In this document: piece by piece, positions 1-51,614 of the stretch
Layout of the letters: each line of letters opens with the position of its first letter
How positions within the stretch are numbered: position 1 is the first letter of the stretch
Assembly: GCF_001050195.2 (NCBI RefSeq)
Contig: NZ_DF967968.1
Coordinates: 1 to 51,614 of the forward strand
DNA length: 51,614 bases
DNA from: Anaerolinea thermolimosa
Lineage (GTDB): Bacteria; Chloroflexota; Anaerolineae; Anaerolineales; Anaerolineaceae
Direction of reading: 5' to 3'
Translations under genes and position numbers: made by a program
The notes under the pieces: generated by a model
What the model saw: the letters and a program-made list of their open reading frames with translations, nothing else
What the model was told of the DNA's origin: nothing
Database searches by the model: none

Positions 1-83
1 TAGTTCGTCCATTCCCTTTCTCGTCCCTCCCATGGGGACATTTTAACTTTGCACAAAGGGGACTTTACTACTTTGCACTAACA
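1..83 (-). mobile_element. Partial IS21-like insertion sequence, terminal end plus start of transposase gene
   Basis: Read on the minus strand from 83, the sequence begins TGTTAGTGCAAAG, with the TG start typical of IS21-family ends. It holds two imperfect 21-bp direct repeats of the type GTGCAAAGT...GTCCCC at 58-78 and 34-54 (17 of 21 identical, period 24). Multiple terminal repeats are characteristic of IS21-family ends, where IstA binds. Next come GAGAAAGGGA and an ATG at 12-10 that would open a transposase frame (MDEL...), cut off by the window edge. The family is inferred from the end structure only; an IS481-like element is possible. The boundary at 83 lies 15 bp from the -35 box of the riboflavin operon. 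Confidence 0.55.
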
Positions 84-98
84 TTTGCAGGGTTTTCC

Positions 99-128
99 TT
101 GACATTCGGAGGCGAGTTCGCGTATACT
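99..128 (+). promoter_or_regulatory. Sigma-70-type promoter of the riboflavin transporter operon
   Basis: TTGACA at 99-104 and TATACT at 123-128 are separated by 18 bp, a near-consensus vegetative promoter. Transcription would start near 135, just before the FMN riboswitch at 145, which fits a riboswitch-controlled leader. Confidence 0.85.
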
Positions 129-144
129 CTGTGAAGAAAAGAAC

Positions 145-266
145 ATACCTTCGGGGCAGGGTGAAATTCCCGATCGGTGGTGACAACCCACGAGCAGCCG
201 CCTCAGGCGGGGCATGACCCGGTGTAATTCCGGGGTCGACGGTACAGTCCGGATGAAAGAAGGTAT
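145..266 (+). ncRNA. FMN riboswitch (RFN element)
   Basis: The closing stem ATACCTTC (145-152) pairs with GAAGGTAT (259-266). Inside are the conserved RFN blocks: GGGGCAGGGTGAAATTCCC, the GGTGGTGACAACCCACGAGC region (written here as a description of 176-196), a variable GC stem, CCGGTGTAATTCCGG and ACAGTCCGGATGAAAGA. This six-helix junction binds flavin mononucleotide and shuts off riboflavin synthesis or uptake genes when FMN is plentiful. Here it precedes an ABC transporter, so the regulated function is flavin uptake. A terminator-like hairpin at 303-334 provides the likely expression platform, and a TGTCAGG...CCTGACA stem (271-293) in between may take part in switching. Confidence 0.96.
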
Positions 267-302
267 TCTCTGTCAGGATGATTCTACCTGACAGCAGCCC
301 GC

Positions 303-334
303 CCCGAAACGAAATCGTTTCGGGAGTTTTATTT
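303..334 (+). terminator. Intrinsic terminator, probable riboswitch expression platform
   Basis: CCCGAAAC at 303-310 pairs with GTTTCGGG at 317-324, followed by the U-rich tract TTTTATTT at 327-334. It lies 37 nt after the RFN closing stem, where FMN-dependent terminators usually sit. I infer that FMN binding favours this hairpin. Confidence 0.75.
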
Positions 335-359
335 CAATGCGAGGCTGGTATTCGATATG

Positions 360-390
360 CCCCGAAGGATGCTCCTTTCGGGGATTTTTT
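360..390 (+). promoter_or_regulatory. Second hairpin with T-run directly before the ribX start codon
   Basis: CCCCGAAGGA (360-369) pairs with TCCTTTCGGGG (373-383) with one bulged base, followed by ATTTTTT up to 390, directly against the ATG at 391. It resembles an intrinsic terminator. It also buries GGGGA (381-385), the only candidate ribosome-binding sequence for ribX. It could therefore act as a second terminator, a translational switch or both; the sequence alone does not decide. Confidence 0.5.
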
Positions 391-1200
391 ATGAAAGAAC
401 TGGCTTTGATTGACACGCTTCCAAAAGGTACGCCGCGTTTCATCCGGCGCAGTCGGCGTTGGTTTGTGCCGATGTCTTTGCTGCTTGGGCTGGCGGGCTG
501 GCACTTCCTGGCCGCCAGTGGATGGTGGGCGCCTTTTATCCTTCCCGGTCCACTGCAGGTAGCGGGGCGCTTCTGGCAGGCACTGATCGATGGCACACTC
601 ATCCGTCACACCGCCGCCACCCTGCTGGAAGTCTCGCTTGGCCTGCTGGCCGGCAGTCTGACGGCCACCGTGCTCGGTTACCTCATCGCCCGTTCTCCGG
701 CGCTGGAACGTTTGCTGGCCCCCTACCTGGTGGCCAGCCAGGCGGTGCCGGTGGTGGCCATTGCCCCTCTGCTGGTGATCTGGTTTGGGCCGGGGCTGTT
801 TTCCAAGGTGCTGATCTGCGCGCTGATCGTCTTTTTCCCGGTTCTGGTCAATACCGTGGTTGGTCTGCGGGCGGTGCCGCAAAACCTGCGCGATTTAATG
901 CGCTCATTCCATGCCACGCGCTGGCAAACCCTGCGCTATCTTGAAATTCCCGCCGCCTTGCCTGTCTTCCTGGGCGGGTTGCGCATCGGGGCCACCCTCT
1001 CGGTGATCGGCGCGGTGGTGGGCGAGTTCATCGGGGCCGATCGCGGGCTGGGGTTTCTCATCAACGTAGCCCGCGGGCAGTATGACACGGCCCTGGTTTT
1101 CGCGGTGGTGCTTACGCTGGTGGGCATGGCGCTGGGGCTTTATGGGCTGGTTTTACTCCTGGAACGGCGCCTGCTGGCCTGGCAATCTCATCCTGAATAG
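391..1200 (+). CDS. ribX: ABC transporter permease, riboflavin uptake type (RibX-like)
   Basis: This 269-residue inner-membrane protein has several hydrophobic segments of the BPD_transp_1 fold (SsuC/TauC/ThiX family). The cytoplasmic coupling (EAA) loop is visible as MRSFHATRWQTLRYLEIPAA followed by LP and a GGLRIG segment, where the ATPase docks. It would form the membrane channel for riboflavin or a related flavin precursor. The substrate is inferred from the FMN riboswitch upstream and from RibXY systems known in Chloroflexus. The frame is open back to an ATG at 337, but that extension runs through the hairpin at 360-390, so I take the ATG at 391. ribY follows after 14 nt. Confidence 0.88.
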   Translation: MKELALIDTLPKGTPRFIRRSRRWFVPMSLLLGLAGWHFLAASGWWAPFILPGPLQVAGRFWQALIDGTLIRHTAATLLEVSLGLLAGSLTATVLGYLIARSPALERLLAPYLVASQAVPVVAIAPLLVIWFGPGLFSKVLICALIVFFPVLVNTVVGLRAVPQNLRDLMRSFHATRWQTLRYLEIPAALPVFLGGLRIGATLSVIGAVVGEFIGADRGLGFLINVARGQYDTALVFAVVLTLVGMALGLYGLVLLLERRLLAWQSHPE

Positions 1201-1214
1201 AAAGGTATTTACCG

Positions 1215-2186
1215 ATGCGTCGCTTCTCCCTTCTCTCTTTCCTGCTCATCACGCTTTTTTTGCTGACGGCCTGCGCTCCCAAAGCAACCCCTGGGCTGGT
1301 TTCGGTGCGCCTGCCGGTGGGGTACATTCCCAATGTACAATTTGCCCCCCTCTATGTGGCGATCGAGAAAGGCTACTACCGGGCTGAAGGGCTGGATGTT
1401 TCCATCGATTACAGCATGGAAAACGACAATGTAGCTTTGCTGGGGGCCAACCAGCTTCAGTTTGCCATGGTCTCGGGAGAGCAGGTGCTGCTGGGGAGAG
1501 CGAAAGGCCTGCCCGTGGTGTATGTGATGGCCTGGTATCAGCAATACCCGGTGGGCATCGCCGCGCCGGTGGAGCAGAACATTCAAAAACCGGCGGATCT
1601 CAAAGGCAAGCGCATTGGCATCCCCGGCCTCTACGGGGCCAGCTACATCGGGGCGCGGGCGCTCCTGGCCGCCGGTGGGCTGACCGAGCAGGATGTCACC
1701 TTCGACGCCATTGGCTTCAACCAGGTAGAAGGGATCACCTCCGGGCGGGAACAGGCCGCGGTGGTGTATGTGGCCAACGAACCCATTCAGCTGGAGGCGC
1801 TGGGGCACCCGGTGACTGTGCTGCGGGTTTCCGATTACCTGGAGCTGGTATCGAACGGGCTGGTGACCAATGAACAGACCATTCAACAAAACCCCGACCT
1901 GGTGCGCCGTATGGTGCGCGCCACGTGGAAAGGGGTTCAAGAGGCCGCGGCCAACCCCGATGAAGCCTATGCGATCAGCAAGAAATATGTGGAGAACCTC
2001 GCTCAGGCCGATGAGAAAGTGCAGAAGAAAGTCCTGGCTACCTCGATTGAGCTGTGGGGAGTCGAAAAGGGCGGGCGTACCAGCCCCCAGGCCTGGGAAA
2101 ATATGCAGAAAGTTCTCCTGGAGATGGGCCTTCTGGAACAACCCCTGGATCTGAGCAAGGCGTATACCCATGATTACTTACCCTGA
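1215..2186 (+). CDS. ribY: Riboflavin-type ABC transporter substrate-binding lipoprotein (RibY-like)
   Basis: The 323-residue exported protein carries a lipoprotein signal: basic MRR, a hydrophobic stretch, then LTAC with the lipidated Cys at residue 20. The rest matches the NMT1/THI5-like (ThiY/SsuA) periplasmic binding fold: a VGYIPNVQFAPLYVAIEKGY opening, then a GKRIGIPG segment near residue 130 that begins the second lobe. ThiY relatives bind pyrimidine; the RibY branch is associated with FMN riboswitches, as here, so a flavin ligand is inferred. It would be membrane-anchored outside the cell and deliver substrate to RibX. AGAAAGG lies upstream of the ATG. Its end overlaps the ATPase gene by 17 nt, suggesting translational coupling. 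Confidence 0.87.
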   Translation: MRRFSLLSFLLITLFLLTACAPKATPGLVSVRLPVGYIPNVQFAPLYVAIEKGYYRAEGLDVSIDYSMENDNVALLGANQLQFAMVSGEQVLLGRAKGLPVVYVMAWYQQYPVGIAAPVEQNIQKPADLKGKRIGIPGLYGASYIGARALLAAGGLTEQDVTFDAIGFNQVEGITSGREQAAVVYVANEPIQLEALGHPVTVLRVSDYLELVSNGLVTNEQTIQQNPDLVRRMVRATWKGVQEAAANPDEAYAISKKYVENLAQADEKVQKKVLATSIELWGVEKGGRTSPQAWENMQKVLLEMGLLEQPLDLSKAYTHDYLP

Positions 2187-2979
2187 AAAGCAGACCCGCT
2201 CCGAAAGGGAAGTGCCTGACGTGGCCGATGCTCTGCTGGAGGTGCGGAATCTTTCCATGGTTTATCCCAACGGGAACGGCGGGGTGGAGGCTCTGCGCGA
2301 TGTGAGCTTTACCCTGGCGCCGCGCGAGTTTGTATGCCTGCTGGGGCCCTCTGGGAGCGGCAAGAGCACCCTGCTTCGCATTCTGGCGGGGCTTCTGCGC
2401 CCCACTGCGGGTGAGGTGCGCTTCTGTAGCCCGTCGGAAGAGGCCGAACCTTTCAGGATCAGTCTGGTGTTTCAGGATGCCAATCTGATGCCCTGGCGAA
2501 CAGTGATCGAAAACATTGCCCTCCCCCTGCTTCTGAAGGGAGTTTCCCGCGAGCAAGCCCTGAACCTGGCGCAGAAGTGGGTGTTTCTGGTGGGGCTGGA
2601 GGGTTTTGAAAAGGCCTGGCCGCGCGACCTTTCTGGCGGCATGGCGCAACGGGTGGCCATTGCCCGTGCGCTCATTCAGGAACCGGATTTACTCCTTCTG
2701 GATGAACCATTTGGCGCCCTCGATGCCCTGACGCGTGAAAAAATGGCCGCCGAGTTGCTCCGCCTCTGGCAGCAGCAGCGTACCACTGTGCTGATGGTAA
2801 CACATTCCATCAGCGAAGCCCTGTTGCTCTCCGATCGTGTGCTGGTCTTTTCGGCGCGTCCCGGGCGGGTGGTGCTCGACCAGCCGGTGAACCTGCCCCG
2901 CCCGCGTGAAGAAGGGGTGCGCTACACGCCCACCTTTGGAGAGCTGGCGCGCACCATCCGTCAGGCCATTGGCGAGTAG
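2170..2979 (+). CDS. ABC transporter ATP-binding protein of the riboflavin-type system
   Basis: This 269-residue cytoplasmic ATPase energises the RibXY transporter. Visible motifs in order: Walker A GPSGSGKST (59-67), Q-loop in FQDANLMPW (Q102), signature LSGGMAQR (154-161), Walker B LLLLDEP (174-180) and H-loop His212. Length and motif spacing fit the SsuB/TauB/ThiZ family. The gene begins within the last 17 nt of ribY, so the three genes form one riboswitch-controlled operon. The stop codon at 2977-2979 directly abuts the stop of the convergent DinB-like gene, leaving no room for a separate terminator. Confidence 0.93.
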   Translation: MITYPEKQTRSEREVPDVADALLEVRNLSMVYPNGNGGVEALRDVSFTLAPREFVCLLGPSGSGKSTLLRILAGLLRPTAGEVRFCSPSEEAEPFRISLVFQDANLMPWRTVIENIALPLLLKGVSREQALNLAQKWVFLVGLEGFEKAWPRDLSGGMAQRVAIARALIQEPDLLLLDEPFGALDALTREKMAAELLRLWQQQRTTVLMVTHSISEALLLSDRVLVFSARPGRVVLDQPVNLPRPREEGVRYTPTFGELARTIRQAIGE

Positions 2980-3675
2980 CTAGAGCAGCTGGATGATGTG
3001 TTCGATGTGATCCAGCTCATGCCAGATAGCCCGGCGCAGTAATTTCCGCGGGCTCCAGAATTCACCTTCTACCCCTACGACCTTCCGCAAGCCTGCCAGC
3101 TGCGGCAGCACGGCTTGCAATTGCTGGCGGGTAGCGGCCAGGCACTCAAAGGCATCGGCGGGTAAGGCCTCGCGGCTCGTGGCCAGCCCCAGACGGTCAA
3201 GGTACCACCACTCGGCAGACGCGATGTGCTGGAGGATGCCGCGGATGCTCCAGCGTTGCCCCGGGTAGAGGGCATCGAGTTTTTCGGGTGGAAGCTCACC
3301 GGTGATCAGCAGAAGGTCAGAGCGGCTCCAGGTTAACAGCTCCTGCCCAAAGGCCACTTCTTCGGGGCTGAGGGGGCGCCAGTCGTCGCGGAACCAGGCG
3401 TTTACCTCGTACCCGTCGGCGGCCGGTTCATACTGGTCGTTGATGGAATATACGTTCCAGGTTTCTACCAGTCGCAGGTCAAAATCTTCGATGTTCAGCC
3501 GTTGCTCTCCGGCGTGCTGATTAACCCAGTGCTGGTAACGCAACAGGGCGCGGGGCAGGTTGAGCATGGCTTCACTCTCATCTCTGCCGTAGGCAAATGC
3601 CCCCGGGAAGTCCAGCGCCCAGGCCTGCGTACGGTGCTGAGCGGGGTCAACTTCCAGACCGATGCGAATCAACAT
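2980..3675 (-). CDS. DinB-like protein with HicB-like N-terminal segment
   Basis: The predicted product has 231 residues. Residues 1-45 contain ALDFPGAFAYGRDESEAMLN, which resembles the small HicB/UPF0150 fold. Residues 105-231 look like a DinB/YfiT four-helix bundle: His150 (ILQH), then His219 and His223 (HELDH) form the usual metal-binding His triad. DinB-like proteins include thiol-dependent metalloenzymes, but the substrate cannot be told here. The start is the ATG at 3675, preceded by GGAAAGGAG. The longer frame to 3726 has no ribosome-binding site. The gene converges on the transporter operon with zero spacing and diverges from the lipoprotein gene at 3822. Confidence 0.72.
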   Translation of the reverse strand: MLIRIGLEVDPAQHRTQAWALDFPGAFAYGRDESEAMLNLPRALLRYQHWVNQHAGEQRLNIEDFDLRLVETWNVYSINDQYEPAADGYEVNAWFRDDWRPLSPEEVAFGQELLTWSRSDLLLITGELPPEKLDALYPGQRWSIRGILQHIASAEWWYLDRLGLATSREALPADAFECLAATRQQLQAVLPQLAGLRKVVGVEGEFWSPRKLLRRAIWHELDHIEHIIQLL

Positions 3676-3821
3676 ATTTTCTCCTTTCCATCCCGCGAGC
3701 CAGCGGGGCAGTTTTCCTGGCCTCATTCTGGTAAATTTTCGCTAAAATTCCTGTAGTTCATCGCTCTCTCCCGTGGGCATTCCGACCCGGAATGACCTGA
3801 TGCCTGACCAGGAGGTCTTGA

Positions 3822-4304
3822 ATGTCTTTCCCGGTTTCTCATCGATGGCGGCTGGTTTGCGGCCTGTTGCTCTTTGCGCTGGCTTCGATGGGCTGTCGGC
3901 TGGGCCTGCCGCTGGTGCGGGCCCTTGCGCACCGGACCGAGGTGCCCCCCGTGCAGCTGGAGGTGGAAGTGTTCGCCGACCGCCCCTGGACCGATACAGG
4001 GGTCTCTGTGCGCCCGGGCGATCATCTCAGCATCGAATATGAGTCGGGCCTCTGGTCGCCCTGGCCGCAGGGTGCTTACGACGCCCTGGGCTTCGGGGGT
4101 GACCCGCGGTGCGATTGTAATGTGCTCGCCGGGGCCTCGCATGCGGCGTTAATCGGCAGGATTGACCGTGGCCGGCCCTTCCTGGTCGGGAATGACTTCG
4201 CTCAGCCTGTCGGGCAGGCTGGCAGGTTGTACCTGGGCATCAACGATACCCGATTGGAAGACAATGCGGGCAGCCTTACCGTGCGGATTCGGATCACCCG
4301 TTAA
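3822..4304 (+). CDS. Putative lipoprotein with PA-IL/LecA-like domain
   Basis: The 160-residue protein has a basic start, hydrophobic residues 11-23 and a Cys at 25 (ASMGC), a slightly off-consensus lipobox. The mature part resembles the PA-IL (LecA) fold: VRPGDHLSIEYESGLW, then LIGRI...PFLVG, and near the end LYLGINDTRLEDNAGSLTV. In LecA the equivalent ND...DN loop binds calcium and sugar. Such domains occur in many exported bacterial proteins of unknown role, so carbohydrate binding is only a suggestion. AGGAGG at 3810-3815 sits 6 nt before the ATG. The gene is monocistronic and converges on the SDR gene. Confidence 0.7.
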   Translation: MSFPVSHRWRLVCGLLLFALASMGCRLGLPLVRALAHRTEVPPVQLEVEVFADRPWTDTGVSVRPGDHLSIEYESGLWSPWPQGAYDALGFGGDPRCDCNVLAGASHAALIGRIDRGRPFLVGNDFAQPVGQAGRLYLGINDTRLEDNAGSLTVRIRITR

Positions 4305-4322
4305 TTTCCCGGCAGGTGCTCC

Positions 4323-5063
4323 TCACCAGGGCCATTCGTTGCCCAGGTAGTCGCGCATGACCAGCTGGTCTTCGTCGTAAGGAGAAGGCCCGGTGATGCC
4401 ACTGAGAAAATACTTCAGCGCATAACGGGCGGCCTCTTCGGGCTCTAGGTCGGCTTCCATGTTCTTGGTGCCCGACATGTATGTGCGCATCCAGCCGGGA
4501 TGATAGACGCGGAAGGAGTAACCATCGCGGCGCAGATCGTTGAAGAGGATTTTGACCGCCATGTTGAGCGCGGCTTTTGACATGCAGTAGCCAAACCAGC
4601 TGGTGCGCTGGCAACGGTGGATGCTCCCGGCTTCTGACGAAACATAACACAGGCGTTTGATCTCACTGCGGTCGGTGAGAGGCATAAAGGCGTGGGTCAC
4701 ACGGAGCGGCCCCAGCGCGTTGATGTTGTACATGGCCTGCATTCCGGCAAAATCCTGGGTCTGGCGGATGGGTATGTCGTTGGTCGGGGTGATGATCCCC
4801 GCGTTGTTAATCAACAGGTCAACCCGCGCGGTGTGTTGGGCGGTAGCGCGGGCCGCCGCCAGGGTTGATTCTTCTGAACCAACATCGAGAGGGATGATGA
4901 AGAGCTGATCTGGAAATTGTTCAGCCAGGTGCGGCAGGTCGGGCCAGTCGGGCAGGTACTGGCCAGCGAAGACTCGCCAGCCACTCTCGAGCAGACCAGC
5001 GCACAGAGCCAGCCCAAGGCCGCGGTCGGCGCCGGTGACGAAAGCAACCAGGGGTTCGGGCAT
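4323..5063 (-). CDS. Short-chain dehydrogenase/reductase (SDR family)
   Basis: The product is a 246-residue NAD(P)-dependent oxidoreductase with the classical SDR layout: cofactor motif TGADRGLG (10-17), NNAG (86-89), structural Asn in NINALGP (about 114), catalytic Ser in VSSEAGS (about 142) and the Tyr159-x3-Lys163 pair. The substrate is unknown. A GGAGGAG ribosome-binding site precedes the ATG. The start lies 24 nt after the stop of the LLM-family gene, so the two are probably cotranscribed as an oxidoreductase pair. It converges on the PA-IL-like gene with an 18-nt gap. Confidence 0.87.
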   Translation of the reverse strand: MPEPLVAFVTGADRGLGLALCAGLLESGWRVFAGQYLPDWPDLPHLAEQFPDQLFIIPLDVGSEESTLAAARATAQHTARVDLLINNAGIITPTNDIPIRQTQDFAGMQAMYNINALGPLRVTHAFMPLTDRSEIKRLCYVSSEAGSIHRCQRTSWFGYCMSKAALNMAVKILFNDLRRDGYSFRVYHPGWMRTYMSGTKNMEADLEPEEAARYALKYFLSGITGPSPYDEDQLVMRDYLGNEWPW

Positions 5064-5087
5064 GGTGAAATTCTCCTCCAGAAAGAC

Positions 5088-6026
5088 TCAGATAAAGCGC
5101 GGCATTACCTCACGGGCGAAGAGCAGAGCCCCCGCCGGATCGGGAAAGTCGGCAAAGCGGAAGATAAAGTGCCTGACTCCCAGTTCCACAAAGGGATGGA
5201 TTTTTGCCGCCACCTCATCCGGGGTGCCAAAAATGGCGGTTTCATCGAACAGGGGGTGGGCGCGGGCAATCTCCTCGGCTTTTTCGTGCGTCTCGGCCAC
5301 GGCCACACAGTCGTGGGCCCATGTTTTGACGATATCTTCGTACGGGCGTGAAACCGCGTTGCAATGCTCGCGGAGGGTGTTCAGCAGAGAGGCGTAATTT
5401 TCCAGGGTTCCGCCGGGGAAGTTCCACCAGTCGGCATATTTGGCCACCACGCGCAGGGTCAGGCGCCGACCACCCCCACCGATCATGATCGGGATCATGG
5501 GATCGGGACGGGGGTTGCAATAAGCCGCCTCAATATGGTAATACGTACCGTGGAAAGAGGGAGACTCCTGTGTCCACATGGCACGAATGACGCGCACGGC
5601 CTCTTCCAGCTGGGCAATACGGACACTGGTGGCGGGGAAGTCGTAGCCATAGGCACGGTATTCGTTTTCTTTCCATCCAGCCCCGATGCCCAGGATGAAG
5701 CGCCCGCCGGAAAGAGTCTGCAGGGTGGCCGCGCTTTTGGCCAGCAATGCCGGTGAACGATAGGACTGCGAAAGGACGATACTGCCCAGTTTAATCTTGC
5801 GGTAGCGTCCCAGCAGGTAGGAAATCGTCGTCCAGGCCTCAAAAACGTCCAGCCGCTGGTTGAGGGTGCTTAACCAGGGGAAAAAGTGGTCAGCGACCCA
5901 GGCAGAATCGAAGTGCTCTTCGATGGCGTCCAGGTAGGCGAACCACTGATCGCGTAACTCACGTCCTGAACTGCCGGGGAGAGGCCAATCGGGGGTGCGC
6001 CAGCCAAACTGAATTCTAGGGGTCAT
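5088..6026 (-). CDS. LLM-class flavin-dependent (possibly F420) oxidoreductase
   Basis: This 312-residue protein is of the luciferase-like monooxygenase family (TIM barrel). Typical features are the WVADHFFPW segment near residue 43, SYLLGRYRKIKLGSIVLSQS, the SGGRFILGIGAGWKENEY block (about 106-123) and PIMIGGGGRRLTLRVVAKYA (about 174-193), which lines the FMN/F420 pocket. Chloroflexota members are often annotated as F420-dependent, but the cofactor cannot be read from the sequence. The start is preceded by GGAGGAAG, with a -10-like TATAAT further up at 6057-6062. It is the first gene of an operon with the SDR. Confidence 0.88.
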   Translation of the reverse strand: MTPRIQFGWRTPDWPLPGSSGRELRDQWFAYLDAIEEHFDSAWVADHFFPWLSTLNQRLDVFEAWTTISYLLGRYRKIKLGSIVLSQSYRSPALLAKSAATLQTLSGGRFILGIGAGWKENEYRAYGYDFPATSVRIAQLEEAVRVIRAMWTQESPSFHGTYYHIEAAYCNPRPDPMIPIMIGGGGRRLTLRVVAKYADWWNFPGGTLENYASLLNTLREHCNAVSRPYEDIVKTWAHDCVAVAETHEKAEEIARAHPLFDETAIFGTPDEVAAKIHPFVELGVRHFIFRFADFPDPAGALLFAREVMPRFI

Positions 6027-6056
6027 CGCTTCCTCCGTTCGATCATGATCTCTCTA

Positions 6057-6062
6057 ATTATA
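6057..6062 (-). promoter_or_regulatory. Probable -10 element for the LLM/SDR operon
   Basis: A TATAAT on the minus strand lies 30 nt upstream of the ATG at 6026, in an AT-rich gap between this operon and the diguanylate cyclase gene. No good -35 box is seen 16-18 bp further up. Confidence 0.45.
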
Positions 6063-6079
6063 GTGAAATTTATAATTTT

Positions 6080-7690
6080 TTATTCCCGGGGTGTTTGCAG
6101 GGATTCAGAGCGGACGTTAAAATCCATGGCGCTTGCATTCTGGAAGGTGCAGGCACGGTCTCTGCCCTGCTGTTTGGCGCGGTAGAGGGCTGAATCGGCG
6201 CATTCGATCAGGCGGTCGAGCGTCTCGGCCTGAGAGGTGAAAAGCTCGGCGATCCCTGAGCTGATGGTAACCGGCGCCAGGCCGGGGGGGTTAAAATCGG
6301 CTTCCTGCGCGAGACCCATGCGCAGGCGGTCTGCGATGGCATACGCCTCATTTTCATTCGTGTTGGGGAGCAGGAGGATGAATTCTTCGCCGCCGTAGCG
6401 TGCCAGAATATCATAGGGGCGCAGGTGCTTATGGCAGTGCCGGGCCAGCGCCTGCAGGGCGCGGTCTCCGGCGGCATGCCCCAGCGTGTCGTTGACCGTT
6501 TTAAAATGATCAATGTCCAGGAGGATGATCGAAAGCGGGTGTCTCGTTCGTCGGGTGCGTTCAAACTCGGTTTCAGCCAGGGTGAAGAAATGCCGTCGGT
6601 TATAAACCCCGGTGAGGTAATCGGTGAGGGCCATCTCTTTCAGTCGGTCTTCGGCCTGTTTTTGCTCGGTAATGTCGTGAAGCACGATCAGCTTCCCCTG
6701 CATGGTTTGTGCGTTATCCTGCAGGGCAATGAAGCGCACTTCAACCCAGCGGCTTTCGCCAGCGGGTGTTAGTTCGAGTTCCTGAACCGAAGAAAAGGCC
6801 TGGGGGGCGTTCAGCAATGCGGCAAGCGGCCATTGAATGGCCGAAAGGGGCATTCCCAGGGAGGGAAGGAAGCGGAGCCCAAGCATTTTCTGAGCAGCCA
6901 GGTTCATATCGATGATGCGTTCTTCTCCATCCACAACGAGAACACCATCGGCCATGGATTCGACCAGGGTGGCATAAGCCACGGGAATGAGGTCAAAGAG
7001 GCCAAAGCGGAACAGCGCCCAACCCACGATGAGGTTGCTGATCCCAAAGGTGAGCGGGGTGATGTCGTGCAGGCGCAGAGGAACAAGATCGAGCCAGGTG
7101 ATCACAGTGGTAATCCAGGGGATCAAAACACCCACCAGCACGGTGGCGATTTGCAAACGGAAGATGCGCGGGGCGGTGACGTAGTTCACCACAATGCGGT
7201 ATGTCCCGGCAATGAGCAGGGGATAGCCGATCAGCGGGTAAAGGAAGAAGAGCGGCCCGTTGGTAAAGACCAGTACCGGCAGAGGCTCTGAAGGAACCAG
7301 GTGCGGCTGAACCCGGAAAAGGTGATGGAGGGAATCGCTCCAGATCAGCCCCAGAAGCGCCAGCGCGACCAGCATGAGGACACGCCAGCCGGGCAACATT
7401 CTGGTTTCGCGGCGCGTATAACACTGACTGAAAAAGAAAAAGGCCAGGGGAGAAGTAACTGCCCCCAGAAACTGAACGTTGTTCCAGAACAGCTGCATGG
7501 TGAGCGTGGAGCTGAACCGCTGGAAGATGTATCCGAGCGTCCAGATGGTCTCAGCCAGCGCCAGCCAGCCGAAAGCCTGCCCGCCGGTCACTCCCCGGCG
7601 GCGAAACGCCAGTATAGCGATCCACACCGAGGCGAGCGCTGAAAGCAGGTAAGGGAGCGTAAAACGAAAGACGGCTAAATCCATCAGCAT
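6080..7690 (-). CDS. Membrane diguanylate cyclase (7TM sensor, PAS, GGDEF)
   Basis: The 536-residue protein has about seven hydrophobic segments in residues 8-232, resembling the histidine-kinase N-terminal 7TM module. A PAS-like domain follows (about 238-345: VESMADGVLVVDGEERIIDM ... LHDITEQKQ), then a GGDEF domain (about 352-515). The active-site signature is GGEEF (433-437), so c-di-GMP synthesis is expected. RPYD at 424-427, five residues before it, is the inhibitory I-site, predicting product feedback. The frame is open to a TTG at 7750, but a TATACT -10 box at 7716-7721 lies inside that extension. The ATG at 7690 is therefore preferred, with a short leader. Signal sensed: unknown. Confidence 0.88.
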   Translation of the reverse strand: MLMDLAVFRFTLPYLLSALASVWIAILAFRRRGVTGGQAFGWLALAETIWTLGYIFQRFSSTLTMQLFWNNVQFLGAVTSPLAFFFFSQCYTRRETRMLPGWRVLMLVALALLGLIWSDSLHHLFRVQPHLVPSEPLPVLVFTNGPLFFLYPLIGYPLLIAGTYRIVVNYVTAPRIFRLQIATVLVGVLIPWITTVITWLDLVPLRLHDITPLTFGISNLIVGWALFRFGLFDLIPVAYATLVESMADGVLVVDGEERIIDMNLAAQKMLGLRFLPSLGMPLSAIQWPLAALLNAPQAFSSVQELELTPAGESRWVEVRFIALQDNAQTMQGKLIVLHDITEQKQAEDRLKEMALTDYLTGVYNRRHFFTLAETEFERTRRTRHPLSIILLDIDHFKTVNDTLGHAAGDRALQALARHCHKHLRPYDILARYGGEEFILLLPNTNENEAYAIADRLRMGLAQEADFNPPGLAPVTISSGIAELFTSQAETLDRLIECADSALYRAKQQGRDRACTFQNASAMDFNVRSESLQTPRE

Positions 7691-7867
7691 GGCCGGATGA
7701 TCCCGACTATTCCCAAGTATACGCCAGAAAAGGGGCAGATGCCTTACCAAATGTGTAAACTCAGGTTATGCCCTGTGAGGTACAGAAAACCCTGGGAACA
7801 GGCCTGAAGGTGTTTTCGTTTTTCCTCCGTGTTGCTGGTACAATTTCAAGGAGGAACAGGTGCCGGG

Positions 7868-8296
7868 ATGATTGAACTGGTTGGCCTCAGAAAAGTTTGC
7901 CTGATGGTACACGATCTGGCCGAAGAGCTGGGTTTTTACCGTGATATCCTGGGCCTGAAGGTTGCAGACACGGCAGAAGAGACACCCTGTGCTGAGCTGG
8001 AAGCCGGGGCTTTCAGGCTGAGGCTGGAAAGAGGTTCAGCAGCGCCGTTGACTGGCGCGCGCGCCCGCCTGGTGTTTGCCGTGCGAGAAATTGAAACCGC
8101 CCGCCAGGAGTTGCTCTCGCGCGGGGTGCCGTTAGGGCCGCTGGTGACGGGTGAGGGTGGGCAGCGCTACTGTGAGGGGAGCGACCCTGAGGGCAACCCC
8201 TTCACCCTGGAAGAAGCCGGTTTCCCGGTCACAACCACATACTCTACCGGAAGCAATGTGCCGCGCCCCACCGGCCGCCGGGTGTGGGCCGTTTGA
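7868..8296 (+). CDS. VOC-family (glyoxalase/dioxygenase-like) protein
   Basis: This 142-residue single-module protein has paired beta-alpha-beta-beta-beta repeats typical of the vicinal oxygen chelate family: LRKVCLMVHDLAEELGFYRD with ILGLKV at the start, and SDPEGNPFTLEEAG in the second repeat. Metal-ligand positions are partly degenerate, so enzyme activity is uncertain. The ATG at 7868 is preferred over 7829, because a TACAAT -10-like box (7839-7844) lies between them. AAGGAGG at 7848-7854 is 13 nt upstream, a rather long spacing. era follows 39 nt later and may be cotranscribed. Confidence 0.75.
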   Translation: MIELVGLRKVCLMVHDLAEELGFYRDILGLKVADTAEETPCAELEAGAFRLRLERGSAAPLTGARARLVFAVREIETARQELLSRGVPLGPLVTGEGGQRYCEGSDPEGNPFTLEEAGFPVTTTYSTGSNVPRPTGRRVWAV

Positions 8297-8335
8297 ACCC
8301 TGCGGGTTTGCCCTGGAAGGGATGGAAGGAACATT

Positions 8336-9253
8336 ATGGATTACGACCCCAATTTTAAATCGGGTTTTGTGGCGGTCATTGGCCGCCCGAATGTGGGTAA
8401 ATCAACGCTGTTGAATGTTTTCCTGGCGCAAAAGATCGCGGCAGTGTCGCCTCGTCCGCAGACCACCCGCCGCCGCCAGCTTGGCATTCTTACCCTCCCC
8501 CAGGCACAGATCATCTTTGTGGATACGCCGGGGATTCATCACCCCGTGCACCGCCTGGGTGAATACATGAATCAGGTGGCGCTGGATGCTCTCCATGATG
8601 CGGATGTCATCCTCTGGCTGGTGGATGGCAGCGCCAGGCCCAATGCCGAAGACCAGCTGGCCGCGGACTACCTGAAGGAGGCCGGGAAAGACGAGCCTCT
8701 CAAAGTGGTACTGGCGCTCAATAAAATAGATCTGGTGCCCGAAGAACTGCGCTCAGTGCGTCTGCAAGAGTATCTTTCATTGTATCCACAGGCCTTTGCG
8801 TTGATGATCTCGGCATCCACGGGGTTGGCAACCGATGCCCTGCTTGAGGCAATCCTCGAAAGGCTGCCCCCCGGCCCGCGTTACTACGACGAGGAGCAGG
8901 TTACCGACCTGCAGGAACGGGAGATCGCCGCCGACCTGATCCGTGAGGCGGTGCTGAGGCATCTCAAGGATGAGGTTCCCCATGCTGTGGCGGTGCGGAT
9001 CGACGAATTTAAAGACCGCAATGAAGAGACCTCCTACATTGCGGCTACCCTGCTGGTGGAGCGCGAATCGCAAAAACCAATTCTCATCGGTAAGGGCGGT
9101 GAAATGCTCAAACGCATCGGCACCACGGCCCGCAAGGAGATCGAGGCGATGACCGGGCGCACCATTTTCCTCGACCTGCATGTGAAGGTGATGGAAAACT
9201 GGCGGCAGAACCCGGCCATGCTCCGGCAGTTGGGCTACGTGCTCACAAAATAA
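8336..9253 (+). CDS. era: GTPase Era, 16S rRNA maturation / 30S assembly
   Basis: The 305-residue protein has all Era landmarks: G1 GRPNVGKS (16-23), G3 DTPG (63-66), G4 NKID (129-132) and a C-terminal KH RNA-binding domain with IGKGG at 251-255. Era binds the 3' end of 16S rRNA and couples its maturation to 30S subunit assembly, at the cytoplasmic face of the membrane. Length is normal for the family. GGAAGGA precedes the ATG. The gene converges on the YcaQ-family gene with a 4-nt gap. This housekeeping gene indicates chromosomal rather than plasmid DNA. Confidence 0.97.
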   Translation: MDYDPNFKSGFVAVIGRPNVGKSTLLNVFLAQKIAAVSPRPQTTRRRQLGILTLPQAQIIFVDTPGIHHPVHRLGEYMNQVALDALHDADVILWLVDGSARPNAEDQLAADYLKEAGKDEPLKVVLALNKIDLVPEELRSVRLQEYLSLYPQAFALMISASTGLATDALLEAILERLPPGPRYYDEEQVTDLQEREIAADLIREAVLRHLKDEVPHAVAVRIDEFKDRNEETSYIAATLLVERESQKPILIGKGGEMLKRIGTTARKEIEAMTGRTIFLDLHVKVMENWRQNPAMLRQLGYVLTK

Positions 9254-9257
9254 CCGT

Positions 9258-10481
9258 TCATGTTTTATAAACGGCCAGTGCGTCGGCCAGCATGGGCCGG
9301 AAGGTTTCTGGCTGGCAGCGGCCCAGGCATACCTGCGGAGTGGCATGCCAGATGGCGCAGTGTTGCAGGGCGAGGGCCACTGCAGCCGCCAGCTCTTCTC
9401 CGGGTTGGATGCCTTCTTCCAGAAAGAACCCCTTAATTTCAAAGACACCTTCCCTGCGGTGAGCCTTGGCATCTGCCCGCCCCACCAGCGCCCCTCGATG
9501 GAGCACGGGCAACACGAAGTAGCCGTAGGTGCGTCTGGCAGGTGGCAGGTAGCATTCCAGAGAAAAATCGAATCCGAAAAGCTCCCGGGTGCGTTTGCGG
9601 TCCCAGATGAGAGAGTCAAAAGGGGAAAGCAGGGTGGTATGGGTGGCTGGCAGTTGACCCTCAGCCGCGGCCAGTGCCTGTTCCAGGCGCGAAGGATGGA
9701 TGAGCGCGGGTTCTTCCCACCCTTCCACCGGCACCTCGAGCAGGCGCCCCTCCGCCAGTAGCCAGCGAATGGCCGCCGCGACCTCTTTTCCGGGCAGGCG
9801 GAAATAATCGGCCACCCAGGTACGGCGGGCCAGGCCCAGTGCCAGCACGGTGCGCTCCACCAGGGCACGGCAGGCTTCCTCCAGGGTGGGGGTTTGATCA
9901 TCATGCCATTCGGGTAGTAACCGCTCGCGCAGGTCGTAAACGCGCTGGAATTTTTCCCTCCGGGCAACCATGACCACCCCCGCCGAGAACCAGTATTCCA
10001 GGGCGTTTTTCTCCAGCTTCCAGTTCCACCAGCCGCCGGGGTTTTTCTTGCCTTCGAAATCGGCCGACCGCACGGCTCCGTGGGTGCGGATGTGCTCCAG
10101 CACGTCATCCGCCGCCTGGCGGTTGGCTTCGTACCACGCGGGGCGGTAATAAGAACGCCTCCCATCGAGCATGAAGCGGCGGTGAAGGGGGTAATCTTCC
10201 ATGGGAAGGAAACAGGCGGCGTGCGCCCAGTATTCAAAAATTCTCCCCTCAGCCAGGAGTTCATCCAGCCAGGTGGGTGAGTAGGCACCCAGCCGGCTGA
10301 AGAGGGCCAGGTACGGACTGCGCGCCACCACATGGATGGTGTCGATCTGCAGCGCGCCGAGGCCGCGGACGACCCGCAGTACATCGTCTCGATGGGCGGG
10401 GCGGGCGGGCGGCAGGCGCAGGCCCTGGGCTTCCAGCACCAGAGAGCGGGCGGCGGAGAGAGAAAGGATCGGGTGATTCAG
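9258..10481 (-). CDS. YcaQ/AlkZ-family DNA glycosylase (winged-helix, crosslink repair type), CTG start
   Basis: The predicted product has 407 residues of the HTH_42/YcaQ family, whose studied members (E. coli YcaQ/AlkX, Streptomyces AlkZ) excise alkylated bases and unhook interstrand crosslinks. The catalytic Q-x-D motif is present as QID (45-47) in GALQIDTIHVVARS. The opening residues (NHPILSLSAARSLVLEAQGL) match the usual family N-terminus. They are reached only from a CTG at 10481, which has GGAGG 6 nt upstream. The first conventional start, GTG at 10439, has no ribosome-binding site and would remove conserved residues. Next to an SOS-box promoter on the opposite strand. Confidence 0.85.
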   Translation of the reverse strand: MNHPILSLSAARSLVLEAQGLRLPPARPAHRDDVLRVVRGLGALQIDTIHVVARSPYLALFSRLGAYSPTWLDELLAEGRIFEYWAHAACFLPMEDYPLHRRFMLDGRRSYYRPAWYEANRQAADDVLEHIRTHGAVRSADFEGKKNPGGWWNWKLEKNALEYWFSAGVVMVARREKFQRVYDLRERLLPEWHDDQTPTLEEACRALVERTVLALGLARRTWVADYFRLPGKEVAAAIRWLLAEGRLLEVPVEGWEEPALIHPSRLEQALAAAEGQLPATHTTLLSPFDSLIWDRKRTRELFGFDFSLECYLPPARRTYGYFVLPVLHRGALVGRADAKAHRREGVFEIKGFFLEEGIQPGEELAAAVALALQHCAIWHATPQVCLGRCQPETFRPMLADALAVYKT

Positions 10482-10532
10482 GGGGAGCCTCCAGAACTAG
10501 AAAAAATGTTCTCAAATTGTACCACAAAGGTA

Positions 10533-10560
10533 TTGACAAACAGGAAAACTCCGGTATAAT
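10533..10560 (+). promoter_or_regulatory. Strong sigma-70-type promoter
   Basis: TTGACA (10533-10538) and TATAAT (10555-10560), both full consensus, are 16 bp apart, in the gap between the divergent glycosylase and P-loop-like genes. They drive the operon at 10600-11725. The SOS box at 10568-10579 lies right at the expected start of transcription. Confidence 0.9.
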
Positions 10561-10567
10561 CTGAATT

Positions 10568-10579
10568 GAACATTTGTTC
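10568..10579. promoter_or_regulatory. Putative LexA (SOS) operator, GAAC-N4-GTTC
   Basis: GAACATTTGTTC is a perfect match to the GAAC-N4-GTTC box recognised by Gram-positive-type LexA. It begins 7 bp after the -10 hexamer, over the transcription start, where a bound repressor would block the promoter. It suggests DNA-damage induction of the operon downstream, and possibly influence on the divergent glycosylase gene. Confidence 0.65.
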
Positions 10580-10599
10580 TATTTCGTAAGGAAGACCTT

Positions 10600-11430
10600 A
10601 TGACCGAACTCTTTTCCACCCCCCATGCTCCCCACCCGCTGGCTTCTCTCTCGGCCTTTGCGGAAAGGAGACTGCGCATCCCGCGCCTGTTCCAGGCGAC
10701 AGCCGCCCGCAAGCCAGTGGCGCTCAGCCCGGAGCTGGAGGCTCTGTTAAAACAGCTGGTGGGGCTTCCCCGGGAGACTGCCCTTTTGGGGGTCTGTGAA
10801 GATGGCCTGCCCGTGCTGCTCGATCTCAACGACCCTGCCCCGGGCTCTCTGCTGGTGTGTGCGGATAATTACGACCTGCGTATGGGAGTATTGCGCACCC
10901 TGCTTCAATCGGCCATGGTGCTCAATTCGCCGCGTCATGTGCAGTTTCTTGTTCTCAGTGCACGCCCGCAGGAATGGCAGGACTGGCTTCCTGAAAGCGA
11001 AAACCGTCATTGCCTGGGTGTGGAGGACATTCTGGAAGAGAGCGGCGCCCGCTGGCTGCTTAAGCTCGCCACCTGGGCCGATCAGCGCCGCAGTCTGGGC
11101 AGGGATGGGCCATCGGTACTGGTTGTGATTGATGATCTGAGTGCGGCGGCCCGGCTGGAATACGAGGCGCGCGTTAATTTCGACTGGCTGGTCAGAGAAG
11201 GCCCGGCAGTGAAGATCTGGCCGGTGGCTTCTGCGGTGGCAGAATCGCTTCCCGGGCTGGGGCGCTGGGCACGCCTGTTCCAGAGTGCCATCCTGGGCAC
11301 GGCGCTCGACGGTGAGGTGTACCGGAAGTGTTTTCAACTCGGTGAAGAGGAACTGGCGCTCTTCACGGATGCGGAGCGGATGGCCGTCCGCATTCAGGAT
11401 CAATGGTTAAAATTCCGTCCCCTGGCCTGA
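10600..11430 (+). CDS. Uncharacterised protein with degenerate P-loop-like fold
   Basis: This 276-residue cytoplasmic protein is not one I can name. The region PGSLLVCADNYDLRMGVLRT (81-100) sits where FtsK/HerA-type ATPases have their Walker A loop, but the GxxxxGK[ST] residues are absent. VLVVIDD (173-179) resembles a Walker B strand, and GLPVLLDLNDP before the loop recalls FtsK-like modules. It may therefore be a non-hydrolysing relative of DNA translocases; this is inference. GGAAGACCTT precedes the ATG. It is the first gene of an operon with the 79-residue gene, under a strong promoter with a LexA-type box, so a DNA-damage role is possible. Confidence 0.7.
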   Translation: MTELFSTPHAPHPLASLSAFAERRLRIPRLFQATAARKPVALSPELEALLKQLVGLPRETALLGVCEDGLPVLLDLNDPAPGSLLVCADNYDLRMGVLRTLLQSAMVLNSPRHVQFLVLSARPQEWQDWLPESENRHCLGVEDILEESGARWLLKLATWADQRRSLGRDGPSVLVVIDDLSAAARLEYEARVNFDWLVREGPAVKIWPVASAVAESLPGLGRWARLFQSAILGTALDGEVYRKCFQLGEEELALFTDAERMAVRIQDQWLKFRPLA

Positions 11431-11485
11431 GCCTGGTACGGAGCTTGCAATTCTCCGCTCTTGCAGCGGTAACACGGAGGTTTTC

Positions 11486-11725
11486 ATGCGCACTGGAATG
11501 CTGTGGTTCGATAATGATCCCCGAACTGACCTGCCCACCAAAGTCATGCGGGCGGCGGCTTATTACCAGAAAAAATACGGGACAGCCCCCAACCTGTGTT
11601 TTGTTCACCCGAGCATGATTCAGGATGAGGTGAAACCCGCCAATGGGATCGAGTTACGCCCCAGCCGTCAGGTGCTTCCCAATCACCTCTGGCTGGGAGT
11701 CAATGAATTGCCAACGACAACGTAA
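11486..11725 (+). CDS. Small conserved-looking protein of unknown function
   Basis: The predicted product is a 79-residue soluble protein with no recognisable domain. It begins MRTGMLWFDNDPRTDLPTK and contains AAAYYQKKYGTAPNLCFVHP, then a stretch ending in NHLWLGVNEL. GGAGG lies 5 nt before the ATG, a good initiation site, and the gene starts 55 nt after the P-loop-like gene, so it is likely cotranscribed from the SOS-box promoter. The pattern of hydrophobic and charged residues looks like a real folded protein, not a shadow frame. Confidence 0.7.
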   Translation: MRTGMLWFDNDPRTDLPTKVMRAAAYYQKKYGTAPNLCFVHPSMIQDEVKPANGIELRPSRQVLPNHLWLGVNELPTTT

Positions 11726-11750
11726 GATTGTGCCTCCTTCGTTGTGGTGC

Positions 11751-11790
11751 GGCGGGCGGCGTGTGTCCATGCGTCGCCCGCCAGGGTTTT
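11751..11790. terminator. Terminator-like hairpin between convergent genes
   Basis: GGCGGGCG (11751-11758) pairs with CGCCCGCC (11775-11782), with a short T-run (TTTT, 11787-11790) after it. It sits between the small gene ending at 11725 and the convergent metallophosphoesterase ending at 11809, so it probably ends the SOS-box operon. The poor T-tract lowers confidence. Confidence 0.45.
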
Positions 11791-11808
11791 AAATCCATGA
11801 AGGTAGAA

Positions 11809-12435
11809 TCACCATTCGATGATCTGATAACCACAGGTGTTGATTACCCGCGTATCGCCCACCTGGTTCATGCGCGGAATATCCTGCCGGTAGATGTGCA
11901 CATGACCGTGCAGATGGTAAGTCGGTTTAAAGGTCTGGATCAGCCAGACAAAGGCCTTGATCCCGCGATGGGGCAGATCGTCGGCGTCGTTGATTTTCCA
12001 TGGGGGAGCATGACTGACGAAAATATCCAGGTAACGCCCGTAGCGGATGCGATTCATGATCAGTCGAGGGATCAGTCCGCGCACCATCCACCACATTTCC
12101 TCCTGGGTGTATTGCCGTGGGCCGTTGTTATAGTTAAGCGATCCTTCGATGCCGGCCAGGATCAAACCCGTTGACGGGTCGCGTATCACCCGGCGGTGAA
12201 GGTTAATCCCGCCCCAGGGGTGATCTCGCGCTCCGCCTTCGCCGTATTCCACCGGCGGGGCATGATTCCCGTTGACGTAGTAAAGCGGCTTGTTCAGCAT
12301 GCTGAGAATGTATTCCAGGTAGTAATAGGCCATGTCACCGCAGCCAATGACCAGGTCCACATCTTTAAACCGCTCGGCAATGGAGGCGGTGTAAAGGTTA
12401 GGAAGCTCGTGGTCGCTGAGGGCCAGGATTTTCAT
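11809..12435 (-). CDS. Calcineurin-like metallophosphoesterase
   Basis: The 208-residue protein has the metallophosphoesterase motifs GCGDM (31-35), GNH (56-58), SHAP (141-144) and HGHVH (176-180), which hold two metal ions. The first motif, normally D-x-H, reads SDHE (7-10), so the His is shifted and Glu occupies the usual His position; the metal site may be atypical. It resembles small bacterial phosphodiesterases, but substrate is unknown. Its ATG overlaps the acpS stop by 4 nt, implying translational coupling with acpS. Confidence 0.85.
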   Translation of the reverse strand: MKILALSDHELPNLYTASIAERFKDVDLVIGCGDMAYYYLEYILSMLNKPLYYVNGNHAPPVEYGEGGARDHPWGGINLHRRVIRDPSTGLILAGIEGSLNYNNGPRQYTQEEMWWMVRGLIPRLIMNRIRYGRYLDIFVSHAPPWKINDADDLPHRGIKAFVWLIQTFKPTYHLHGHVHIYRQDIPRMNQVGDTRVINTCGYQIIEW

Positions 12436-12818
12436 TGTATTCCATCACCCTCCTCACCAATGGCTACTGCCATGGCCACGGCGTGCTCTCTGCCATGGCT
12501 GATACTCACCGTCCAGGTTTGTAACCCCAGGTGACGGGCCACTTCTTGCGCCCGTCCGTGGAGGACGAGGCGGGGTTCACCGGCCAGCCCCCGCTGAATT
12601 TCGATCTCACGCCAGCGCACATAGCCAATACCCGTCCCCAGGGCTTTCGAGACCGCCTCTTTGGCGGCAAAGCGTCCTGCCAGGCTGGCCGAAGACCCAC
12701 CCGCCAGCTCGATCTCGCGCTCGGTGAACACGCGGCGAATAAAGCGTTCGCGGATGGCCGGGTTGACCTCATCCAGCCGCCGAATTTCCACAATATCCAC
12801 ACCACTGCGCAGAATCAT
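12432..12818 (-). CDS. acpS: Holo-[acyl-carrier-protein] synthase
   Basis: The 128-residue protein transfers the 4'-phosphopantetheine group from coenzyme A to the serine of acyl carrier protein, activating fatty acid synthesis. Diagnostic residues are present: Asp8 in GVDIVEI and the FAAKEAVSKALG motif with Glu54 and Lys58, which bind Mg2+ and substrate. Length is typical. A promoter-like pair lies just upstream (12828-12856), giving a very short leader without a clear ribosome-binding site. Its stop overlaps the metallophosphoesterase start (ATGA). Confidence 0.95.
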   Translation of the reverse strand: MILRSGVDIVEIRRLDEVNPAIRERFIRRVFTEREIELAGGSSASLAGRFAAKEAVSKALGTGIGYVRWREIEIQRGLAGEPRLVLHGRAQEVARHLGLQTWTVSISHGREHAVAMAVAIGEEGDGIQ

Positions 12819-12827
12819 GCCGATTCC

Positions 12828-12856
12828 ATTCTAGTAAAAAATGGGACGGGTGAAAA
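12828..12856 (-). promoter_or_regulatory. Probable promoter of acpS operon
   Basis: On the minus strand TTTTCA and TAGAAT are 17 bp apart, with TAGAAT ending 9 nt before the acpS ATG. The predicted transcript starts only a few bases before the start codon, consistent with near-leaderless translation. Confidence 0.5.
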
Positions 12857-12894
12857 GATTTTTCGCTTCCATGGCCTGAGGTTTGGCAAGGGTT

Positions 12895-14181
12895 TCACTC
12901 CAGCGCTGGCCCCGCGCTGACGATGGCGAAGTGCTCGGGTTGCAGATAGCGCCGGGCCACTTCCAGGATTTGCTCCGGGGTGACGCTCTTCACCATGCCC
13001 GGGTATTTGCGGTAGTAGTCCAGCCCCAGCTGAAAGCGCTCCAGTTTGAGCAGGGCATGAGCTACCCCGGCGTTGGATTCGAGGGTGAGGGGGAGCCTGC
13101 CGATGTAACTGGCCTGGCTGTCGGCCAGTTCTTCCGGGGTGACCGGTTCAGCAATGAAGCGCCGCACTTCTTTAAGAATCAGATCGATGGCGCGTTCCAG
13201 GTGTTCGGGGTGCACTCCGGCAGAAATTTCCCACGAGCCACCGGCAATCCAGCCGTTCAGACTGGCACTGGCGTCGTAGGCCAGGCCTTCCTGCTCGCGC
13301 ACCACCTCGCCGATGCGTCCCATCATGCCGAATTGCCCCAGAATGTCGTTTCCCAGCGAGGCGGCGAGGTAATCGGGAGAGGTGCGCCCTGGCCCGAGGC
13401 AGCCCATGATCAGGTCGGTCTGCACCTTGCCCGGCAGGAAGATGTGGCGGCGCACGGGGTTCTCCAGCGGGCGCAGTTCGGGCAGGGGCGGAGGGGTTGC
13501 CTGGGCAGGATGCTTCCAGTCGCCCAGGGCATTGACTACCATGTCCAGCGCCTCTTTCTCTTCAACGGCGCCGACCACCACGATCACCATTCCGTTTGGG
13601 CCATAACAGCGGCGGTGAAAGTCTTCGATCTCATCCCGGGTAATGTTCGCCACGCTTTCCTGAGTGCCATCGGTGGGGCGGCCATAGGGGTGACCGGGGA
13701 AGATGATTTCCTCAAAGGCCATTTCGGCGCGGTCGGCGGTGTCCTGGTCGCGGATGGCCAGCCCGGTGAGGAGCTGGGCGCGCAGGCGTTCGATCTCCTC
13801 TGCCGGGAAGACCGGTGAACGCAGGGTTTCGGCGAGCAGAGAGAGCAACAGGGGCAGGTCTTCGGCCAGAGCCCGCCCGCCAAAACCCACGTGATGCACA
13901 CTGGCCGCGTATCCCAGCGAAGCCCCCGCCGATTCGAGGGTGTCGTAAATGGCCTGAAAGTCGTGTTGCCAGGTGCCGCGCATCAGCGAAAGCGCCGTAA
14001 AGTGCGCCAGCCCCAGCCGGTCGAGTGGGTCGAAAAGGCTGCCTGCGGTAAGGTAACCGCTCACCACCACCGAAAGGCTCTCGGGGTTGTGGCGCGCCAG
14101 CACCGTGATGCCATTGGGGAGGGTTTCGCGCAGGGTGTCATCCGGGCCGGGAACCAGCCTGAAGTAGTTGGAATCGTTCAT
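12895..14181 (-). CDS. M16-family peptidase homologue, non-catalytic partner
   Basis: The 428-residue protein has the two-lobe M16 (insulinase/MPP-like) architecture but lacks the zinc motif: where HxxEH is expected it has HFTAL (60-64). Such inactive subunits pair with a catalytic partner, as in the mitochondrial processing peptidase alpha/beta pair and bacterial M16 heterodimers. Here the partner is the adjacent upstream gene, with which it shares a 4-nt ATGA overlap. FLPGKVQTDLIMG in the second lobe matches the family. There is no signal peptide, so action in the cytoplasm or an unusual export route is likely. Confidence 0.88.
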   Translation of the reverse strand: MNDSNYFRLVPGPDDTLRETLPNGITVLARHNPESLSVVVSGYLTAGSLFDPLDRLGLAHFTALSLMRGTWQHDFQAIYDTLESAGASLGYAASVHHVGFGGRALAEDLPLLLSLLAETLRSPVFPAEEIERLRAQLLTGLAIRDQDTADRAEMAFEEIIFPGHPYGRPTDGTQESVANITRDEIEDFHRRCYGPNGMVIVVVGAVEEKEALDMVVNALGDWKHPAQATPPPLPELRPLENPVRRHIFLPGKVQTDLIMGCLGPGRTSPDYLAASLGNDILGQFGMMGRIGEVVREQEGLAYDASASLNGWIAGGSWEISAGVHPEHLERAIDLILKEVRRFIAEPVTPEELADSQASYIGRLPLTLESNAGVAHALLKLERFQLGLDYYRKYPGMVKSVTPEQILEVARRYLQPEHFAIVSAGPALE

Positions 14182-15485
14182 GGTTCTTTCCCCCCTCCAT
14201 CGGAGCGATCTGGCAGGTAGACCCCCACCACACGGTTTTGCGCCAGGAAGGCCGTCTGGGCCACCCGCATGATCTCGTCCGGGGTCACACGGCTGAGATT
14301 TTCCAGATAACCGGTGAACCAGTCGTACGAGGCAAACATTTCTGCATATCCCAGCCAGAAGGCCTGGTTGGTGATGTTTTCGCTCCCGTAGGCAAAGAGG
14401 GCACGGGCCTGTTTAATGGCGCGGGCAATTTCGTCACTGCTGACCCATTCTTCCTGAAGACGCCGGATTTGTGCGTCGTAGGCGGCAAGGGTTTCCTGTG
14501 GGGTTCGCTGGGGATGGACGGTGATGATGGTATCATAAAGGAAGGGATCGAGCGTGGCCTGAAGGCTTCCCCCAACCGAGACGGCCAGCTCGCGGTCCAC
14601 CAGGGCGCGGTAAAGGCGGCTGGTCTTATTGGAGATGCCCCCACCTCCAAACATGTTCAGGCTGGAGGGGCCGGTGAGGAGGCTGTCGATAATAGTGAAG
14701 GTGGCAAAATCGGGGTGGGCGGCAGCGGGCGAACGGTAAGAAATCTGAATATAGGTGGTCTGGCCGGGGCCGGTCACTTCAAGCTGTTGCTCGCCCTGCG
14801 GGGGCGGTTCCACACATGCCGCGGCTACCCGTTCGGGCAGGGGCACCGCTGAGAGCGGCGCGTACAATTCCTGCAGGCGTTGGAGCATGGCTTCGGCCTC
14901 AAAGTCGCCCGCCATAGCGATGAGTGCATTGTTGGGGTTGTAGTAGGTGCGGTAGTGCCGGTAAAGATCGTCGCGCGTCATGCGCCGAAGGTCTTCTTTA
15001 TCGCCGATGATTTCATGGCGATACGGGTGCACCCGAAAAGAGGCCGTCTGCACAGCCTCGCCCAGGCGGAAGAGGGGTTCATTTTCGTGGCCTTCGCGTT
15101 CGGCCAGAATGACTGTCCGCTCCGATTCCACCTCTTCCGGGTCGAAGAGACTGTTGACCATGCGGTCGGCCTCCAGTTCCAATGCCAGAGAGATTTTATC
15201 GGCGGGGAGAGTCTCGAAATAAGTCGTCCAGTCGAGGTAGGTGAAGGCGTTCCACATGCCGCCTTCCCGGGAGATGGCGCGGTCGAGGACGGTGGCGGGG
15301 TAGCGTGGGGTGCCCTTAAACTGCATGTGCTCCACCCAGTGAGAGACGCCCGTCAGACCGGCTGGCTCATCCCGTGACCCCACCCGATACCAGATCCAGT
15401 GGCTGATCAAAGGGGCGGTATGAATTTCTTTGAGGTGGACAGTAAGCCCGTTAGAAAGTTGTACTTTCAGGGTGGGATCGCTCAT
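14178..15485 (-). CDS. M16-family zinc metallopeptidase, catalytic subunit
   Basis: The 435-residue protein carries the inverted zinc motif HWVEH (49-53), with the third ligand Glu129 in VILAE 76 residues later, as in insulinase-family enzymes. The second lobe includes GPGQTTYIQISYRSPAA. It would cleave short peptides in a closed chamber formed with the inactive partner encoded next. Both neighbours overlap by 4 nt: the membrane protein gene before it and the inactive M16 gene after it. This strongly suggests one operon with fixed stoichiometry. Confidence 0.93.
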   Translation of the reverse strand: MSDPTLKVQLSNGLTVHLKEIHTAPLISHWIWYRVGSRDEPAGLTGVSHWVEHMQFKGTPRYPATVLDRAISREGGMWNAFTYLDWTTYFETLPADKISLALELEADRMVNSLFDPEEVESERTVILAEREGHENEPLFRLGEAVQTASFRVHPYRHEIIGDKEDLRRMTRDDLYRHYRTYYNPNNALIAMAGDFEAEAMLQRLQELYAPLSAVPLPERVAAACVEPPPQGEQQLEVTGPGQTTYIQISYRSPAAAHPDFATFTIIDSLLTGPSSLNMFGGGGISNKTSRLYRALVDRELAVSVGGSLQATLDPFLYDTIITVHPQRTPQETLAAYDAQIRRLQEEWVSSDEIARAIKQARALFAYGSENITNQAFWLGYAEMFASYDWFTGYLENLSRVTPDEIMRVAQTAFLAQNRVVGVYLPDRSDGGGKEP

Positions 15486-16204
15486 GGGGTGTCATCCGGA
15501 GTGTATCGAAATGCCCAGGCGCAAAGCACCGAGGGGTGAGGGCCACATAACGCCTCTCCCCAGGTATCGGGGAGTTCTTTCATCAAGCGGTAGTAGGGGC
15601 GCACCACTTCCTGTAACCCAACGAAAGGCTGGTGCAATTCGGTCTGGTTGAGAGGAATATCCACCTCCACGTTGAGTTGCACCGGGATCATTTGATCGAC
15701 CGGCACGATGAGATCGAGTGCCACCGGCAGGCGGGTTCCGGCGGGTAAAACGATTGTTGCCGGGGCATTTTCGATGGAAAGCCCGCCGGTGGTGAGGCGA
15801 GCCACCCGTGCATTGGCCAGGGTGGTATCTTCGGTGAGCACCACCACCGTGTGGGTGTTGAGAGGCAGGTCGAATTGAGCCTTCACCTGGGTGCTGACGG
15901 GGATGGTGGTCTTGATGTGAGCCTGATCCATCCAGATAAAATTCTGGTACAGCCCGCCCAGCACCTGTTGTTCCACCACCTTTTTAATGGCAAAGAGTTG
16001 CCGCCCAAGTGAAAGCAACACAGCCAGCAGGATGAGGTTCACCGCCAGAGAAATCACGCTTGCGGTTGTCCAGAAGGCAGGGGCAAACTTCCAGCCGCGG
16101 CGGGGAGAAATCCGGCGCAGTCGCAGGGGCTCACCGCGCCCCGGCGGGCGCGGAGGGGAGGGGTTTCCCATGGCATGAGTCGCGGGAGGGAGAGGTTCTT
16201 CCAT
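15482..16204 (-). CDS. Single-pass membrane protein of unknown function, first gene of M16 operon
   Basis: The 240-residue protein has a proline/arginine-rich cytoplasmic N-terminus (about 1-42), one transmembrane segment (about 45-68, WTTASVISLAVNLILLAVLL) and a large, mostly beta outer part rich in Val/Thr. I do not recognise a family. The frame continues to 16267, but a -10-like TATAAA (16211-16216) lies 6 bp before the ATG at 16204. I therefore prefer that start, which would make the mRNA leaderless. The 4-nt overlap with the M16 peptidase gene suggests it is linked to that peptidase's work. Confidence 0.7.
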   Translation of the reverse strand: MEEPLPPATHAMGNPSPPRPPGRGEPLRLRRISPRRGWKFAPAFWTTASVISLAVNLILLAVLLSLGRQLFAIKKVVEQQVLGGLYQNFIWMDQAHIKTTIPVSTQVKAQFDLPLNTHTVVVLTEDTTLANARVARLTTGGLSIENAPATIVLPAGTRLPVALDLIVPVDQMIPVQLNVEVDIPLNQTELHQPFVGLQEVVRPYYRLMKELPDTWGEALCGPHPSVLCAWAFRYTPDDTP

Positions 16205-16210
16205 GGGGTA

Positions 16211-16216
16211 TTTATA
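16211..16216 (-). promoter_or_regulatory. -10-like element placing transcription start at the ATG
   Basis: TATAAA on the minus strand ends 6 bp before the ATG at 16204, and no Shine-Dalgarno sequence precedes that ATG. A leaderless message is predicted. The -35 region is AT-rich without a clear hexamer. Confidence 0.45.
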
Positions 16217-16253
16217 GCATGACTTTATAAAAAAGGAAAAACATAAAAAAGGG

Positions 16254-16259
16254 TATAAT
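16254..16259 (+). promoter_or_regulatory. -10 element of the FAD oxidoreductase gene, with flanking inverted repeats
   Basis: TATAAT lies 46 bp before the ATG at 16306. ATAAT-N6-ATTAT (16255-16270) overlaps it and GTGC-N6-GCAC (16271-16284) follows; both are small inverted repeats that could be operators. No strong -35 box is visible. Confidence 0.5.
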
Positions 16260-16305
16260 AACCACATTATGTGCCATTTTGCACGATCATCACGCGGAGG
16301 TTAAC

Positions 16306-17730
16306 ATGGAAGCCAATCAGCCATCAACCCTGCCAGCTGCACCTCAACCTCAGGCCGAGACACCCGTTGTTCCATCTTCTTCTGCGGTTGCCCCCCAGCC
16401 CGTGGTTGCCGTCATCGGAGCCGGCCCGGCGGGGCTTTTTGCGGCGCGCGAGCTGGCGCTCCATGGGGTTCATGTGTTCGTGTTCAATCGCGATATCAAG
16501 CCCGGCGGGTTGGCCGAATACGGCATTTACCCCGGAAAGACGCGCATGAAAGAGGGGTTGCGTGCCCAGTTCCGACAAATCCTCGATACCCCGGGGGTGG
16601 AATATTACGGCAACCTGGTGATCGGGGAACATGGCGACCTCACCCTCGACGATCTCCGGGGGATGGGCTTTCAGGCCTTACTGGTAGCAGTGGGAGCGCA
16701 GGCTACCAAGTGGGCGGGTATCCCTGGCGAGGATTTAAAGGGGGTCTACCACGCTAAGGACATTGTGTATCATTACAACCGCCTTCCCCCTTACGTGGAT
16801 ATGGAGTTTGCCATCGGGCGGCGGGTTGCTGTGGTGGGGGTGGGCAATGTGATGATCGATATTGCCCACTGGTTGCTGGAAGAAAAGAAAGTGGATGAAG
16901 TGATTGCCATTGCCCGGCGCGGCCCCGGAGAAGTGAAGTTCGACCGGAAGGAGCTGGAGTCGATCATCGGTTACCTCGATGTGGCTGCCGTGCAGATGGA
17001 ACTTCAACGCGTGACCCCGCAGATGGTTCAGCTGGGGCAAGATCCGAACACCATGCATGAGATGATTGCCTCGCTGTTAGAAAAAAAGCCCCCGGCTGCG
17101 GGTTCTCCCGCCTTCCGCATTCAATTTTTAGCCTCTCCCGTGCGCGTTCTGGGCGATGCCCAGGGGCGGGTGTGCGGGCTGGAGTTGGAACAGACCATGC
17201 TGGTGCGTACATCCAGCGGCGAAACCGTGGCCCACGGCATGGGGCTTTATCATACGCTGGAAGTAGACACGGTGATTTTCGCCATCGGAGATCGGGTGGA
17301 TTCGAGCCTGGGACTGCCGGTTGAAGGCAACGAGTTCTATAAGAACCCTCAACCGCGTTTTCCCAAAGATGGGATGAGCTACGAGGTTTACGATCCCGTG
17401 GCAGGTAAGGTCATCGAGGATGTGTTTGTGGTGGGATGGGCGCGAAAAGCCAGCACCGGTGTGGTAGGGCTGGCGCGGAAAGACGGCGTCAATGGTGCGC
17501 ACGCCCTGCTGGATTATCTGGCCACCCTGCCCCCGGGGAAGGCTTCAGTAGATGCCATTCGCGCGCGGTTAAGCGCCCTGGGAAAACCCCTGGTAACCCG
17601 CGCCGACCTGCTCCGCCTGGAGCAGGCCGAACGCGAGCGTGCCGCCCGGCTCGGCCTGCCGGAGTTTAAATTTGAACACAATCTGGAGATGCTCCAGGTG
17701 ATGGGGTTGCTCCAGCCGTTAATCGGGTGA
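16306..17730 (+). CDS. FAD-dependent NAD(P) oxidoreductase (ferredoxin-NADP reductase / GltD-like)
   Basis: This 474-residue flavoprotein has an Ala/Pro/Gln-rich N-terminal tail (1-31), an FAD Rossmann motif VIGAGPAG (36-43) and a second nucleotide-binding motif VVGVGNVMID near 180, then IARRGPGEVKFD. The layout is that of adrenodoxin reductase/FprA and the small subunit of glutamate synthase, which move electrons between NAD(P)H and ferredoxin or a partner enzyme. No iron-sulfur Cys motif is seen, favouring the ferredoxin reductase-like type. GGAGG sits 5 nt before the ATG at 16306; the upstream TTG at 16279 is not supported. It converges on the hydrolase gene with a 5-nt gap. Confidence 0.85.
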   Translation: MEANQPSTLPAAPQPQAETPVVPSSSAVAPQPVVAVIGAGPAGLFAARELALHGVHVFVFNRDIKPGGLAEYGIYPGKTRMKEGLRAQFRQILDTPGVEYYGNLVIGEHGDLTLDDLRGMGFQALLVAVGAQATKWAGIPGEDLKGVYHAKDIVYHYNRLPPYVDMEFAIGRRVAVVGVGNVMIDIAHWLLEEKKVDEVIAIARRGPGEVKFDRKELESIIGYLDVAAVQMELQRVTPQMVQLGQDPNTMHEMIASLLEKKPPAAGSPAFRIQFLASPVRVLGDAQGRVCGLELEQTMLVRTSSGETVAHGMGLYHTLEVDTVIFAIGDRVDSSLGLPVEGNEFYKNPQPRFPKDGMSYEVYDPVAGKVIEDVFVVGWARKASTGVVGLARKDGVNGAHALLDYLATLPPGKASVDAIRARLSALGKPLVTRADLLRLEQAERERAARLGLPEFKFEHNLEMLQVMGLLQPLIG

Positions 17731-17735
17731 GAGGT

Positions 17736-18539
17736 TTACCCCAGGGTTTTCATCCATGCCACCATCAGGTCTGCCAGGGCCTGTTCGCGGCCGGTATAGA
17801 CATGGTCGGCGCCTTCCACCACTTCAACCCGGTACCCGGCCGGGGGCGATGAGCGCAGCCTGGCCACCACCTGGCACCAGTCCAGCTCCAGCGAACCGCA
17901 GGCCGCCAGAATGGGCAGGTGCAGGCGGGCGAGGTTTTCGAGGGTATCGTCGCCCTGGAGCGAGAGATGCTCGGCGGCAGTCCCGGCAGACATGAGGTAA
18001 GGCCAGTTGCGGTCGGCAAAGAGGGTGTTCCCTTTACCCCTGGCGGCGAGCTTCTGGACGCGTTGCAGCCAGCCCTCGGGGTTGCGTTTGCCGAACTGAT
18101 GGGCAAAATGGCGGGGAATGTCGTGAATGTTGGTGACTGGCGATAGCACACTCAGGCCAACCACGCGGGGGTCTCCGGTCTGGGCCATGTAATAGGCAAC
18201 TTTAGCCCCGGCTTTGCTGTGGCCGAAGAGTGCCACCCGCGAGAACCCGCGCGCTTCCATCAGGTCGAGCGCCGCGCGGATATCGGCGATGCAATCGGCG
18301 AATTTTTCGGTGGCCGCACCCAGCAGCCCCGTGCCGCGGTTGTTGAAAACCAGGGTGGTGTATCCGGCTTCGGCCAGCAGGGGAGGGAGGGCGCTCTCGA
18401 TCTCGCCGATGAAGCTGCCGGTCATGCCGTGGACGATGACCACCCCCAGGGTTGAAGGGTGGTCGCCTCTGGCGGGGTAAATGGCACCGAAGTGCTTCAG
18501 TCCGTCACTTGTGGTCAATCGTACCAGTTCTGCGAGCAT
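17736..18539 (-). CDS. Alpha/beta hydrolase (serine hydrolase)
   Basis: The 267-residue protein has the oxyanion region VVIVHGMTGS (33-42), a nucleophile elbow GHSKAG with Ser108, a late acidic residue near 218-220 (SLELDW) and His246 in EGADHVY, completing a catalytic triad. It resembles small esterases/acyl hydrolases of the DUF1749/dienelactone-like group; substrate unknown. There is no signal peptide. It is the last gene of the dipeptidase-membrane protein-hydrolase run, 21 nt after the membrane protein gene, with a GGAGAGGAAA ribosome-binding stretch. Confidence 0.85.
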   Translation of the reverse strand: MLAELVRLTTSDGLKHFGAIYPARGDHPSTLGVVIVHGMTGSFIGEIESALPPLLAEAGYTTLVFNNRGTGLLGAATEKFADCIADIRAALDLMEARGFSRVALFGHSKAGAKVAYYMAQTGDPRVVGLSVLSPVTNIHDIPRHFAHQFGKRNPEGWLQRVQKLAARGKGNTLFADRNWPYLMSAGTAAEHLSLQGDDTLENLARLHLPILAACGSLELDWCQVVARLRSSPPAGYRVEVVEGADHVYTGREQALADLMVAWMKTLG

Positions 18540-18560
18540 GGTTTTCCTCTCCGAAGAAGA

Positions 18561-19061
18561 TCAGGTTGAATCTCGCCGCCCGGGGGGCAGCATCATGAGA
18601 AATCCTACCGCGATAACTCCCATTCCCAGCTCCACCCCCCGCGCCTGCCATTCGCCAAAATAGGGAATGCCCGGCAGGGGGTGGCTGCCCATGCCGAAGA
18701 TATCGGCCATGCCGGTAAACACGGCGATGACGTAGCCCGTGGCAACCAGACGCTGACCAACATCCGCGGCGATGCTGAGGGGGTGTTCTTTCCATAAAGA
18801 GCGCAGGCTGATGTACCCGCCCACGCAGATGATCGCCAGCCCGACCAAAAACACGGCGATCTGCACAAAGCCGATCACCGGACTGCGGTCTACACCGAAC
18901 AGCCCGGGCCTTGCCCCCAGCAGGAAAATCAGAAACCCCACCAGGGTAACCGCCAGCCCTGTGCGCATCCGCCGCCGCCAGAAGCGTAACGGTCGGGTGG
19001 GCGATTCCTGAGGCTGAGAAGTCAATGGCTCTGCGGCCCGGTTGGGCAGGGGGGCGGTCAT
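18561..19061 (-). CDS. Small integral membrane protein, unknown function
   Basis: The 166-residue protein has about four hydrophobic segments (about 36-52, 62-84, 101-119 and 140-158) after a polar N-terminus ending in RFWRRRMR. No family is recognised. The ATG at 19061 overlaps the dipeptidase stop by 4 nt (ATGA). The longer open frame to 19211 only reads the dipeptidase gene out of frame and is not used. Located between a peptidase and a hydrolase gene in one operon. Confidence 0.75.
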   Translation of the reverse strand: MTAPLPNRAAEPLTSQPQESPTRPLRFWRRRMRTGLAVTLVGFLIFLLGARPGLFGVDRSPVIGFVQIAVFLVGLAIICVGGYISLRSLWKEHPLSIAADVGQRLVATGYVIAVFTGMADIFGMGSHPLPGIPYFGEWQARGVELGMGVIAVGFLMMLPPGRRDST

Positions 19062-20194
19062 GTCTCTGCCAGGTTCCTTTCGAGGAAATGAGCCCAGTTC
19101 TCTCCCATCACAGCGGCGATATCCTCGGTGGCATACCCTGCCTCTGCAAGGCAGGCGGGAAGTTTTTGCAGGTCGGCAATGGTGTTCATGCCCTGAGGAA
19201 CGGCAGGCCACCCCCAGCCGCCATCAAAGTCGGTGCCCAGGCCCACGTGGCGGGCGTCACCGGCAATCTGGCAGACGTGGTCGATGTGCGCCACCAGGTG
19301 AGAGAAAGTGGTCTGTGCTGGGTCGTCCGAGGGAGACCAGCCCGGGCGCAACCAGCGCGCAAAGGGTGAAACACCCATCACACCGTCACGCTCGATGAGC
19401 TGGCGGATGACCCGGTCGCTGAAGTGACGTTCGTTATCAGAAACGCGCAGAAGGGCGCGGCAGTTGGCGTGGGTGGCCGCTACCGGACCTTCGTAGCGGT
19501 CCAGCGCCTGAAGGGCGGAACGTTCGTTCATGTGCGAGATGTCCAGAATCAGCCCCAGACCGGCCATGACTTCCAGCAGTTCGTAGCCTTCGCGGGTGAA
19601 CCCCGCGCGCGACTGACTCCCCCCACAGAAGCGTTCCCCATGGGGTGCCCAGACTGGCCCCACCAGCCGCACCCCCCGTTCACGCCACTCTTCCAGTTCG
19701 GCGGGGGTGTGCAGGCCTTCGGCGTTTTCCATGAGCAGGGTCAGCCCTACCGGGTGGGTGCGTCCCCAGCCATCACTGCTGGCGGTGTTCTCATCGGGGA
19801 GGGTGGCTGGCTGGGTCTTCCAGCGGGCGAAGTGTTCACGCAGGGTTTGCCGGTCGCAGACCCAGCGGAAGCGGTCGGGAAAATCTCCACAGAGGCGCTG
19901 ATAGTAGGCGATCTGTTTTTCCCAGAGGAGACGCGCTTCGGCGCTGGAGCGATAAGTCTGGCTTTCCCAGTCGTCGACGGTGCCGTGGGCGGCGATGAAG
20001 AGCGTGGCAATGACCAGGGCCACCTGCCCCTGCTGGTATTCGGGCCAGCCGAGCATACAATGCCCGTTGCGCTGAGGGATCGCCGAATCCTGCTCGCGGC
20101 GGCGGGTTTCTATCGCCGATTGCAGGTAATCGCGCCCAAAGGTCAGGGCGTTGTAGGCCAGGTCTTCGTGCGCGTCGATCACAGGAAAGGACAT
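19058..20194 (-). CDS. Membrane dipeptidase (M19, renal dipeptidase family)
   Basis: The 378-residue protein has an amidohydrolase-type TIM barrel. The zinc motif HxD is His9/Asp11 in DAHEDLAY, with Glu in place of the usual Asn between. Later family blocks are LDISHMNERS, ATHANCRAL and GLGTDFDGG. M19 enzymes cleave dipeptides, including D-amino-acid-containing ones. No signal peptide is visible. It is the first gene of a three-gene operon. A perfect terminator hairpin (20212-20241) separates it from the S1 gene upstream. Confidence 0.92.
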   Translation of the reverse strand: MSFPVIDAHEDLAYNALTFGRDYLQSAIETRRREQDSAIPQRNGHCMLGWPEYQQGQVALVIATLFIAAHGTVDDWESQTYRSSAEARLLWEKQIAYYQRLCGDFPDRFRWVCDRQTLREHFARWKTQPATLPDENTASSDGWGRTHPVGLTLLMENAEGLHTPAELEEWRERGVRLVGPVWAPHGERFCGGSQSRAGFTREGYELLEVMAGLGLILDISHMNERSALQALDRYEGPVAATHANCRALLRVSDNERHFSDRVIRQLIERDGVMGVSPFARWLRPGWSPSDDPAQTTFSHLVAHIDHVCQIAGDARHVGLGTDFDGGWGWPAVPQGMNTIADLQKLPACLAEAGYATEDIAAVMGENWAHFLERNLAET

Positions 20195-20211
20195 GGAGGA
20201 AAGATCGGGAG

Positions 20212-20241
20212 AAAAAAGAGCGCACCGGCGCCGGTGCGCTC
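20212..20241 (-). terminator. Intrinsic terminator with loop-free perfect palindrome, end of S1 gene
   Basis: On the minus strand a 24-bp perfect palindrome (GAGCGCACCGGC then its reverse complement) is followed at once by six Ts. It begins 17 nt after the S1 gene stop codon. This is a textbook rho-independent terminator, and it shows that this genome uses long spacer-free palindromes as terminators. Confidence 0.9.
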
Positions 20242-20258
20242 ATGGGTCGATGAAAAAA

Positions 20259-21491
20259 TCAGGCTGAAGTTTCGTCGTCTTCGCCGAGTTCGTCCATCAC
20301 TTCTTCCAGCGATTGCCAGTCGAGTTCGGCGTAGGCCTGAGAATCTACCCGTCGCAGGCTGAGGCCAATGCGATGATTGACCGGGTCGATCTTGATGATG
20401 CGCAGGGTCACCGTGTCGCCCTCTTTGAGGACTTCCTTGGGGTGCTCAATACGCCGCTCGCTGATTTCGGAGATGTGGATGAGGCCTTCCAGGTCGGGTT
20501 CCAGGCGGGCAAATGCCCCGAATTTGGTCAGGCGGGTAATCTGAGCCTGCACCAGCATGCCTTCCTGGTATTTTGCGGTGTGCTGAGTCCACGGGTCATC
20601 CTGCAGCTGCCGGATGGAAAGGCCGATGCGCTTTTTCTCGCGGTCAATGCTGATGACCTTGACTTTGACTTCCTGCCCCACCTTGAGTACTTCGCTGGGG
20701 TGGTTAATGCGCTCCCAGGAGATTTCGGAGAGGTGTACCAGGCCGTCTGCACCGTTGATGTTGACAAAGGCCCCAAAATCGGCCAGGCTGGTCACGCGCC
20801 CGGTGCGCACTTCACCTTCGGTCAGTTCTTCGATGACTCTTTCCTTGAGCGACTCGCGGGTTTCACTGCTGGCGGCGCGTTCGCTGAGGATCAGCCGGCG
20901 GCGTTCGCGGTCGACCTCGATCACGCATACATCGATCTCTTCGCCAACCATGCGGCTCCAGCGCTGATCGGGCGTCTCGCCCGACATGCCCGCGCGGCGT
21001 GAGAGGCTTACCTGAGAGGCGGGCACAAAACCGCGCAGGCCCTTGACCGGCACGATCAGCCCTCCCTTGTTGTAGCCCACGATTTTGCTGTGAATGACTT
21101 CCTTGCTCTGAAGCAGGTGTTCGATCTCCTGCCAGCTGACGGCTTCACGCGCCCGCGTGTAGGAGAGCACCAGGTTGCCATTCTGATCTTCAGGGTTAAT
21201 GATGTAAACCGGGATTTCCTGGTTGACCTTCAATTCAGCCAGTTCTTCGGGGGGGATGCTTTCCAGTTCCCGCCCGCTGATGACCCCTTCCGATTTGGTG
21301 CCCACACTTACCAGAATCTGACCGGGGCTGATGCTTGCAATAACGCCTGTGCGGATTTCCCCTGCTTGGGGGAAGTCCATCCCCAGGCCTTCCTTCTCCA
21401 GCAAGGATGCCATACTGTTGTGATTCTCGGCGTTGTTCTCAGGGGTTTCGGCGGCCTTTCCCTGCTCGAGCTGGGTGTCATTCTGATCCAT
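20259..21491 (-). CDS. S1 RNA-binding protein with four S1 domains (bS1-like)
   Basis: The 410-residue protein has an acidic N-terminus and four S1/OB-fold repeats at about 44-113, 131-205, 226-295 and 311-382; the last two are closest to consensus (LADFGAFVNI...GLVHLSEIS and LTKFGAFARL...GLIHISEIS). An acidic tail ends EDDETSA. This is the usual form of ribosomal protein bS1 in Chloroflexota and Gram-positives, which helps mRNA engage the 30S subunit. The ATG at 21491 is chosen because a TTGCCA-17-TATAAT promoter occupies the upstream in-frame extension. A strong terminator follows the gene. Confidence 0.9.
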   Translation of the reverse strand: MDQNDTQLEQGKAAETPENNAENHNSMASLLEKEGLGMDFPQAGEIRTGVIASISPGQILVSVGTKSEGVISGRELESIPPEELAELKVNQEIPVYIINPEDQNGNLVLSYTRAREAVSWQEIEHLLQSKEVIHSKIVGYNKGGLIVPVKGLRGFVPASQVSLSRRAGMSGETPDQRWSRMVGEEIDVCVIEVDRERRRLILSERAASSETRESLKERVIEELTEGEVRTGRVTSLADFGAFVNINGADGLVHLSEISWERINHPSEVLKVGQEVKVKVISIDREKKRIGLSIRQLQDDPWTQHTAKYQEGMLVQAQITRLTKFGAFARLEPDLEGLIHISEISERRIEHPKEVLKEGDTVTLRIIKIDPVNHRIGLSLRRVDSQAYAELDWQSLEEVMDELGEDDETSA

Positions 21492-21528
21492 ACGACTTCT
21501 GAACTCCGGAGGTTTAAGATTAACAACC

Positions 21529-21557
21529 ATTATAAATGCGATTAACCGGATTGGCAA
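21529..21557 (-). promoter_or_regulatory. Promoter of the S1-protein gene
   Basis: On the minus strand TTGCCA and TATAAT are separated by 17 bp; the -10 box ends 37 nt before the chosen ATG at 21491. It rules out the apparent TTG start at 21557. Confidence 0.75.
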
Positions 21558-21685
21558 CCCCGGTTATTGCCCGATATCGTTCACGGGGAGTTTTTTCTCC
21601 TCACAGGATAATTCTGGCGGGCTATTTTCAGGGAGATTCAGACGCGTGGGTTGATGGAGGTGCATGGATTCCCACGGGGCGTCTT

Positions 21686-22990
21686 TCAGGCTTTTGCCTG
21701 AGAGTACGGCTGAAGCCGCTTCAATTCTGCCGGCTCTACCGTGAGCATCGCCTGACGGGCCTGGTCGCGAATGCGGTTGATGCCTGAGAAGAACTCGCGC
21801 ATCATCACCACCAGCAGGTAGCGCCCGTGCGGGGTGAGGGTGATCGCCTCGGCGGTGTTTTCGGCAAAGGCGCCGCTGGCCTGGAAGAAGGCCATTTCCA
21901 GCGGAAGTGATTGCTCAATACTGCGCCCGAAACGCGCCTTCCAGGCCCGCTTGTCGAGCCGCAGACCGAACAGATCCATCATGAAACGATAACGCATCTG
22001 ATCGATTTTGCTGAAACGGCGCTTCCCGGTGATGGGAGCGTGCCCTGAGGCAACCATCCTTCGATAGGTTTCCAGCGAGAAGGTGTTGACGTAAAGCGCG
22101 CCCTGAAGGAAGCTGAACGAACCCGACCCGATCCCTACATATTCATCGCTTTCTACAATGTATTCATCAATGAGATGGTTGCCCTTCCGCGAAAACGTCC
22201 AGGCGGTGGAAAGGTCGAACTCGCGGGTTAATTCCTCGACGATCAGATGGTACAACTCGGCTTCGCGCCGGTATTCCACCTGACCAACAGTGGCCGCAAG
22301 GGAGCGCTGTACAGAGGGCGAGGTCATTAAGGGGTAAAAGGTGGTCTGGTTGGCGCCAGAGGCGATCACCATGGCAATGTCCCGCCGGATGGCAGCTTCA
22401 TCCTGCCCGGGAAAATTAAAGATCATGTCTACGTTGAGCGAGTCAAAACATCCGGCCACACTGCGCAGGCGGTTTAAAATCGCTTCTCCTGAGCCGAAAC
22501 GCTCGTAACGGTTGATTTTTTTGAGCAGTTCATCGTCGAAGCTCTGCACCCCAACCGAAAGGCGTTGCACCCGTCCGTCGAGCACATCGATCAGACGCTG
22601 GTCAAGGTGATTGGGGTTGGTTTCGCAGGAGACCTCGCGAATGGGGAAGAGCTCACGCGCCAGATCGATGGTCTGGACGAGTTCATCGAGCATCACCGTG
22701 GGGGTGCCCCCGCCGATGTAGAGCGTCTCAAACGAATAACCAGCGCGCGCCACCTGACGCATTTCTTCGCGCAGGCTGACGAAATACGAGCGTGCTGAGG
22801 CTTCATCCAGGAGAAAACGGTTGAAAGAGCAATAGGGGCAAAGGCTCTCGCAGAAAGGGATGTGGGTGTAGAGCATATAGGTTTGTCCCGGCTTGGGGGG
22901 CGGCAAAGATACCCGGCTGGCCGGTTGAATGTTGAGTAATACCTGGGCGGCAATGCGAAAAGAGGTTGAGAATACCCCATCCACAATCAT
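21686..22990 (-). CDS. Radical SAM coproporphyrinogen III oxidase-family protein (HemN/HemW-like)
   Basis: The 434-residue protein has the radical SAM cluster motif C47-x3-C51-x2-C54 in YTHIPFCESLCPYCSF and the SAM-binding GGGTPT (93-98), followed by ETNPNHLD and LSVGVQSFDD typical of the HemN/HemW family. A C-terminal HemN-like domain is recognisable (KIDQMRYRFMMDLFGLRL). The family includes anaerobic coproporphyrinogen oxidases, haem chaperones and haem-degrading methyltransferases; which applies here is open. The ATG has GAGGGGA 7 nt upstream. The gene diverges from the zinc-responsive czrA-zntA operon across 236 bp. Confidence 0.85.
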   Translation of the reverse strand: MIVDGVFSTSFRIAAQVLLNIQPASRVSLPPPKPGQTYMLYTHIPFCESLCPYCSFNRFLLDEASARSYFVSLREEMRQVARAGYSFETLYIGGGTPTVMLDELVQTIDLARELFPIREVSCETNPNHLDQRLIDVLDGRVQRLSVGVQSFDDELLKKINRYERFGSGEAILNRLRSVAGCFDSLNVDMIFNFPGQDEAAIRRDIAMVIASGANQTTFYPLMTSPSVQRSLAATVGQVEYRREAELYHLIVEELTREFDLSTAWTFSRKGNHLIDEYIVESDEYVGIGSGSFSFLQGALYVNTFSLETYRRMVASGHAPITGKRRFSKIDQMRYRFMMDLFGLRLDKRAWKARFGRSIEQSLPLEMAFFQASGAFAENTAEAITLTPHGRYLLVVMMREFFSGINRIRDQARQAMLTVEPAELKRLQPYSQAKA

Positions 22991-23144
22991 AAAAAGAGTC
23001 CCCTCTTTAAGAAACAGACCTTTGAGGCAGGGTGTATTACCCGCCGGGTGCTCACAGAAAACCTTTGCATGAGGTTTTTGTAAGCCATTCCGGGTATTGT
23101 ACTCGAAAATCCTCTTCCGGGTAGAAGCGATCTGACTTTTCCTC

Positions 23145-23173
23145 TTGATCTTCCGGATGGAATGCTGTATACT
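23145..23173 (+). promoter_or_regulatory. Promoter of the zinc-resistance operon
   Basis: TTGATC (23145-23150) and TATACT (23168-23173) are 17 bp apart. The operator-like repeat at 23183-23200 lies just downstream of the expected transcription start. Confidence 0.7.
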
Positions 23174-23182
23174 CCTCCAATG

Positions 23183-23200
23183 TATGAATGTTCGCTCATA
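23183..23200. promoter_or_regulatory. Putative ArsR/CzrA-type operator
   Basis: TATGA-N8-TCATA forms an inverted repeat resembling the ATATGA...TCATAT half-sites of zinc-responsive ArsR/SmtB operators. It starts 10 bp past the -10 box of the operon that encodes the matching regulator, so autoregulation by repression is expected and zinc would release it. Confidence 0.65.
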
Positions 23201-23226
23201 TATTCAGATGTTGCACAAAGGAGCCC

Positions 23227-23571
23227 ATGGAACCAAAGGGAACCACAATCGATGAACAGGCGGTGAACAGGGTGCGGGCCGGGTTGATTGACGCACTCAC
23301 CGCCACCCGCCTGGCAGAAGCTTTCGCCGCCCTCTCAGACCCCACCCGTGTGCTGATCATCTCGGCATTGCTGGAGGGTGAGCTGTGTGTTTTCGACCTG
23401 GCGGCTGTGCTGGGCCTTTCTCAGAGCGCCACCTCGCATCAGTTGCGCATTTTACGGCATCTCAACCTGGTGCGTACCCGCAAAGAGGGGCGCCTGGTGT
23501 ATTACGCCCTGGATGATGAGCATATTCGCGATCTTTTTCAGCGCGGCCTCGAGCACGTGCGCCATCGCTGA
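23227..23571 (+). CDS. czrA: ArsR/SmtB-family zinc-type metal sensor (CzrA-like)
   Basis: The 114-residue winged-helix repressor has the HTH segment VFDLAAVLGLSQSATSHQLR (55-74). The C-terminal helix carries D97-x-H99 and H110-x2-H113, which matches the alpha-5 Zn/Co site of CzrA and SmtB. The alpha-3 position reads ELCVFDL with a single Cys, so a Cd/Pb- or arsenic-type site is unlikely. It would repress its own operon until zinc binds. The ATG at 23227 has AAAGGAG just upstream; the extension to 23188 has no support. The zinc ATPase gene starts 28 nt after its stop. Confidence 0.9.
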   Translation: MEPKGTTIDEQAVNRVRAGLIDALTATRLAEAFAALSDPTRVLIISALLEGELCVFDLAAVLGLSQSATSHQLRILRHLNLVRTRKEGRLVYYALDDEHIRDLFQRGLEHVRHR

Positions 23572-23599
23572 GTATTTCAATGCACAGAGGTAACGGCTC

Positions 23600-25789
23600 A
23601 TGACCATTTCTCATCAAACCTATTCTGTGGAAGGCATGGATTGCGCCGATTGCGCCCGCCATATCGAAGAGGGTGTGTCGCGCCTGCCAGGGGTGACCGG
23701 GGCCAGGGTGCATTTTGCGACCGGCCTGCTTGAAGTGGAAGGTGCCCCTGACGAAAAAGCCCTGCGGGCACGGGTAGAATCCCTCGGTTATCGTTTGAAA
23801 GACCCTGCAAACCCGGCTGAAGAAAAACCGGGGGCTGGTGCAGGGGGTTTTATTCGTTTTCTGCTCGCCGCCAGCGAAACGCGCCTGGCGCTCATCGGCG
23901 GGGCAATCCTCCTCCTTTCCCTCCTGGTAGAACCATTCCGCCTGCCGGCTGTGCTGGGCTCTGCTCTGCAGATCATTGCTCTGGGAGTGGCGGGGTGGCC
24001 GGTGGCGCGGGCGGGGCTGGCCAACCTGTGGATTAATCGGAGCATCAGCATCAACCTTTTGATGACCATTGCCGCACTGGGAGCTGTGGTGATTGGAGAT
24101 ATCGCCGAGGCGGCCACCCTGATCTTTCTGTTCGATCTCGCCGAGGCTCTTGAAGGGTATACCACCGAGCGCGCCCGCCGCACTCTCGGAGAATTGCGCA
24201 GTCTGGCTCCGCACCTTGCCCTGCGTGTGAGTGATGCCGGAGAGGCACTGGTGGCGGTAGAAGATCTGCGCCCCGGTGATCGTATCCTCGTCCGGGCCGG
24301 GGAGCGCATCCCCATCGATGGGGAGGTACTGCGCGGGAACAGTGAGGTTGACCAGTCGCCGATCACCGGTGAGAGCATCCCTGTTGAAAAAGGCCCCGGC
24401 GCAAAGGTGTTCGCCGGTTCGGTGAATGGGCGCGGGGTGCTCGAAGTGAAGGTGACGCATCATGCCGAAGACACCACCCTGGCACGGATTGTGCGGATGG
24501 TCACCGAGGCCCAGAACCGGCGCGCCCCCAGCCAGCGTTTCATCGACCGCTTTGCCACCTGGTATACCCCGGTGGTGGTAGGTGTCGCCGTGCTGGTAGC
24601 GATCATTCCCCCGCTTTTCTTCGGTCAGCCTTTCCTTAATTCCGGTGGAGAGACGGGCTGGCTCTACCGGGCGCTGGCTCTGCTGGTGATCGCCTGTCCG
24701 TGCGCGCTGGTCATCAGTGCCCCGGTGACGATCATCTCTGCCATCACTGCGGCGGCCCGGCAGGGAGTGCTCTTTAAGGGCGGGGTGTACCTTGAGGCCC
24801 TGGCGCAGGTGAAGCAGGTAGCTTTCGATAAGACGGGCACACTCACCCGGGGTTCTCCCTCGCTTACCCGTTATCGCGCCGAAGATTGCGCCAACGGCGG
24901 CTCTTGCGAGCCTTCTCGCCCTTGTGAGGCCTGCGGCGATGTGCTTGCCCTGGCCGCCGCCCTGGAGAAACACAGCACTCACCCCCTCGCGCAGGCTGTG
25001 GTAGGGGCGGCACAGCGGGTGGGCCTCGATACGCGTTACCCCCCGGCCGAAGAATTGACCAGTCTTAACGGGCGGGGGTTGCAGGGGCGGGTGGCCGGTC
25101 AGCTTGCGACCATCGGCAACCATGCGCTTTTTGATGCGTATCATCCCCATTCGGATCGACTCTGCGCCGAGGTGAACCAGGCCGAAGCTCAGGGACAGAC
25201 GGCCATGCTCCTCTGTGATGGCCAGCGGGTGCGGGGGTATCTGGCAGTGGCCGATACCCTTCGTCCGGCCAGTCCGGCTGTGGTGGCCGAACTGAAGCGT
25301 CTCGGGCTGCGGACCACCATGCTCACCGGCGATAACCCGGCAGTGGCACAGGAGGTGGGCGCACAACTGGGCATTTCTGAGGTGCGCGCCGGTTTGCTCC
25401 CCGAAGATAAAGTAGAAGCGGTGCGTCAGCTGGCCGCCACTGACGGCCGCCTGGCGATGGTGGGCGATGGCATCAACGATGCCCCGGCCCTTTCTGCGGC
25501 TGAAGTGGGGGTGGCAGTCGGCGGCGCAGGCAGTGCCGCCGCCATGGAGACCGCCGATGTGGTGCTGATGAGCGGTGACCTGAGCCGTCTGCCCTTTGCG
25601 GTGCGGCTGGCGCGCCGCACCCTGGGACTGATCCGGCAAAATGTGGCCGTGAGCCTGGGGATCAAACTGCTTTTCATCCTCCTGGCGCTCAACGGTTGGG
25701 CCACGCTATGGATGGCTGTTGCCGCCGATATGGGCGTTTCTTTGCTGGTGACGTTGAACGGTATGCGCCCGTTACGCATGAAAGCCTGA
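23600..25789 (+). CDS. zntA: Heavy-metal P1B-type ATPase, zinc/cadmium exporter type (ZntA/CadA-like)
   Basis: The 729-residue membrane pump has an N-terminal metal-binding domain GMDCADC (Cys15, Cys18), actuator TGES (256-259), the transmembrane CPC (366-368), phosphorylation motif DKTGTLT (Asp410), HP (461-462) and GDGIND (622-627). Lys689 and Asp710 in the last membrane helices match residues of Zn/Cd/Pb pumps, as opposed to Cu pumps. An extra Cys cluster (Cys430, 436, 442, 445) follows the phosphorylation site. It would expel zinc or cadmium from the cytoplasm. It is cotranscribed with the CzrA-like sensor. The stop codon lies 18 bp from the window's symmetry axis. Confidence 0.96.
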   Translation: MTISHQTYSVEGMDCADCARHIEEGVSRLPGVTGARVHFATGLLEVEGAPDEKALRARVESLGYRLKDPANPAEEKPGAGAGGFIRFLLAASETRLALIGGAILLLSLLVEPFRLPAVLGSALQIIALGVAGWPVARAGLANLWINRSISINLLMTIAALGAVVIGDIAEAATLIFLFDLAEALEGYTTERARRTLGELRSLAPHLALRVSDAGEALVAVEDLRPGDRILVRAGERIPIDGEVLRGNSEVDQSPITGESIPVEKGPGAKVFAGSVNGRGVLEVKVTHHAEDTTLARIVRMVTEAQNRRAPSQRFIDRFATWYTPVVVGVAVLVAIIPPLFFGQPFLNSGGETGWLYRALALLVIACPCALVISAPVTIISAITAAARQGVLFKGGVYLEALAQVKQVAFDKTGTLTRGSPSLTRYRAEDCANGGSCEPSRPCEACGDVLALAAALEKHSTHPLAQAVVGAAQRVGLDTRYPPAEELTSLNGRGLQGRVAGQLATIGNHALFDAYHPHSDRLCAEVNQAEAQGQTAMLLCDGQRVRGYLAVADTLRPASPAVVAELKRLGLRTTMLTGDNPAVAQEVGAQLGISEVRAGLLPEDKVEAVRQLAATDGRLAMVGDGINDAPALSAAEVGVAVGGAGSAAAMETADVVLMSGDLSRLPFAVRLARRTLGLIRQNVAVSLGIKLLFILLALNGWATLWMAVAADMGVSLLVTLNGMRPLRMKA

Positions 25790-25825
25790 GCCACCTGCCG
25801 CAGGCCATGGCCTGCGGCAGGTGGC
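25790..25825. terminator. Hairpin at the symmetry axis, probable zntA terminator and fold-back point
   Basis: The 36 bp between the two zntA stop codons form one perfect palindrome centred on CCATGG (axis 25807/25808). The position just after zntA and the GC-rich stem fit an intrinsic terminator, whose natural downstream T-run would have been lost at the fold-back. Because the whole window is palindromic, the natural extent of the hairpin cannot be measured from this sequence. Confidence 0.6.
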
Positions 25826-28015
25826 TCAGGCTTTCATGCGTAACGGGCGCATACCGTTCAACGTCACCAGCAAAGAAACGCCCATATCGGCGGCAACAGC
25901 CATCCATAGCGTGGCCCAACCGTTGAGCGCCAGGAGGATGAAAAGCAGTTTGATCCCCAGGCTCACGGCCACATTTTGCCGGATCAGTCCCAGGGTGCGG
26001 CGCGCCAGCCGCACCGCAAAGGGCAGACGGCTCAGGTCACCGCTCATCAGCACCACATCGGCGGTCTCCATGGCGGCGGCACTGCCTGCGCCGCCGACTG
26101 CCACCCCCACTTCAGCCGCAGAAAGGGCCGGGGCATCGTTGATGCCATCGCCCACCATCGCCAGGCGGCCGTCAGTGGCGGCCAGCTGACGCACCGCTTC
26201 TACTTTATCTTCGGGGAGCAAACCGGCGCGCACCTCAGAAATGCCCAGTTGTGCGCCCACCTCCTGTGCCACTGCCGGGTTATCGCCGGTGAGCATGGTG
26301 GTCCGCAGCCCGAGACGCTTCAGTTCGGCCACCACAGCCGGACTGGCCGGACGAAGGGTATCGGCCACTGCCAGATACCCCCGCACCCGCTGGCCATCAC
26401 AGAGGAGCATGGCCGTCTGTCCCTGAGCTTCGGCCTGGTTCACCTCGGCGCAGAGTCGATCCGAATGGGGATGATACGCATCAAAAAGCGCATGGTTGCC
26501 GATGGTCGCAAGCTGACCGGCCACCCGCCCCTGCAACCCCCGCCCGTTAAGACTGGTCAATTCTTCGGCCGGGGGGTAACGCGTATCGAGGCCCACCCGC
26601 TGTGCCGCCCCTACCACAGCCTGCGCGAGGGGGTGAGTGCTGTGTTTCTCCAGGGCGGCGGCCAGGGCAAGCACATCGCCGCAGGCCTCACAAGGGCGAG
26701 AAGGCTCGCAAGAGCCGCCGTTGGCGCAATCTTCGGCGCGATAACGGGTAAGCGAGGGAGAACCCCGGGTGAGTGTGCCCGTCTTATCGAAAGCTACCTG
26801 CTTCACCTGCGCCAGGGCCTCAAGGTACACCCCGCCCTTAAAGAGCACTCCCTGCCGGGCCGCCGCAGTGATGGCAGAGATGATCGTCACCGGGGCACTG
26901 ATGACCAGCGCGCACGGACAGGCGATCACCAGCAGAGCCAGCGCCCGGTAGAGCCAGCCCGTCTCTCCACCGGAATTAAGGAAAGGCTGACCGAAGAAAA
27001 GCGGGGGAATGATCGCTACCAGCACGGCGACACCTACCACCACCGGGGTATACCAGGTGGCAAAGCGGTCGATGAAACGCTGGCTGGGGGCGCGCCGGTT
27101 CTGGGCCTCGGTGACCATCCGCACAATCCGTGCCAGGGTGGTGTCTTCGGCATGATGCGTCACCTTCACTTCGAGCACCCCGCGCCCATTCACCGAACCG
27201 GCGAACACCTTTGCGCCGGGGCCTTTTTCAACAGGGATGCTCTCACCGGTGATCGGCGACTGGTCAACCTCACTGTTCCCGCGCAGTACCTCCCCATCGA
27301 TGGGGATGCGCTCCCCGGCCCGGACGAGGATACGATCACCGGGGCGCAGATCTTCTACCGCCACCAGTGCCTCTCCGGCATCACTCACACGCAGGGCAAG
27401 GTGCGGAGCCAGACTGCGCAATTCTCCGAGAGTGCGGCGGGCGCGCTCGGTGGTATACCCTTCAAGAGCCTCGGCGAGATCGAACAGAAAGATCAGGGTG
27501 GCCGCCTCGGCGATATCTCCAATCACCACAGCTCCCAGTGCGGCAATGGTCATCAAAAGGTTGATGCTGATGCTCCGATTAATCCACAGGTTGGCCAGCC
27601 CCGCCCGCGCCACCGGCCACCCCGCCACTCCCAGAGCAATGATCTGCAGAGCAGAGCCCAGCACAGCCGGCAGGCGGAATGGTTCTACCAGGAGGGAAAG
27701 GAGGAGGATTGCCCCGCCGATGAGCGCCAGGCGCGTTTCGCTGGCGGCGAGCAGAAAACGAATAAAACCCCCTGCACCAGCCCCCGGTTTTTCTTCAGCC
27801 GGGTTTGCAGGGTCTTTCAAACGATAACCGAGGGATTCTACCCGTGCCCGCAGGGCTTTTTCGTCAGGGGCACCTTCCACTTCAAGCAGGCCGGTCGCAA
27901 AATGCACCCTGGCCCCGGTCACCCCTGGCAGGCGCGACACACCCTCTTCGATATGGCGGGCGCAATCGGCGCAATCCATGCCTTCCACAGAATAGGTTTG
28001 ATGAGAAATGGTCAT
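25826..28015 (-). CDS. zntA: Zinc/cadmium P1B-type ATPase, mirror copy
   Basis: Identical inverted copy of the 729-residue pump at 23600-25789, with the GMDCADC, CPC and DKTGTLT motifs intact. The two copies face each other tail to tail across the axis. See the left-arm entry for motif positions. Confidence 0.9.
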   Translation of the reverse strand: MTISHQTYSVEGMDCADCARHIEEGVSRLPGVTGARVHFATGLLEVEGAPDEKALRARVESLGYRLKDPANPAEEKPGAGAGGFIRFLLAASETRLALIGGAILLLSLLVEPFRLPAVLGSALQIIALGVAGWPVARAGLANLWINRSISINLLMTIAALGAVVIGDIAEAATLIFLFDLAEALEGYTTERARRTLGELRSLAPHLALRVSDAGEALVAVEDLRPGDRILVRAGERIPIDGEVLRGNSEVDQSPITGESIPVEKGPGAKVFAGSVNGRGVLEVKVTHHAEDTTLARIVRMVTEAQNRRAPSQRFIDRFATWYTPVVVGVAVLVAIIPPLFFGQPFLNSGGETGWLYRALALLVIACPCALVISAPVTIISAITAAARQGVLFKGGVYLEALAQVKQVAFDKTGTLTRGSPSLTRYRAEDCANGGSCEPSRPCEACGDVLALAAALEKHSTHPLAQAVVGAAQRVGLDTRYPPAEELTSLNGRGLQGRVAGQLATIGNHALFDAYHPHSDRLCAEVNQAEAQGQTAMLLCDGQRVRGYLAVADTLRPASPAVVAELKRLGLRTTMLTGDNPAVAQEVGAQLGISEVRAGLLPEDKVEAVRQLAATDGRLAMVGDGINDAPALSAAEVGVAVGGAGSAAAMETADVVLMSGDLSRLPFAVRLARRTLGLIRQNVAVSLGIKLLFILLALNGWATLWMAVAADMGVSLLVTLNGMRPLRMKA

Positions 28016-28043
28016 GAGCCGTTACCTCTGTGCATTGAAATAC

Positions 28044-28388
28044 TCAGCGATGGCGCACGTGCTCGAGGCCGCGCTGAAAAAGATCGCGAATATGCTCATC
28101 ATCCAGGGCGTAATACACCAGGCGCCCCTCTTTGCGGGTACGCACCAGGTTGAGATGCCGTAAAATGCGCAACTGATGCGAGGTGGCGCTCTGAGAAAGG
28201 CCCAGCACAGCCGCCAGGTCGAAAACACACAGCTCACCCTCCAGCAATGCCGAGATGATCAGCACACGGGTGGGGTCTGAGAGGGCGGCGAAAGCTTCTG
28301 CCAGGCGGGTGGCGGTGAGTGCGTCAATCAACCCGGCCCGCACCCTGTTCACCGCCTGTTCATCGATTGTGGTTCCCTTTGGTTCCAT
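28044..28388 (-). CDS. czrA: CzrA-like zinc sensor, mirror copy
   Basis: Identical copy of the 114-residue ArsR-family repressor at 23227-23571, with the same D97/H99/H110/H113 zinc site and start choice; it precedes the mirrored zinc pump by 28 nt. Confidence 0.85.
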   Translation of the reverse strand: MEPKGTTIDEQAVNRVRAGLIDALTATRLAEAFAALSDPTRVLIISALLEGELCVFDLAAVLGLSQSATSHQLRILRHLNLVRTRKEGRLVYYALDDEHIRDLFQRGLEHVRHR

Positions 28389-28414
28389 GGGCTCCTTTGT
28401 GCAACATCTGAATA

Positions 28415-28432
28415 TATGAGCGAACATTCATA
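28415..28432. promoter_or_regulatory. ArsR/CzrA-type operator, mirror copy
   Basis: TATGA-N8-TCATA inverted repeat, mirror of 23183-23200. Confidence 0.6.
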
Positions 28433-28441
28433 CATTGGAGG

Positions 28442-28470
28442 AGTATACAGCATTCCATCCGGAAGATCAA
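28442..28470 (-). promoter_or_regulatory. Zinc operon promoter, mirror copy
   Basis: TTGATC-17-TATACT on the minus strand, mirror of 23145-23173. Confidence 0.65.
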
Positions 28471-28624
28471 GAGGAAAAGTCAGATCGCTTCTACCCGGAA
28501 GAGGATTTTCGAGTACAATACCCGGAATGGCTTACAAAAACCTCATGCAAAGGTTTTCTGTGAGCACCCGGCGGGTAATACACCCTGCCTCAAAGGTCTG
28601 TTTCTTAAAGAGGGGACTCTTTTT

Positions 28625-29929
28625 ATGATTGTGGATGGGGTATTCTCAACCTCTTTTCGCATTGCCGCCCAGGTATTACTCAACATTCAACCGGCCAGCC
28701 GGGTATCTTTGCCGCCCCCCAAGCCGGGACAAACCTATATGCTCTACACCCACATCCCTTTCTGCGAGAGCCTTTGCCCCTATTGCTCTTTCAACCGTTT
28801 TCTCCTGGATGAAGCCTCAGCACGCTCGTATTTCGTCAGCCTGCGCGAAGAAATGCGTCAGGTGGCGCGCGCTGGTTATTCGTTTGAGACGCTCTACATC
28901 GGCGGGGGCACCCCCACGGTGATGCTCGATGAACTCGTCCAGACCATCGATCTGGCGCGTGAGCTCTTCCCCATTCGCGAGGTCTCCTGCGAAACCAACC
29001 CCAATCACCTTGACCAGCGTCTGATCGATGTGCTCGACGGACGGGTGCAACGCCTTTCGGTTGGGGTGCAGAGCTTCGACGATGAACTGCTCAAAAAAAT
29101 CAACCGTTACGAGCGTTTCGGCTCAGGAGAAGCGATTTTAAACCGCCTGCGCAGTGTGGCCGGATGTTTTGACTCGCTCAACGTAGACATGATCTTTAAT
29201 TTTCCCGGGCAGGATGAAGCTGCCATCCGGCGGGACATTGCCATGGTGATCGCCTCTGGCGCCAACCAGACCACCTTTTACCCCTTAATGACCTCGCCCT
29301 CTGTACAGCGCTCCCTTGCGGCCACTGTTGGTCAGGTGGAATACCGGCGCGAAGCCGAGTTGTACCATCTGATCGTCGAGGAATTAACCCGCGAGTTCGA
29401 CCTTTCCACCGCCTGGACGTTTTCGCGGAAGGGCAACCATCTCATTGATGAATACATTGTAGAAAGCGATGAATATGTAGGGATCGGGTCGGGTTCGTTC
29501 AGCTTCCTTCAGGGCGCGCTTTACGTCAACACCTTCTCGCTGGAAACCTATCGAAGGATGGTTGCCTCAGGGCACGCTCCCATCACCGGGAAGCGCCGTT
29601 TCAGCAAAATCGATCAGATGCGTTATCGTTTCATGATGGATCTGTTCGGTCTGCGGCTCGACAAGCGGGCCTGGAAGGCGCGTTTCGGGCGCAGTATTGA
29701 GCAATCACTTCCGCTGGAAATGGCCTTCTTCCAGGCCAGCGGCGCCTTTGCCGAAAACACCGCCGAGGCGATCACCCTCACCCCGCACGGGCGCTACCTG
29801 CTGGTGGTGATGATGCGCGAGTTCTTCTCAGGCATCAACCGCATTCGCGACCAGGCCCGTCAGGCGATGCTCACGGTAGAGCCGGCAGAATTGAAGCGGC
29901 TTCAGCCGTACTCTCAGGCAAAAGCCTGA
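28625..29929 (+). CDS. Radical SAM HemN/HemW-like protein, mirror copy
   Basis: Identical copy of the 434-residue coproporphyrinogen oxidase-family protein at 21686-22990, including the C-x3-C-x2-C cluster motif and the GAGGGGA ribosome-binding site. Confidence 0.82.
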   Translation: MIVDGVFSTSFRIAAQVLLNIQPASRVSLPPPKPGQTYMLYTHIPFCESLCPYCSFNRFLLDEASARSYFVSLREEMRQVARAGYSFETLYIGGGTPTVMLDELVQTIDLARELFPIREVSCETNPNHLDQRLIDVLDGRVQRLSVGVQSFDDELLKKINRYERFGSGEAILNRLRSVAGCFDSLNVDMIFNFPGQDEAAIRRDIAMVIASGANQTTFYPLMTSPSVQRSLAATVGQVEYRREAELYHLIVEELTREFDLSTAWTFSRKGNHLIDEYIVESDEYVGIGSGSFSFLQGALYVNTFSLETYRRMVASGHAPITGKRRFSKIDQMRYRFMMDLFGLRLDKRAWKARFGRSIEQSLPLEMAFFQASGAFAENTAEAITLTPHGRYLLVVMMREFFSGINRIRDQARQAMLTVEPAELKRLQPYSQAKA

Positions 29930-30057
29930 AAGACGCCCCGTGGGAATCCATGCACCTCCATCAACCCACGCGTCTGAATCTCCCTGAAAATAGCCCGCCA
30001 GAATTATCCTGTGAGGAGAAAAAACTCCCCGTGAACGATATCGGGCAATAACCGGGG

Positions 30058-30086
30058 TTGCCAATCCGGTTAATCGCATTTATAAT
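30058..30086 (+). promoter_or_regulatory. S1-protein promoter, mirror copy
   Basis: TTGCCA-17-TATAAT, mirror of 21529-21557; read directly on this strand at 30058-30063 and 30081-30086. Confidence 0.72.
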
Positions 30087-30123
30087 GGTTGTTAATCTTA
30101 AACCTCCGGAGTTCAGAAGTCGT

Positions 30124-31356
30124 ATGGATCAGAATGACACCCAGCTCGAGCAGGGAAAGGCCGCCGAAACCCCTGAGAACAACGCCGAGAATCACAACAG
30201 TATGGCATCCTTGCTGGAGAAGGAAGGCCTGGGGATGGACTTCCCCCAAGCAGGGGAAATCCGCACAGGCGTTATTGCAAGCATCAGCCCCGGTCAGATT
30301 CTGGTAAGTGTGGGCACCAAATCGGAAGGGGTCATCAGCGGGCGGGAACTGGAAAGCATCCCCCCCGAAGAACTGGCTGAATTGAAGGTCAACCAGGAAA
30401 TCCCGGTTTACATCATTAACCCTGAAGATCAGAATGGCAACCTGGTGCTCTCCTACACGCGGGCGCGTGAAGCCGTCAGCTGGCAGGAGATCGAACACCT
30501 GCTTCAGAGCAAGGAAGTCATTCACAGCAAAATCGTGGGCTACAACAAGGGAGGGCTGATCGTGCCGGTCAAGGGCCTGCGCGGTTTTGTGCCCGCCTCT
30601 CAGGTAAGCCTCTCACGCCGCGCGGGCATGTCGGGCGAGACGCCCGATCAGCGCTGGAGCCGCATGGTTGGCGAAGAGATCGATGTATGCGTGATCGAGG
30701 TCGACCGCGAACGCCGCCGGCTGATCCTCAGCGAACGCGCCGCCAGCAGTGAAACCCGCGAGTCGCTCAAGGAAAGAGTCATCGAAGAACTGACCGAAGG
30801 TGAAGTGCGCACCGGGCGCGTGACCAGCCTGGCCGATTTTGGGGCCTTTGTCAACATCAACGGTGCAGACGGCCTGGTACACCTCTCCGAAATCTCCTGG
30901 GAGCGCATTAACCACCCCAGCGAAGTACTCAAGGTGGGGCAGGAAGTCAAAGTCAAGGTCATCAGCATTGACCGCGAGAAAAAGCGCATCGGCCTTTCCA
31001 TCCGGCAGCTGCAGGATGACCCGTGGACTCAGCACACCGCAAAATACCAGGAAGGCATGCTGGTGCAGGCTCAGATTACCCGCCTGACCAAATTCGGGGC
31101 ATTTGCCCGCCTGGAACCCGACCTGGAAGGCCTCATCCACATCTCCGAAATCAGCGAGCGGCGTATTGAGCACCCCAAGGAAGTCCTCAAAGAGGGCGAC
31201 ACGGTGACCCTGCGCATCATCAAGATCGACCCGGTCAATCATCGCATTGGCCTCAGCCTGCGACGGGTAGATTCTCAGGCCTACGCCGAACTCGACTGGC
31301 AATCGCTGGAAGAAGTGATGGACGAACTCGGCGAAGACGACGAAACTTCAGCCTGA
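30124..31356 (+). CDS. Four-S1-domain protein (bS1-like), mirror copy
   Basis: Identical copy of the 410-residue S1 protein at 20259-21491, starting at the ATG downstream of the promoter; four S1 repeats and an acidic tail. Confidence 0.86.
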   Translation: MDQNDTQLEQGKAAETPENNAENHNSMASLLEKEGLGMDFPQAGEIRTGVIASISPGQILVSVGTKSEGVISGRELESIPPEELAELKVNQEIPVYIINPEDQNGNLVLSYTRAREAVSWQEIEHLLQSKEVIHSKIVGYNKGGLIVPVKGLRGFVPASQVSLSRRAGMSGETPDQRWSRMVGEEIDVCVIEVDRERRRLILSERAASSETRESLKERVIEELTEGEVRTGRVTSLADFGAFVNINGADGLVHLSEISWERINHPSEVLKVGQEVKVKVISIDREKKRIGLSIRQLQDDPWTQHTAKYQEGMLVQAQITRLTKFGAFARLEPDLEGLIHISEISERRIEHPKEVLKEGDTVTLRIIKIDPVNHRIGLSLRRVDSQAYAELDWQSLEEVMDELGEDDETSA

Positions 31357-31373
31357 TTTTTTCATCGACCCAT

Positions 31374-31403
31374 GAGCGCACCGGCGCCGGTGCGCTCTTT
31401 TTT
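31374..31403 (+). terminator. Intrinsic terminator after S1 gene, mirror copy
   Basis: 24-bp loop-free palindrome followed by six Ts (31398-31403), mirror of 20212-20241. Confidence 0.88.
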
Positions 31404-31420
31404 CTCCCGATCTTTCCTCC

Positions 31421-32557
31421 ATGTCCTTTCCTGTGATCGACGCGCACGAAGACCTGGCCTACAACGCCCTGACCTTTGGGCGCGATTACCTGCAATCGGC
31501 GATAGAAACCCGCCGCCGCGAGCAGGATTCGGCGATCCCTCAGCGCAACGGGCATTGTATGCTCGGCTGGCCCGAATACCAGCAGGGGCAGGTGGCCCTG
31601 GTCATTGCCACGCTCTTCATCGCCGCCCACGGCACCGTCGACGACTGGGAAAGCCAGACTTATCGCTCCAGCGCCGAAGCGCGTCTCCTCTGGGAAAAAC
31701 AGATCGCCTACTATCAGCGCCTCTGTGGAGATTTTCCCGACCGCTTCCGCTGGGTCTGCGACCGGCAAACCCTGCGTGAACACTTCGCCCGCTGGAAGAC
31801 CCAGCCAGCCACCCTCCCCGATGAGAACACCGCCAGCAGTGATGGCTGGGGACGCACCCACCCGGTAGGGCTGACCCTGCTCATGGAAAACGCCGAAGGC
31901 CTGCACACCCCCGCCGAACTGGAAGAGTGGCGTGAACGGGGGGTGCGGCTGGTGGGGCCAGTCTGGGCACCCCATGGGGAACGCTTCTGTGGGGGGAGTC
32001 AGTCGCGCGCGGGGTTCACCCGCGAAGGCTACGAACTGCTGGAAGTCATGGCCGGTCTGGGGCTGATTCTGGACATCTCGCACATGAACGAACGTTCCGC
32101 CCTTCAGGCGCTGGACCGCTACGAAGGTCCGGTAGCGGCCACCCACGCCAACTGCCGCGCCCTTCTGCGCGTTTCTGATAACGAACGTCACTTCAGCGAC
32201 CGGGTCATCCGCCAGCTCATCGAGCGTGACGGTGTGATGGGTGTTTCACCCTTTGCGCGCTGGTTGCGCCCGGGCTGGTCTCCCTCGGACGACCCAGCAC
32301 AGACCACTTTCTCTCACCTGGTGGCGCACATCGACCACGTCTGCCAGATTGCCGGTGACGCCCGCCACGTGGGCCTGGGCACCGACTTTGATGGCGGCTG
32401 GGGGTGGCCTGCCGTTCCTCAGGGCATGAACACCATTGCCGACCTGCAAAAACTTCCCGCCTGCCTTGCAGAGGCAGGGTATGCCACCGAGGATATCGCC
32501 GCTGTGATGGGAGAGAACTGGGCTCATTTCCTCGAAAGGAACCTGGCAGAGACATGA
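31421..32557 (+). CDS. M19 membrane dipeptidase, mirror copy
   Basis: Identical copy of the 378-residue zinc dipeptidase at 19058-20194 (His9/Asp11 zinc motif); first gene of the mirrored three-gene operon. Confidence 0.88.
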   Translation: MSFPVIDAHEDLAYNALTFGRDYLQSAIETRRREQDSAIPQRNGHCMLGWPEYQQGQVALVIATLFIAAHGTVDDWESQTYRSSAEARLLWEKQIAYYQRLCGDFPDRFRWVCDRQTLREHFARWKTQPATLPDENTASSDGWGRTHPVGLTLLMENAEGLHTPAELEEWRERGVRLVGPVWAPHGERFCGGSQSRAGFTREGYELLEVMAGLGLILDISHMNERSALQALDRYEGPVAATHANCRALLRVSDNERHFSDRVIRQLIERDGVMGVSPFARWLRPGWSPSDDPAQTTFSHLVAHIDHVCQIAGDARHVGLGTDFDGGWGWPAVPQGMNTIADLQKLPACLAEAGYATEDIAAVMGENWAHFLERNLAET

Positions 32558-33054
32558 CCGCCCCCCTGCCCAACCGGGCCGCAGAGCCATTGACTTCTCA
32601 GCCTCAGGAATCGCCCACCCGACCGTTACGCTTCTGGCGGCGGCGGATGCGCACAGGGCTGGCGGTTACCCTGGTGGGGTTTCTGATTTTCCTGCTGGGG
32701 GCAAGGCCCGGGCTGTTCGGTGTAGACCGCAGTCCGGTGATCGGCTTTGTGCAGATCGCCGTGTTTTTGGTCGGGCTGGCGATCATCTGCGTGGGCGGGT
32801 ACATCAGCCTGCGCTCTTTATGGAAAGAACACCCCCTCAGCATCGCCGCGGATGTTGGTCAGCGTCTGGTTGCCACGGGCTACGTCATCGCCGTGTTTAC
32901 CGGCATGGCCGATATCTTCGGCATGGGCAGCCACCCCCTGCCGGGCATTCCCTATTTTGGCGAATGGCAGGCGCGGGGGGTGGAGCTGGGAATGGGAGTT
33001 ATCGCGGTAGGATTTCTCATGATGCTGCCCCCCGGGCGGCGAGATTCAACCTGA
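32554..33054 (+). CDS. Small integral membrane protein, mirror copy
   Basis: Identical copy of the 166-residue, roughly four-helix membrane protein at 18561-19061, overlapping the dipeptidase stop by 4 nt. Confidence 0.72.
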   Translation: MTAPLPNRAAEPLTSQPQESPTRPLRFWRRRMRTGLAVTLVGFLIFLLGARPGLFGVDRSPVIGFVQIAVFLVGLAIICVGGYISLRSLWKEHPLSIAADVGQRLVATGYVIAVFTGMADIFGMGSHPLPGIPYFGEWQARGVELGMGVIAVGFLMMLPPGRRDST

Positions 33055-33075
33055 TCTTCTTCGGAGAGGAAAACC

Positions 33076-33879
33076 ATGCTCGCAGAACTGGTACGATTGA
33101 CCACAAGTGACGGACTGAAGCACTTCGGTGCCATTTACCCCGCCAGAGGCGACCACCCTTCAACCCTGGGGGTGGTCATCGTCCACGGCATGACCGGCAG
33201 CTTCATCGGCGAGATCGAGAGCGCCCTCCCTCCCCTGCTGGCCGAAGCCGGATACACCACCCTGGTTTTCAACAACCGCGGCACGGGGCTGCTGGGTGCG
33301 GCCACCGAAAAATTCGCCGATTGCATCGCCGATATCCGCGCGGCGCTCGACCTGATGGAAGCGCGCGGGTTCTCGCGGGTGGCACTCTTCGGCCACAGCA
33401 AAGCCGGGGCTAAAGTTGCCTATTACATGGCCCAGACCGGAGACCCCCGCGTGGTTGGCCTGAGTGTGCTATCGCCAGTCACCAACATTCACGACATTCC
33501 CCGCCATTTTGCCCATCAGTTCGGCAAACGCAACCCCGAGGGCTGGCTGCAACGCGTCCAGAAGCTCGCCGCCAGGGGTAAAGGGAACACCCTCTTTGCC
33601 GACCGCAACTGGCCTTACCTCATGTCTGCCGGGACTGCCGCCGAGCATCTCTCGCTCCAGGGCGACGATACCCTCGAAAACCTCGCCCGCCTGCACCTGC
33701 CCATTCTGGCGGCCTGCGGTTCGCTGGAGCTGGACTGGTGCCAGGTGGTGGCCAGGCTGCGCTCATCGCCCCCGGCCGGGTACCGGGTTGAAGTGGTGGA
33801 AGGCGCCGACCATGTCTATACCGGCCGCGAACAGGCCCTGGCAGACCTGATGGTGGCATGGATGAAAACCCTGGGGTAA
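33076..33879 (+). CDS. Alpha/beta hydrolase, mirror copy
   Basis: Identical copy of the 267-residue serine hydrolase at 17736-18539 (GHSKAG nucleophile elbow, His246). Confidence 0.82.
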   Translation: MLAELVRLTTSDGLKHFGAIYPARGDHPSTLGVVIVHGMTGSFIGEIESALPPLLAEAGYTTLVFNNRGTGLLGAATEKFADCIADIRAALDLMEARGFSRVALFGHSKAGAKVAYYMAQTGDPRVVGLSVLSPVTNIHDIPRHFAHQFGKRNPEGWLQRVQKLAARGKGNTLFADRNWPYLMSAGTAAEHLSLQGDDTLENLARLHLPILAACGSLELDWCQVVARLRSSPPAGYRVEVVEGADHVYTGREQALADLMVAWMKTLG

Positions 33880-33884
33880 ACCTC

Positions 33885-35309
33885 TCACCCGATTAACGGC
33901 TGGAGCAACCCCATCACCTGGAGCATCTCCAGATTGTGTTCAAATTTAAACTCCGGCAGGCCGAGCCGGGCGGCACGCTCGCGTTCGGCCTGCTCCAGGC
34001 GGAGCAGGTCGGCGCGGGTTACCAGGGGTTTTCCCAGGGCGCTTAACCGCGCGCGAATGGCATCTACTGAAGCCTTCCCCGGGGGCAGGGTGGCCAGATA
34101 ATCCAGCAGGGCGTGCGCACCATTGACGCCGTCTTTCCGCGCCAGCCCTACCACACCGGTGCTGGCTTTTCGCGCCCATCCCACCACAAACACATCCTCG
34201 ATGACCTTACCTGCCACGGGATCGTAAACCTCGTAGCTCATCCCATCTTTGGGAAAACGCGGTTGAGGGTTCTTATAGAACTCGTTGCCTTCAACCGGCA
34301 GTCCCAGGCTCGAATCCACCCGATCTCCGATGGCGAAAATCACCGTGTCTACTTCCAGCGTATGATAAAGCCCCATGCCGTGGGCCACGGTTTCGCCGCT
34401 GGATGTACGCACCAGCATGGTCTGTTCCAACTCCAGCCCGCACACCCGCCCCTGGGCATCGCCCAGAACGCGCACGGGAGAGGCTAAAAATTGAATGCGG
34501 AAGGCGGGAGAACCCGCAGCCGGGGGCTTTTTTTCTAACAGCGAGGCAATCATCTCATGCATGGTGTTCGGATCTTGCCCCAGCTGAACCATCTGCGGGG
34601 TCACGCGTTGAAGTTCCATCTGCACGGCAGCCACATCGAGGTAACCGATGATCGACTCCAGCTCCTTCCGGTCGAACTTCACTTCTCCGGGGCCGCGCCG
34701 GGCAATGGCAATCACTTCATCCACTTTCTTTTCTTCCAGCAACCAGTGGGCAATATCGATCATCACATTGCCCACCCCCACCACAGCAACCCGCCGCCCG
34801 ATGGCAAACTCCATATCCACGTAAGGGGGAAGGCGGTTGTAATGATACACAATGTCCTTAGCGTGGTAGACCCCCTTTAAATCCTCGCCAGGGATACCCG
34901 CCCACTTGGTAGCCTGCGCTCCCACTGCTACCAGTAAGGCCTGAAAGCCCATCCCCCGGAGATCGTCGAGGGTGAGGTCGCCATGTTCCCCGATCACCAG
35001 GTTGCCGTAATATTCCACCCCCGGGGTATCGAGGATTTGTCGGAACTGGGCACGCAACCCCTCTTTCATGCGCGTCTTTCCGGGGTAAATGCCGTATTCG
35101 GCCAACCCGCCGGGCTTGATATCGCGATTGAACACGAACACATGAACCCCATGGAGCGCCAGCTCGCGCGCCGCAAAAAGCCCCGCCGGGCCGGCTCCGA
35201 TGACGGCAACCACGGGCTGGGGGGCAACCGCAGAAGAAGATGGAACAACGGGTGTCTCGGCCTGAGGTTGAGGTGCAGCTGGCAGGGTTGATGGCTGATT
35301 GGCTTCCAT
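33885..35309 (-). CDS. FAD-dependent NAD(P) oxidoreductase, mirror copy
   Basis: Identical copy of the 474-residue ferredoxin reductase/GltD-like flavoprotein at 16306-17730, with VIGAGPAG and the same GGAGG-supported ATG. Confidence 0.82.
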   Translation of the reverse strand: MEANQPSTLPAAPQPQAETPVVPSSSAVAPQPVVAVIGAGPAGLFAARELALHGVHVFVFNRDIKPGGLAEYGIYPGKTRMKEGLRAQFRQILDTPGVEYYGNLVIGEHGDLTLDDLRGMGFQALLVAVGAQATKWAGIPGEDLKGVYHAKDIVYHYNRLPPYVDMEFAIGRRVAVVGVGNVMIDIAHWLLEEKKVDEVIAIARRGPGEVKFDRKELESIIGYLDVAAVQMELQRVTPQMVQLGQDPNTMHEMIASLLEKKPPAAGSPAFRIQFLASPVRVLGDAQGRVCGLELEQTMLVRTSSGETVAHGMGLYHTLEVDTVIFAIGDRVDSSLGLPVEGNEFYKNPQPRFPKDGMSYEVYDPVAGKVIEDVFVVGWARKASTGVVGLARKDGVNGAHALLDYLATLPPGKASVDAIRARLSALGKPLVTRADLLRLEQAERERAARLGLPEFKFEHNLEMLQVMGLLQPLIG

Positions 35310-35355
35310 GTTAACCTCCGCGTGATGATCGTGCAAAATGGCACATAATGTGGTT

Positions 35356-35361
35356 ATTATA
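35356..35361 (-). promoter_or_regulatory. -10 element of FAD oxidoreductase gene, mirror copy
   Basis: TATAAT on the minus strand, mirror of 16254-16259, with the same overlapping inverted repeats. Confidence 0.48.
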
Positions 35362-35398
35362 CCCTTTTTTATGTTTTTCCTTTTTTATAAAGTCATGC

Positions 35399-35404
35399 TA
35401 TAAA
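35399..35404 (+). promoter_or_regulatory. -10-like element of M16 operon, mirror copy
   Basis: TATAAA ending 6 bp before the ATG at 35411, mirror of 16211-16216; predicts a leaderless message. Confidence 0.43.
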
Positions 35405-35410
35405 TACCCC

Positions 35411-36133
35411 ATGGAAGAACCTCTCCCTCCCGCGACTCATGCCATGGGAAACCCCTCCCCTCCGCGCCCGCCGGGGCGCGGTGAGCCCCTGCGACTGCGC
35501 CGGATTTCTCCCCGCCGCGGCTGGAAGTTTGCCCCTGCCTTCTGGACAACCGCAAGCGTGATTTCTCTGGCGGTGAACCTCATCCTGCTGGCTGTGTTGC
35601 TTTCACTTGGGCGGCAACTCTTTGCCATTAAAAAGGTGGTGGAACAACAGGTGCTGGGCGGGCTGTACCAGAATTTTATCTGGATGGATCAGGCTCACAT
35701 CAAGACCACCATCCCCGTCAGCACCCAGGTGAAGGCTCAATTCGACCTGCCTCTCAACACCCACACGGTGGTGGTGCTCACCGAAGATACCACCCTGGCC
35801 AATGCACGGGTGGCTCGCCTCACCACCGGCGGGCTTTCCATCGAAAATGCCCCGGCAACAATCGTTTTACCCGCCGGAACCCGCCTGCCGGTGGCACTCG
35901 ATCTCATCGTGCCGGTCGATCAAATGATCCCGGTGCAACTCAACGTGGAGGTGGATATTCCTCTCAACCAGACCGAATTGCACCAGCCTTTCGTTGGGTT
36001 ACAGGAAGTGGTGCGCCCCTACTACCGCTTGATGAAAGAACTCCCCGATACCTGGGGAGAGGCGTTATGTGGCCCTCACCCCTCGGTGCTTTGCGCCTGG
36101 GCATTTCGATACACTCCGGATGACACCCCATGA
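35411..36133 (+). CDS. Single-pass membrane protein of M16 operon, mirror copy
   Basis: Identical copy of the 240-residue protein at 15482-16204: Pro/Arg-rich cytoplasmic tail, one membrane helix, beta-rich outer part of unknown function. Confidence 0.68.
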   Translation: MEEPLPPATHAMGNPSPPRPPGRGEPLRLRRISPRRGWKFAPAFWTTASVISLAVNLILLAVLLSLGRQLFAIKKVVEQQVLGGLYQNFIWMDQAHIKTTIPVSTQVKAQFDLPLNTHTVVVLTEDTTLANARVARLTTGGLSIENAPATIVLPAGTRLPVALDLIVPVDQMIPVQLNVEVDIPLNQTELHQPFVGLQEVVRPYYRLMKELPDTWGEALCGPHPSVLCAWAFRYTPDDTP

Positions 36134-37437
36134 GCGATCCCACCCTGAAAGTACAACTTTCTAACGGGCTTACTGTCCACCTCAAAGAAATTCATACCGC
36201 CCCTTTGATCAGCCACTGGATCTGGTATCGGGTGGGGTCACGGGATGAGCCAGCCGGTCTGACGGGCGTCTCTCACTGGGTGGAGCACATGCAGTTTAAG
36301 GGCACCCCACGCTACCCCGCCACCGTCCTCGACCGCGCCATCTCCCGGGAAGGCGGCATGTGGAACGCCTTCACCTACCTCGACTGGACGACTTATTTCG
36401 AGACTCTCCCCGCCGATAAAATCTCTCTGGCATTGGAACTGGAGGCCGACCGCATGGTCAACAGTCTCTTCGACCCGGAAGAGGTGGAATCGGAGCGGAC
36501 AGTCATTCTGGCCGAACGCGAAGGCCACGAAAATGAACCCCTCTTCCGCCTGGGCGAGGCTGTGCAGACGGCCTCTTTTCGGGTGCACCCGTATCGCCAT
36601 GAAATCATCGGCGATAAAGAAGACCTTCGGCGCATGACGCGCGACGATCTTTACCGGCACTACCGCACCTACTACAACCCCAACAATGCACTCATCGCTA
36701 TGGCGGGCGACTTTGAGGCCGAAGCCATGCTCCAACGCCTGCAGGAATTGTACGCGCCGCTCTCAGCGGTGCCCCTGCCCGAACGGGTAGCCGCGGCATG
36801 TGTGGAACCGCCCCCGCAGGGCGAGCAACAGCTTGAAGTGACCGGCCCCGGCCAGACCACCTATATTCAGATTTCTTACCGTTCGCCCGCTGCCGCCCAC
36901 CCCGATTTTGCCACCTTCACTATTATCGACAGCCTCCTCACCGGCCCCTCCAGCCTGAACATGTTTGGAGGTGGGGGCATCTCCAATAAGACCAGCCGCC
37001 TTTACCGCGCCCTGGTGGACCGCGAGCTGGCCGTCTCGGTTGGGGGAAGCCTTCAGGCCACGCTCGATCCCTTCCTTTATGATACCATCATCACCGTCCA
37101 TCCCCAGCGAACCCCACAGGAAACCCTTGCCGCCTACGACGCACAAATCCGGCGTCTTCAGGAAGAATGGGTCAGCAGTGACGAAATTGCCCGCGCCATT
37201 AAACAGGCCCGTGCCCTCTTTGCCTACGGGAGCGAAAACATCACCAACCAGGCCTTCTGGCTGGGATATGCAGAAATGTTTGCCTCGTACGACTGGTTCA
37301 CCGGTTATCTGGAAAATCTCAGCCGTGTGACCCCGGACGAGATCATGCGGGTGGCCCAGACGGCCTTCCTGGCGCAAAACCGTGTGGTGGGGGTCTACCT
37401 GCCAGATCGCTCCGATGGAGGGGGGAAAGAACCATGA
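36130..37437 (+). CDS. M16 zinc metallopeptidase, catalytic subunit, mirror copy
   Basis: Identical copy of the 435-residue peptidase at 14178-15485 with HWVEH (49-53) and Glu129; 4-nt overlaps on both sides. Confidence 0.9.
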   Translation: MSDPTLKVQLSNGLTVHLKEIHTAPLISHWIWYRVGSRDEPAGLTGVSHWVEHMQFKGTPRYPATVLDRAISREGGMWNAFTYLDWTTYFETLPADKISLALELEADRMVNSLFDPEEVESERTVILAEREGHENEPLFRLGEAVQTASFRVHPYRHEIIGDKEDLRRMTRDDLYRHYRTYYNPNNALIAMAGDFEAEAMLQRLQELYAPLSAVPLPERVAAACVEPPPQGEQQLEVTGPGQTTYIQISYRSPAAAHPDFATFTIIDSLLTGPSSLNMFGGGGISNKTSRLYRALVDRELAVSVGGSLQATLDPFLYDTIITVHPQRTPQETLAAYDAQIRRLQEEWVSSDEIARAIKQARALFAYGSENITNQAFWLGYAEMFASYDWFTGYLENLSRVTPDEIMRVAQTAFLAQNRVVGVYLPDRSDGGGKEP

Positions 37438-38720
37438 ACGATTCCAACTACTTCAGGCTGGTTCCCGGCCCGGATGACACCCTGCGCGAAACCCTCCCCA
37501 ATGGCATCACGGTGCTGGCGCGCCACAACCCCGAGAGCCTTTCGGTGGTGGTGAGCGGTTACCTTACCGCAGGCAGCCTTTTCGACCCACTCGACCGGCT
37601 GGGGCTGGCGCACTTTACGGCGCTTTCGCTGATGCGCGGCACCTGGCAACACGACTTTCAGGCCATTTACGACACCCTCGAATCGGCGGGGGCTTCGCTG
37701 GGATACGCGGCCAGTGTGCATCACGTGGGTTTTGGCGGGCGGGCTCTGGCCGAAGACCTGCCCCTGTTGCTCTCTCTGCTCGCCGAAACCCTGCGTTCAC
37801 CGGTCTTCCCGGCAGAGGAGATCGAACGCCTGCGCGCCCAGCTCCTCACCGGGCTGGCCATCCGCGACCAGGACACCGCCGACCGCGCCGAAATGGCCTT
37901 TGAGGAAATCATCTTCCCCGGTCACCCCTATGGCCGCCCCACCGATGGCACTCAGGAAAGCGTGGCGAACATTACCCGGGATGAGATCGAAGACTTTCAC
38001 CGCCGCTGTTATGGCCCAAACGGAATGGTGATCGTGGTGGTCGGCGCCGTTGAAGAGAAAGAGGCGCTGGACATGGTAGTCAATGCCCTGGGCGACTGGA
38101 AGCATCCTGCCCAGGCAACCCCTCCGCCCCTGCCCGAACTGCGCCCGCTGGAGAACCCCGTGCGCCGCCACATCTTCCTGCCGGGCAAGGTGCAGACCGA
38201 CCTGATCATGGGCTGCCTCGGGCCAGGGCGCACCTCTCCCGATTACCTCGCCGCCTCGCTGGGAAACGACATTCTGGGGCAATTCGGCATGATGGGACGC
38301 ATCGGCGAGGTGGTGCGCGAGCAGGAAGGCCTGGCCTACGACGCCAGTGCCAGTCTGAACGGCTGGATTGCCGGTGGCTCGTGGGAAATTTCTGCCGGAG
38401 TGCACCCCGAACACCTGGAACGCGCCATCGATCTGATTCTTAAAGAAGTGCGGCGCTTCATTGCTGAACCGGTCACCCCGGAAGAACTGGCCGACAGCCA
38501 GGCCAGTTACATCGGCAGGCTCCCCCTCACCCTCGAATCCAACGCCGGGGTAGCTCATGCCCTGCTCAAACTGGAGCGCTTTCAGCTGGGGCTGGACTAC
38601 TACCGCAAATACCCGGGCATGGTGAAGAGCGTCACCCCGGAGCAAATCCTGGAAGTGGCCCGGCGCTATCTGCAACCCGAGCACTTCGCCATCGTCAGCG
38701 CGGGGCCAGCGCTGGAGTGA
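37434..38720 (+). CDS. M16 non-catalytic partner, mirror copy
   Basis: Identical copy of the 428-residue inactive M16 homologue at 12895-14181, with HFTAL in place of the zinc motif. Confidence 0.86.
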   Translation: MNDSNYFRLVPGPDDTLRETLPNGITVLARHNPESLSVVVSGYLTAGSLFDPLDRLGLAHFTALSLMRGTWQHDFQAIYDTLESAGASLGYAASVHHVGFGGRALAEDLPLLLSLLAETLRSPVFPAEEIERLRAQLLTGLAIRDQDTADRAEMAFEEIIFPGHPYGRPTDGTQESVANITRDEIEDFHRRCYGPNGMVIVVVGAVEEKEALDMVVNALGDWKHPAQATPPPLPELRPLENPVRRHIFLPGKVQTDLIMGCLGPGRTSPDYLAASLGNDILGQFGMMGRIGEVVREQEGLAYDASASLNGWIAGGSWEISAGVHPEHLERAIDLILKEVRRFIAEPVTPEELADSQASYIGRLPLTLESNAGVAHALLKLERFQLGLDYYRKYPGMVKSVTPEQILEVARRYLQPEHFAIVSAGPALE

Positions 38721-38758
38721 AACCCTTGCCAAACCTCAGGCCATGGAAGCGAAAAATC

Positions 38759-38787
38759 TTTTCACCCGTCCCATTTTTTACTAGAAT
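38759..38787 (+). promoter_or_regulatory. acpS promoter, mirror copy
   Basis: TTTTCA (38759-38764), 17 bp, TAGAAT (38782-38787); the acpS ATG follows at 38797. Mirror of 12828-12856. Confidence 0.48.
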
Positions 38788-38796
38788 GGAATCGGC

Positions 38797-39183
38797 ATGA
38801 TTCTGCGCAGTGGTGTGGATATTGTGGAAATTCGGCGGCTGGATGAGGTCAACCCGGCCATCCGCGAACGCTTTATTCGCCGCGTGTTCACCGAGCGCGA
38901 GATCGAGCTGGCGGGTGGGTCTTCGGCCAGCCTGGCAGGACGCTTTGCCGCCAAAGAGGCGGTCTCGAAAGCCCTGGGGACGGGTATTGGCTATGTGCGC
39001 TGGCGTGAGATCGAAATTCAGCGGGGGCTGGCCGGTGAACCCCGCCTCGTCCTCCACGGACGGGCGCAAGAAGTGGCCCGTCACCTGGGGTTACAAACCT
39101 GGACGGTGAGTATCAGCCATGGCAGAGAGCACGCCGTGGCCATGGCAGTAGCCATTGGTGAGGAGGGTGATGGAATACAATGA
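38797..39183 (+). CDS. acpS: Holo-ACP synthase, mirror copy
   Basis: Identical copy of the 128-residue phosphopantetheinyl transferase at 12432-12818 (Asp8, Glu54, Lys58). Confidence 0.92.
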   Translation: MILRSGVDIVEIRRLDEVNPAIRERFIRRVFTEREIELAGGSSASLAGRFAAKEAVSKALGTGIGYVRWREIEIQRGLAGEPRLVLHGRAQEVARHLGLQTWTVSISHGREHAVAMAVAIGEEGDGIQ

Positions 39184-39806
39184 AAATCCTGGCCCTCAGC
39201 GACCACGAGCTTCCTAACCTTTACACCGCCTCCATTGCCGAGCGGTTTAAAGATGTGGACCTGGTCATTGGCTGCGGTGACATGGCCTATTACTACCTGG
39301 AATACATTCTCAGCATGCTGAACAAGCCGCTTTACTACGTCAACGGGAATCATGCCCCGCCGGTGGAATACGGCGAAGGCGGAGCGCGAGATCACCCCTG
39401 GGGCGGGATTAACCTTCACCGCCGGGTGATACGCGACCCGTCAACGGGTTTGATCCTGGCCGGCATCGAAGGATCGCTTAACTATAACAACGGCCCACGG
39501 CAATACACCCAGGAGGAAATGTGGTGGATGGTGCGCGGACTGATCCCTCGACTGATCATGAATCGCATCCGCTACGGGCGTTACCTGGATATTTTCGTCA
39601 GTCATGCTCCCCCATGGAAAATCAACGACGCCGACGATCTGCCCCATCGCGGGATCAAGGCCTTTGTCTGGCTGATCCAGACCTTTAAACCGACTTACCA
39701 TCTGCACGGTCATGTGCACATCTACCGGCAGGATATTCCGCGCATGAACCAGGTGGGCGATACGCGGGTAATCAACACCTGTGGTTATCAGATCATCGAA
39801 TGGTGA
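39180..39806 (+). CDS. Metallophosphoesterase, mirror copy
   Basis: Identical copy of the 208-residue calcineurin-like phosphoesterase at 11809-12435, with the shifted SDHE first motif and intact GNH and HGHVH. Confidence 0.82.
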   Translation: MKILALSDHELPNLYTASIAERFKDVDLVIGCGDMAYYYLEYILSMLNKPLYYVNGNHAPPVEYGEGGARDHPWGGINLHRRVIRDPSTGLILAGIEGSLNYNNGPRQYTQEEMWWMVRGLIPRLIMNRIRYGRYLDIFVSHAPPWKINDADDLPHRGIKAFVWLIQTFKPTYHLHGHVHIYRQDIPRMNQVGDTRVINTCGYQIIEW

Positions 39807-39824
39807 TTCTACCTTCATGGATTT

Positions 39825-39864
39825 AAAACCCTGGCGGGCGACGCATGGACACACGCCGCCCGCC
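39825..39864. terminator. Terminator-like hairpin, mirror copy
   Basis: GGCGGGCG/CGCCCGCC stem between convergent genes, mirror of 11751-11790. Confidence 0.43.
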
Positions 39865-39889
39865 GCACCACAACGAAGGAGGCACAATC

Positions 39890-40129
39890 TTACGTTGTCG
39901 TTGGCAATTCATTGACTCCCAGCCAGAGGTGATTGGGAAGCACCTGACGGCTGGGGCGTAACTCGATCCCATTGGCGGGTTTCACCTCATCCTGAATCAT
40001 GCTCGGGTGAACAAAACACAGGTTGGGGGCTGTCCCGTATTTTTTCTGGTAATAAGCCGCCGCCCGCATGACTTTGGTGGGCAGGTCAGTTCGGGGATCA
40101 TTATCGAACCACAGCATTCCAGTGCGCAT
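39890..40129 (-). CDS. Small protein of unknown function, mirror copy
   Basis: Identical copy of the 79-residue gene at 11486-11725, with the GGAGG ribosome-binding site. Confidence 0.68.
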   Translation of the reverse strand: MRTGMLWFDNDPRTDLPTKVMRAAAYYQKKYGTAPNLCFVHPSMIQDEVKPANGIELRPSRQVLPNHLWLGVNELPTTT

Positions 40130-40184
40130 GAAAACCTCCGTGTTACCGCTGCAAGAGCGGAGAATTGCAAGCTCCGTACCAGGC

Positions 40185-41015
40185 TCAGGCCAGGGGACGG
40201 AATTTTAACCATTGATCCTGAATGCGGACGGCCATCCGCTCCGCATCCGTGAAGAGCGCCAGTTCCTCTTCACCGAGTTGAAAACACTTCCGGTACACCT
40301 CACCGTCGAGCGCCGTGCCCAGGATGGCACTCTGGAACAGGCGTGCCCAGCGCCCCAGCCCGGGAAGCGATTCTGCCACCGCAGAAGCCACCGGCCAGAT
40401 CTTCACTGCCGGGCCTTCTCTGACCAGCCAGTCGAAATTAACGCGCGCCTCGTATTCCAGCCGGGCCGCCGCACTCAGATCATCAATCACAACCAGTACC
40501 GATGGCCCATCCCTGCCCAGACTGCGGCGCTGATCGGCCCAGGTGGCGAGCTTAAGCAGCCAGCGGGCGCCGCTCTCTTCCAGAATGTCCTCCACACCCA
40601 GGCAATGACGGTTTTCGCTTTCAGGAAGCCAGTCCTGCCATTCCTGCGGGCGTGCACTGAGAACAAGAAACTGCACATGACGCGGCGAATTGAGCACCAT
40701 GGCCGATTGAAGCAGGGTGCGCAATACTCCCATACGCAGGTCGTAATTATCCGCACACACCAGCAGAGAGCCCGGGGCAGGGTCGTTGAGATCGAGCAGC
40801 ACGGGCAGGCCATCTTCACAGACCCCCAAAAGGGCAGTCTCCCGGGGAAGCCCCACCAGCTGTTTTAACAGAGCCTCCAGCTCCGGGCTGAGCGCCACTG
40901 GCTTGCGGGCGGCTGTCGCCTGGAACAGGCGCGGGATGCGCAGTCTCCTTTCCGCAAAGGCCGAGAGAGAAGCCAGCGGGTGGGGAGCATGGGGGGTGGA
41001 AAAGAGTTCGGTCAT
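40185..41015 (-). CDS. Degenerate P-loop-like protein, mirror copy
   Basis: Identical copy of the 276-residue protein at 10600-11430, downstream of the mirrored SOS box. Confidence 0.68.
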   Translation of the reverse strand: MTELFSTPHAPHPLASLSAFAERRLRIPRLFQATAARKPVALSPELEALLKQLVGLPRETALLGVCEDGLPVLLDLNDPAPGSLLVCADNYDLRMGVLRTLLQSAMVLNSPRHVQFLVLSARPQEWQDWLPESENRHCLGVEDILEESGARWLLKLATWADQRRSLGRDGPSVLVVIDDLSAAARLEYEARVNFDWLVREGPAVKIWPVASAVAESLPGLGRWARLFQSAILGTALDGEVYRKCFQLGEEELALFTDAERMAVRIQDQWLKFRPLA

Positions 41016-41035
41016 AAGGTCTTCCTTACGAAATA

Positions 41036-41047
41036 GAACAAATGTTC
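41036..41047. promoter_or_regulatory. Putative LexA (SOS) operator, mirror copy
   Basis: GAAC-N4-GTTC box, mirror of 10568-10579. Confidence 0.62.
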
Positions 41048-41054
41048 AATTCAG

Positions 41055-41082
41055 ATTATACCGGAGTTTTCCTGTTTGTCAA
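41055..41082 (-). promoter_or_regulatory. Strong promoter of the SOS-box operon, mirror copy
   Basis: TTGACA-16-TATAAT on the minus strand, mirror of 10533-10560. Confidence 0.87.
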
Positions 41083-41133
41083 TACCTTTGTGGTACAATT
41101 TGAGAACATTTTTTCTAGTTCTGGAGGCTCCCC

Positions 41134-42357
41134 CTGAATCACCCGATCCTTTCTCTCTCCGCCGCCCGCTCTCTGGTGCTGGAAGCCCAGGGCCTGCGCC
41201 TGCCGCCCGCCCGCCCCGCCCATCGAGACGATGTACTGCGGGTCGTCCGCGGCCTCGGCGCGCTGCAGATCGACACCATCCATGTGGTGGCGCGCAGTCC
41301 GTACCTGGCCCTCTTCAGCCGGCTGGGTGCCTACTCACCCACCTGGCTGGATGAACTCCTGGCTGAGGGGAGAATTTTTGAATACTGGGCGCACGCCGCC
41401 TGTTTCCTTCCCATGGAAGATTACCCCCTTCACCGCCGCTTCATGCTCGATGGGAGGCGTTCTTATTACCGCCCCGCGTGGTACGAAGCCAACCGCCAGG
41501 CGGCGGATGACGTGCTGGAGCACATCCGCACCCACGGAGCCGTGCGGTCGGCCGATTTCGAAGGCAAGAAAAACCCCGGCGGCTGGTGGAACTGGAAGCT
41601 GGAGAAAAACGCCCTGGAATACTGGTTCTCGGCGGGGGTGGTCATGGTTGCCCGGAGGGAAAAATTCCAGCGCGTTTACGACCTGCGCGAGCGGTTACTA
41701 CCCGAATGGCATGATGATCAAACCCCCACCCTGGAGGAAGCCTGCCGTGCCCTGGTGGAGCGCACCGTGCTGGCACTGGGCCTGGCCCGCCGTACCTGGG
41801 TGGCCGATTATTTCCGCCTGCCCGGAAAAGAGGTCGCGGCGGCCATTCGCTGGCTACTGGCGGAGGGGCGCCTGCTCGAGGTGCCGGTGGAAGGGTGGGA
41901 AGAACCCGCGCTCATCCATCCTTCGCGCCTGGAACAGGCACTGGCCGCGGCTGAGGGTCAACTGCCAGCCACCCATACCACCCTGCTTTCCCCTTTTGAC
42001 TCTCTCATCTGGGACCGCAAACGCACCCGGGAGCTTTTCGGATTCGATTTTTCTCTGGAATGCTACCTGCCACCTGCCAGACGCACCTACGGCTACTTCG
42101 TGTTGCCCGTGCTCCATCGAGGGGCGCTGGTGGGGCGGGCAGATGCCAAGGCTCACCGCAGGGAAGGTGTCTTTGAAATTAAGGGGTTCTTTCTGGAAGA
42201 AGGCATCCAACCCGGAGAAGAGCTGGCGGCTGCAGTGGCCCTCGCCCTGCAACACTGCGCCATCTGGCATGCCACTCCGCAGGTATGCCTGGGCCGCTGC
42301 CAGCCAGAAACCTTCCGGCCCATGCTGGCCGACGCACTGGCCGTTTATAAAACATGA
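41134..42357 (+). CDS. YcaQ/AlkZ-family DNA glycosylase, CTG start, mirror copy
   Basis: Identical copy of the 407-residue protein at 9258-10481. On this strand GGAGG at 41123-41127 sits 6 nt before CTG 41134, and an in-frame TAG at 41116 excludes any start further upstream. Confidence 0.82.
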   Translation: MNHPILSLSAARSLVLEAQGLRLPPARPAHRDDVLRVVRGLGALQIDTIHVVARSPYLALFSRLGAYSPTWLDELLAEGRIFEYWAHAACFLPMEDYPLHRRFMLDGRRSYYRPAWYEANRQAADDVLEHIRTHGAVRSADFEGKKNPGGWWNWKLEKNALEYWFSAGVVMVARREKFQRVYDLRERLLPEWHDDQTPTLEEACRALVERTVLALGLARRTWVADYFRLPGKEVAAAIRWLLAEGRLLEVPVEGWEEPALIHPSRLEQALAAAEGQLPATHTTLLSPFDSLIWDRKRTRELFGFDFSLECYLPPARRTYGYFVLPVLHRGALVGRADAKAHRREGVFEIKGFFLEEGIQPGEELAAAVALALQHCAIWHATPQVCLGRCQPETFRPMLADALAVYKT

Positions 42358-42361
42358 ACGG

Positions 42362-43279
42362 TTATTTTGTGAGCACGTAGCCCAACTGCCGGAGCATGGC
42401 CGGGTTCTGCCGCCAGTTTTCCATCACCTTCACATGCAGGTCGAGGAAAATGGTGCGCCCGGTCATCGCCTCGATCTCCTTGCGGGCCGTGGTGCCGATG
42501 CGTTTGAGCATTTCACCGCCCTTACCGATGAGAATTGGTTTTTGCGATTCGCGCTCCACCAGCAGGGTAGCCGCAATGTAGGAGGTCTCTTCATTGCGGT
42601 CTTTAAATTCGTCGATCCGCACCGCCACAGCATGGGGAACCTCATCCTTGAGATGCCTCAGCACCGCCTCACGGATCAGGTCGGCGGCGATCTCCCGTTC
42701 CTGCAGGTCGGTAACCTGCTCCTCGTCGTAGTAACGCGGGCCGGGGGGCAGCCTTTCGAGGATTGCCTCAAGCAGGGCATCGGTTGCCAACCCCGTGGAT
42801 GCCGAGATCATCAACGCAAAGGCCTGTGGATACAATGAAAGATACTCTTGCAGACGCACTGAGCGCAGTTCTTCGGGCACCAGATCTATTTTATTGAGCG
42901 CCAGTACCACTTTGAGAGGCTCGTCTTTCCCGGCCTCCTTCAGGTAGTCCGCGGCCAGCTGGTCTTCGGCATTGGGCCTGGCGCTGCCATCCACCAGCCA
43001 GAGGATGACATCCGCATCATGGAGAGCATCCAGCGCCACCTGATTCATGTATTCACCCAGGCGGTGCACGGGGTGATGAATCCCCGGCGTATCCACAAAG
43101 ATGATCTGTGCCTGGGGGAGGGTAAGAATGCCAAGCTGGCGGCGGCGGGTGGTCTGCGGACGAGGCGACACTGCCGCGATCTTTTGCGCCAGGAAAACAT
43201 TCAACAGCGTTGATTTACCCACATTCGGGCGGCCAATGACCGCCACAAAACCCGATTTAAAATTGGGGTCGTAATCCAT
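42362..43279 (-). CDS. era: GTPase Era, mirror copy
   Basis: Identical copy of the 305-residue GTPase at 8336-9253, with all G motifs and the KH domain. Confidence 0.94.
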   Translation of the reverse strand: MDYDPNFKSGFVAVIGRPNVGKSTLLNVFLAQKIAAVSPRPQTTRRRQLGILTLPQAQIIFVDTPGIHHPVHRLGEYMNQVALDALHDADVILWLVDGSARPNAEDQLAADYLKEAGKDEPLKVVLALNKIDLVPEELRSVRLQEYLSLYPQAFALMISASTGLATDALLEAILERLPPGPRYYDEEQVTDLQEREIAADLIREAVLRHLKDEVPHAVAVRIDEFKDRNEETSYIAATLLVERESQKPILIGKGGEMLKRIGTTARKEIEAMTGRTIFLDLHVKVMENWRQNPAMLRQLGYVLTK

Positions 43280-43318
43280 AATGTTCCTTCCATCCCTTCC
43301 AGGGCAAACCCGCAGGGT

Positions 43319-43747
43319 TCAAACGGCCCACACCCGGCGGCCGGTGGGGCGCGGCACATTGCTTCCGGTAGAGTATGTGGTTGTGACCGGGAAACCGGCT
43401 TCTTCCAGGGTGAAGGGGTTGCCCTCAGGGTCGCTCCCCTCACAGTAGCGCTGCCCACCCTCACCCGTCACCAGCGGCCCTAACGGCACCCCGCGCGAGA
43501 GCAACTCCTGGCGGGCGGTTTCAATTTCTCGCACGGCAAACACCAGGCGGGCGCGCGCGCCAGTCAACGGCGCTGCTGAACCTCTTTCCAGCCTCAGCCT
43601 GAAAGCCCCGGCTTCCAGCTCAGCACAGGGTGTCTCTTCTGCCGTGTCTGCAACCTTCAGGCCCAGGATATCACGGTAAAAACCCAGCTCTTCGGCCAGA
43701 TCGTGTACCATCAGGCAAACTTTTCTGAGGCCAACCAGTTCAATCAT
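43319..43747 (-). CDS. VOC-family protein, mirror copy
   Basis: Identical copy of the 142-residue glyoxalase-fold protein at 7868-8296, 39 nt upstream of the mirrored era. Confidence 0.72.
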   Translation of the reverse strand: MIELVGLRKVCLMVHDLAEELGFYRDILGLKVADTAEETPCAELEAGAFRLRLERGSAAPLTGARARLVFAVREIETARQELLSRGVPLGPLVTGEGGQRYCEGSDPEGNPFTLEEAGFPVTTTYSTGSNVPRPTGRRVWAV

Positions 43748-43924
43748 CCCGGCACCTGTTCCTCCTTGAAATTGTACCAGCAACACGGAGGAAAAACGAA
43801 AACACCTTCAGGCCTGTTCCCAGGGTTTTCTGTACCTCACAGGGCATAACCTGAGTTTACACATTTGGTAAGGCATCTGCCCCTTTTCTGGCGTATACTT
43901 GGGAATAGTCGGGATCATCCGGCC

Positions 43925-45535
43925 ATGCTGATGGATTTAGCCGTCTTTCGTTTTACGCTCCCTTACCTGCTTTCAGCGCTCGCCTCGGTGTGGATCGCTA
44001 TACTGGCGTTTCGCCGCCGGGGAGTGACCGGCGGGCAGGCTTTCGGCTGGCTGGCGCTGGCTGAGACCATCTGGACGCTCGGATACATCTTCCAGCGGTT
44101 CAGCTCCACGCTCACCATGCAGCTGTTCTGGAACAACGTTCAGTTTCTGGGGGCAGTTACTTCTCCCCTGGCCTTTTTCTTTTTCAGTCAGTGTTATACG
44201 CGCCGCGAAACCAGAATGTTGCCCGGCTGGCGTGTCCTCATGCTGGTCGCGCTGGCGCTTCTGGGGCTGATCTGGAGCGATTCCCTCCATCACCTTTTCC
44301 GGGTTCAGCCGCACCTGGTTCCTTCAGAGCCTCTGCCGGTACTGGTCTTTACCAACGGGCCGCTCTTCTTCCTTTACCCGCTGATCGGCTATCCCCTGCT
44401 CATTGCCGGGACATACCGCATTGTGGTGAACTACGTCACCGCCCCGCGCATCTTCCGTTTGCAAATCGCCACCGTGCTGGTGGGTGTTTTGATCCCCTGG
44501 ATTACCACTGTGATCACCTGGCTCGATCTTGTTCCTCTGCGCCTGCACGACATCACCCCGCTCACCTTTGGGATCAGCAACCTCATCGTGGGTTGGGCGC
44601 TGTTCCGCTTTGGCCTCTTTGACCTCATTCCCGTGGCTTATGCCACCCTGGTCGAATCCATGGCCGATGGTGTTCTCGTTGTGGATGGAGAAGAACGCAT
44701 CATCGATATGAACCTGGCTGCTCAGAAAATGCTTGGGCTCCGCTTCCTTCCCTCCCTGGGAATGCCCCTTTCGGCCATTCAATGGCCGCTTGCCGCATTG
44801 CTGAACGCCCCCCAGGCCTTTTCTTCGGTTCAGGAACTCGAACTAACACCCGCTGGCGAAAGCCGCTGGGTTGAAGTGCGCTTCATTGCCCTGCAGGATA
44901 ACGCACAAACCATGCAGGGGAAGCTGATCGTGCTTCACGACATTACCGAGCAAAAACAGGCCGAAGACCGACTGAAAGAGATGGCCCTCACCGATTACCT
45001 CACCGGGGTTTATAACCGACGGCATTTCTTCACCCTGGCTGAAACCGAGTTTGAACGCACCCGACGAACGAGACACCCGCTTTCGATCATCCTCCTGGAC
45101 ATTGATCATTTTAAAACGGTCAACGACACGCTGGGGCATGCCGCCGGAGACCGCGCCCTGCAGGCGCTGGCCCGGCACTGCCATAAGCACCTGCGCCCCT
45201 ATGATATTCTGGCACGCTACGGCGGCGAAGAATTCATCCTCCTGCTCCCCAACACGAATGAAAATGAGGCGTATGCCATCGCAGACCGCCTGCGCATGGG
45301 TCTCGCGCAGGAAGCCGATTTTAACCCCCCCGGCCTGGCGCCGGTTACCATCAGCTCAGGGATCGCCGAGCTTTTCACCTCTCAGGCCGAGACGCTCGAC
45401 CGCCTGATCGAATGCGCCGATTCAGCCCTCTACCGCGCCAAACAGCAGGGCAGAGACCGTGCCTGCACCTTCCAGAATGCAAGCGCCATGGATTTTAACG
45501 TCCGCTCTGAATCCCTGCAAACACCCCGGGAATAA
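43925..45535 (+). CDS. 7TM-PAS-GGDEF diguanylate cyclase, mirror copy
   Basis: Identical copy of the 536-residue protein at 6080-7690. A TATACT box at 43894-43899 precedes the chosen ATG at 43925; GGEEF and the RPYD I-site are intact. Confidence 0.85.
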   Translation: MLMDLAVFRFTLPYLLSALASVWIAILAFRRRGVTGGQAFGWLALAETIWTLGYIFQRFSSTLTMQLFWNNVQFLGAVTSPLAFFFFSQCYTRRETRMLPGWRVLMLVALALLGLIWSDSLHHLFRVQPHLVPSEPLPVLVFTNGPLFFLYPLIGYPLLIAGTYRIVVNYVTAPRIFRLQIATVLVGVLIPWITTVITWLDLVPLRLHDITPLTFGISNLIVGWALFRFGLFDLIPVAYATLVESMADGVLVVDGEERIIDMNLAAQKMLGLRFLPSLGMPLSAIQWPLAALLNAPQAFSSVQELELTPAGESRWVEVRFIALQDNAQTMQGKLIVLHDITEQKQAEDRLKEMALTDYLTGVYNRRHFFTLAETEFERTRRTRHPLSIILLDIDHFKTVNDTLGHAAGDRALQALARHCHKHLRPYDILARYGGEEFILLLPNTNENEAYAIADRLRMGLAQEADFNPPGLAPVTISSGIAELFTSQAETLDRLIECADSALYRAKQQGRDRACTFQNASAMDFNVRSESLQTPRE

Positions 45536-45552
45536 AAAATTATAAATTTCAC

Positions 45553-45558
45553 TATAAT
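45553..45558 (+). promoter_or_regulatory. -10 element of LLM/SDR operon, mirror copy
   Basis: TATAAT, mirror of 6057-6062. Confidence 0.43.
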
Positions 45559-45588
45559 TAGAGAGATCATGATCGAACGGAGGAAGCG

Positions 45589-46527
45589 ATGACCCCTAGA
45601 ATTCAGTTTGGCTGGCGCACCCCCGATTGGCCTCTCCCCGGCAGTTCAGGACGTGAGTTACGCGATCAGTGGTTCGCCTACCTGGACGCCATCGAAGAGC
45701 ACTTCGATTCTGCCTGGGTCGCTGACCACTTTTTCCCCTGGTTAAGCACCCTCAACCAGCGGCTGGACGTTTTTGAGGCCTGGACGACGATTTCCTACCT
45801 GCTGGGACGCTACCGCAAGATTAAACTGGGCAGTATCGTCCTTTCGCAGTCCTATCGTTCACCGGCATTGCTGGCCAAAAGCGCGGCCACCCTGCAGACT
45901 CTTTCCGGCGGGCGCTTCATCCTGGGCATCGGGGCTGGATGGAAAGAAAACGAATACCGTGCCTATGGCTACGACTTCCCCGCCACCAGTGTCCGTATTG
46001 CCCAGCTGGAAGAGGCCGTGCGCGTCATTCGTGCCATGTGGACACAGGAGTCTCCCTCTTTCCACGGTACGTATTACCATATTGAGGCGGCTTATTGCAA
46101 CCCCCGTCCCGATCCCATGATCCCGATCATGATCGGTGGGGGTGGTCGGCGCCTGACCCTGCGCGTGGTGGCCAAATATGCCGACTGGTGGAACTTCCCC
46201 GGCGGAACCCTGGAAAATTACGCCTCTCTGCTGAACACCCTCCGCGAGCATTGCAACGCGGTTTCACGCCCGTACGAAGATATCGTCAAAACATGGGCCC
46301 ACGACTGTGTGGCCGTGGCCGAGACGCACGAAAAAGCCGAGGAGATTGCCCGCGCCCACCCCCTGTTCGATGAAACCGCCATTTTTGGCACCCCGGATGA
46401 GGTGGCGGCAAAAATCCATCCCTTTGTGGAACTGGGAGTCAGGCACTTTATCTTCCGCTTTGCCGACTTTCCCGATCCGGCGGGGGCTCTGCTCTTCGCC
46501 CGTGAGGTAATGCCGCGCTTTATCTGA
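45589..46527 (+). CDS. LLM-class flavin-dependent oxidoreductase, mirror copy
   Basis: Identical copy of the 312-residue luciferase-like oxidoreductase at 5088-6026, first gene of the mirrored two-gene operon. Confidence 0.85.
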   Translation: MTPRIQFGWRTPDWPLPGSSGRELRDQWFAYLDAIEEHFDSAWVADHFFPWLSTLNQRLDVFEAWTTISYLLGRYRKIKLGSIVLSQSYRSPALLAKSAATLQTLSGGRFILGIGAGWKENEYRAYGYDFPATSVRIAQLEEAVRVIRAMWTQESPSFHGTYYHIEAAYCNPRPDPMIPIMIGGGGRRLTLRVVAKYADWWNFPGGTLENYASLLNTLREHCNAVSRPYEDIVKTWAHDCVAVAETHEKAEEIARAHPLFDETAIFGTPDEVAAKIHPFVELGVRHFIFRFADFPDPAGALLFAREVMPRFI

Positions 46528-46551
46528 GTCTTTCTGGAGGAGAATTTCACC

Positions 46552-47292
46552 ATGCCCGAACCCCTGGTTGCTTTCGTCACCGGCGCCGACCGCGGCCTTG
46601 GGCTGGCTCTGTGCGCTGGTCTGCTCGAGAGTGGCTGGCGAGTCTTCGCTGGCCAGTACCTGCCCGACTGGCCCGACCTGCCGCACCTGGCTGAACAATT
46701 TCCAGATCAGCTCTTCATCATCCCTCTCGATGTTGGTTCAGAAGAATCAACCCTGGCGGCGGCCCGCGCTACCGCCCAACACACCGCGCGGGTTGACCTG
46801 TTGATTAACAACGCGGGGATCATCACCCCGACCAACGACATACCCATCCGCCAGACCCAGGATTTTGCCGGAATGCAGGCCATGTACAACATCAACGCGC
46901 TGGGGCCGCTCCGTGTGACCCACGCCTTTATGCCTCTCACCGACCGCAGTGAGATCAAACGCCTGTGTTATGTTTCGTCAGAAGCCGGGAGCATCCACCG
47001 TTGCCAGCGCACCAGCTGGTTTGGCTACTGCATGTCAAAAGCCGCGCTCAACATGGCGGTCAAAATCCTCTTCAACGATCTGCGCCGCGATGGTTACTCC
47101 TTCCGCGTCTATCATCCCGGCTGGATGCGCACATACATGTCGGGCACCAAGAACATGGAAGCCGACCTAGAGCCCGAAGAGGCCGCCCGTTATGCGCTGA
47201 AGTATTTTCTCAGTGGCATCACCGGGCCTTCTCCTTACGACGAAGACCAGCTGGTCATGCGCGACTACCTGGGCAACGAATGGCCCTGGTGA
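46552..47292 (+). CDS. Short-chain dehydrogenase/reductase, mirror copy
   Basis: Identical copy of the 246-residue SDR at 4323-5063 (TGADRGLG, NNAG, Tyr159/Lys163). Confidence 0.84.
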   Translation: MPEPLVAFVTGADRGLGLALCAGLLESGWRVFAGQYLPDWPDLPHLAEQFPDQLFIIPLDVGSEESTLAAARATAQHTARVDLLINNAGIITPTNDIPIRQTQDFAGMQAMYNINALGPLRVTHAFMPLTDRSEIKRLCYVSSEAGSIHRCQRTSWFGYCMSKAALNMAVKILFNDLRRDGYSFRVYHPGWMRTYMSGTKNMEADLEPEEAARYALKYFLSGITGPSPYDEDQLVMRDYLGNEWPW

Positions 47293-47310
47293 GGAGCACC
47301 TGCCGGGAAA

Positions 47311-47793
47311 TTAACGGGTGATCCGAATCCGCACGGTAAGGCTGCCCGCATTGTCTTCCAATCGGGTATCGTTGATGCCCAGGTACAACCTGCCAGCCTG
47401 CCCGACAGGCTGAGCGAAGTCATTCCCGACCAGGAAGGGCCGGCCACGGTCAATCCTGCCGATTAACGCCGCATGCGAGGCCCCGGCGAGCACATTACAA
47501 TCGCACCGCGGGTCACCCCCGAAGCCCAGGGCGTCGTAAGCACCCTGCGGCCAGGGCGACCAGAGGCCCGACTCATATTCGATGCTGAGATGATCGCCCG
47601 GGCGCACAGAGACCCCTGTATCGGTCCAGGGGCGGTCGGCGAACACTTCCACCTCCAGCTGCACGGGGGGCACCTCGGTCCGGTGCGCAAGGGCCCGCAC
47701 CAGCGGCAGGCCCAGCCGACAGCCCATCGAAGCCAGCGCAAAGAGCAACAGGCCGCAAACCAGCCGCCATCGATGAGAAACCGGGAAAGACAT
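47311..47793 (-). CDS. PA-IL-like putative lipoprotein, mirror copy
   Basis: Identical copy of the 160-residue exported protein at 3822-4304. Confidence 0.67.
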   Translation of the reverse strand: MSFPVSHRWRLVCGLLLFALASMGCRLGLPLVRALAHRTEVPPVQLEVEVFADRPWTDTGVSVRPGDHLSIEYESGLWSPWPQGAYDALGFGGDPRCDCNVLAGASHAALIGRIDRGRPFLVGNDFAQPVGQAGRLYLGINDTRLEDNAGSLTVRIRITR

Positions 47794-47939
47794 TCAAGAC
47801 CTCCTGGTCAGGCATCAGGTCATTCCGGGTCGGAATGCCCACGGGAGAGAGCGATGAACTACAGGAATTTTAGCGAAAATTTACCAGAATGAGGCCAGGA
47901 AAACTGCCCCGCTGGCTCGCGGGATGGAAAGGAGAAAAT

Positions 47940-48635
47940 ATGTTGATTCGCATCGGTCTGGAAGTTGACCCCGCTCAGCACCGTACGCAGGCCTGGGCGC
48001 TGGACTTCCCGGGGGCATTTGCCTACGGCAGAGATGAGAGTGAAGCCATGCTCAACCTGCCCCGCGCCCTGTTGCGTTACCAGCACTGGGTTAATCAGCA
48101 CGCCGGAGAGCAACGGCTGAACATCGAAGATTTTGACCTGCGACTGGTAGAAACCTGGAACGTATATTCCATCAACGACCAGTATGAACCGGCCGCCGAC
48201 GGGTACGAGGTAAACGCCTGGTTCCGCGACGACTGGCGCCCCCTCAGCCCCGAAGAAGTGGCCTTTGGGCAGGAGCTGTTAACCTGGAGCCGCTCTGACC
48301 TTCTGCTGATCACCGGTGAGCTTCCACCCGAAAAACTCGATGCCCTCTACCCGGGGCAACGCTGGAGCATCCGCGGCATCCTCCAGCACATCGCGTCTGC
48401 CGAGTGGTGGTACCTTGACCGTCTGGGGCTGGCCACGAGCCGCGAGGCCTTACCCGCCGATGCCTTTGAGTGCCTGGCCGCTACCCGCCAGCAATTGCAA
48501 GCCGTGCTGCCGCAGCTGGCAGGCTTGCGGAAGGTCGTAGGGGTAGAAGGTGAATTCTGGAGCCCGCGGAAATTACTGCGCCGGGCTATCTGGCATGAGC
48601 TGGATCACATCGAACACATCATCCAGCTGCTCTAG
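47940..48635 (+). CDS. DinB-like protein with HicB-like N-terminus, mirror copy
   Basis: Identical copy of the 231-residue protein at 2980-3675; the ATG at 47940 follows GGAAAGGAG. Confidence 0.7.
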   Translation: MLIRIGLEVDPAQHRTQAWALDFPGAFAYGRDESEAMLNLPRALLRYQHWVNQHAGEQRLNIEDFDLRLVETWNVYSINDQYEPAADGYEVNAWFRDDWRPLSPEEVAFGQELLTWSRSDLLLITGELPPEKLDALYPGQRWSIRGILQHIASAEWWYLDRLGLATSREALPADAFECLAATRQQLQAVLPQLAGLRKVVGVEGEFWSPRKLLRRAIWHELDHIEHIIQLL

Positions 48636-49445
48636 CTACTCGCCAATGGCCTGACGGATGGTGCGCGCCAGCTCTCCAAAGGTGGGCGTGTAGCGCACCC
48701 CTTCTTCACGCGGGCGGGGCAGGTTCACCGGCTGGTCGAGCACCACCCGCCCGGGACGCGCCGAAAAGACCAGCACACGATCGGAGAGCAACAGGGCTTC
48801 GCTGATGGAATGTGTTACCATCAGCACAGTGGTACGCTGCTGCTGCCAGAGGCGGAGCAACTCGGCGGCCATTTTTTCACGCGTCAGGGCATCGAGGGCG
48901 CCAAATGGTTCATCCAGAAGGAGTAAATCCGGTTCCTGAATGAGCGCACGGGCAATGGCCACCCGTTGCGCCATGCCGCCAGAAAGGTCGCGCGGCCAGG
49001 CCTTTTCAAAACCCTCCAGCCCCACCAGAAACACCCACTTCTGCGCCAGGTTCAGGGCTTGCTCGCGGGAAACTCCCTTCAGAAGCAGGGGGAGGGCAAT
49101 GTTTTCGATCACTGTTCGCCAGGGCATCAGATTGGCATCCTGAAACACCAGACTGATCCTGAAAGGTTCGGCCTCTTCCGACGGGCTACAGAAGCGCACC
49201 TCACCCGCAGTGGGGCGCAGAAGCCCCGCCAGAATGCGAAGCAGGGTGCTCTTGCCGCTCCCAGAGGGCCCCAGCAGGCATACAAACTCGCGCGGCGCCA
49301 GGGTAAAGCTCACATCGCGCAGAGCCTCCACCCCGCCGTTCCCGTTGGGATAAACCATGGAAAGATTCCGCACCTCCAGCAGAGCATCGGCCACGTCAGG
49401 CACTTCCCTTTCGGAGCGGGTCTGCTTTTCAGGGTAAGTAATCAT
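48636..49445 (-). CDS. Riboflavin-type ABC transporter ATPase, mirror copy
   Basis: Identical copy of the 269-residue ATPase at 2170-2979 with Walker A, signature and Walker B motifs intact. Confidence 0.9.
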   Translation of the reverse strand: MITYPEKQTRSEREVPDVADALLEVRNLSMVYPNGNGGVEALRDVSFTLAPREFVCLLGPSGSGKSTLLRILAGLLRPTAGEVRFCSPSEEAEPFRISLVFQDANLMPWRTVIENIALPLLLKGVSREQALNLAQKWVFLVGLEGFEKAWPRDLSGGMAQRVAIARALIQEPDLLLLDEPFGALDALTREKMAAELLRLWQQQRTTVLMVTHSISEALLLSDRVLVFSARPGRVVLDQPVNLPRPREEGVRYTPTFGELARTIRQAIGE

Positions 49446-50400
49446 GGGTATACGCCTTGCTCAGATCCAGGGGTTGTTCCAGAAGGCCCATCTCCAGGAG
49501 AACTTTCTGCATATTTTCCCAGGCCTGGGGGCTGGTACGCCCGCCCTTTTCGACTCCCCACAGCTCAATCGAGGTAGCCAGGACTTTCTTCTGCACTTTC
49601 TCATCGGCCTGAGCGAGGTTCTCCACATATTTCTTGCTGATCGCATAGGCTTCATCGGGGTTGGCCGCGGCCTCTTGAACCCCTTTCCACGTGGCGCGCA
49701 CCATACGGCGCACCAGGTCGGGGTTTTGTTGAATGGTCTGTTCATTGGTCACCAGCCCGTTCGATACCAGCTCCAGGTAATCGGAAACCCGCAGCACAGT
49801 CACCGGGTGCCCCAGCGCCTCCAGCTGAATGGGTTCGTTGGCCACATACACCACCGCGGCCTGTTCCCGCCCGGAGGTGATCCCTTCTACCTGGTTGAAG
49901 CCAATGGCGTCGAAGGTGACATCCTGCTCGGTCAGCCCACCGGCGGCCAGGAGCGCCCGCGCCCCGATGTAGCTGGCCCCGTAGAGGCCGGGGATGCCAA
50001 TGCGCTTGCCTTTGAGATCCGCCGGTTTTTGAATGTTCTGCTCCACCGGCGCGGCGATGCCCACCGGGTATTGCTGATACCAGGCCATCACATACACCAC
50101 GGGCAGGCCTTTCGCTCTCCCCAGCAGCACCTGCTCTCCCGAGACCATGGCAAACTGAAGCTGGTTGGCCCCCAGCAAAGCTACATTGTCGTTTTCCATG
50201 CTGTAATCGATGGAAACATCCAGCCCTTCAGCCCGGTAGTAGCCTTTCTCGATCGCCACATAGAGGGGGGCAAATTGTACATTGGGAATGTACCCCACCG
50301 GCAGGCGCACCGAAACCAGCCCAGGGGTTGCTTTGGGAGCGCAGGCCGTCAGCAAAAAAAGCGTGATGAGCAGGAAAGAGAGAAGGGAGAAGCGACGCAT
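49429..50400 (-). CDS. ribY: RibY-like substrate-binding lipoprotein, mirror copy
   Basis: Identical copy of the 323-residue lipoprotein at 1215-2186 (LTAC lipobox), overlapping the ATPase gene by 17 nt. Confidence 0.84.
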   Translation of the reverse strand: MRRFSLLSFLLITLFLLTACAPKATPGLVSVRLPVGYIPNVQFAPLYVAIEKGYYRAEGLDVSIDYSMENDNVALLGANQLQFAMVSGEQVLLGRAKGLPVVYVMAWYQQYPVGIAAPVEQNIQKPADLKGKRIGIPGLYGASYIGARALLAAGGLTEQDVTFDAIGFNQVEGITSGREQAAVVYVANEPIQLEALGHPVTVLRVSDYLELVSNGLVTNEQTIQQNPDLVRRMVRATWKGVQEAAANPDEAYAISKKYVENLAQADEKVQKKVLATSIELWGVEKGGRTSPQAWENMQKVLLEMGLLEQPLDLSKAYTHDYLP

Positions 50401-50414
50401 CGGTAAATACCTTT

Positions 50415-51224
50415 CTATTCAGGATGAGATTGCCAGGCCAGCAGGCGCCGTTCCAGGAGTAAAACCAGCCCATAAAGCCCCAGCGCCATGCCCACCAGCG
50501 TAAGCACCACCGCGAAAACCAGGGCCGTGTCATACTGCCCGCGGGCTACGTTGATGAGAAACCCCAGCCCGCGATCGGCCCCGATGAACTCGCCCACCAC
50601 CGCGCCGATCACCGAGAGGGTGGCCCCGATGCGCAACCCGCCCAGGAAGACAGGCAAGGCGGCGGGAATTTCAAGATAGCGCAGGGTTTGCCAGCGCGTG
50701 GCATGGAATGAGCGCATTAAATCGCGCAGGTTTTGCGGCACCGCCCGCAGACCAACCACGGTATTGACCAGAACCGGGAAAAAGACGATCAGCGCGCAGA
50801 TCAGCACCTTGGAAAACAGCCCCGGCCCAAACCAGATCACCAGCAGAGGGGCAATGGCCACCACCGGCACCGCCTGGCTGGCCACCAGGTAGGGGGCCAG
50901 CAAACGTTCCAGCGCCGGAGAACGGGCGATGAGGTAACCGAGCACGGTGGCCGTCAGACTGCCGGCCAGCAGGCCAAGCGAGACTTCCAGCAGGGTGGCG
51001 GCGGTGTGACGGATGAGTGTGCCATCGATCAGTGCCTGCCAGAAGCGCCCCGCTACCTGCAGTGGACCGGGAAGGATAAAAGGCGCCCACCATCCACTGG
51101 CGGCCAGGAAGTGCCAGCCCGCCAGCCCAAGCAGCAAAGACATCGGCACAAACCAACGCCGACTGCGCCGGATGAAACGCGGCGTACCTTTTGGAAGCGT
51201 GTCAATCAAAGCCAGTTCTTTCAT
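50415..51224 (-). CDS. ribX: RibX-like ABC permease, mirror copy
   Basis: Identical copy of the 269-residue permease at 391-1200, starting at the ATG directly after the T-run hairpin. Confidence 0.85.
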   Translation of the reverse strand: MKELALIDTLPKGTPRFIRRSRRWFVPMSLLLGLAGWHFLAASGWWAPFILPGPLQVAGRFWQALIDGTLIRHTAATLLEVSLGLLAGSLTATVLGYLIARSPALERLLAPYLVASQAVPVVAIAPLLVIWFGPGLFSKVLICALIVFFPVLVNTVVGLRAVPQNLRDLMRSFHATRWQTLRYLEIPAALPVFLGGLRIGATLSVIGAVVGEFIGADRGLGFLINVARGQYDTALVFAVVLTLVGMALGLYGLVLLLERRLLAWQSHPE

Positions 51225-51255
51225 AAAAAATCCCCGAAAGGAGCATCCTTCGGGG
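51225..51255 (-). promoter_or_regulatory. Hairpin with T-run before ribX, mirror copy
   Basis: Mirror of 360-390. Confidence 0.47.
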
Positions 51256-51280
51256 CATATCGAATACCAGCCTCGCATTG

Positions 51281-51312
51281 AAATAAAACTCCCGAAACGA
51301 TTTCGTTTCGGG
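51281..51312 (-). terminator. Riboswitch terminator, mirror copy
   Basis: Mirror of the hairpin and T-tract at 303-334. Confidence 0.72.
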
Positions 51313-51348
51313 GCGGGCTGCTGTCAGGTAGAATCATCCTGACAGAGA

Positions 51349-51470
51349 ATACCTTCTTTCATCCGGACTGTACCGTCGACCCCGGAATTACACCGGGTCA
51401 TGCCCCGCCTGAGGCGGCTGCTCGTGGGTTGTCACCACCGATCGGGAATTTCACCCTGCCCCGAAGGTAT
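51349..51470 (-). ncRNA. FMN riboswitch (RFN element), mirror copy
   Basis: Complete RFN element on the minus strand, identical to 145-266, upstream of the mirrored riboflavin transporter operon. Confidence 0.93.
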
Positions 51471-51486
51471 GTTCTTTTCTTCACAG

Positions 51487-51516
51487 AGTATACGCGAACT
51501 CGCCTCCGAATGTCAA
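51487..51516 (-). promoter_or_regulatory. Riboflavin operon promoter, mirror copy
   Basis: TTGACA-18-TATACT on the minus strand, mirror of 99-128. Confidence 0.82.
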
Positions 51517-51531
51517 GGAAAACCCTGCAAA

Positions 51532-51614
51532 TGTTAGTGCAAAGTAGTAAAGTCCCCTTTGTGCAAAGTTAAAATGTCCCCATGGGAGGGACGAGAAAGG
51601 GAATGGACAAACAA
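51532..51614 (+). mobile_element. Partial IS21-like insertion sequence, second copy with diverging transposase start
   Basis: Begins TGTTAGTGCAAAG at 51532 with two 21-bp GTGCAAAGT-type repeats, as at the left end. The putative transposase ATG is at 51603 and reads MDKQ, while the left-hand copy reads MDEL. These are the only bases in which the two arms differ, so the ends stem from two IS copies or from one repeat family. Confidence 0.55.

Follow-up and report, generated by a model that had tools for sequence, protein, structure and literature searches.

Contig C4 of Anaerolinea thermolimosa (G000:C4:1-51614) reads the same on both strands, and this raises the question of whether such a mirror is a property of the organism or of its assembly, and which sequence lies at the point where it folds. 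The window analyzed here is this entire contig of 51,614 bp, which consists of a single end-to-end inverted repeat.

Mirror structure of the window

The two arms of C4 comprise 25,807 bp each, are 99.992% identical and meet without a loop. Bases are unpaired only at positions 2 and 6, which lie opposite positions 51613 and 51609. The runner-up symmetry axis pairs just 37% over 300 bp, so that chance symmetry is excluded. The sequence-only reading had placed the axis 18 bp past the stop codon of zntA, and this placement is exact to the base, with the TGA at 25787-25789 and the axis at 25807/25808. The window contains the following features.

1..84, plus strand: outer edge of C4, part of a dispersed repeat at which the contig probably broke
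1..25807, plus strand: left arm, unique sequence with ABC transporter genes, M16 peptidases, an S1-domain protein, an ArsR-type regulator and zntA
20218..20241, minus strand: 24-bp loop-free palindrome of the S1-domain gene, with TTTTTT behind it on that strand; resembles an ordinary intrinsic terminator
23188..23571, plus strand: ArsR-family regulator adjoining zntA
23600..25789, plus strand: zntA-type P-type metal ATPase with HMA, E1-E2 ATPase and haloacid-dehalogenase-like hydrolase domains; last gene ahead of the axis
25794..25821, no strand: loop-free palindromic core of 28 bp, CCTGCCGCAGGCCATGGCCTGCGGCAGG, identical to the axis of a second contig, C5 (C5:6805-6832); probable true join of the C4 and C5 arms
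25807..25808, no strand: symmetry axis, exact center of the contig
25808..51614, minus strand: mirror copy of the left arm with 2 mismatches; most likely an assembly duplicate and no extra DNA
25826..28015, minus strand: mirror copy of zntA

The repeat at the outer edge of C4 recurs over 83-84 bp with 99% identity at three further places and over ~105 bp with 91-93% identity at two more, all of them in contig C1. The break of C4 at this edge was probably caused by the repeat. NMT1-type ABC transporter genes occupy window positions 337-2979, at the outer end of the left arm.

A second folded contig and the shared core

A search of the genome with the center of C4 returned a 28-bp exact match besides C4 itself, located in contig C5 (G000:C5, 13,636 bp). 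C5 is also a palindrome over its full length, with 3 mismatches that all fall within the outermost 4 bases. Each of the two contigs equals its own reverse complement, and the halves are exactly even in both. A creatininase-family gene ends at position 6790 of C5, and 28 bp separate its stop codon from the C5 axis. In addition to this gene, C5 encodes a GGDEF protein that also contains a periplasmic-binding-type domain, a GroEL with 92% identity to the GroEL of the genus relative G004, and a PPIase; tandem repeats above the threshold were not found in C5. The existence of this second contig shifts the reading of the locus from a folded terminator to two neighbors, each wrongly joined to itself.

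Read outward from their axes, C4 and C5 are identical for exactly 14 bases, and the first base outside the core already differs. The stretch from 25794 to 25821 can be called native because it is exactly what C5 has in common with C4. The core starts 4 bp past the stop codon on the zntA side and 14 bp past the stop codon on the creatininase side. It is very unlikely that two unrelated sites would agree by chance over 14 independent bases. When the genome was searched for a 17-base part of the core and up to 2 mismatches were allowed, the only exact matches lay at the C4 and C5 axes; four further matches, all in C1, had 2 mismatches each. The core is absent from the eight ends of C1, C2, C3 and C6 (last 120 bases each), which leaves no alternative partner for either arm. 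No further long copy of either the zntA region or the creatininase region was found in the genome; the remaining matches to them span 117 bp (72%) and 40 bp (85%).

Outside this genome, the hairpin pattern of the core is rare. It occurs in 1 of 147 genomes of the family, namely, this one, and in none of the 146 others. A scan of GTDB with one genome per species, which may omit records very close to this genome, used the 22 fixed bases of the core (CCTGCCGCAGG-6-CCTGCGGCAGG) and matched six other stretches. In all six, the 6-nt center is not CCATGG and is not palindromic, with at most 1 base paired at the axis, which marks them as ordinary hairpins. The possibility that the core is a technical linker or adapter was considered and rejected, as all six matches have another 6-nt center and the 28-mer is thus not a reagent that recurs in other assemblies of this collection; judged from these sequence matches, an origin of the core in a sequencing reagent is unlikely. 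The same six stretches, with their differing loops, would suit a dispersed hairpin element of which the genome holds two separate copies, each having folded independently. Just two copies were found in the genome, however, both of them axial, and no unfolded copy exists among them, which leaves very little probability for such an element.

A probable single junction and the competing explanations

The palindrome at the fold point is real, and the mirror surrounding it is very probably an assembly mistake; there is a high probability that the 51.6-kb mirror is not a property of the organism. The preferred reading, with a probability of roughly 0.77, is that a single palindrome lies between the convergent zntA and creatininase genes and that the assembler misjoined each of its two arms to its own mirror. 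We infer, as the most likely course of events, both that the arms of C4 and C5 are neighbors in the genome and which assembly step failed. The chromosome would then have a gap of 46 bp between the convergent zntA and creatininase-family genes, containing a single perfect palindrome of 28 bp, and the native order would be zntA, its TGA, 4 bp, the core, 14 bp and the stop codon of the convergent creatininase gene. Because the core is its own reverse complement, an assembler operating with words of fewer than 28 bases would be blind to the direction of exit. Its output would be the C4 arm, the core and the mirrored C4 arm as one contig and the C5 arm, the core and the mirrored C5 arm as another, instead of the C4 arm, the core and the mirrored C5 arm. 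A single native junction predicts that the folded contigs have only the palindrome in common and differ just outside it, which matches the observation.

The ambiguity at the core was followed in a k-mer graph built from the joined arms with 1 kb on each side. A walk from C4 reached either the far side or its own mirror at k values of 21, 23, 25 and 27, which identifies the core as a k-mer-ambiguous palindrome at the axis; at k values of 29, 31, 55 and 77, the far side of the assumed join was the sole endpoint. Another loop-free palindrome of 28 bp, TAAGGGCTGCCCGGCCGGGCAGCCCTTA, is found at C6:99229-99256, between flanks that are unrelated and ahead of a T-rich tail. Used as a control, it creates the same ambiguity in the k-mer graph, and yet it was assembled normally. 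Ambiguity therefore permits folding, and length alone is insufficient for it. Loss of coverage at the GC-rich hairpin is a plausible cause of folding at the core and not at C6. The earlier proposal of a short native palindrome as the turn-back point, with an error of assembly or copying as the likeliest cause, is supported by these results, and perfect palindromes of 24 bp (S1 gene) and 28 bp (C6) are native to this genome.

By its gaps and contig edges, the genome resembles an assembly scaffolded from short reads. N runs and GC skew were sampled in 28 stretches of 20 kb from C1, C2, C3 and C6. These stretches contain 20 N runs with lengths of 10 to 2,240 bases, and C4 and C5 contain none. Three N runs end at, or one base off, the starting base of C1 within the dispersed repeat, as determined by script, and others, identified by eye in the C1 and C3 stretches, border the edges where C3 and C4 begin and where C6 ends. 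The N runs look like scaffold gaps at mobile elements, although part of them could be masking by the operator, so that some would not be gaps. Four of the 10 contig edges (C1 start, C3 start, C3 end and the outer edge of C4) lie ~83-90 bp inside repeats, with the C1 start 84-85 bp into its repeat, the C3 start 85 bp into another and the far end of C3 at ~86 bp. Such a depth is not seen at the remaining six edges: the C2 start has matches of 47 and 76 bp and the C6 end has matches of 94-120 bp, and no dispersed match was found at the C1 end, the C2 end, the C6 start or the outer edge of C5. The latter matches C5 alone, so that a repeat does not account for the break of C5. Apart from dispersed repeats, the ends examined show no overlaps that tie C4 or C5 to other contigs. 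The start of C2 (positions 1-120) forms an inverted repeat with arms of ~46 bp and a spacer of ~25 bp, as judged by eye, at a dispersed-repeat edge of the GGGGACATTTCTATTTTGC type.

The repeat-edge depth of ~83-90 bp suggests that the final word length of the assembly was well above 28. With a final word length that is probably larger than the core, the misjoin would require an early step with small k or reads that were already folded. Folded molecules could also explain the locus in their own right, if a strand with the palindrome at its end folded back and copied itself in the course of library preparation or amplification and the resulting chimeric reads were assembled faithfully. The mirror would remain an artifact, arising at the bench rather than in the assembly graph. 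The core is a strong hairpin, and the accessible portions of the published accounts describe palindromic reads as well documented after whole-genome amplification (PMC6218980) and as present in long reads as well (PMC12870357). The artifacts handled by Pacasus (PMC6218980) and Breakinator (PMC12870357) resemble C4 and C5 in their mirror about a central breakpoint; according to the same portions, however, they occur at the level of reads, whereas C4 and C5 are contigs with one specific core in common. Two contigs with the same 28 bp and no third copy found indicate one site and not random snap-back, and snap-back reads would need to exceed the reads of the true junction on both sides. An origin at the bench is therefore unlikely, though less so than any of the other alternatives.

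The least probable explanation, with hardly any weight, is a real large palindrome in living cells, produced by inverted-repeat amplification or by template switching of a fork at the hairpin. For mammalian cells, short inverted repeats are named as seeds of large palindromes in the title of a reference within PMC12870357. Against a cellular origin, this genome contains two such palindromes, the symmetry of each extends exactly to the ends of its contig, and neither locus is present in a long single-copy form. Inverted-repeat amplification in vivo, as raised by the sequence-only reading, finds no support and would not explain two contigs folded at one identical core. Perfect arms of 25.8 kb without a central spacer are not known to be stably maintained in bacteria.

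C4 and C5 might also represent the hairpin telomeres of a linear replicon. In that case, each contig would be one covalently closed end of a linear plasmid or chromosome, with the core as the half-site of a telomere resolvase. Both palindromic contigs have the identical terminal core, and resolved hairpin ends that were read through would look like C4 and C5. The 28-bp core is indeed present at both axes, but a misjoin predicts this equally. The family PF16684 (ResT-TelK_cat) has 0 matches in the genome, a result weakened by its control set of 14 genomes, which gave one match (Synechococcus elongatus) and includes no species known to have hairpin telomeres. The core, furthermore, starts 4 and 14 bp past ordinary stop codons. 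In the accessible text on the systems of N15 (TelN), Borrelia (ResT) and Agrobacterium (TelA), the likeness consists of two ends with one palindromic target and of mirrors produced by read-through; the differences are that no such resolvase was found in the genome of C4 and C5, that the skews of the arms are opposite and that the core is located behind ordinary stops. Hairpin telomeres are disfavored, and linear-replicon ends with a common 28-bp terminus and a resolvase unrelated to ResT, TelN and TelA are just as improbable as the general case, at a few chances in a hundred.

The skew data bear on both the telomeres and the preferred single junction. Toward the axis, the C4 arm has a skew of +0.056 (10/10 windows) and the C5 arm one of -0.066 (4/4 windows), whereas forks running outward at both ends of a linear replicon predict the same sign. 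With opposite skews toward the axes, the path from C4 to C5 runs with one sign, and 23 of 25 1-kb bins in C4 and all 6 in C5 are positive through the join. This is modest evidence for the join, as agreement in sign has a one-in-two chance and the skew of C2 is mixed (2 samples positive and 2 negative). C1 starts at -0.037, is positive in 5/5 samples from 180 kb to 900 kb, reaches -0.097 at 1.08 Mb and +0.090 at 1.26 Mb, and is negative in 12/12 samples from 1.44 Mb to the contig end; C3 and C6 are positive in 2/2 samples each. The switch from plus to minus within C1, at ~1.26-1.44 Mb, also argues against telomeres at C4 and C5 and is probably the replication terminus. The dnaA gene is located at C1:434479-434952, between two positive skew samples and with no visible switch. 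Two adjacent DnaA-domain matches (7.5e-8 and 1.7e-7) are found at C2:219754-220683 on the minus strand, separate from the main dnaA.

Four relatives within the genus were compared. zntA was found in three (63-71% protein identity) and the creatininase in two (69-77%), and a match to the ArsR-family regulator adjoins zntA in all three relatives with zntA. The fourth relative, G002 (61% complete), shows only a 46-bp match to zntA and no match to the creatininase. A hairpin after zntA had been expected in relatives, but within 200 bp past the match end a comparable palindrome is present at none of the three zntA sites and none of the two creatininase sites, a result that speaks against that expectation but weighs weakly because the spacers are unrelated. 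The best stem at these five sites has 7 bp and a 6-nt loop, and the sequences downstream of zntA differ among the three relatives. G004 contains the PPIase, GroEL and creatininase genes in the order of C5, with the GGDEF gene unmatched there, and its genes beyond the creatininase match C2:130-134 kb and C1:220 kb of this genome. In G005, relatives of the NMT1-type ABC transporter genes of C4 lie ~4.5 kb downstream of zntA (L048:14203-16844), which indicates that the gene order near zntA has been reshuffled. Synteny was considered as proof of the join and set aside, as the neighboring genes are not kept in the relatives and the gene order is too mixed to decide. At the level of sequence comparison, the relatives neither confirm nor refute the join.

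Probable role of the hairpin and meaning of the folded contigs

The sequence-only reading had regarded the axis as a standard intrinsic terminator, an assignment that is not supported. Like a Rho-independent terminator, the core is a GC-rich stem right behind a stop codon, with a folding energy of -26.3 kcal/mol (z = -4.95) for the core alone and of -49.3 kcal/mol for 25785-25830 as assembled. Unlike such a terminator and the S1-gene site in C4, it has no T-run: neither native flank provides one, including the flank on the C5 side, CAAGGTGAAG, and a terminator scan that detected the S1 site found nothing terminator-like at the axis. The palindrome of the S1 gene is 24 bp long and loop-free, as had been stated, and begins at 20218; the span given for its terminator, 20212-20241, also includes the A-run that reads as TTTTTT on the minus strand. 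In the cell, the core would act as a plain RNA hairpin between two gene ends, with a possible function in protection of the 3' end or in bidirectional termination. Provided that the two arms are truly joined, the position of the core between the two genes makes a hairpin at the 3' end of the RNA its most likely role, whether or not it also terminates transcription.

Palindromic contigs have been described in other assemblies. In the accessible parts of these reports, 81 palindromic contigs from SPAdes assemblies of Mycobacterium bovis (PMC9455707) and palindromic contigs from single-cell assemblies of Synechococcus (PMC12755884) were judged to be likely assembly errors, in agreement with the misjoin proposed for C4 and C5. 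C4 and C5 are like these contigs in that the whole contig is palindromic and the genes appear twice in reverse complement. The difference is that the same parts of the reports name neither a short native palindrome nor a partner contig with a matching core as the source of the axis.

C4 and C5 provide a clean example of how palindromic contigs can originate, as the expected remnant of one native junction that was resolved wrongly twice. A possible flag for such cases would be to find contigs that equal their own reverse complement, to compare their central 20-60 bp and to test the join. Errors of this type double gene counts and may inflate estimates of contamination. If the misjoin is true, ~32.6 kb of sequence in the genome of A. 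thermolimosa (25,807 + 6,818 bp) is falsely duplicated, and no claim of a giant palindrome, an amplification or a telomere should rest on C4. The axis and the short hairpin do exist where they had been described, as ordinary biology at the center of an instructive artifact.
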